Of a stretch of DNA of 32,371 nt, positions 1-32,371 are shown piece by piece; position 1 is the first letter of the stretch; each line of letters starts with the position of its first letter. The stretch lies in NCBI GenBank assembly GCA_028714955.1, contig JAQTLK010000017.1, positions 1 through 32,371 on the forward strand, read 5' to 3'. Position numbers and translations under genes: made by a program. The notes beneath the pieces were generated by a model, which did not search any database, was not told where the DNA came from, and worked only from the letters and a program-made list of their open reading frames with translations. This DNA is from Sulfuricella sp. Its GTDB lineage: Bacteria > Pseudomonadota > Gammaproteobacteria > Burkholderiales > Sulfuricellaceae.

Positions 1-551
1 CAGCACATCATTGCGCGGCACGATCTGACATACCAACGAAATCCATAAAATTAGAGTTTGGCACGCGCTCTATCAAAATTCGGCTTTGCGGCCATATTTA
101 CGCGGATTTCAACAGCCGTTCACATTTACGTAATAGTAGAGCAATGACAAGGCATAAGGCAGTGGTTTACGTAACAACACCCCATCACAAAATCCTCAGT
201 CAATGAATTTTGTTATGAAGCAGAAATCGCACATAACTCCACAGGCACCTCCCACCCCTTTGGCGTAGGGCGCCCGGGGCGGGTCCCTCCTATGGATTTA
301 TGCGCTTGTTGCAGTTGGATACCCGCCATCCGCCTTGCCTGCTCTCCCGTACGTGCGGCCGCGCACGGGTACTCTGCTGCTGCAGATTGCTTGTAGCAAA
401 CAGCAAATAAATCTATGATGATGGTATTGTTTGAACGTGAATGTGACAATCTATGCCGCATTGAAAATTGGCTTGGACAGTATGAAAAATACTCCTGCTG
501 CCTATAGATAGAGTTCACGGGGTTCGAAGGGGGCGGACCCCCTCGCCAGTT

Positions 552-598
552 GCTCCCGTAGACGTCAATCGTAGATATTGGCTATACGCTACGGGAGC
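552..598. repeat. 10-bp perfect inverted repeat
   Basis: GCTCCCGTAG at 552-561 is matched by its exact reverse complement CTACGGGAGC at 589-598, with 27 bases between. A separate G/C hairpin (six pairs, loop CGGA) lies just upstream at 528-543. There is no T-tract after either stem, so they are not typical intrinsic terminators. They could be a protein-binding site or the end of a decayed mobile element. Confidence 0.6.
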
Positions 599-642
599 TA
601 TGCTGGCTTAGTTCCGGTTACGAGCACGCGTATTAGACATTT

Positions 643-657
643 TAGGGGAATCCCCTA
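643..657. repeat. 15-base palindrome, operator-like
   Basis: TAGGGGAATCCCCTA is a perfect dyad around a single central A. Symmetric sites of this size are often bound by dimeric repressors, but no regulator gene is present in the window to pair it with. Function is unknown. Confidence 0.4.
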
Positions 658-993
658 TAGCGACACAGCCTCCCAAGCTTATAACATGACCAGTAGATCC
701 TAAATCAAGAAACGACACCCCGCAGGCATCATCTGCAATACCCACAAGTAGGCACAATTACAAGATTAAGGGAGCAGGTTGAAAACATCTCAGCCAAGAG
801 AAAACATCGCGCACCCACCACCAAATATTCAGGCTTGATTTTTGTGCTCTATCCCGAATAGCCTTGCTGTAACAATACTAATAATAGGGCAAATACATCA
901 TGCAATTCACCGGGCATTTGGTGAAATCGAAAAACCAGCGCCTGTGTAGCCGACCCGGATGCCGTGGATGAAATCCCATTCAAATAATCCATC

Positions 994-1116
994 ATGTTTT
1001 TAGGACGCCTGCTTGCCGCAGCCAATGAGCTTTTTGCCCGATTCTGGCTGGTCGTGATCGTGGCGTTGCCGATCCTGATGATATTGGGCTTGATCATGAG
1101 GTGGCTGGAAAAATAG
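994..1116 (+). CDS. Possible 40-aa single-pass membrane peptide
   Basis: An ATG at 994 opens 40 codons ending in TAG at 1114-1116. An in-frame TAA at 985-987 limits extension upstream. Residues about 17-35 are strongly hydrophobic (FWLVVIVALPILMILGLIM), followed by a basic and aromatic tail (RWLEK), the pattern of a small inner-membrane peptide with a cytoplasmic C-terminus. There is no clear Shine-Dalgarno sequence, which is the main argument against it. It could also be the remnant C-terminus of a larger lost membrane protein. No family recognised. Confidence 0.25.
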   Translation: MFLGRLLAAANELFARFWLVVIVALPILMILGLIMRWLEK

Positions 1117-1258
1117 TTTTTTTGCACTTCGTGAGGCTCATCCAGCGAGCCTGCTGCATGTCATGATGACTGGTACAAAATGAATACAGCAACCAAGAAT
1201 AGTTAACCTGGGTAAAACAATAACAATAGAGTTGTAGCCAGTAACAGAAAGGAAATCC

Positions 1259-4200
1259 GTGTCCCGCACCACTGACCTTCGCAACCTGATCCTCAAGGCC
1301 AAGCACGCCTACTACTACAGCGGCGAGCCTATTATGAGCGATGCTGAGTACGACGCGCTTGAGGACGAACTGCGCCTGCTCGCACCGGACGATCCCGTAC
1401 TCGCCATCGTCGGCGCACCAGTGCCGGCCGACAGTATGCTGACCAAGGCACGCCACTCGATCCCGATGGGCAGCCAGAGCAAGGTAAATTCAGAAGACGA
1501 ATTCCGTACCTGGTGCGTGAAGAACGACATCGAGGTTCTGCACGCCAGCCTGAAGGGCGACGGTGCCAGCGCAGCCGCGTATTACACCAACGGTCGCCTG
1601 GTGCAGGCCATCTCGCGGGGTGACGGCAGCGTGGGGGAGGACATTACCGCCAACGCACTGCGCTTCAAGGGACTGCCAGCCTGGGCCGGTGCAGAGGCCG
1701 GGGGCTTTAGTGGCGCGGTACGCTTCGAGGTAATCCTGACTGTCGAGGACTGGACCCGGATCGATCCTGCGCGCAGCAAGAACCCGCGTAATGCCGGCGC
1801 CGGCATCATGGGCCGGAAGAATGGCCACCAGTCTGATTACCTGACCATCTACGCCTTCGATCTGGATGAGACATGCGATGGCCGTTCGGTGGAATTTGCT
1901 ACCGAGACTGACAAGGCGATGCGTCTGACGGAACTCGGCTTCAACGTAATCCCGCACACACGCTGCGAGAATGCAGACCAAGCTATTGGCTATTTCCAGC
2001 AAATTGCGACGACCCGCGAATCACTCCCATTCTGGATCGATGGCGTCGTAATGAAAATTGATGAAATCCCAAAGCAGCGCGAGCTTGGCGTCACCGGTGG
2101 TCGACCCAAGGGACAGATGGCGTGGAAATTCGATTCCGTCGGCGTCGAAACCGTGCTTGAAGGCGTCGTCGTCAGCGGTGGTCACACTGGTGGGCTATAC
2201 CCCACCGCGCAACTGCACCCAGTCGAGATCGGCGGCACGACAGTGAGCAACGCATCGCTGGCGAACTACGACGAAATCTCGCGCCTCGACGTGGCGATCG
2301 GTGACTCGGTCTGGGTCGTCAAGGCCAACGACATCATTCCGAAGATCATCCGCGTCACCCAGCGCCCCGAAACCCGTACACCCATTCAAGTGCCGACTGC
2401 GTGCCCGTTCTGCGGTGGCGACGTTGGGCGGCGTCAAATTAGTGGCGGTGGGGACGGCGTGATTATCGAATGCCGCAATGCCGAATGTCCGAAGAAATCC
2501 AGCGGCAAGATCCGCCGCTGGATCGCCAGCCTGGATATTCTTGGCATCGGCGATGCTGTGCGGGAGGCGATGATCGATCGTTTCGCGTTGGAGGACGCAG
2601 CCGACCTCTACACGCTGCGTGACCGGGAGGCCGAACTCGCCAATCTCGTGACCAACACCGACAAGGACCTTACACTTGGCGCGAAGCGCACAACCACTAT
2701 CCTGGATGCTATAGACGCCACACGCACCCTGAAATTGAGCCAGTTTCTCGGATCACTCGGCATCGACCATCTCGGCAAACGCCGTGTCGAACTCATGATT
2801 GCCTCTGCCGATGGGTCACTGGATACCTTGGATGACTGGCGATCAGGTCGTCTGCGCGACCCTGCCTTCGCGGAAAAGGCCGGCGTACCCAACGTTGCAG
2901 GGCAGATTCAGGACGCCATCGATGCCATGAGCCAGGTCATTGACAAATTGTTCGCCAACGGTGTGGTTGTACTGCCGCCCGAAAGAGACATTCCTGTATC
3001 CGAAGCGGAGACGCTCAAGACTGTCTGCATTAGTGGCAAGCTACCCAGCGGCAAAAAGAAGGCCGACTATGCCGAACCGTTGCGCGCTGCCGGATATGGA
3101 CTGGTTGATGACGTGACCAAAGGTTTGAACTATCTCGTGCTCGCCGATCCAGACTCGACCAGCAGTAAGGCTGAGAAGGCAAGGAAGTTAGGGATTGAAG
3201 TGATTTCGGAAGAGCAGCTTGAGCAGTTGGTGAGCTCCAGCGCTCCAATCACGCCAGTTATCAAGCTGGCAGAATACAACACAAAGGAGCCAGAAGTGAA
3301 AAGAGAAGCCACTGATTCAAGTATTAACGGTCTGTTTCAGCGTTACGAGTATGTCGATGACAAATCCTCGAAGTTCTGGGAGATGAAGGTATCCGGCACA
3401 AGTGTCGAAGTTCGCTACGGCAAGATCGGTACCGCCGGTCAGTCACTGACAAAGGACTTCGACAACGACGAGGTCGCTCACAAACATGCAGAAAAACTGA
3501 TCGCGGAAAAGGTGAAGGGGGGCTATCTAGCTATTGCTGCTGTAAGCGAAGCGGAAAAGGCCTCGGTGGCGAAGGTCGATCCGGCTCCAAAGGCTCCCGA
3601 AGCAAGCAAAGTGACTCATCCATCCAAGTCGGCGGGTGTGGGTTCAACAAAGTCCGTCTGCATCAGTGGAAAACTGCCCAGCGGCAAGAAGAAGGCCGAT
3701 TACGCCGAGGTGTTGGTCGCTGCAGGATATTCGCTGGTTGACGATGTTTCCTCCGGATTGACCTATCTCGTGCTTGCTGATCTGGCATCGACAAGTGTCA
3801 AGGCGGAAAAGGCCAAGAAGCTGGGGATCGAGGTGATTTCGGAAGAACAGTTGGTGTCGATCATAGAAAAACTGCCTGCATCGAGTTCATTAGTGCGTAA
3901 CTCGACGCCAAACAAGAAGTCGCACTACAGCAAGGCAGAACCCTCAAAAAAAGTTGCTGGTCTAATCGCTCGTGCATTTGCAGCTAAACAGCGCGTCTTG
4001 GACTATCTGGATGCCCACCCCGAGTTCACTTCTGGAATCGAACAGATTCGTGGCTGCCTGAAGTTCGCTGAGGTGTCCTATGCGATGCTTGCGCAGAGCA
4101 TGCCGATGGATTCAATTGATAGAACGAAGAGCCTTTTTGTCGGCCCTCTGTTTGTATCTGCCAAATACCCTCATCCTGTTAACGCGGAGGGACATCGGAT

Positions 4201-4789
4201 GTTTCCAATACTGCAGCTTGACATGTCATGGATCAATGCTGCGTGTGGCAAAAGTTTTGAGCCATGCTTGCTTCAATTTTGGTGGGATGGCGGTATTCCG
4301 TGTACTGGCCATCTCAGAAAAATTCCTTTGAGTGAAGTAACGCAAAATGAATTGATTCCGATTGAGATTGAAGAATCTGTCCGTAACGATGGGTTGTTAG
4401 CTATCGACGAAGAATGGATCCCGAAGGGAAATGGGCTTGTTTATCAGGTAATTGATTGCGCTCCTGTTGGCGTAACTTGCCCAGGCACGGATAGTGCGAT
4501 AGACCGCCTATCTGATGATGATCACTTTGAGGATTTCGAAGAAGACATCTTGGAGGACTTGGGGTCATTTACAGGTTATTCATCCCTTTATGAGTCAACT
4601 CCGTCATCGAAGTTGCATCACATTGGATCGCTTTTCGGAAAATTTTACTCTTCACAAGTGGGGCCGGAGAGCTTTTATGATGATGGGTGTTTGTTGAGCA
4701 TGAGTTGGATGGGCGGATTTGGTGCCCTCATGTACGAACAGAACGCTGCTTCTGGAACAACTGATTTCAGATTTTATTTTGAGAGGTAA
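1259..4789 (+). CDS. NAD+-dependent DNA ligase fused to BRCT-WGR-BRCT and a DUF1963-like domain
   Basis: Joins nicked DNA using NAD+. The N-terminus has the NAD-binding Ia pattern (SDAEYDALEDEL) and the adenylation motif KGDG with the AMP-accepting lysine at residue 99. RGDGSVGEDIT, NPRNAGAG, IDGVVMKID and WKFD match later ligase motifs, so it looks active. An OB fold follows, then a four-cysteine zinc finger (C382, C385, C405, C410) and helix-hairpin-helix region. BRCT domains lie at about 585-661 and 798-871, with a WGR domain between (about 691-758). Residues about 958-1176 match the separate protein at 25693 and look like DUF1963. Usual LigA is about 670 residues; this has 1176. The GTG start has AAAGGA at 1248-1253, five bases upstream. 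The C-terminal part is visibly lower in GC than the core. It is probably an accessory ligase, not the housekeeping copy (inference). Confidence 0.93.
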   Translation: MSRTTDLRNLILKAKHAYYYSGEPIMSDAEYDALEDELRLLAPDDPVLAIVGAPVPADSMLTKARHSIPMGSQSKVNSEDEFRTWCVKNDIEVLHASLKGDGASAAAYYTNGRLVQAISRGDGSVGEDITANALRFKGLPAWAGAEAGGFSGAVRFEVILTVEDWTRIDPARSKNPRNAGAGIMGRKNGHQSDYLTIYAFDLDETCDGRSVEFATETDKAMRLTELGFNVIPHTRCENADQAIGYFQQIATTRESLPFWIDGVVMKIDEIPKQRELGVTGGRPKGQMAWKFDSVGVETVLEGVVVSGGHTGGLYPTAQLHPVEIGGTTVSNASLANYDEISRLDVAIGDSVWVVKANDIIPKIIRVTQRPETRTPIQVPTACPFCGGDVGRRQISGGGDGVIIECRNAECPKKSSGKIRRWIASLDILGIGDAVREAMIDRFALEDAADLYTLRDREAELANLVTNTDKDLTLGAKRTTTILDAIDATRTLKLSQFLGSLGIDHLGKRRVELMIASADGSLDTLDDWRSGRLRDPAFAEKAGVPNVAGQIQDAIDAMSQVIDKLFANGVVVLPPERDIPVSEAETLKTVCISGKLPSGKKKADYAEPLRAAGYGLVDDVTKGLNYLVLADPDSTSSKAEKARKLGIEVISEEQLEQLVSSSAPITPVIKLAEYNTKEPEVKREATDSSINGLFQRYEYVDDKSSKFWEMKVSGTSVEVRYGKIGTAGQSLTKDFDNDEVAHKHAEKLIAEKVKGGYLAIAAVSEAEKASVAKVDPAPKAPEASKVTHPSKSAGVGSTKSVCISGKLPSGKKKADYAEVLVAAGYSLVDDVSSGLTYLVLADLASTSVKAEKAKKLGIEVISEEQLVSIIEKLPASSSLVRNSTPNKKSHYSKAEPSKKVAGLIARAFAAKQRVLDYLDAHPEFTSGIEQIRGCLKFAEVSYAMLAQSMPMDSIDRTKSLFVGPLFVSAKYPHPVNAEGHRMFPILQLDMSWINAACGKSFEPCLLQFWWDGGIPCTGHLRKIPLSEVTQNELIPIEIEESVRNDGLLAIDEEWIPKGNGLVYQVIDCAPVGVTCPGTDSAIDRLSDDDHFEDFEEDILEDLGSFTGYSSLYESTPSSKLHHIGSLFGKFYSSQVGPESFYDDGCLLSMSWMGGFGALMYEQNAASGTTDFRFYFER
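3011..3870 (+). repeat. Duplicated BRCT-coding segments in the ligase gene
   Basis: The segments at about 3020-3235 and 3653-3868 encode nearly the same BRCT domain. Both contain CISGKLPSGKKKADYAE, the block LVDDV, then YLVLAD, and end with KLGIEVISEEQL. The bases also agree closely, for example both carry CCCAGCGGCAA and AAGAAGGCCGA. The WGR domain sits between the copies. This looks like a fairly recent internal duplication. Confidence 0.85.
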
Positions 4790-4963
4790 CTGATCTTGCC
4801 ATCCACGCAGCCCAGCCTTTTGTAGATGCTGCTCGACGATTCGGTTGAGGTTGTTAGACAACTTTCGGCAAAGCGCCTAAACGAAATGGCTTCAGCATGA
4901 AAAGTCGGCGCTGATGGAACGAAACATCAGCCATACACAAACAAGTAAAAAGAGAGGAGACAA

Positions 4964-7900
4964 ATGATATTCGGACTATTCGGTGGGGACAAGAAGCGCG
5001 CAGCCGAGTTGTATGCGGCAGCGTCAAATGGCGATCTGCAAGGCGTACGTCAGGCGCTGGAAAAAGGCGCGGACATCAACGCACTCGACCCGAAATTCGC
5101 GGAAACAGCGCTGCATGTGGCAGTCGAGAAGTCACATACGGAGGTCGTTGAACTGCTGCTGGCGAAGGGCGCCAATCCAGACATTGTATCGAACCAACAC
5201 TTCACGCCGCTCATCATTGCAGCGGCAATGGGAGATGCTGCCTTGCCTATGGTCGAATTGCTGATCGCTGGCAAAGCCAATCCGTCCCTCGCTCCAACGA
5301 CTGGGCCAAACGCAGGCGGGGCGCCACTGCACATCGCCGCCAGCAAAGGTGCAAATGCCGTGCTTGATCGTCTGCTAAAAGCTGGCGCCCAACCGACCGT
5401 ACTACCGAACGGCTCGACATTGATGCACATGGCGGCGATCGGTGGGGATGCTGAAACCGTTGAGATCGTCTCCAAAGCGGGCATTTCGGTCGATACGCCC
5501 GACAGCCAGTCACGCACCCCACTGCATCTGACAGCAATTACTGGTAACAAGGCCGCAGCCGAAGGGTTCCTCAAACAAGGGGCTGCTCTGGAGAGTCGAG
5601 ACGGCGAGGATTGCACCCCGCTGATGCGCGCTGCGCTAAATAATCAGGCTGCGGTCGTTGCCGTGATGCTCAAAAGCGGTGCTAATCCAGACATCGTGTT
5701 CACCACCGGCGAATCCGTGCTTAGCCCTCTGTATGCTGCTGCGATCAATGGTTACGACGAGGTCGTCAAGCTTCTGCTAGATGCTGGCACCCCGGTAGCA
5801 AAGAAAGTCGGCGGACTCCCATCGGTGGTTGATATGGCCCAGGAAGCTGGCCACCAGGCTACCGTTGCTTTGCTCAAAGAATCCATTCGGCTGGGCAAGA
5901 CTGCCGCAGACGCTGTCAAAGCAGAGAAAAAAGCCGGAAAGCTGCAGTCCGATCTGTCCGCTGCGATTCAAGCACTCGACGGAGGAGAGATACGCCACCT
6001 CGCGGGCGACAAGCTGTTCAAACATCTACCTTTGGACTTGCAGCTATTGGTTCAGTCTATTCTTGGTGATGCCAATCAGATCAAGAAGCTCATTGCTGCG
6101 GGTGCCAACCCCACGACACGATTCCAGGAACTGTTTGAGGGATTGCATCCGCTTTACGCCGCAGTCAGTTTGTCTCGAGACATTGCTACCGTTGAGGCTC
6201 TCCTGGATGGAGGTGCCGATCTGGAACTGCCCTGTCACGACAGCGGCACAGCCTTGATGCTGGCGGTAAAGGAAGGTCAGGGCGACATTACCCAACTGTT
6301 ACTGGCACGTGGGGCAAAGGGTAACGTAGGGGACAAGAGTGGATTGACCGCCTTGATGCTCGCGGCAAGAAAGGGAGATCAGCCATTGGTCGATGCCCTT
6401 CTGGCATCTGGTGCTGAAATCAATGCCACTTACCCCGAAAATGGTTTGGGAGCGTTTGGCTTCGCCCTCGACCAACAGCATACAGACCTGGCCAAGCATC
6501 TGCTCGATAAGGGGGCTAAGCCAGACTTTGGCAACGTCGATACGCTGCCATTGGCGGTAGTGGAACACGGGGATCTGGCACTCATTCAAGCCATCGAAGC
6601 CCGTGGCGGCTCTATCATCCGTGATGACATGAAGGCGAGAGTCGCTTTTGTTGCTGCGCGAAACAAGGATGGTGAGGTTCTGGACTATGTGCTGAACCAC
6701 GGCGCCGATCTGAATTTCGACAACGATTTCAACTACACCCCGTTGATCCTCGCATCGCTCAGCAATCACCCGGAACTGGTGAAGCGCTATCTGGAACGGG
6801 GCGATGACGCTAATTCAAGGGATGTCGACCAGGAGACAGCGCTTTCACTCGCCATCGAAAAAGACCATCGTGAAGTGATTACATTACTGCGCCAGCATGG
6901 GGCGGAGGAACACGATTACCCAGGGCTTTCAGATGAAAAAACCATGCTTGCGGCGGCGACCGATGGTGCCCTTGGAACTATCCTCAAGCTGCGCGACAAA
7001 GGCATTTCCATCAATACTGAGGATGCCGCTGGAAACACTCCGCTCATTCTTGCTGCGAAGGGTGGCCACCTCGGTGTCGTCAGATCCCTGTATCACTTGG
7101 GCGCGGACATCAATCACCGTAACCATGCTGGAATTTCGGCGACCAAGCAGGCTCAGGAACTGGATCAGCAGTTGATTCTCACCACCATGAAGGAATTTGT
7201 TGCAGAAGATGCATTCGAAGGCGAACTCAAAAACTTGTCCGGGATGATTGGTGGTCTTTTTGATATTGGCGATACGATGTTTGGTCGCATGTCCCATCCC
7301 TATAAGGAACACCCACCCTATGACAATCCGTCGGAAGATGAAGAAGATGATTCTGCTGAAGAGAATGAATTAGATGAAGAAATCAGCGAAAAGCTGGATC
7401 AGCTTGAAGAATTGCTTGGCAGAAAGAATGTCGCTGAAAAACTGACGCAGGAGCAAATGGAAGCGCTGCGGGAGAAAATCGAATCGATCCGGTCTGGAGA
7501 TACCGCCTCGAATCTGGCCGAAGAAATGGAAGAGCTGGAACAATTGATAGAGCTGTTTGGCTCCATCCCTGAAGAAGATGAGGTGTTGCCACCGATTTTT
7601 GCCGCAACTGCCGAGGGAGACATCAAGGCTTTCCGACGCCTGATCAAATCTGGTGAGGACATATACTCCATTCTCCCAGATGGAACCACTCTGCTGATAA
7701 CGGCGACAGAGCATGGGCAGGAGAACATTGTTGCTGAACTGATTAAGAGCGAAGTGGACGTCAACCAGGTCAGGGAAGATAGTTTTTCAGCCTTGCTGAT
7801 TGCTTGTTTTGTCGGACATGAGGGCATTGTCCAAGCTCTGCTCAAGGGGGGCGCAGATGTAAATGCGCTTTATTCAATCGGAACTGGACATGGCGAAGTT

Positions 7901-10555
7901 GTGGGATGCTCTGCACTCTATATTGCCGCGCAACGTGGCCACGTTAATATTTGCCAGCAACTACTGAAGAAGGGGGCAAACATTGATGCCATGAATGCCA
8001 TTGGCTACACCCCCTTGATGGCAGCCATCAAGTCGGGCCATGAAGATGTCGCCATCCTTCTGCTCAAGGCCGGTGCCAACCCTGACCCCGAAGTGGTCGT
8101 CACGGCCGATATTGGCGGCATTGTCAGCCTTACCCCATTGACGCTAGCTGCGTCGAATGAAATTACCGGCATCGTTGGTGAGTTATTGAAGCGCAAGGTC
8201 AATGTGGACAAGTCCAGTGGAGATGGCTGGACGGCACTGAAATATGCTGCCAAAGAAGGTAATATCGAGATAGTCAAAATGCTGCTGAAGGCTGGGGCTT
8301 CGGTAGATATTGCAGACCATGATGGCTGGACACCACTGATGAATGCCGCAGGAGAAGGACATGCGGAGGTTGTGACCCTGCTTTTGAAGCATGGCGCGAA
8401 CCCCAATTGCAGAACCCGCAATGAAGATCCGGCTGAAGCTGATCGCACACCACTCATGGACGCTGCGATCAATGGTTCTGATGACATCGTAAAGGCTTTA
8501 CTCAAAGCTGGCGCAGACACTAACCTGATCAGCGGGAGCGGCTGCACGGCCTTATGCGATGCCGTATTGCGCCGGCATGTCAGCACCACCAAATTGTTAT
8601 TAACTGCCGGAGCCGATCCCAACCTTTATTCCGGCGACAGTCTTCCTGTCATTGCTGCAGCAGCGCTGGGGTCGGAAGAGCTTGGTTTGCCCCCGTCACC
8701 ACAAATCGTTTCATTGCTTCTAAAGCACAAGGCAAACCCCGACGTTAATATTTCGGGCGTATCGCTTCGTTCTGCCGTCAAGAAGCAAGGCGATAAAAAA
8801 ATTATTGATTTGCTTAACCCGCACCTGGGAGAGCCTGAAACTGAAGATCATGATCAGATTTCTGGTGAGCAACTTGTTGATGCCGTCTTATCTGGAGATA
8901 CAGAATTACTAAAAGACCTCCTTGAGGGGGGCGCCGATCCTGATGGGAAATATGAAGGTGTAACCGCCCTCTTTTATGCTTGTAGTGCGGGGGCCGAAGA
9001 GGCTATTTCTCTATTGCTTAGCTACAAAGCCAGCCCAAATGTTGCGAACCAGTTTGGGGTTTCCGCACTGCATCTTGCAGCCATGAACCGTGTAGGAATG
9101 GAAAAGCAGGTACAAGAAAATATTACTCATTACCTGATTGATGCCGGCGCCAACGTGAACTCCCGTAGTGCCTTCGGCCATTTCCCATACGATTCCGCAG
9201 TTATTTACGGATATTTGGAGCTTGCACGTTTCTTTGTTGGAGAAATGAATGCCCTATCCCCACAAATCAATCATCAGGACGATACTGGCCGCACAGTTCT
9301 GTTGTCTGCTGTGCTGGAAAATGATGTTCAGCGAGTCCGCGATTATCTCGCACAAGGTGTTGATGTTAATCGAAGAGATTTGGATGGACAGTCAGCCTTG
9401 TCACTAGCTGTTGAAAATGGCCTTGATGATATAGCAGTCGTATTGAGAGCCGCGGGCGCAGAATCTATAGATTTCAGCGGATTGGAACCCGAACAAGCCA
9501 TGCTTAAGGCAGCCAAGTATGGTGGGACCGGCACGATTCTGGATCTGTTGGAAAAATGCGATTCTCTTGAAGTTACGGATGACGTCGGCAAAACTCCAAT
9601 CATTCTTGCCGCAGAAAATGGCCAAATACCAACGATTAGCGTTTTATTACATAAGGGCGCTTCCATTAATCATCGCAACGATGAGGGGAATTCCGCATAT
9701 CAGGTTGCGGAAGCCACAAACAAGAAATCCGTAATGCGATATTTAGCCAAAATGGGCGCAGAAGATGCCGATCCCGACTTGATTGATGATGGATTACTTG
9801 AAGTTGATAGTCTTGGTTCCGTGACGGGAGAAGCTTTGATGGAAACGGCCATCTTAGGTGATACCCAAAGAACTATGACATTGATAGCCGCTGGTGCTGA
9901 TGTCAACTATGTTGATGACGATGGCCGATCTATATTGATGAGCACAGTTTCGATGCTTGTGGATGGAACGATGAGTCGCCGTTACCTTCGCAACATTGAG
10001 CAAGTGGTAGATTTGTTGCTGACACATGGCGCCAGCCCCAACATTGGGAATGTGCCCCCTCTCGTGCCACCTCTAATGCTTGCAGCCGCGTTCGGGAAGC
10101 TACACCTGGTCAATACCATGATTCGTCATGGCGCCGAATTGGACAAGACTCTTGAGGATGGTTCAACTGCGCTGTGGGTTTCTCTAACGAGGGGTGAGGA
10201 TGCAACCAGTGCGAATGAAGAATGTGCAGTTGCATTAATTAATGCTGGGGCCGATTTGTCGGCCAAATATGAGGATGGAGCAACAATCCTCTCAGCTGCG
10301 GCAGAAAGCGGATTCCTACCTGTTGTCAGAGCTATTCTTGAACGGCGATCGGAAGACATCAACTCACAAGATAAAAATGGAATTACCGCTCTTATGTCCG
10401 CAGCAAATGCAGGCCGCAGCAAGGATGTCGTGGAGATTTTGCTTGAATCTGGCGCTGATCCGGCGATTAAGGATTCGAATGGAGAAACAGCCGCTGACTA
10501 TGCGAATAAGAATGGACATAAAGAAATTGCCGCATTAATGCAGGCTGCGCCATAA
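4964..10555 (+). CDS. Giant ankyrin-repeat protein (1863 aa)
   Basis: Almost the whole protein is ankyrin repeats, the 33-residue helix-turn-helix units that bind partner proteins. By eye I count about 45-50 units of the type TPLxxAAxxGHxxVVxLLLxxGAxxN. There is no signal peptide or membrane segment, so it is probably cytoplasmic, and no catalytic domain is evident. Residues about 787-873 break the array with a very acidic stretch and a Glu/Leu/Lys-rich predicted coiled coil. Residues about 606-731 and 1457-1584 are related six-repeat modules sharing LSLA, LILAA and INHRN signatures, so part of the array arose by block duplication. The ATG has a strong GAGGAG at 4954-4959. It ends 66 bases before brxA, where BREX loci often carry a regulator. 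It may be a scaffold or sensor for the island (inference). Confidence 0.9.
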   Translation: MIFGLFGGDKKRAAELYAAASNGDLQGVRQALEKGADINALDPKFAETALHVAVEKSHTEVVELLLAKGANPDIVSNQHFTPLIIAAAMGDAALPMVELLIAGKANPSLAPTTGPNAGGAPLHIAASKGANAVLDRLLKAGAQPTVLPNGSTLMHMAAIGGDAETVEIVSKAGISVDTPDSQSRTPLHLTAITGNKAAAEGFLKQGAALESRDGEDCTPLMRAALNNQAAVVAVMLKSGANPDIVFTTGESVLSPLYAAAINGYDEVVKLLLDAGTPVAKKVGGLPSVVDMAQEAGHQATVALLKESIRLGKTAADAVKAEKKAGKLQSDLSAAIQALDGGEIRHLAGDKLFKHLPLDLQLLVQSILGDANQIKKLIAAGANPTTRFQELFEGLHPLYAAVSLSRDIATVEALLDGGADLELPCHDSGTALMLAVKEGQGDITQLLLARGAKGNVGDKSGLTALMLAARKGDQPLVDALLASGAEINATYPENGLGAFGFALDQQHTDLAKHLLDKGAKPDFGNVDTLPLAVVEHGDLALIQAIEARGGSIIRDDMKARVAFVAARNKDGEVLDYVLNHGADLNFDNDFNYTPLILASLSNHPELVKRYLERGDDANSRDVDQETALSLAIEKDHREVITLLRQHGAEEHDYPGLSDEKTMLAAATDGALGTILKLRDKGISINTEDAAGNTPLILAAKGGHLGVVRSLYHLGADINHRNHAGISATKQAQELDQQLILTTMKEFVAEDAFEGELKNLSGMIGGLFDIGDTMFGRMSHPYKEHPPYDNPSEDEEDDSAEENELDEEISEKLDQLEELLGRKNVAEKLTQEQMEALREKIESIRSGDTASNLAEEMEELEQLIELFGSIPEEDEVLPPIFAATAEGDIKAFRRLIKSGEDIYSILPDGTTLLITATEHGQENIVAELIKSEVDVNQVREDSFSALLIACFVGHEGIVQALLKGGADVNALYSIGTGHGEVVGCSALYIAAQRGHVNICQQLLKKGANIDAMNAIGYTPLMAAIKSGHEDVAILLLKAGANPDPEVVVTADIGGIVSLTPLTLAASNEITGIVGELLKRKVNVDKSSGDGWTALKYAAKEGNIEIVKMLLKAGASVDIADHDGWTPLMNAAGEGHAEVVTLLLKHGANPNCRTRNEDPAEADRTPLMDAAINGSDDIVKALLKAGADTNLISGSGCTALCDAVLRRHVSTTKLLLTAGADPNLYSGDSLPVIAAAALGSEELGLPPSPQIVSLLLKHKANPDVNISGVSLRSAVKKQGDKKIIDLLNPHLGEPETEDHDQISGEQLVDAVLSGDTELLKDLLEGGADPDGKYEGVTALFYACSAGAEEAISLLLSYKASPNVANQFGVSALHLAAMNRVGMEKQVQENITHYLIDAGANVNSRSAFGHFPYDSAVIYGYLELARFFVGEMNALSPQINHQDDTGRTVLLSAVLENDVQRVRDYLAQGVDVNRRDLDGQSALSLAVENGLDDIAVVLRAAGAESIDFSGLEPEQAMLKAAKYGGTGTILDLLEKCDSLEVTDDVGKTPIILAAENGQIPTISVLLHKGASINHRNDEGNSAYQVAEATNKKSVMRYLAKMGAEDADPDLIDDGLLEVDSLGSVTGEALMETAILGDTQRTMTLIAAGADVNYVDDDGRSILMSTVSMLVDGTMSRRYLRNIEQVVDLLLTHGASPNIGNVPPLVPPLMLAAAFGKLHLVNTMIRHGAELDKTLEDGSTALWVSLTRGEDATSANEECAVALINAGADLSAKYEDGATILSAAAESGFLPVVRAILERRSEDINSQDKNGITALMSAANAGRSKDVVEILLESGADPAIKDSNGETAADYANKNGHKEIAALMQAAP

Positions 10556-10621
10556 AATGCACAATAAAGCCGTGAATACGACTATTACTTACATTTAAGT
10601 CATAAACCGAAACCAAATTTG

Positions 10622-11215
10622 ATGAATATCTACAATGCGGAAATATCCGCTGGTTCTCTTCTGCCTTTGGAAAGCAGGCGTGTGGCAGCTTTGCTACTGA
10701 CACACCCCGACGAGAATCAGTGGCTGCAGGCACTGAACGTGGATAATATTTTACAAAAGAAGAACCCGGCGACAGCCCGACGCCAAGCACGTCTTATCCG
10801 CAACCGACTGGAGACATTGAATGAAGAGGCATGGACGTTGATCGCAAATGGCGAGCAAGAGGTTGCAATCCAACTTTTATTGGCAGCGGCCATCAAGCAC
10901 AGCAGAATGCTCCGAGATTTCCTTCATGATATTTATGCCCAGCAATTGCGCCGACTTGAACACGCCCTGAATCATCATCACTGGGAAGGCTTCCTGACTG
11001 AATGCATCCACCGTGATGCCCAAGTTGCTGACTGGGCAGCTTCGACCAAGGAAAAACTTTTTCAAGTGATCCTCCGGATTCTTGCGGAGGCCAAATATCT
11101 GGACTCAACCAGGAAAATGAATCTCACCCCACCCATGCTGCATCCAACAGTGATCTCATATTTGAAGCGAAATAACGAAACTCAGGTACTGGTGGTAATG
11201 GAGCATGCTAAATGA
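10622..11215 (+). CDS. brxA: BREX protein BrxA (DUF1819)
   Basis: Small helical BREX core protein of the DUF1819 family; related BrxA proteins bind DNA and are needed for full phage protection. The family pattern is visible: LESRRVAALLL near the N-terminus, then LQKKNPATARRQARLIRNRL, and a C-terminal basic segment. The length of 197 residues fits the family. I chose ATG 10622 over the TTG directly before it at 10619; neither has a clear Shine-Dalgarno sequence. The stop overlaps the brxB start (ATGA at 11212-11215), so translation is probably coupled. This is the first gene of the BREX core, and its promoter may lie in the 66-base gap after the ankyrin gene or further upstream. Confidence 0.93.
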   Translation: MNIYNAEISAGSLLPLESRRVAALLLTHPDENQWLQALNVDNILQKKNPATARRQARLIRNRLETLNEEAWTLIANGEQEVAIQLLLAAAIKHSRMLRDFLHDIYAQQLRRLEHALNHHHWEGFLTECIHRDAQVADWAASTKEKLFQVILRILAEAKYLDSTRKMNLTPPMLHPTVISYLKRNNETQVLVVMEHAK

Positions 11216-11790
11216 GCCAAACCTTTGAGGAACGACTCAACCAGATACTTCCCAAGCTGACTTCCCCTGAGTTCCTGAATAACCAGGGGCTTGGCAATGA
11301 GATTGGGTTCTGGATTTTTGACTATCCGCCTGAACGTGAACTAGACATGCGTGATTTCCTTGATGGAAGCATCATGCCAGCCCTCGCCAAGCACCAACCT
11401 CCAGTACGTGCGGTCAAGATTGATTTATTCGATCTGGTCATCAGCCAGCTTGAAGATCGTAAGCTTCTGGATAAAGCCATCGAGATGCAGCGAACTCAAG
11501 GCGATGCCAAAGCTTTGGAATCGTTAAGGCGCGTTCTGAAGGAAGACAAACTGGCTGAACGATTGGTTGCAGAATTGGATATGGCCAATATCGACCTGAT
11601 GATTTTGTCCGGGGTCGGGGCCGTATACCCCATGCTGAGAACGCATACACTGCTTTCGGCACTGCATCCACTCATGAAAGACACCCCATTGCTCATGATG
11701 TATCCGGGCAAGTATGACGGATACTCACTACGGCTCTTCAACAAGCTGGCAGAAGATCATTACTACCGCGCTTTCCGGCTCGTTCCATAA
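11212..11790 (+). CDS. brxB: BREX protein BrxB (DUF1788)
   Basis: Second gene of the type 1 BREX core, 192 residues, DUF1788 family. Family features seen are the N-terminal FEERLNQIL, the central pattern VKIDLFDLVISQLE, and the C-terminal half LMILSGVGAVYPMLRTHTLL followed by PLLMMYPGKYDG and a late YYRAFRLVP. Its biochemical role is not well defined; it is thought to work with BrxC and PglZ. It overlaps brxA by four bases and is followed by brxC after 29 bases. Length and motifs look intact. Confidence 0.93.
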   Translation: MSQTFEERLNQILPKLTSPEFLNNQGLGNEIGFWIFDYPPERELDMRDFLDGSIMPALAKHQPPVRAVKIDLFDLVISQLEDRKLLDKAIEMQRTQGDAKALESLRRVLKEDKLAERLVAELDMANIDLMILSGVGAVYPMLRTHTLLSALHPLMKDTPLLMMYPGKYDGYSLRLFNKLAEDHYYRAFRLVP

Positions 11791-11819
11791 ATAAAATACA
11801 AGTATTGGACTATACGACC

Positions 11820-14800
11820 ATGAAAATCAGGGAGCTGTTTGTCAAGCCGATCGACCGGCCAATCAATGGTGTCATCAAGGCAGATCAGCGTGATGCGGAG
11901 AGCATCTGGCAAGAACTGGATGAATACGTTGTCACCAAGCAGTTGACCGATTATTTCCGGCGCTTTTTTGATGCCTATCATGCCGCCGCCGACAACCCCA
12001 GGGATCCGGTACTGTCTGCACGCATGGGGGTGTGGGTTTCGGGTTTCTTTGGTTCCGGCAAATCACACTTCATCAAGATCCTGTCTTATCTGCTGGAAAA
12101 TATTGAGGCGGTCTCCCCGGTAAATGGACAGGCCAAGCGTGCCGTCGAGTTCTTTGATGAGCACAAGATCAAGGATTCCATGCTGCTGGCCGACATACAG
12201 CGCGCAGTCAAGGGCAGCACGGATGTCATCCTTTTCAATATCGATGCCAAGGCAGACAGCAAATCCGACCGCGATGTCATCCTGCAAGTATTCCTTCGTG
12301 TATTCAATGAAAAGCTGGGTTACTCAGGCGACGCGCCACACATCGCGGAGATGGAGCGCTATCTGGTTACCAAGGGTGTCTACGAGGTTTTCCAGGAGGC
12401 CTTCAAAACAAAGCATGGCTCAACCTGGGAACAGGAGCGGGATGCGGTCGACTTTCTGCGTGATGATGTAGTTCATGCGCTGGCCAAGGCGCTTGGCATG
12501 ACAGAGGAATCTGCCGGTCGCTGGTTCGATAATTCCCGTGACGATTACCGCATCAACATCGAAAGCCTGGCCAAGATGATCCGGGAATACCTGGACACCA
12601 AGCCGGCGGGCCATCGCATTATTTTTCTTGTCGATGAAGTTGGTCAATTTATTGGCGACAACACCCAGCTTATGCTGACCCTGCAGACCATCACTGAGCA
12701 ACTGGGTACGCTTTGTCAGGGTCGCGCCTGGGTAATCGTAACCAGTCAGGAAGACATTGATGCCGCCCTCGGTGAAGCCAATAAGGCAAAATCCCAGGAT
12801 TTCTCAAAGATTCAGGGGCGTTTCCATACCCGGTTATCGTTGGCCAGCTCCAATACCGATGAGGTGATCGGCGAACGTCTGCTATCAAAAACAGAGGCCG
12901 CCCATGTGGCCTTGCGAGATTGCTTTGCCCAGAAGGGCGACATCATCAACAACCAGCTCGCCTTCGTCGGCAATACGGTATCGATGCGAGGCTTCAAGGA
13001 TGCTGCCGAGTTCGTGGCTTATTACCCATTCGCGCCCTATCAGTTCCAGTTGTTGCAGAAGATATTCGAGTCCATCCGCAAGGTAGGCGCCACCGGCAAA
13101 CACTTGTCCAAGGGCGAACGTTCCCTGCTGGACGCCTTCCAGTCCGCAGCAAAATGCAATGCAGATCGTGGCGTCGATGCGCTGGTGCCGTTGTATGATT
13201 TTTATCCATCCATAGAAAGCTTCATCGATACCAACGCCAAGTTATCTATTGATCAAGCCCCGACCAATCCGCTGCTGGAAGCCTATGACGTCAACCTGCT
13301 CAAGGCCATGTTCCTGATCCGCTACATCGGCGACATCCTCAAGCCCAACGTCGATAATCTGGCGACCCTGTGCGTGGACCAAATCGATGCTGACAAGTTG
13401 GCCCTCAAGCGGAAAATCCAGGAAAGCCTGACACGTCTTGAGCAACAGCGCCTCGTCAGCCGTAACGGTGATCTCTGGTATTTCCTGACCAACGAAGAAC
13501 GCGATGTGGCACGAGAGATCGGCCATGTGGAAGTCTCCGCTGCCGAGAAAGCCCGTCTGTTATGCGAACTGTTGTTCGATGACATTCTTGAACAGAAGAC
13601 CAAGGTCAGGCACCGCGACACCAAGGCTGACTATGAAATCAACCGTCTTCTGGACGGTGCGCCGTGGAAAAATGCAAACCATGAACTGACACTGGAAATT
13701 CTTTCTCCGCTTGGCGATGACTATGAGCGTTTTAATGAAGCTCAATGCATTCTGCGCAGCAGTGAAGGAATTGGGCGGGCGCTCATACGTCTGGCGGAAG
13801 GAAACAGGTTCGACATCGAACTGACGCTCTACCAGCAGATCGAGAAATACATCGACAGCCCTAAAGCCAGTAATGCATCGGCATCGCTGAAGAACATCCT
13901 GGTCAACCGCAAGGATGAGAACCGGGAGCGCCGCACCCGGTTGAGGGAGCAACTCAGCACCTTGCTGGTGACGGGCGATTTTTACGCGCTAGGCCAGAAG
14001 CCACAAATCAAGGCAGCCGCGCCTTCTACGCTGATTGATGACCTGGTCAATTACCTGATCTCCAATACCTACACCAAGTTGCCTTACCTCAAGCACCGGT
14101 ATGCCGATTCCATCGCCGAGATACGAGCGGTGCTGAACGCCGATGACATTGGCCAGCATTCATTAGCCTTGAGTGGCGACGAAGGCAATCCGCTTGCCAT
14201 CAAGGAAATGCGCGATTATCTACAGATCAAGGCCAGCACCGAGCGTGTATTGCTTTCCGACGTAGTAGATCGATTTACAGGGATTCCGTGGGGCTGGAAA
14301 CCGGAATGGGAAGTGGTTCTTCTCATCGCGCGTTTGTTCATGGCTGGCGAAATCAAGCTCATGCTGGAAGGCTCGGATCTCGATCCCAAGAGTGCTGTTG
14401 ATCCCTTGACCAAGTCTGTGCGCTTCAAGCAGATTTCCATCCTCAAGCGCAAAACCCCACCAGCAGATGCCCTCAAGCGAGCCAGGGATCTGCACAAAGA
14501 CCTGTTCTCAAATCTGGCGAGGGAGGACGAAGATGGCCTGGTCGCCGATTTCCGTGCAAATCTGGACAATTGGCAAACAGAACTAAAGAGCTTTACCCAT
14601 GCTGCCGCGATGAAGCATTACCCCGGCAAGGACGTCATGGCGCAAGCAGTCAACCGCATCGCCAAGCAGATCGCCATTCGTGATTCCTTCGAGTTCATCG
14701 AAGCACTGCTGACTGGCAAGGATGACTGGCTCGATACCGCCGATGACATTCACGATCTGGTCAGTTTCTACAAAACCCAGATCAAGACATGGAGCCGTAT

Positions 14801-15437
14801 GCTCGAGGCTCTGGAAGGCTTTGCAGATAACCACGACGCCTTGATTAAAGACGCTAAGGCCGCCGCCGCTCTGTTGGATCTGGAAGCCATACGTGATAAC
14901 CCAGCGCCCTATGGTCAAATCAGCCGTATCGAACCCCTGATTGCTACAGTGGAAGGGGTCAACGATGGAATTGCCCAGGATAGGCGCGAAAAAGCTCTGC
15001 TTTCCATCGACAACAAAATTGCCGAGGTCCAGAAGAAACTTGATGCCGTCCAGGCAGAAGCCAGCCTGCGCAACAAAGCACTCATCAAGCTTCAGGAACT
15101 TAAGACCAAGGTGGCGGGGCTATCCAGCATCCCCATGATTTTCTTCTGTCAGGATCAAGCCGGGGATGCGCTCGACGAGGCCATGGCCATCATCGAATCT
15201 GCTCTTCACAAGCCAACGCCAGCAGCACAAGAACCGGGAACTATATCCAAACCGCTCACCACTGGCACTGGCAGCACCGCGACTGTCGCGCCAAAACCCG
15301 CAAAGGTAATCCGGGCAGCTGACCTCGCAACCCAGTCCTACCTGGAAACCGAGGCTGAGGTGGAGGACTACATCGCCAAGCTCAAAGCCGAGTTGATGAC
15401 GGCCATTAGGGCCGGCCAACGTGCCCGCATCCAATAA
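11820..15437 (+). CDS. brxC: BREX large ATPase BrxC (DUF499-like/PglY type)
   Basis: Large P-loop ATPase of the BREX core, 1205 residues. The N-terminus MKIRELFVKPIDRPINGVIKAD is typical of BrxC. Walker A GFFGSGKS lies at residues 75-82 with lysine 81; Walker B IIFLVDEVG contains aspartate 272. The long remainder is mostly helical, ending in a Pro/Ala/Thr-rich linker and a final helical segment. The open frame reaches back to TTG 11805, but ATG 11820 matches the usual BrxC N-terminus and I use it. No strong ribosome site is seen, so it may be translated by coupling with brxB 29 bases upstream. BrxC is one of the most conserved BREX parts and is thought to use ATP to drive assembly or target recognition. 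Confidence 0.95.
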   Translation: MKIRELFVKPIDRPINGVIKADQRDAESIWQELDEYVVTKQLTDYFRRFFDAYHAAADNPRDPVLSARMGVWVSGFFGSGKSHFIKILSYLLENIEAVSPVNGQAKRAVEFFDEHKIKDSMLLADIQRAVKGSTDVILFNIDAKADSKSDRDVILQVFLRVFNEKLGYSGDAPHIAEMERYLVTKGVYEVFQEAFKTKHGSTWEQERDAVDFLRDDVVHALAKALGMTEESAGRWFDNSRDDYRINIESLAKMIREYLDTKPAGHRIIFLVDEVGQFIGDNTQLMLTLQTITEQLGTLCQGRAWVIVTSQEDIDAALGEANKAKSQDFSKIQGRFHTRLSLASSNTDEVIGERLLSKTEAAHVALRDCFAQKGDIINNQLAFVGNTVSMRGFKDAAEFVAYYPFAPYQFQLLQKIFESIRKVGATGKHLSKGERSLLDAFQSAAKCNADRGVDALVPLYDFYPSIESFIDTNAKLSIDQAPTNPLLEAYDVNLLKAMFLIRYIGDILKPNVDNLATLCVDQIDADKLALKRKIQESLTRLEQQRLVSRNGDLWYFLTNEERDVAREIGHVEVSAAEKARLLCELLFDDILEQKTKVRHRDTKADYEINRLLDGAPWKNANHELTLEILSPLGDDYERFNEAQCILRSSEGIGRALIRLAEGNRFDIELTLYQQIEKYIDSPKASNASASLKNILVNRKDENRERRTRLREQLSTLLVTGDFYALGQKPQIKAAAPSTLIDDLVNYLISNTYTKLPYLKHRYADSIAEIRAVLNADDIGQHSLALSGDEGNPLAIKEMRDYLQIKASTERVLLSDVVDRFTGIPWGWKPEWEVVLLIARLFMAGEIKLMLEGSDLDPKSAVDPLTKSVRFKQISILKRKTPPADALKRARDLHKDLFSNLAREDEDGLVADFRANLDNWQTELKSFTHAAAMKHYPGKDVMAQAVNRIAKQIAIRDSFEFIEALLTGKDDWLDTADDIHDLVSFYKTQIKTWSRMLEALEGFADNHDALIKDAKAAAALLDLEAIRDNPAPYGQISRIEPLIATVEGVNDGIAQDRREKALLSIDNKIAEVQKKLDAVQAEASLRNKALIKLQELKTKVAGLSSIPMIFFCQDQAGDALDEAMAIIESALHKPTPAAQEPGTISKPLTTGTGSTATVAPKPAKVIRAADLATQSYLETEAEVEDYIAKLKAELMTAIRAGQRARIQ

Positions 15438-15446
15438 GAAGGCGTC

Positions 15447-18400
15447 ATGAATAAAGCCAAACTCAAAAGCTACGCCCCGCAAGCCCGCAAGGACTTCATC
15501 GCTGCCGTCACCACTCGTGCCAACCAGCTCGGCCTGTCCGAGCAAGGCGGCATGCTGGAAATTGCCCCGGCGGAAAAGGGCGGCGATGTCGTCATCATCG
15601 CCGGCCAGCCTTGGCCAGCCAAGGTGCAGGGCCAGCGCGAACAGCTCATCAAACGCATCCAGAAAGAGGGCTTCGCCCACACCATGGATGCGGTGGCCTA
15701 CACCTGGTTCAACCGCTTCGCCGCGCTGCGTTACATGGAGATCCATGACTACCTCGGCCACGGCCACCGGGCGCTCTCCAGCCGCGAAGGCGGTTTGCCG
15801 GAAATTCTCACCCATGCCGCCGACCTTGCCCAAAGTGGCGATCTGCCGGGGTTGAACGTCGCTAAAGTCACCGAACTCAAGCTCGCCGGCAACAAGGATG
15901 GCGAACTCTACAAAATGCTGCTGGTCGCCCAGTGCAACGCGCTCTCCCGCGCCATGCCTTTCCTGTTCGAGCGCATCGACGACGAAACCGAACTGCTGCT
16001 GCCCGACAACCTGCTGCGCACCGATTCCATCATCGCCAAGGTGGTGGCAGCCATCCCCGAGGAAGACTGGCAGCAAGTGGAAATCATCGGCTGGCTCTAC
16101 CAGTTCTACATCAGCGAGAAAAAGGATGAAGTGATCGGCAAGGTGGTCAAGAGCGAGGACATCCCCGCCGCAACCCAACTTTTCACCCCCAACTGGATCG
16201 TGCAATACCTGGTGCAGAACAGTGTCGGTCGCCTGTGGCTGATGGCAAATCCCGCCTCGACCTTGAAAAGCCAGTGGCCATATTACATTCAACCCGCTGA
16301 GCAGACGCCCGAAGTACAGGCACAACTCGATGCGCTGATTCAAACTAGGATGAGCGAGGATGGCGGCAGCCTCAACCCCGAAACCATCACCATGCTCGAC
16401 CCGGCCTGTGGCAGCGGCCACATTCTGGTGGTGGCCTATGACGTGCTCAAGGCCATCTACCTGGAGCGCGGCTACCAACCCAGAGCCATCCCGCGCCTGA
16501 TACTGGAAAAGAACCTCTACGGCCTGGACATTGATGACCGCGCTGCGCAACTGGCGGGCTTCGCGTTACTGATGAAGGCTCGCGCCGACGATAGGCGGCT
16601 GCTCGACAACCCGCCCAAGCTCAACGTGCTGGCATTGCAGGAGAGCAAGGGGCTGAACGCAGATGAAATCATTCAAGCCTTGCAATCTGTCGCCGTTGGT
16701 CGGGTTAGCCCGCAGGGCGTAACCCGACAATCCAGCGTCGAATTCGGTGACACCGACCTTTACCCCGGCACGCTTCCGCAAATGAGCCTCGGCGAAACGG
16801 CGGCGAAAACGTCGGGTTACGCTGCGCTAACCCGACCTACGATTGCCGTCCTGATCGACATCTTCGTCCATGCCAAGACCTTCGGCTCGCTGATCCAGAT
16901 TACACAGGATCTGAATGTAAAATTGGCGGCGCTAGCCGAGGACTTGCAGCAGGCCATCCAGAGCGGTGACCTCTATGCCCAATCGGCGGCGCAGGACCTG
17001 TTGCCACTGGTGAGGCAAGCGTTGATGCTGGGAATGAAGTTCGACGCGGTGGTGGCGAATCCGCCATATATGGGCAGCGGTGGGATGAACGCCATAGTGA
17101 AGAAGTTCGCCGCAACCCATTTCCCGGATGGCAAGAGCGACCTCTTCGCCTGCTTCATAGAGCGGGGCTACACCCTGACCAGAACTGGTGGTTTCAGTGC
17201 GATGGTTACCATGCAGAGTTGGATGTTCCTGTCGTCGTTCCAGAGCATGCGGGAGCGCATGCTGCAATCAAAAACGATCCTCTCGATGACCCAGATTGGC
17301 TTCAATAGTTTTCCGGCCCTCAATTCAAAATTCGCACTAGCGACAGCGTTCTCACTTTGGAACAACTATCTACCGGGCTACAGGGGCACCTTTGTAAACC
17401 TGAATGATGCGGGTCAGTCAGAAGACAAGAGAGCGGTCTTTCTTAGAAGAGATCCCGCCAATCAGTTTGAAGTCTCGGCTAGTGAATTCTGTAAAATACC
17501 CGGGGGGCCAATCACTTATTGGATTTCTCCAAGCTTCCTCCGGATGTTCGTGGAGAATGAGTCGCTTGGCGGCGTTGTCGAAGCGAAGCAAGGAATCGCT
17601 ACAGCTGACAACGGGCGATTTGTGAGGCTTTGGCCAGAGGTAGCATTAAGCAATATTGGGTTCGGCATCTCATCCAGCGAGAAGGCGAAAGATACTAGTT
17701 TTCGTTGGTTCCCATACAATAAGGGCGGAGAGTATCGGAAGTGGTACGGAAATCATCAGTGGATACTCGACTGGGAGAATGGCGGCCGCGAACTGGTCGC
17801 TTTCCCAAAATCCGTTGTAAGAAACACGGATTACCAATTCAGATCTAGCATCTCGTGGTCTGATGTGGCGTTCACAAATGCGTTTCGGTGGTATCCAGAG
17901 GGGTTCTTGTTCGATTCGACAGGACACTCGGCGTTCCCGAATGAGCGATGTACGAAAGAGGCTCTAATCGCCTTCTGCAACAACAAATTTGTACGAGAAG
18001 CTGCCCAAACTCTAAACCCGACGATGCATTTCCACGTTGGGTACTTTAATATTTTGCCTGCCGCGCTCTCTAAACAGAAAGAGGTCAGCCAGATCGCGTG
18101 CCGATTAATTGATTTGGCATGTGTCGATTGGAACGCCTACGAGCGCTCTTGGAACTTCCAATCCATCCCTCTCCTGACCGTACCCCAAGATCCAAGAACC
18201 ACCCTCGAATCCAGCTATACAGATTGGGTCACAAGTAACCACGGAACCGTCGTAGAAATGAAGCGTCTCGAAGAGGAAAACAACCGCCTCTTCATCGACG
18301 CCTACGGCCTGGGCGAAGAGCTCACCCCCGAAGTCCCCATCGAGCAGATCACCCTCACTGTGAACCCCGCCTACCGCTATGGCGGCAAGCTCACGGTCGA

Positions 18401-19175
18401 GGAGCAGTGGACGCGCTTCCGCCAGGACACCATGGGGGAGCTGGTCTCCTACGCCATCGGCTGCATGATGGGGCGCTACAGCCTGGACGAGCCCGGCCTG
18501 ATCTACGCCCATGCCGGCAACATTGGCTTTGACCCAACCCGCTATTCGACTTTCCCTGCCGACGCCGACGGCATCGTGCCGCTCACCGACGAACTCTGGT
18601 TCGAGGACGATGCCGCCAACCATATCCGCGAATTCCTGCTGGCCACGTGGGGTGCCGAGACACTGGATGAGAACATGGCCTGGCTGGCGGAAAGCCTGGG
18701 CAAGAAGGGCAACGAAACCCCGGAAGAGACCATCCGTCGCTACCTCGCCGGCAGCTTCTTCAAAAATCACCTGCAAACCTACAAGAAGCGCCCCATCTAC
18801 TGGCTTTTCTCCAGCGGCAAACAGGGCGCTTTCCAGGCTTTGGTCTATCTGCACCGCTACCACGAAGGCACCTTGGCTCGAATGCGCAGCGAATACGTCG
18901 TGCCCCTCACTGGCAAAATCCAGTCCCGCATCGAGATGCTGACCAAGGATGCCGAAGCCGCTACCTCAACCGCCACCCGCAACAAGCTCAACAAGGAAAT
19001 CGAAGCGCTGCGCAAGAAACACGTCGAACTATTGTCCTACGATGAAAAGCTCCGTCACTACGCTGACATGCGCATCCAATTGGATTTGGATGATGGGGTG
19101 AAGGTGAATTACGGCAAGTTCGGGGATTTGCTGGTGGAAGTGAAGGCGGTGACGGGAGGGGCAAGTGATGACTAA
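15447..19175 (+). CDS. pglX: BREX site-specific adenine-N6 DNA methyltransferase PglX
   Basis: Modifies host DNA at the BREX motif with S-adenosylmethionine and also takes part in phage restriction. Methylase motif I DPACGSG starts at residue 318 and the catalytic NPPY is residues 538-541, as in N6-adenine methylases. The 1242-residue length is normal for PglX. ATG 15447 has AAGAAGG just upstream and follows brxC by nine bases. Two oddities: about residues 418-464 are encoded by two in-frame REP-like palindromes and the segment between them, and about residues 611-928, the expected target-recognition region, is encoded by DNA of clearly lower GC than both flanks. No frameshift is seen, so the gene should be functional. 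Its end overlaps the next gene by eight bases. Confidence 0.96.
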   Translation: MNKAKLKSYAPQARKDFIAAVTTRANQLGLSEQGGMLEIAPAEKGGDVVIIAGQPWPAKVQGQREQLIKRIQKEGFAHTMDAVAYTWFNRFAALRYMEIHDYLGHGHRALSSREGGLPEILTHAADLAQSGDLPGLNVAKVTELKLAGNKDGELYKMLLVAQCNALSRAMPFLFERIDDETELLLPDNLLRTDSIIAKVVAAIPEEDWQQVEIIGWLYQFYISEKKDEVIGKVVKSEDIPAATQLFTPNWIVQYLVQNSVGRLWLMANPASTLKSQWPYYIQPAEQTPEVQAQLDALIQTRMSEDGGSLNPETITMLDPACGSGHILVVAYDVLKAIYLERGYQPRAIPRLILEKNLYGLDIDDRAAQLAGFALLMKARADDRRLLDNPPKLNVLALQESKGLNADEIIQALQSVAVGRVSPQGVTRQSSVEFGDTDLYPGTLPQMSLGETAAKTSGYAALTRPTIAVLIDIFVHAKTFGSLIQITQDLNVKLAALAEDLQQAIQSGDLYAQSAAQDLLPLVRQALMLGMKFDAVVANPPYMGSGGMNAIVKKFAATHFPDGKSDLFACFIERGYTLTRTGGFSAMVTMQSWMFLSSFQSMRERMLQSKTILSMTQIGFNSFPALNSKFALATAFSLWNNYLPGYRGTFVNLNDAGQSEDKRAVFLRRDPANQFEVSASEFCKIPGGPITYWISPSFLRMFVENESLGGVVEAKQGIATADNGRFVRLWPEVALSNIGFGISSSEKAKDTSFRWFPYNKGGEYRKWYGNHQWILDWENGGRELVAFPKSVVRNTDYQFRSSISWSDVAFTNAFRWYPEGFLFDSTGHSAFPNERCTKEALIAFCNNKFVREAAQTLNPTMHFHVGYFNILPAALSKQKEVSQIACRLIDLACVDWNAYERSWNFQSIPLLTVPQDPRTTLESSYTDWVTSNHGTVVEMKRLEEENNRLFIDAYGLGEELTPEVPIEQITLTVNPAYRYGGKLTVEEQWTRFRQDTMGELVSYAIGCMMGRYSLDEPGLIYAHAGNIGFDPTRYSTFPADADGIVPLTDELWFEDDAANHIREFLLATWGAETLDENMAWLAESLGKKGNETPEETIRRYLAGSFFKNHLQTYKKRPIYWLFSSGKQGAFQALVYLHRYHEGTLARMRSEYVVPLTGKIQSRIEMLTKDAEAATSTATRNKLNKEIEALRKKHVELLSYDEKLRHYADMRIQLDLDDGVKVNYGKFGDLLVEVKAVTGGASDD
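16699..16836. repeat. Pair of REP-like palindromes inside pglX
   Basis: Both units have the same perfect 9-base arms, GTCGGGTTA and TAACCCGAC. Unit 1 is 16699-16728, with an inner GCCC/GGGC stem; unit 2 is 16811-16836. The spacer is 82 bases. The flanking tail (GG before unit 1, CC plus TACG after unit 2) shows that they face opposite ways, like a bacterial interspersed mosaic element. The span is 138 bases, a multiple of three, and contains no stop in the pglX frame. Confidence 0.85.
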
Positions 19176-19878
19176 CGTTTCTTTTACCCTGCCAAGCTGG
19201 AATGAGTGGCTGAAGGGCAGTTCGTTTGTGAGCGCAAAGATTGGGGACGCCGACGAGGGCAACATTCGGGACTATTTTTCTCGGGTTCACGCTGCAACTG
19301 AGGCTTTGTTAAGACAAATTCTTTTCGTTGGGTTCCGACTGAACCGCGTGACCTATGCAGACGCAAACAACTGGCTTTATCACAACGACATTACACCCGA
19401 TCGGCAAAAATATTCGGCCCTGATTAACATACTGTTCAAGGGACAACAAAAGTCGTGGGACGAGATCATTCAGTCGCAACAAGATCTAGGGGAGTTGTGG
19501 TCATTGTGGATTGACTATGCGAAGGTCATCAGGAACCATGTGTTGCACGGAATTCGATCACATGACGACCACGCACTTCAGACCGTTACTCTTATCAATA
19601 AGGCATTGATGATGAGCCTGGATAAGGCTTTCCTCCCCGTGGTTGGTGGGCACATTTCAGGTGCACTTACGGCGTTCAACCCTCGTTTACCCAGAGGAAC
19701 AAAAGGACTTGACATTGCAAAGCTGGCTGGTCTGAAAAAGCCAGGCAAACGACCGACGCCAGCCAAAGATGTACTCCAGCGAATGAAGGCAATCCGACTC
19801 TTTACGGCTGTCGAAGACTTGTCTCTACAGCGAGGCGAGAATGATGAGCACGTCAAAGGTGGGGGTGCGGATGACTGA
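19168..19878 (+). CDS. HEPN-like protein inserted in the BREX operon
   Basis: A 236-residue protein with no confident family name. Helical sequence around YFSRVHAATEALLRQIL followed by YAKVIRNHVLHG is the pattern of HEPN domains, whose R-x4-6-H motif forms the RNase site. Here R122 and H127 give R-x4-H exactly. HEPN proteins are often toxins or abortive-infection RNases; some are inactive structural proteins, so the function is a prediction. The ATG at 19168 has GGGAGGG at 19154-19160; a GTG at 19165 is less likely. It overlaps pglX by eight bases and the next gene by eight, so it is translated as part of the operon. The C-terminus (GGGADD) copies the end of PglX (GGASDD). It is not part of the standard BREX set. 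Confidence 0.7.
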   Translation: MTNVSFTLPSWNEWLKGSSFVSAKIGDADEGNIRDYFSRVHAATEALLRQILFVGFRLNRVTYADANNWLYHNDITPDRQKYSALINILFKGQQKSWDEIIQSQQDLGELWSLWIDYAKVIRNHVLHGIRSHDDHALQTVTLINKALMMSLDKAFLPVVGGHISGALTAFNPRLPRGTKGLDIAKLAGLKKPGKRPTPAKDVLQRMKAIRLFTAVEDLSLQRGENDEHVKGGGADD

Positions 19879-20926
19879 TCAACTCGCATTGCCAGTGGAA
19901 TACGCATCGTGGCTGGCTTCGCTGAAACAGCGCATCCAGTCGGCTCAGCAACGAGCCACGCTCTCCGTTAACCGCGAACTGGTGCTGCTCTATTGGCAGA
20001 TCGGCAAGGACATTTTGGAACGGCAGCAGAATCAGGGCTGGGGAGCCAAGGTGATCGACCGGCTGGCCAAAGACCTGACTGTCGCGTTCCCGGATATGAA
20101 AGGATTCTCACGCCGGAATCTGCTCTACATGCGGAGTTTTGCCGAGGAATGGCCGGACCTGGAATTTGTGCAACAGGCTGTTGCACAATTGCCTTGGGGA
20201 CAAAACCTTTTGCTGCTTACCAAGCTCAAAGTCCGCGAGGAGCGCGAATGGTATGCCGCCAAGGCCATTGAACATGGCTGGTCGCGCAATGTGATGTGGC
20301 ACCACATTTCCACCCATCTGCACCAGCGTTCCGGCAATGCCGTGACCAACTTTGACAAGCGCTTGCCGTCGCCAGATTCCGAACTGGCGCAGCAGACCTT
20401 GAAAGATCCCTATCTATTCGATTTTCTAGGCGTTTCGAATGAAGCATTGGAACGGGAAATCGAGGGGGCGATGACGCGCCACGTGACCAAGCTGTTGATG
20501 GAGCTGGGTGAGGGCTTCGCTTTTGCCGGCCGCCAGGTGCATGTGGAGGTGGCGGGGGAAGACTTTTACATCGACCTGCTATTTTACAACTACCGCCTGC
20601 ATCGCTTTATGGTGGTGGAACTCAAGGGTGGTGCCTTCAAGCCGGAACATGCCGGGCAGCTCAATTTCTACGTCACCCTGGTGGATGAGCACCTGAAAAG
20701 CGAGGACGACAAACCAACCATCGGTCTGTTGCTCTGCAAACAGCAGCATCGCATCGTTGCCGAATATGCTTTGCGTGGAATGACACAGCCAATAGGCATT
20801 GCGGAATACAAGCTGGAATTGCCGGAAGAGCTGGCCCGCTATCTGCCAAGCATCGAACAAATCGAGGCGGAATTACAGACAGAGGATCTCGATGAACATG
20901 AGGAAGGCAAGGGAGAACCACTGTGA
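19871..20926 (+). CDS. DUF1016/YhcG-type PD-(D/E)XK nuclease
   Basis: A 351-residue protein with an N-terminal helical DUF1016 domain (LYWQIGKDI, FSRRNLLYMRSFAEEWP) and a C-terminal nuclease domain. The PD-(D/E)XK core is visible as YIDLLFYN with D235 and VVELKGG with E250 and K252, followed by GQLNFYV. All the catalytic positions are present. Members of this family are found beside restriction-modification genes and in defence islands, probably as DNA nucleases. I chose ATG 19871, giving an eight-base overlap with the gene before; the frame also allows ATG 19841 with a GAGGCGAG-like site upstream, adding ten residues. It overlaps pglZ by four bases (GTGA). An accessory restriction activity for this BREX locus is likely but unproven. 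Confidence 0.88.
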   Translation: MTDQLALPVEYASWLASLKQRIQSAQQRATLSVNRELVLLYWQIGKDILERQQNQGWGAKVIDRLAKDLTVAFPDMKGFSRRNLLYMRSFAEEWPDLEFVQQAVAQLPWGQNLLLLTKLKVREEREWYAAKAIEHGWSRNVMWHHISTHLHQRSGNAVTNFDKRLPSPDSELAQQTLKDPYLFDFLGVSNEALEREIEGAMTRHVTKLLMELGEGFAFAGRQVHVEVAGEDFYIDLLFYNYRLHRFMVVELKGGAFKPEHAGQLNFYVTLVDEHLKSEDDKPTIGLLLCKQQHRIVAEYALRGMTQPIGIAEYKLELPEELARYLPSIEQIEAELQTEDLDEHEEGKGEPL

Positions 20927-23535
20927 GCACCCAAAGAATTGCCGACTCCCTGAACGCCTTGTTTGCCACCCAACGGGTGATTTTCTGGCACGATCCCGAA
21001 GGCGAATTTGCCTTGGCAGTGAACTCGTTGCCATTGGATGGGGTGAGCCTGCTTAGGCTGGATGAGATTCCTGCGCTCAAGGTCAAGCTGGATCTGGAAC
21101 GTGATGGCAATGCAGGCAAGTGGCTGCTTTACAGCCCCGCTGGAGAGCCAGAGCCGTCGCTTGACTGGTTGCTGGATATAAGGCTGCGCAGCAAAACCTT
21201 CCGTGCAGATAGCACTTCTATCCTGTTGGAAGACCTGGGCCTGGTTTCGCAGACACTACGCTCACATCTCAAAGAACGATCCAAATTCCTGAAGGCCAAG
21301 GATCGTGTCGATCGCCTGAAGCGTTGGGTGATGCCGACTGACACGCCAGAGGACCTTGACCTGAAAATGCTGGCCGTTATGGCGCGTGCCGATCAGCCAG
21401 AGTTTTTTGCGATTCTGCTGCGGCTCTTTTCCGGCTTGGTGGTGGACGGGGTGGGGAGTATTGATAATGTTTCCAAAGCTTGGCAGGAAATCGTCAGCAA
21501 TGAGCTGGAGCCAGCCTTCTGGAGCCTGGTAAAGCAGGAGCTGGGCTATTCGGAAACTGCTCCGAGCCTGCGTGATTTGCTGTTCAGAATTCTGGTCACT
21601 GACTTTGCCCGTTCACTCCAGGGTGCGTGTCCTGGACAGTTGGGGCATTTCATCCTGACCGACAAGTCCCTGGCCGCCAATGCGGCGGTGTTCGCCTCCC
21701 GCTGGCGTTCGGATATGGCGCATTTCTCCAGCTATAACGCCTTGTCTGCGGCTGTTGCCAAGGAACTTGGCCTGAATAATCTGCTTATGGCCCTTACAGC
21801 TGAGTCTTTGGCGGATGCCATGTCGTTTGAGGCGGTGGAACAACGCATCATCAAGGACCTGAAGGATAGAATCATTGCTGGCGCCGGTGCCGGAATGGAT
21901 TCCATCCGTACATTGATCGCCAGACGGCGAGATGGTCATTGGGCCAATCGTCTACTGGCACAGGGCAATGACGTCACGCGGGCACTCGCAGCCAGCTACG
22001 ATGCCCTGGAAGCCGCAGCAGGCTTCTTTGAGCTTAAGGCTCAGTATGGCGCAGGATTCAGCTTTACCGATGCCAATGCCGGGCTGTTGGCTTATCAGTC
22101 TGATTTATTCCGTTTCGATCAACTTTACCGTCAATGCAATCATGCAGCAGATGCCGTGGAGCCGATGGGATGGGCCGTACTGCATGAACTGCGTGAGCGT
22201 GTAGAGAATGTTTATTCCGGATGGTTCGTCCCTGATCTGTCGTCCGCCTGGAGCAAGGTGCTGGAAGGCGAAGGTGGGTTGCTAAGCACCTGGAAAATCC
22301 AGGGCATGGTGAATCAGCAAGATTTCTATGTACGCCAGGTCAAACCCTTACTGGATGCTGGAACCAAACGGGTATTCGTGGTTATTTCCGATGCTTTCCG
22401 TTATGAGGTGGCTGAAGAACTGGCAAGAGACATCAACAGCCGTAGTCGTTTCAAGGCGGCTCTTTCTTCGATGCTGGGTGTCCTGCCCAGCTACACCACG
22501 CTGGGTATGGCGGCGTTATTGCCGCATGACAAGCTGGCCTACAAGCTGAACGCCAATCTTGATGTTGCTGCCGATGGTGCACCGGTGGCAACGGTGGAGC
22601 AACGTAGCAGCCATCTTGAACGCTATGAAGGTGTGGCGATCAAGGCGGAAGATTTGTTGGCGCTTGGCAAGGACAAGGGACGCGAGTTTGTTCGCGATCG
22701 TCGCCTGATTTATATCTACCATGACCGTATCGACATGATTGGCGACAAGCAGGCTTCAGAGACCAAGACCTTTGAAGCCGTGGCGGATACCTTGGTTGAA
22801 CTCGGGCAGTTGGCCAATTTCATCATCAACAGCCTTAACGGGTCGATTGTTCTGATTACGGCAGATCATGGTTTCATGTATCAGGAGTCTGCACTTGATA
22901 TGGCTGACAAATCCGCACTGGATGAAAAACCCAGCGGGACGCTCAAGGCGAAGAAGCGCTATCTGATTGGCCAAGGGATAGGCAAGAGCTCCAAGGCCTG
23001 GGCTGGAAATACTGCTGTTACGGCAGATACTGATGTCGGCGAAGGAAGCCTGGATTTCTGGGTGCCGAAGGGTGCTGCGCGTTTCCATTTTGCTGGCGGT
23101 GCGCGTTTTGTCCATGGCAGTGCCATGCCGCAGGAGATTGTTGTTCCGGTGATCACCTTGCGCGAAAGTGAATCTGACAAAGCCAAGACGCGCCCTGTCG
23201 ATTTCAGCCTGCTTGGTGCATCCAATAAGGTGGTAACCAACAAGCAAAGATTCGAGTTTATTCAGACAGAAGCCGTTTCAGAAAGAGTGCTGCCGCGCAC
23301 AGTGTTGCTCTCGCTACGCGATGGCGATACGTTGATCAGCGATGAACAGTCTCTGTCGTTCGATAGCGCCTCTCAGTTGATGGATGAACGTAAGCGTTCG
23401 GTGATCCTGACTATCCTTGCAGGCAATTATGATCGCAACAAAGAGCACTTCCTGATTGCCCGCGACGCACAAACCAAGGTGGAAGTGCTGCGCCAACCAT
23501 TGAAGGTGGACCTGGCCTTCGCTAACGATTTTTAA
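20923..23535 (+). CDS. pglZ: BREX alkaline-phosphatase-fold protein PglZ (type 1, PglZ-A)
   Basis: Core BREX protein of the alkaline phosphatase superfamily, 870 residues. The N-terminus (FWHDPEGEF) is typical of PglZ of type 1 BREX. Metal-site motifs are visible: VVISDAFRYE with D490, SYTTLGMAALLP with the likely nucleophile threonine, and ITADHGF with D648 and H649. Their presence suggests an intact metal-dependent phosphatase or nuclease-like centre; the natural substrate is unknown. GTG 20923 overlaps the end of the nuclease gene by four bases and has GGGAG at 20911-20915. PglZ is the signature gene of BREX and normally follows pglX directly; here two genes lie between. Confidence 0.95.
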   Translation: MSTQRIADSLNALFATQRVIFWHDPEGEFALAVNSLPLDGVSLLRLDEIPALKVKLDLERDGNAGKWLLYSPAGEPEPSLDWLLDIRLRSKTFRADSTSILLEDLGLVSQTLRSHLKERSKFLKAKDRVDRLKRWVMPTDTPEDLDLKMLAVMARADQPEFFAILLRLFSGLVVDGVGSIDNVSKAWQEIVSNELEPAFWSLVKQELGYSETAPSLRDLLFRILVTDFARSLQGACPGQLGHFILTDKSLAANAAVFASRWRSDMAHFSSYNALSAAVAKELGLNNLLMALTAESLADAMSFEAVEQRIIKDLKDRIIAGAGAGMDSIRTLIARRRDGHWANRLLAQGNDVTRALAASYDALEAAAGFFELKAQYGAGFSFTDANAGLLAYQSDLFRFDQLYRQCNHAADAVEPMGWAVLHELRERVENVYSGWFVPDLSSAWSKVLEGEGGLLSTWKIQGMVNQQDFYVRQVKPLLDAGTKRVFVVISDAFRYEVAEELARDINSRSRFKAALSSMLGVLPSYTTLGMAALLPHDKLAYKLNANLDVAADGAPVATVEQRSSHLERYEGVAIKAEDLLALGKDKGREFVRDRRLIYIYHDRIDMIGDKQASETKTFEAVADTLVELGQLANFIINSLNGSIVLITADHGFMYQESALDMADKSALDEKPSGTLKAKKRYLIGQGIGKSSKAWAGNTAVTADTDVGEGSLDFWVPKGAARFHFAGGARFVHGSAMPQEIVVPVITLRESESDKAKTRPVDFSLLGASNKVVTNKQRFEFIQTEAVSERVLPRTVLLSLRDGDTLISDEQSLSFDSASQLMDERKRSVILTILAGNYDRNKEHFLIARDAQTKVEVLRQPLKVDLAFANDF

Positions 23536-23543
23536 GGTAATGT

Positions 23544-25586
23544 ATGACCGAATCTAACCAGCCTGCTGTTCTTGATACAAGCTTGGACAGCCTTCTCAAT
23601 GAACGCTTTGCCGGGAAGGTTGTACGCAAAGACCTGACCAAGCTCATCAAGGAAGGGGCGAATGTCCCGGTGTATGTGCTGGAGTACTTGCTGGGGATGT
23701 ATTGTGCCTCAGATGATCCGGCCACTATCGAATCTGGCCTGGTCAACGTCAAGCGCATTCTGGCAGAAAACTATGTCCGGCCCGATGAAGCGGAAAAGGT
23801 CAAATCCAAGATCCGTGAGAGCGGCAGCTACAAGGTCATCGACAAGGTGACCGTAAAGCTTAACGAAAAACGTGACGTCTACGAGGCGCTGCTCTCGAAC
23901 CTGGGCGTCAAGAATGTTGAGATTTCTGACAGCTATGTGCGGCAATTTGAAAAGCTGCTGGTCGGCGGTATCTGGTGCATCGTCACTCTGCAGTACCGCT
24001 ATGAAGAGAACCAGAAAGGATCGCCGTTTTCGGTCACAGATCTCAAGCCAATCCAGATGCCCAATATGGATATGCAAGGGCTGTTCGAGGGCCGCAAGGG
24101 CTTCACTGATGAACAGTGGATCGATGCCTTGATCCGTGCCACGGGCATGGAACCCACTTGCTTTAAGGAGCGGGTTAAGTGGCATCTGCTGGCACGCATG
24201 ATTCCGCTGGTTGAGAACAACTACAACCTGTGCGAACTCGGTCCGCGCGGGACCGGCAAGAGTCATATCTACAAGGAAATCAGCCCGAACAGCATTCTGG
24301 TGTCCGGTGGGCAAACTACAGTCGCCAATCTGTTCTACAACATGGGCTCGAACAAGGTCGGACTGGTTGGCCTGTGGGATGTGGTTGCCTTTGATGAGGT
24401 CGCCGGCATCAGCTTCAAGGACCATGACGGCGTTCAGATCATGAAGGACTACATGGCCAGTGGATCCTTCTCACGTGGCCGGGAATCAATCAACGCCAAC
24501 GCCTCAATGGTATTCGTTGGCAATATCAACCAGAGCGTGGAAACCTTGGTGAAAACCAGTCACCTGCTGGCGCCATTCCCTGAGGCCATGATTGATGCCG
24601 CATTCTTTGACCGCTTCCATGCCTATGTTCCAGGTTGGGAAATCCCCAAGATGCGGCCGGAGTTTTTCACTAACCAATACGGCATGATCGTGGATTACCT
24701 GGCCGAATGGTTACGTGAAATGCGCAAGAGAAGTTTTGCCGATGCCACCGACAAGTGGTTCAAGCTCGGCAATAATTTGAATCAGCGGGACACCATTGCG
24801 GTGCGTCGGACGGTCTCAGGTCTGCTGAAGCTGACCTGCCCACATGGCGAGTTCAGCAAGGAGTCTGTACGTAAGTGTCTGGAATACGCTTTGGAAACCC
24901 GACGTCGCGTAAAAGAGCAGCTCAAGAAAATCGGGGGCATGGAATTTTATGATGTCCATTTCAGCTACATCGATCTGGAAGATGGCCAGGAGCGTTTCAT
25001 TTCTGTGCCTGAGCAAGGTGGCGGGTCGCTCATCCCTGAAGGTCGTCCGAATCCAGGCACGCTCCATACCATCAGTATTGGTGACAAGGGAATGCCGGGT
25101 GCTTACCGATTGGAGATCCAGTCAATGGCCGGCGGCGGCAAGATGTCCTTTTCTGGGGGCGGCTCCAAAGAACCTGTGCGGATCGCTTTTGATTACTTCA
25201 AGGCGAATGCCAGCCGGGTCAGCGCATCAATCAAGCCTGGCGAGCATGACTTCCATCTGCACATGGTAGAACTCCAAAACTCCGGAGCCCCGGAAGCCCT
25301 GACGCTGGCCAGCTTCATTGCTTTATGCTCAGCTGCACTAGGCAAGCCTGTCCAAGGACAAATGGTCGTCATGGGAGACATGACTCTTGGCGGCACTATT
25401 ACTCAAACGAGAAATCTTGCCGAAAGCCTCCAAGTTGCTTTTGATGCGGGTGCCAAACGGATTTTACTACCAATGTCGAGCGTGACAGATCTTCCAACTG
25501 TTCCTGGTGAATTGTTCGCAAAGTTTCAGACCAGTTTCTATTCGGATCCGGTGGATGCTGTGTTCAAGGCGTTGGGGGTCGAATGA
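23544..25586 (+). CDS. brxL: BREX AAA+ protein BrxL (Lon-like)
   Basis: Last gene of the BREX core, 680 residues. An N-terminal helical domain is followed by an AAA+ ATPase with Walker A GPRGTGKS (lysine 239) and Walker B VVAFDEVAG, then a Lon-protease-like fold at the C-terminus. BrxL relatives form ring assemblies on DNA and act against phage replication. In the Lon-like part, where active Lon has a serine in GPSAG and a lysine in GGLKEK, this protein has PEALT and RNLAES, so peptidase activity is unlikely. ATG 23544 has AAGG at 23534-23537 and lies eight bases after pglZ. An 8-bp hairpin follows 41 bases after the stop. Confidence 0.95.
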   Translation: MTESNQPAVLDTSLDSLLNERFAGKVVRKDLTKLIKEGANVPVYVLEYLLGMYCASDDPATIESGLVNVKRILAENYVRPDEAEKVKSKIRESGSYKVIDKVTVKLNEKRDVYEALLSNLGVKNVEISDSYVRQFEKLLVGGIWCIVTLQYRYEENQKGSPFSVTDLKPIQMPNMDMQGLFEGRKGFTDEQWIDALIRATGMEPTCFKERVKWHLLARMIPLVENNYNLCELGPRGTGKSHIYKEISPNSILVSGGQTTVANLFYNMGSNKVGLVGLWDVVAFDEVAGISFKDHDGVQIMKDYMASGSFSRGRESINANASMVFVGNINQSVETLVKTSHLLAPFPEAMIDAAFFDRFHAYVPGWEIPKMRPEFFTNQYGMIVDYLAEWLREMRKRSFADATDKWFKLGNNLNQRDTIAVRRTVSGLLKLTCPHGEFSKESVRKCLEYALETRRRVKEQLKKIGGMEFYDVHFSYIDLEDGQERFISVPEQGGGSLIPEGRPNPGTLHTISIGDKGMPGAYRLEIQSMAGGGKMSFSGGGSKEPVRIAFDYFKANASRVSASIKPGEHDFHLHMVELQNSGAPEALTLASFIALCSAALGKPVQGQMVVMGDMTLGGTITQTRNLAESLQVAFDAGAKRILLPMSSVTDLPTVPGELFAKFQTSFYSDPVDAVFKALGVE

Positions 25587-25627
25587 GCGCGTGTTTTTCT
25601 ACCTGATTTGCCAGTCAGAATGCAGTC

Positions 25628-25646
25628 AGGCTCACCGTGTGAGCCT
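25628..25646. promoter_or_regulatory. 8-bp perfect hairpin after brxL
   Basis: AGGCTCAC (25628-25635) and GTGAGCCT (25639-25646) form a perfect stem with a CGT loop. It lies in the 106-base gap between brxL and the next gene. No run of T follows, so it is a weak terminator candidate at best; it could instead act as an mRNA-processing or stability element that separates the BREX operon from the flank. Confidence 0.45.
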
Positions 25647-25692
25647 TGATCCCTCTAGAATCTCTACTCCAACTTGCATAAGGTGAAGATAA

Positions 25693-26547
25693 ATGGCAAT
25701 TGACCAACCTGAAGACTTCACTCGAATTTGCCAGCTTTGGCAGGAGATTCGTGATGGGCTTGATGATGAGTGGAGAGAGGAACTCGATTGGAGTTACGGG
25801 AAACGAGTCAATACCGGCACATGGGCATGGGATCCAATCATAAAAAAATTGCCTGCTGAAAAAGCTGACCGACTTGGCGATGTGCTTAATGGTCCAGTAT
25901 TTTCCTGCAAGGGATATGAATGGCCCGTGCATGATGGATTTCCGATGGTACCCATCATTCAGCTTGATCTAAAGCGTTGTGGCGAGATTGGCGGGGTCGA
26001 TCTTGGTTCGGGGTTGCTACAGGTCTGGATGGGTCATGGTTTATTCATGGGTGAAGATGCGTACATTCGGGTAATTCCTGCAGCGCTGGTTAGCAATGAA
26101 AACCTTCTGCCAATTCCAAAAATTGATCCAAATATTAATGCATTCGTCCCAATTGACTGGGCACTTGATGAAGAGCACCAAATATATGACTCTGGCTTTG
26201 CCCAACAAATCACTGGCTACAAACCGAGAAGATTTACAACTCAGCTTAAGCACACTATCCAAGACAATTTTAAAATTAATAATGTAACGTCGGATGAAGG
26301 AATTTCAGAAAAACTCAAAGAATTTGATAAGTTAATTAAAGCTAACAAGAAAAAATGGAGCCCGTCGAATTGCCATTTATTCGGTACATTTTACGATATT
26401 CAATATCGGGCGGATGAGCGTGATACACCGCTGTTTTGCTTTGATAGCGACTATGGTATTGAATGGGGCGGCGGAACGGCTCAAGTTTTCTATAAGCTCA
26501 ACTCAGATGGTGGCGTTTCGTTTTCTTTCGATTGGAGCTGCTTTTGA
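25693..26547 (+). CDS. DUF1963-like protein, paralogue of the ligase C-terminal domain
   Basis: A 284-residue soluble protein. Residues about 68-115 (NGPVFSCKGYEWPV, MVPIIQLDL, GSGLLQVWM) match the ligase region VGPLFVSAKYPHPV, MFPILQLDM, PCLLQFWW. The C-terminus (CHLFGTFY, then FYKLNSDGGVSFSFDW) matches the ligase end (HHIGSLFGKFY, then MYEQNAASGTTDFRFYF). The pattern of WP, QLDL, LLQ and a late His-Leu-Phe-Gly block is like DUF1963/YwqG proteins, whose role is unknown. The ATG has AAGGTGA just upstream. The gene is much poorer in GC than its neighbours; the 60 bases from 26281 have only 17 G or C. This suggests separate arrival. It could be an immunity or partner protein, but nothing in the sequence shows the function. 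Confidence 0.75.
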   Translation: MAIDQPEDFTRICQLWQEIRDGLDDEWREELDWSYGKRVNTGTWAWDPIIKKLPAEKADRLGDVLNGPVFSCKGYEWPVHDGFPMVPIIQLDLKRCGEIGGVDLGSGLLQVWMGHGLFMGEDAYIRVIPAALVSNENLLPIPKIDPNINAFVPIDWALDEEHQIYDSGFAQQITGYKPRRFTTQLKHTIQDNFKINNVTSDEGISEKLKEFDKLIKANKKKWSPSNCHLFGTFYDIQYRADERDTPLFCFDSDYGIEWGGGTAQVFYKLNSDGGVSFSFDWSCF

Positions 26548-26612
26548 TCACCACAGAGTTTTGAGTACGAACATAGGGAAGTTGCTACTGCTAACCCACC
26601 GGGATCCCAGCC

Positions 26613-27869
26613 ATGAAATTCATCCACACCGCCGACATACACCTCGATAGCCCGTTATCAGGACTTGCCGCCTACAAGGATGCCCCGGCCGACCTGCTAC
26701 GAACGGTCACGCGCGATGCTTTCACCCGGCTGGTGGATGAGGCCATCGAGGAAAACGTGGATTTCATGGTCATCGCGGGTGATCTCTATGATGGCAGCTG
26801 GAAGGATTACAACACCGGCCATTTTTTCTGCCGAGAAATGGGGCGCCTCAACAAGGCCGGCATTCCGGTCTATCTGCTGCTGGGCAACCACGATGCCGAT
26901 AGCGAGATGACCAAGAAACTGACGCTGCCGCCCAACGTGCACCAGTTCGAAACCCGCAAGGCCAACACCTTCCTCATTGAGGAACTGAAAGTTGCCCTGC
27001 ATGGCCGCAGTTACAAGGAAGCGGCCACCGTGGATAATTTGGCTGCCAGTTATCCCGCACCGGTCACCGGCTGGCTCAATATCGGCGTGCTGCATACTGC
27101 GCTAGAAGGTTATGCAGCTCACGCCAACTATGCGCCCTGTTCGCTGGCCGAACTCAGCGCCAAAGGCTACGACTACTGGGCGCTGGGGCATGTGCATGAG
27201 CACGCCATCTTGCAGCAAGGCCCGTGGGTGGTGTTTCCGGGCAACTTACAGGGGCGGCATATCCGCGAAACCGGTGAACGGGGCGCTATGCTGATCACGG
27301 CGGATGAATCCGGCATCCATTCGGTGGAGCGTTTGCTGGTGGATGTGCTGCGATGGCATGTGGTTGATGTCGATGCCAGTGAAGCGAATTCGCTGGAAGA
27401 TGTGGTCAGGCTGGTGGGGCGCGCTTTTGAGCAGTTGGTCGCCGAAACCCCGGACAAAATCTATCTCTCAGTGCGCGTCTGCATCAAGGGCAGAACCGCT
27501 GCACATGGCGAGTTGTTCGGGCTGGAATCGCAGTTGCGCGAGGAAATTCTGGGCCAGGCCGCCGGACAGGGCATCGACCGCCTCTGGGTGGAAAAAGTTC
27601 GTATCGAGACGGAGCCCATAACCGATGCTGCGCATATCGCATCCCGCTCGGACGCCATTGCCGACCTGCAAGGTTTTCTCGATGCAGCCCCTGAAGATGC
27701 GGCGCTACTGGAATCCTTGATGGAAGACTTGCGTCCGCTGGTGGATAAGGCGCCATTCGAACTGATTCAGTCCGTGCCTGAACTGGACGCTATCCGCAGC
27801 GGGAATCTCGCGGGCATCGTCAAATCCGTTACACCGGGCCTGCTGGCCTATCTGGCGAAAGCGAACTGA
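26613..27869 (+). CDS. YhaO/SbcD-like DNA repair exonuclease
   Basis: Metallophosphoesterase nuclease, 418 residues, related to SbcD/Mre11 and closest in style to YhaO. All metal-binding motifs are present: D8-x-H10 (HTADIHL), GDLYD with D57 and D60, GNHD with N92 and H93, H161, and GHVH with H193 and H195. The C-terminal half is the mixed domain that normally binds the ATPase partner. That partner, a YhaN/SbcC-like protein, starts seven bases after the stop, so the two form an operon. The start at 26613 fits the family N-terminus MKFIHTADIHL, with a weak ribosome site. It would trim or open DNA ends, possibly of phage DNA or breaks made during defence (inference). Confidence 0.92.
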   Translation: MKFIHTADIHLDSPLSGLAAYKDAPADLLRTVTRDAFTRLVDEAIEENVDFMVIAGDLYDGSWKDYNTGHFFCREMGRLNKAGIPVYLLLGNHDADSEMTKKLTLPPNVHQFETRKANTFLIEELKVALHGRSYKEAATVDNLAASYPAPVTGWLNIGVLHTALEGYAAHANYAPCSLAELSAKGYDYWALGHVHEHAILQQGPWVVFPGNLQGRHIRETGERGAMLITADESGIHSVERLLVDVLRWHVVDVDASEANSLEDVVRLVGRAFEQLVAETPDKIYLSVRVCIKGRTAAHGELFGLESQLREEILGQAAGQGIDRLWVEKVRIETEPITDAAHIASRSDAIADLQGFLDAAPEDAALLESLMEDLRPLVDKAPFELIQSVPELDAIRSGNLAGIVKSVTPGLLAYLAKAN

Positions 27870-27876
27870 GGCCATA

Positions 27877-30800
27877 ATGCGCATTACCCGTCTTGACTTG
27901 CTGCGTTATGGAAAGTTTACCGACAAGTCCGTTTCGCTGCCAAGCGCGGCGAAGGATTTCCACCTCATTGTTGGCCCGAACGAGGCGGGAAAATCCACCC
28001 TGCGTAATGCGGTGCAGGATCTGCTGTTTGGCATCGAAACCCGATCCCGCTACAACTTCCTTCACCCGCACAGCGAGATGCGCCTGGGCGCACTAATTGA
28101 GCATGGCGACGAGAGACTGGATTTCATCCGTACCAAGGCGAGAACCAAGACACTGCAATCGTCTACCGGGATGCAACTGCCTGACAATGCGCTGACGCCT
28201 TTCCTGGGACAGATTGACCGTGCTTTTTTCGACCAGATGTTCGGGCTGAATCACGAGCGTCTGGTCACCGGTGGCCAGGAGATTCTGAGCGCCTCGAATG
28301 ACATCGGCCAGATACTCTTTCAGGCAGCAGCCGGGATCGGCAACCTGGGTGAGATTCGCGACCGGTTGGAAGCAGAAGCCGACAAGCTGTGGGCCAAACG
28401 TAAATCCAGCGACCGCGAGTATTACATCGCCAGCGCCGAACTCGACCAGGCCGAGGCGGCGCTCAAGCTGGCAACCGTGCGCACCAAGGACTGGCAGGAG
28501 GCCCGCACCAAGGTTGACCAGATTGGCGACAATCTCAAACTGGCACAGGAACAATATCGTGCGCTGGAGCAGGAGCGTATTCAACTGGAACGGGTGCGCC
28601 GTGTAGCGCCGATGCTGATCACACTGACCGAGCTGGAGCGCCAGTTGGCCGTGCTGGGCGAAGTCGTTTCACTGCCAGAAAACGCCGCTGAGCAGTTTAC
28701 AAATGCCGAGCAGGAAATCGCCATCGCGACCCCCTCGCTCATTCTGTTCGAAAAACAGGCCACTGAGCTGCAGGGAAAAATCGAGGCGCTCCACCCTGAT
28801 GAATCCATTCTTGCCCGTGGCGCGGATATTGAGGCGCTGTCAGAGATGCGCCAGCAGTTGCGCAACCATGAAAGCGACATCGGCAAACGCGAGGCGGAAA
28901 TCCTTGTGCTGTGGCAAACCGTTGAGGAATCCATGCGCCAGTTGGGCTGGCCTATGGAAAGCGAAGATGCCCTTGCCCAGCGCTTGCCAGGCAGCCTGGT
29001 ACGGTCAGCCATCGACAATCTCATCCGGCGCCATGAAGCGCTTGCTCAGGCGCTTTCGACCGCTGAGGAGACACACAGAAGCCGGGAAGAAGAAGCCAAA
29101 GTCATTAATGCCGAAATTGCGGCACTGCCCGCTACCGAAATCCCCGTTACGCTGATCGATGCATTGGCGACGGCAAGGTTGCTGGGCGATGTAGCCACCC
29201 AGGAAAAGCGATTCGAGACGCACATTGTGCGGCTAAAGCGTGAACTGGAAACAACGGCGCTCGAATTGGGGGAATGGAATCCTGGCACGGATAGCCTGCG
29301 CAAACTGTTGCCACCGACCCAGGATGAAACCAACACCCTGATCAAGCAACGAAGCGATCTGGAGCTGACTGCAAGAACGACCAATGAGCGCCTTGCCGAG
29401 GCCAAGGCCGAAGTGCTTTCCCTTCAGTTGGAGATTTCGCAATACAAAGCCGCGCACCATCCGGTGACGCTGGCGGATGTTCAGCTGGCGAGGACATCGC
29501 GCGACTCGACCTGGCAAGGCATCAAGACTGGCGCACTTTCCTTGAAGGAGTCAGCGCCCGGCTATGAAAAGGAGGTTGCCGAGTCCGATACGCTTTCCGA
29601 CAAACGCCATGACAAGGCGCAGGAAGAAACCGAGCTTCAGTCACGGCTTGACCGGCTGCAGCGATTGCAGCAGCAGATGGTTGACCTTGAATCTCGCTTG
29701 CAGGAGAACACGCAGGCGCTGACCAGCCTTGATCAGAAATGGGAAATCCGTATCAAGACTATTGGGCTGGTCGGGATGCCGCTTCTGCGTGTCAATGAAT
29801 GGCGTGTTGCACGCGAGCGTGTTCTCAGTGCTGCCGATGCCTTGGTGGAAGCGCAATCATCGCAAGATGATTTTGCGGGGAGCGTTGCACAGGCCAGAAC
29901 TGCATTGACGGAGGCCATGCTGGCTGTCAAGCCGGACGCTCAGAATCTAAACCTATCCGCGCTGATGCTGCTCGCGGATGAAATGGTGAACACTGCGACC
30001 CGTGCCCAGGAACGACGCAATACTCTGGCGACCCAGAAAATCCGTGCCGAGGCAGCCATTCCCGATTTGAACAACCGGGTTGTTCAGGCGCGGACGGCTA
30101 TCGACACATGGCGTGCTGACCTGCAAAAGAACCTTGCGCTTGCACATCTTTCGCAGGATGCAAATGTCGGCACGATAATGGGTGCGCTTGACCTGTTCGA
30201 ACGCATGAATCAGCAACTCCAAAAAATAAGGGATCTGCGCGTCAACCGTATAGACATGATGCGCCGTGACCTCAAGGATTTTGCCGATGCGGCTATAACG
30301 CTGGCTAAGGCTATTGCACCGGCCATTGTGAATGAGCCCGCGGCCCAGATTGCGTTAGACCTCGACAGCCAGTTGAAGCAGGCGTTATCAGCTTCTCAGG
30401 AGCTTGGTCGCTTGAAAACCGAATATGAAAAGGCCAGAGAACAAGCCAATGCTGCCCGTAACAGGATCGCTGAAGCCAAAGCCAGTCTGGAGCCGCTGTT
30501 GCGCTTATCCGGAACGATGGATAACGATGGCTTGCGCGCTGCGATTGAGCGTTCGGACCGTCTGCGCTCATTCACCTCGGAAATTGAACTTGCCATCAAG
30601 CAGCTATTGCATGCAGGCGATGGATTGGATCGCCAAGCGCTCGAATCTGAGTTTGCGGCCATTGATGCCAGCACGATTTCAATTCGTCTATCAGAGATAA
30701 AACTTCAAATCGATGAAGTAGTCGGCCAGCAAAACCGGTTGTCCGGCGAACTGAATTCCGCCGAGACGGCGCTTGGAAAGATCGCAGGTCAGGACGAGGC

Positions 30801-31335
30801 GGCAAGGGCTGAATCGCAGCGCCAAGAGGCGCTGGCAAGAATGTCAAATGCTGCGGAACGCTACATCAAGGTCTATACGGCAGCCAAACTGCTGCGCTGG
30901 TCAATCGAACGGTTCCGCGAGAGCAAACAGGGTCCCATGCTCGCCAGGGCGAGCGAAGTTTATTGTGGGCTGACCCAGGGGGCTTTTAACCGGCTGGTTG
31001 TCGATTACGAAAGCGAGCCATTGAAACTCTCCGGGCAGCGCGCTACTGGAGAGTTGGTGGATATTGAAGGCATGAGCGAAGGCACCCGCGACCAGCTTTA
31101 CCTTGCACTGCGTTTAGCGGCACTGGAACTCCATCTGGAGCAGACAGTTCCTTTACCGTTCATCGCCGATGATCTTTTTATCAATTACGATGATGGAAGG
31201 GCAAAAGCTGGACTTGAGGCGCTGGCCAAGTTATCTGAAATGACCCAGGTGATTTTCCTGACCCATCACGAACATCTGGTGCCTGTTGCGCAGTCGGTTT
31301 TTGGCGAACGCCTTAATGTGGTTACTCTAACTTAA
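27877..31335 (+). CDS. YhaN/SbcC-like coiled-coil ATPase
   Basis: SMC-like ATPase of 1152 residues that should pair with the nuclease encoded just upstream. The N-terminus MRITRLDLLRYGKFTD leads to Walker A GPNEAGKST with lysine 39. Long Glu/Gln/Ala/Arg-rich coiled-coil arms fill the middle. The C-terminal head has the signature MSEGTRDQLYLALRLA from residue 1066 and Walker B PFIADDLF with D1098 and D1099, followed by TQVIFLTHHEHL. I see no CxxC zinc hook in the coiled coil, unlike Rad50 and SbcC but as in YhaN proteins. GAGG lies at 27868-27871. The complex probably binds DNA ends and uses ATP to control the nuclease. Confidence 0.92.
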   Translation: MRITRLDLLRYGKFTDKSVSLPSAAKDFHLIVGPNEAGKSTLRNAVQDLLFGIETRSRYNFLHPHSEMRLGALIEHGDERLDFIRTKARTKTLQSSTGMQLPDNALTPFLGQIDRAFFDQMFGLNHERLVTGGQEILSASNDIGQILFQAAAGIGNLGEIRDRLEAEADKLWAKRKSSDREYYIASAELDQAEAALKLATVRTKDWQEARTKVDQIGDNLKLAQEQYRALEQERIQLERVRRVAPMLITLTELERQLAVLGEVVSLPENAAEQFTNAEQEIAIATPSLILFEKQATELQGKIEALHPDESILARGADIEALSEMRQQLRNHESDIGKREAEILVLWQTVEESMRQLGWPMESEDALAQRLPGSLVRSAIDNLIRRHEALAQALSTAEETHRSREEEAKVINAEIAALPATEIPVTLIDALATARLLGDVATQEKRFETHIVRLKRELETTALELGEWNPGTDSLRKLLPPTQDETNTLIKQRSDLELTARTTNERLAEAKAEVLSLQLEISQYKAAHHPVTLADVQLARTSRDSTWQGIKTGALSLKESAPGYEKEVAESDTLSDKRHDKAQEETELQSRLDRLQRLQQQMVDLESRLQENTQALTSLDQKWEIRIKTIGLVGMPLLRVNEWRVARERVLSAADALVEAQSSQDDFAGSVAQARTALTEAMLAVKPDAQNLNLSALMLLADEMVNTATRAQERRNTLATQKIRAEAAIPDLNNRVVQARTAIDTWRADLQKNLALAHLSQDANVGTIMGALDLFERMNQQLQKIRDLRVNRIDMMRRDLKDFADAAITLAKAIAPAIVNEPAAQIALDLDSQLKQALSASQELGRLKTEYEKAREQANAARNRIAEAKASLEPLLRLSGTMDNDGLRAAIERSDRLRSFTSEIELAIKQLLHAGDGLDRQALESEFAAIDASTISIRLSEIKLQIDEVVGQQNRLSGELNSAETALGKIAGQDEAARAESQRQEALARMSNAAERYIKVYTAAKLLRWSIERFRESKQGPMLARASEVYCGLTQGAFNRLVVDYESEPLKLSGQRATGELVDIEGMSEGTRDQLYLALRLAALELHLEQTVPLPFIADDLFINYDDGRAKAGLEALAKLSEMTQVIFLTHHEHLVPVAQSVFGERLNVVTLT

Positions 31336-31487
31336 CCTAGACCTGAGTATTTACCAGACTTTCTACACTAGGGGGGCACCTTGAACATGAAACAAAAACC
31401 ATGGATCATGCAGCCCCTTTAGCTGATCCGCTCGAACCTGCCTTGGGTTAAACCCCGGATCTCGCTACCACCCACTTCAAAGCTGCC
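31336..31487 (+). other. Gap before parB-like gene, with possible 11-aa leader ORF
   Basis: No gene family is recognisable. A GGGGGG run at about 31371-31376 precedes ATG 31387, which opens an 11-codon ORF (MKQKPWIMQPL) that stops at TAG 31420-31422. This could be a leader peptide, a leftover of a lost gene, or chance. The gap probably holds the promoter of the ParB-like gene, but no clear -35/-10 pair was identified. Confidence 0.25.
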
Positions 31488-32371
31488 ATGACCTTCAAAG
31501 AAAACCAGTCCCAATTCCAGATGATCGACGTGACGCTGATTGATCCGAGTCCGGCCAATCCGCGACAGCATATTGACGAGACCACCCTCAAGGGCCTAGC
31601 CAATTCCATCCAGAAGAAAGGACTTATCCACCCCCTGCTGGTTCAGCCTGCCAACGCTTCCGGGCGCCATACCCTCATCGTCGGCGAACGCCGCTGGCGG
31701 GCCGCCGTCATGGCCGGTGAAAAAACGGTGCCTGCCTTGATCCGCTCTTGCGATCCCAATGAGGTCCTGGAAGTGCAGGTTTTTGAAAACATGGGCTTGG
31801 GCATGCGCGCCCCACTGGATCCGCGTGACATGGCCAACGCCATCCAAACCATCGCTGAACGCTTCGACACACGGGAAACGGCGGCGGATCACTTTGGTGG
31901 AACGCCCAATTGGCTCAACCAAGCAACCGCCGCCGCTAAAGCCAATCTCTCTCCCAAAATCACCGCCCTGCTCGATTCCGGGAAGATTTCCAGCACCGGC
32001 GCCGCGATCCAGTTGGAAAAACTGGCTCAGAAAAACGAAGCGAAGGCAGAGTCCCTGATCGGTCAAATCGAGCAGATGCCTGAAGGGGAAAAGGTAGCCA
32101 AGAAAGTTGTGGATAGAGCACTCTCCGAAGAAGGTGGCAGGCGCAAGAAAAAGGGAGAAGCAGCAACCACCATAGTGGCATCAGACCAGGATTCCGACAC
32201 CCCGCCTTGGGACGAGGCACCCTCTTCCTCTGCCACCAGCTCCCGTAGACTCAATCCCGGCAAGGTAAAGATGGTGGCCAACATTCTCGGCTTGGCCGAT
32301 GGCGACGAGGAAGAAATACTGGTCAGGTTGATTGATGAATTTCTGGCGCTGAAGGGGGAAGGGAATCCTCC
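31488..32371 (+). CDS. ParB/RepB/Spo0J-family partition protein (3' end outside window)
   Basis: The frame stays open to the right edge, giving at least 294 residues. The N-terminal ParB domain is clear: LIDPSPANPRQHID, then LANSIQKKGLIHPLLVQP and the nucleotide-binding block GERRWRAA at residues 66-73, followed by ENMGLGMRAPLDP and a helix-turn-helix region. After that comes a Lys/Ser/Pro-rich linker and the start of a last helical domain. ATG 31488 is the first start after an in-frame TAA at 31449. ParB proteins load on parS sites for DNA partition; accessory copies occur on plasmids and integrative elements and may also regulate transcription. The ENxxR-type block differs from chromosomal ParB, so a plasmid or element role is more likely. 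Confidence 0.88.
   Translation, partial: MTFKENQSQFQMIDVTLIDPSPANPRQHIDETTLKGLANSIQKKGLIHPLLVQPANASGRHTLIVGERRWRAAVMAGEKTVPALIRSCDPNEVLEVQVFENMGLGMRAPLDPRDMANAIQTIAERFDTRETAADHFGGTPNWLNQATAAAKANLSPKITALLDSGKISSTGAAIQLEKLAQKNEAKAESLIGQIEQMPEGEKVAKKVVDRALSEEGGRRKKKGEAATTIVASDQDSDTPPWDEAPSSSATSSRRLNPGKVKMVANILGLADGDEEEILVRLIDEFLALKGEGNP

Follow-up and report, generated by a model that had tools for sequence, protein, structure and literature searches.

We consider, with a rough probability of 0.55, that the gene at positions 1259-4789 of the window, the whole 32,371-nucleotide stretch of a metagenome-assembled genome (MAG) contig of Sulfuricella sp. analysed here, encodes an accessory second NAD+ DNA ligase with a core derived from a viral or mobile-element lineage and a tail extended by a WGR domain, a duplicated BRCT domain and a C-terminal domain (CTD). 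The window begins 1.26 kb before the gene, which is a single open reading frame of 1176 aa on the plus strand with zero internal stops. It has a GTG start with AGGA directly upstream, and the GTG aligns with the ATG of its 674-aa relative described below. The preliminary description of this DNA put an NAD+ ligase, a BRCT and a WGR in one reading frame nearly twice the length of LigA, and this is borne out by Pfam (WGR, E=1.4e-16) and by the length (1176 vs ~670 aa); the search with a profile for each domain, named there beforehand as the check, did find the WGR. Its layout held from the ligase through the BRCT to the WGR but overlooked a second BRCT and the CTD, and the real order is ligase-BRCT-WGR-BRCT-CTD. 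The parts of the gene are as follows.

1259..4789, plus strand: whole gene, NAD+ DNA ligase-BRCT1-WGR-BRCT2-CTD, 1176 aa (open reading frame; Pfam; NCBIfam LigA)
1439..2134, plus strand: adenylation (nucleotidyltransferase) domain, aa 61-292, with K99 in KGDG (1553-1555) (PF01653, DNA_ligase_aden, E=1.4e-39; catalytic columns)
2147..2374, plus strand: OB-fold domain, aa 297-372 (PF03120, DNA_ligase_OB, E=3e-24)
2402..2488, plus strand: four-cysteine zinc finger, C382, C385, C405 and C410 (aligned to the E. coli LigA zinc cysteines)
3017..3238, plus strand: BRCT1, aa 587-660, the usual BRCT at the C-terminus of LigA (spanned by TIGR00575 and PDB LigA alignments; present in the WGR-less relative)
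3350..3529, plus strand: WGR, aa 698-757, bacterial type, triad Y-G-K (PF05406)
3647..3862, plus strand: BRCT2, aa 797-868, duplicate of BRCT1 (PF00533; comparison with BRCT1)
3944..4789, plus strand: CTD, aa ~896-1176, ~280 aa, of no known family and lower GC3 (26% identity to the open reading frame at 25693-26547)

The identity of the protein as an NAD+ ligase is firm. The sequence features of the LigA type are found in it: the adenylation and OB domains, the KxDG lysine, the motif residues, the four-Cys zinc finger and the BRCT tail. The NCBI model for LigA (TIGR00575) is passed narrowly, with 448 bits vs a curated cut-off of 444, and the N-terminal Ia domain (Nlig-Ia) gave a weak Pfam match below the cut-off; the NMN-binding Ia residues Y22, D32, Y35 and D36 (E. 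coli numbering) are Y, D, Y and D in the window ligase. In the tail, Pfam found BRCT in two stretches (E=1.7e-11) and the WGR with 60.8 bits vs a cut-off of 22. When the protein was aligned with viral and bacterial ligases, the E. coli LigA columns Y22, D32, Y35, D36, K115, D117, G118, R136, E173, R200, R277, D285, K290, K314 and the four zinc cysteines were all intact. The window ligase has Ser at E. coli E113 and Gly at R208; Ser at position 113 occurs also in several viral ligases, and Glu in all bacterial LigA compared. E. coli H23 is replaced by Tyr, as in most ligases compared. In a structure comparison, the predicted core matches E. coli LigA bound to nicked DNA (2owo, E=7e-42). The earlier view of an apparently active NAD+ ligase is thus supported at the level of residues, with K99 in KxDG and nearly all checked catalytic columns intact, and the enzyme is predicted to be likely active.

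The core appears from its sequence to belong to a viral or mobile-element NAD+ ligase lineage. In a tree, it pairs with its relative (100/100), and both group with 14 viral ligases and separately from the 8 bacterial LigA (96/87); because the viral sequences were picked for their likeness to the query and long branches occur among them, the tree does not fix a precise sister group. It also matches the phage ligase family phrog_3869 (E=2e-153). A separate, ordinary and intact LigA is encoded elsewhere in the host genome. The tree led us to reject that the window gene is a duplicate of the host ligA, and the tree and the separate LigA both speak against an orthologue of chromosomal LigA. A scan for exact peptides across 84,980 species, a method that misses divergent relatives, found a single close relative (74% identical), and whole-genome searches at E<=1e-60 found none in 399 genomes of the order or 369 of the class. 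Among the matches listed from plasmid and phage databases, none exceeded 32% identity. Viral scans gave no match for the full protein or for its NPRNAGAGIM stretch, and distant matches alone when the BRCT was used. Two IMG/VR contigs with common upstream genes stop inside a ligase whose start is 80-85% identical, and in both of them a large serine recombinase lies ~1.2 kb upstream. In one of these (L029), the recombinase (3357-4775) has a DUF2924 neighbour and the ligase start is 80% identical. This contig and that of the 674-aa relative (L020) also have in common a GC-rich imperfect palindrome of ~21 bp (GGCGCTGtCAGGACAGC), ~45 bp before the ligase ATG, which is perhaps an operator; it was not seen upstream of the window ligase.

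The relative (L020, 11928-13952; 674 aa, 74% identical over aa 1-660) is encoded in a Rhodocyclaceae MAG (CAJQTY010000001). The smc-zipA-ligA order is the same as in the window's genome, and the chromosomal ligA of this MAG is split (L020, 9980-13952; L047, 7150-14205), breaking off inside the OB domain. The second half, which has the same orientation, lies at 3,422 kb of the contig, whose length is 3,459 kb, so that an insertion of ~55 kb or more separates the halves across the contig ends, assuming that these ends meet or lie close together. On the side of the ligA N-terminal half, the insertion begins with the gene of the relative. The genes on the other side encode proteins of 721, 667, 174 and 453 aa, of which two are integrase-like (PHROG, E=4e-6 and 8e-12), and a cobalamin cluster also lies between the halves. 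The insertion junctions read GACGTG and GATGTG. ligA is normally essential. A search of this genome turned up no further ligase OB domain, and the relative appears to be the sole complete NAD+ ligase detected there. As far as the quality of the MAG allows, this is the strongest evidence at hand for a working core. It is possible that an element broke ligA and brought its own ligase, and a divergent ligase of mobile DNA appears to stand in for the split ligA. We found no paper on islands inserted in ligA, and the first 1.26 kb of the window contain no ligA remnant upstream of the ligase.

With regard to the tail, BRCT1 is the ordinary end of a ligase, just past which the WGR-less relative stops. 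BRCT2 is 81% identical to BRCT1 in amino acids and 75% in nucleotides, with 56% at third codon positions, which suggests either a non-recent duplication whose protein was kept alike by selection or the joining of two related modules. A PADLOC match to PDC-S48 is confined to the BRCTs, and we found no paper naming this model. The preliminary description read BRCT followed by a PARP-like WGR as the order by which PARP1 recognizes breaks. This reading did not survive, since BRCT1 is the usual tail of NAD+ ligases, a second BRCT stands behind the WGR, and the WGR itself is of the bacterial type: its nearest structure is the bacterial protein 2ra8 (E=9e-13, vs E=0.55 for PARP3), and Y-G-K stands opposite the W-G-R of PARP3. 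In the full-length model, the WGR is predicted with middling confidence (pLDDT ~50). No Pfam match to the PARP catalytic (ADP-ribosyltransferase) domain or to PARP zinc fingers was found in the window ligase, and we rejected PARP homology because of these absences and the bacterial-type WGR. The PARP comparison is thus mostly misleading. We take Trp151 and Arg153 of PARP2 to be the W and R of the WGR triad. The PARP2 WGR binds and bridges 5'-phosphorylated breaks, where Trp151 contributes to holding the 5'-phosphorylated end and a neighbouring nucleotide is contacted by Arg153 (PMC8190142). Because the window WGR has neither of these two break-contacting residues, end binding may not carry over to it. 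Most other bacterial WGR domains compared here start their triad with Y, F or H and are carried on leucine-rich-repeat, helicase and other proteins; in genomes of the same class (L009, L010, L012, L016), we observed them on leucine-rich-repeat proteins, a DNA helicase and others. In Deinococcus, a WGR protein of unknown role is upregulated when the damage-response repressor DdrO is depleted (PMC8533742). Neither the open-access papers searched nor the sequence collections searched yielded another fusion of an NAD+ ligase with a WGR, and the combination of ligase, WGR, BRCT and CTD was found nowhere else in these searches. Such a tail was seen in a single protein, too few to show that the extension is conserved.

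The CTD has no Pfam family and no credible relative in the PDB (best E=0.03), and its AlphaFold model is poor (pLDDT 40). DUF1963 was considered from a motif pattern seen by eye and rejected, as there was no Pfam match and no DUF1963 protein among 80 relatives. The CTD is homologous to the product of another gene in the window, at 25693-26547 (26% identity, E=2e-13), and the two represent an undescribed family of ~280 aa. Stand-alone relatives occur on Sphingomonadales plasmids (L050, L051) among defence-like genes; helicase, AAA ATPase, WYL and toxin-antitoxin genes lie close to one of them. GC3 is 0.70 for the ligase core but 0.46 for the CTD and 0.40 for the gene at 25693. The window ligase gene is a mosaic.

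Downstream of the ligase, the window contains the following genes.

4964..10555, plus strand: ankyrin-repeat protein, 1863 aa, between the ligase and brxA (Pfam Ank_2, E=3e-197)
10619..25586, plus strand: type 1 BREX operon of brxA, brxB, brxC, pglX, a small open reading frame (19165-19878), a DUF1016-type nuclease (19841-20926; PDC-S02), pglZ and brxL (PADLOC models)
25693..26547, plus strand: stand-alone CTD homologue, between brxL and an SbcD-like gene (similarity to the ligase CTD)

The small, unassigned open reading frame and the nuclease (PADLOC PDC-S02) occupy 19165-20926, between pglX and pglZ. Behind the BREX operon, at 26613-32369, are genes for an SbcD/YhaO-like exonuclease, a YhaN-like ATPase and ParB. 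By PADLOC, the type 1 BREX system is complete, and the ligase does stand beside a phage-defence system, in line with the preliminary description. The further proposal that it is aimed at breaks made during phage conflict rested on this one neighbourhood and is unsupported by the others. Six other loci with a related BrxA were found and five were read, the sixth being left out for having <1 kb upstream; in the flanks of these five (17-20 kb upstream in four loci, 18 kb on each side in one plasmid), the ligase, the ankyrin protein and the CTD family were all absent. The ligase-BREX link is therefore one case, and without recurrence in the flanks read at the five other BREX loci, a fixed BREX accessory gene is not supported. 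A role of the ligase in the BREX island or in defence is speculative.

Other explanations differ in what they make of these surroundings. It is possible, though rather doubtful, that the gene is cargo of a mobile element or a back-up ligase that lets the element survive its insertion into, or the loss of, the host ligA or serves replication and recombination of the element, to which the extra domains were added later and whose nearness to BREX is mere co-location in an island. The relative at the edge of the insertion splitting ligA, the 80% relative behind a serine recombinase, the viral lineage and the ligase-free BREX loci all speak for this. However, the host LigA is intact here, a single complete relative is known, and a tail that has been extended and kept open is needless for a mere spare. 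We regard as improbable that one protein performs end joining without Ku, in which the WGR and the two BRCTs would bridge 5'-phosphorylated ends by analogy with the PARP2 WGR and the ligase would seal them. Ku gave no match in the window's own genome, which is 91% complete, and if this idea were true, a Ku-free break-joining enzyme would be present in a phage-defence island of a genome without detected Ku.

Quite improbable, too, is a working part of the window BREX that seals nicks left where BREX or its nuclease has acted on host DNA: the ligase is on the same strand 5.8 kb upstream of brxA and the CTD family occurs on both sides of BREX, but the flanks of the five other loci are without the ligase and neither brxA nor brxB was seen in the stretches read around the Rhodocyclaceae relative. 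The MAG origin, the compositional step along the gene and the two similar BRCT copies could also indicate an artefact in which core and tail were misjoined. This is very improbable, as the frame is open through all modules and a homologue of the CTD is encoded elsewhere on the contig; moreover, the two BRCT copies share no identical stretch of more than 14 bp, a length insufficient to mislead an assembler. Least credible of all is a PARP-like DNA-damage signalling enzyme, which the shared BRCT and WGR alone would favour, against the missing ADP-ribosyltransferase and PARP zinc finger and the bacterial type of the WGR.

Under the preferred reading of an accessory ligase with an extended tail, the tail would have gained, in this strain, a WGR of the bacterial type, a second copy of the BRCT and a module common to another gene of the island. 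K99 would be adenylated from NAD+, and the core would close round a nick and seal it as LigA does. The WGR, possibly together with both BRCTs, may hold the enzyme at 5'-phosphorylated breaks or load it onto a partner, although DNA-end binding by this WGR is speculative and drawn by analogy. The protein may be a repair enzyme adapted to a special type of DNA end. Should its WGR guide the ligase to ends, it would offer a ready test, easily read out by enzyme assay, of what bacterial WGR domains bind.

Finally, the window ligase can be compared with known systems. The gene set on the ligA C-terminal side of the Rhodocyclaceae insertion recalls multi-recombinase elements of the Tn554 type (PMC3414803). 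Like the window protein, PARP1 has BRCT and WGR in one chain; the window protein differs from PARP1, PARP2 and PARP3 in lacking the ADP-ribosyltransferase and zinc fingers, in its Y-G-K triad, in the extra BRCT and in the ligase in front. Bacterial WGR proteins (MolR/DUF4132, leucine-rich-repeat and helicase proteins) have the same type of WGR (39-52% identity at the best matches), though none of those found is fused to a ligase. The Rhodocyclaceae relative ends after BRCT1 without WGR and CTD. Viral NAD+ ligases (PHROG 3869; IMG/VR L026 and kin) are the closest lineage outside this relative, with up to 36% identity and shared NPRNAxxGIMxRK and RPKGQxAWKF-type motifs; unlike the window ligase, those examined stop after the BRCT, and none has a WGR or CTD. 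E. coli LigA (2owo) has the same order of Ia, NTase, OB, Zn, HhH and BRCT, the same catalytic residues and the same core fold, whereas the window ligase is ~30% identical to it, falls on the branch of viral ligases and is longer by 500 residues. Moreover, its host has a LigA of its own.
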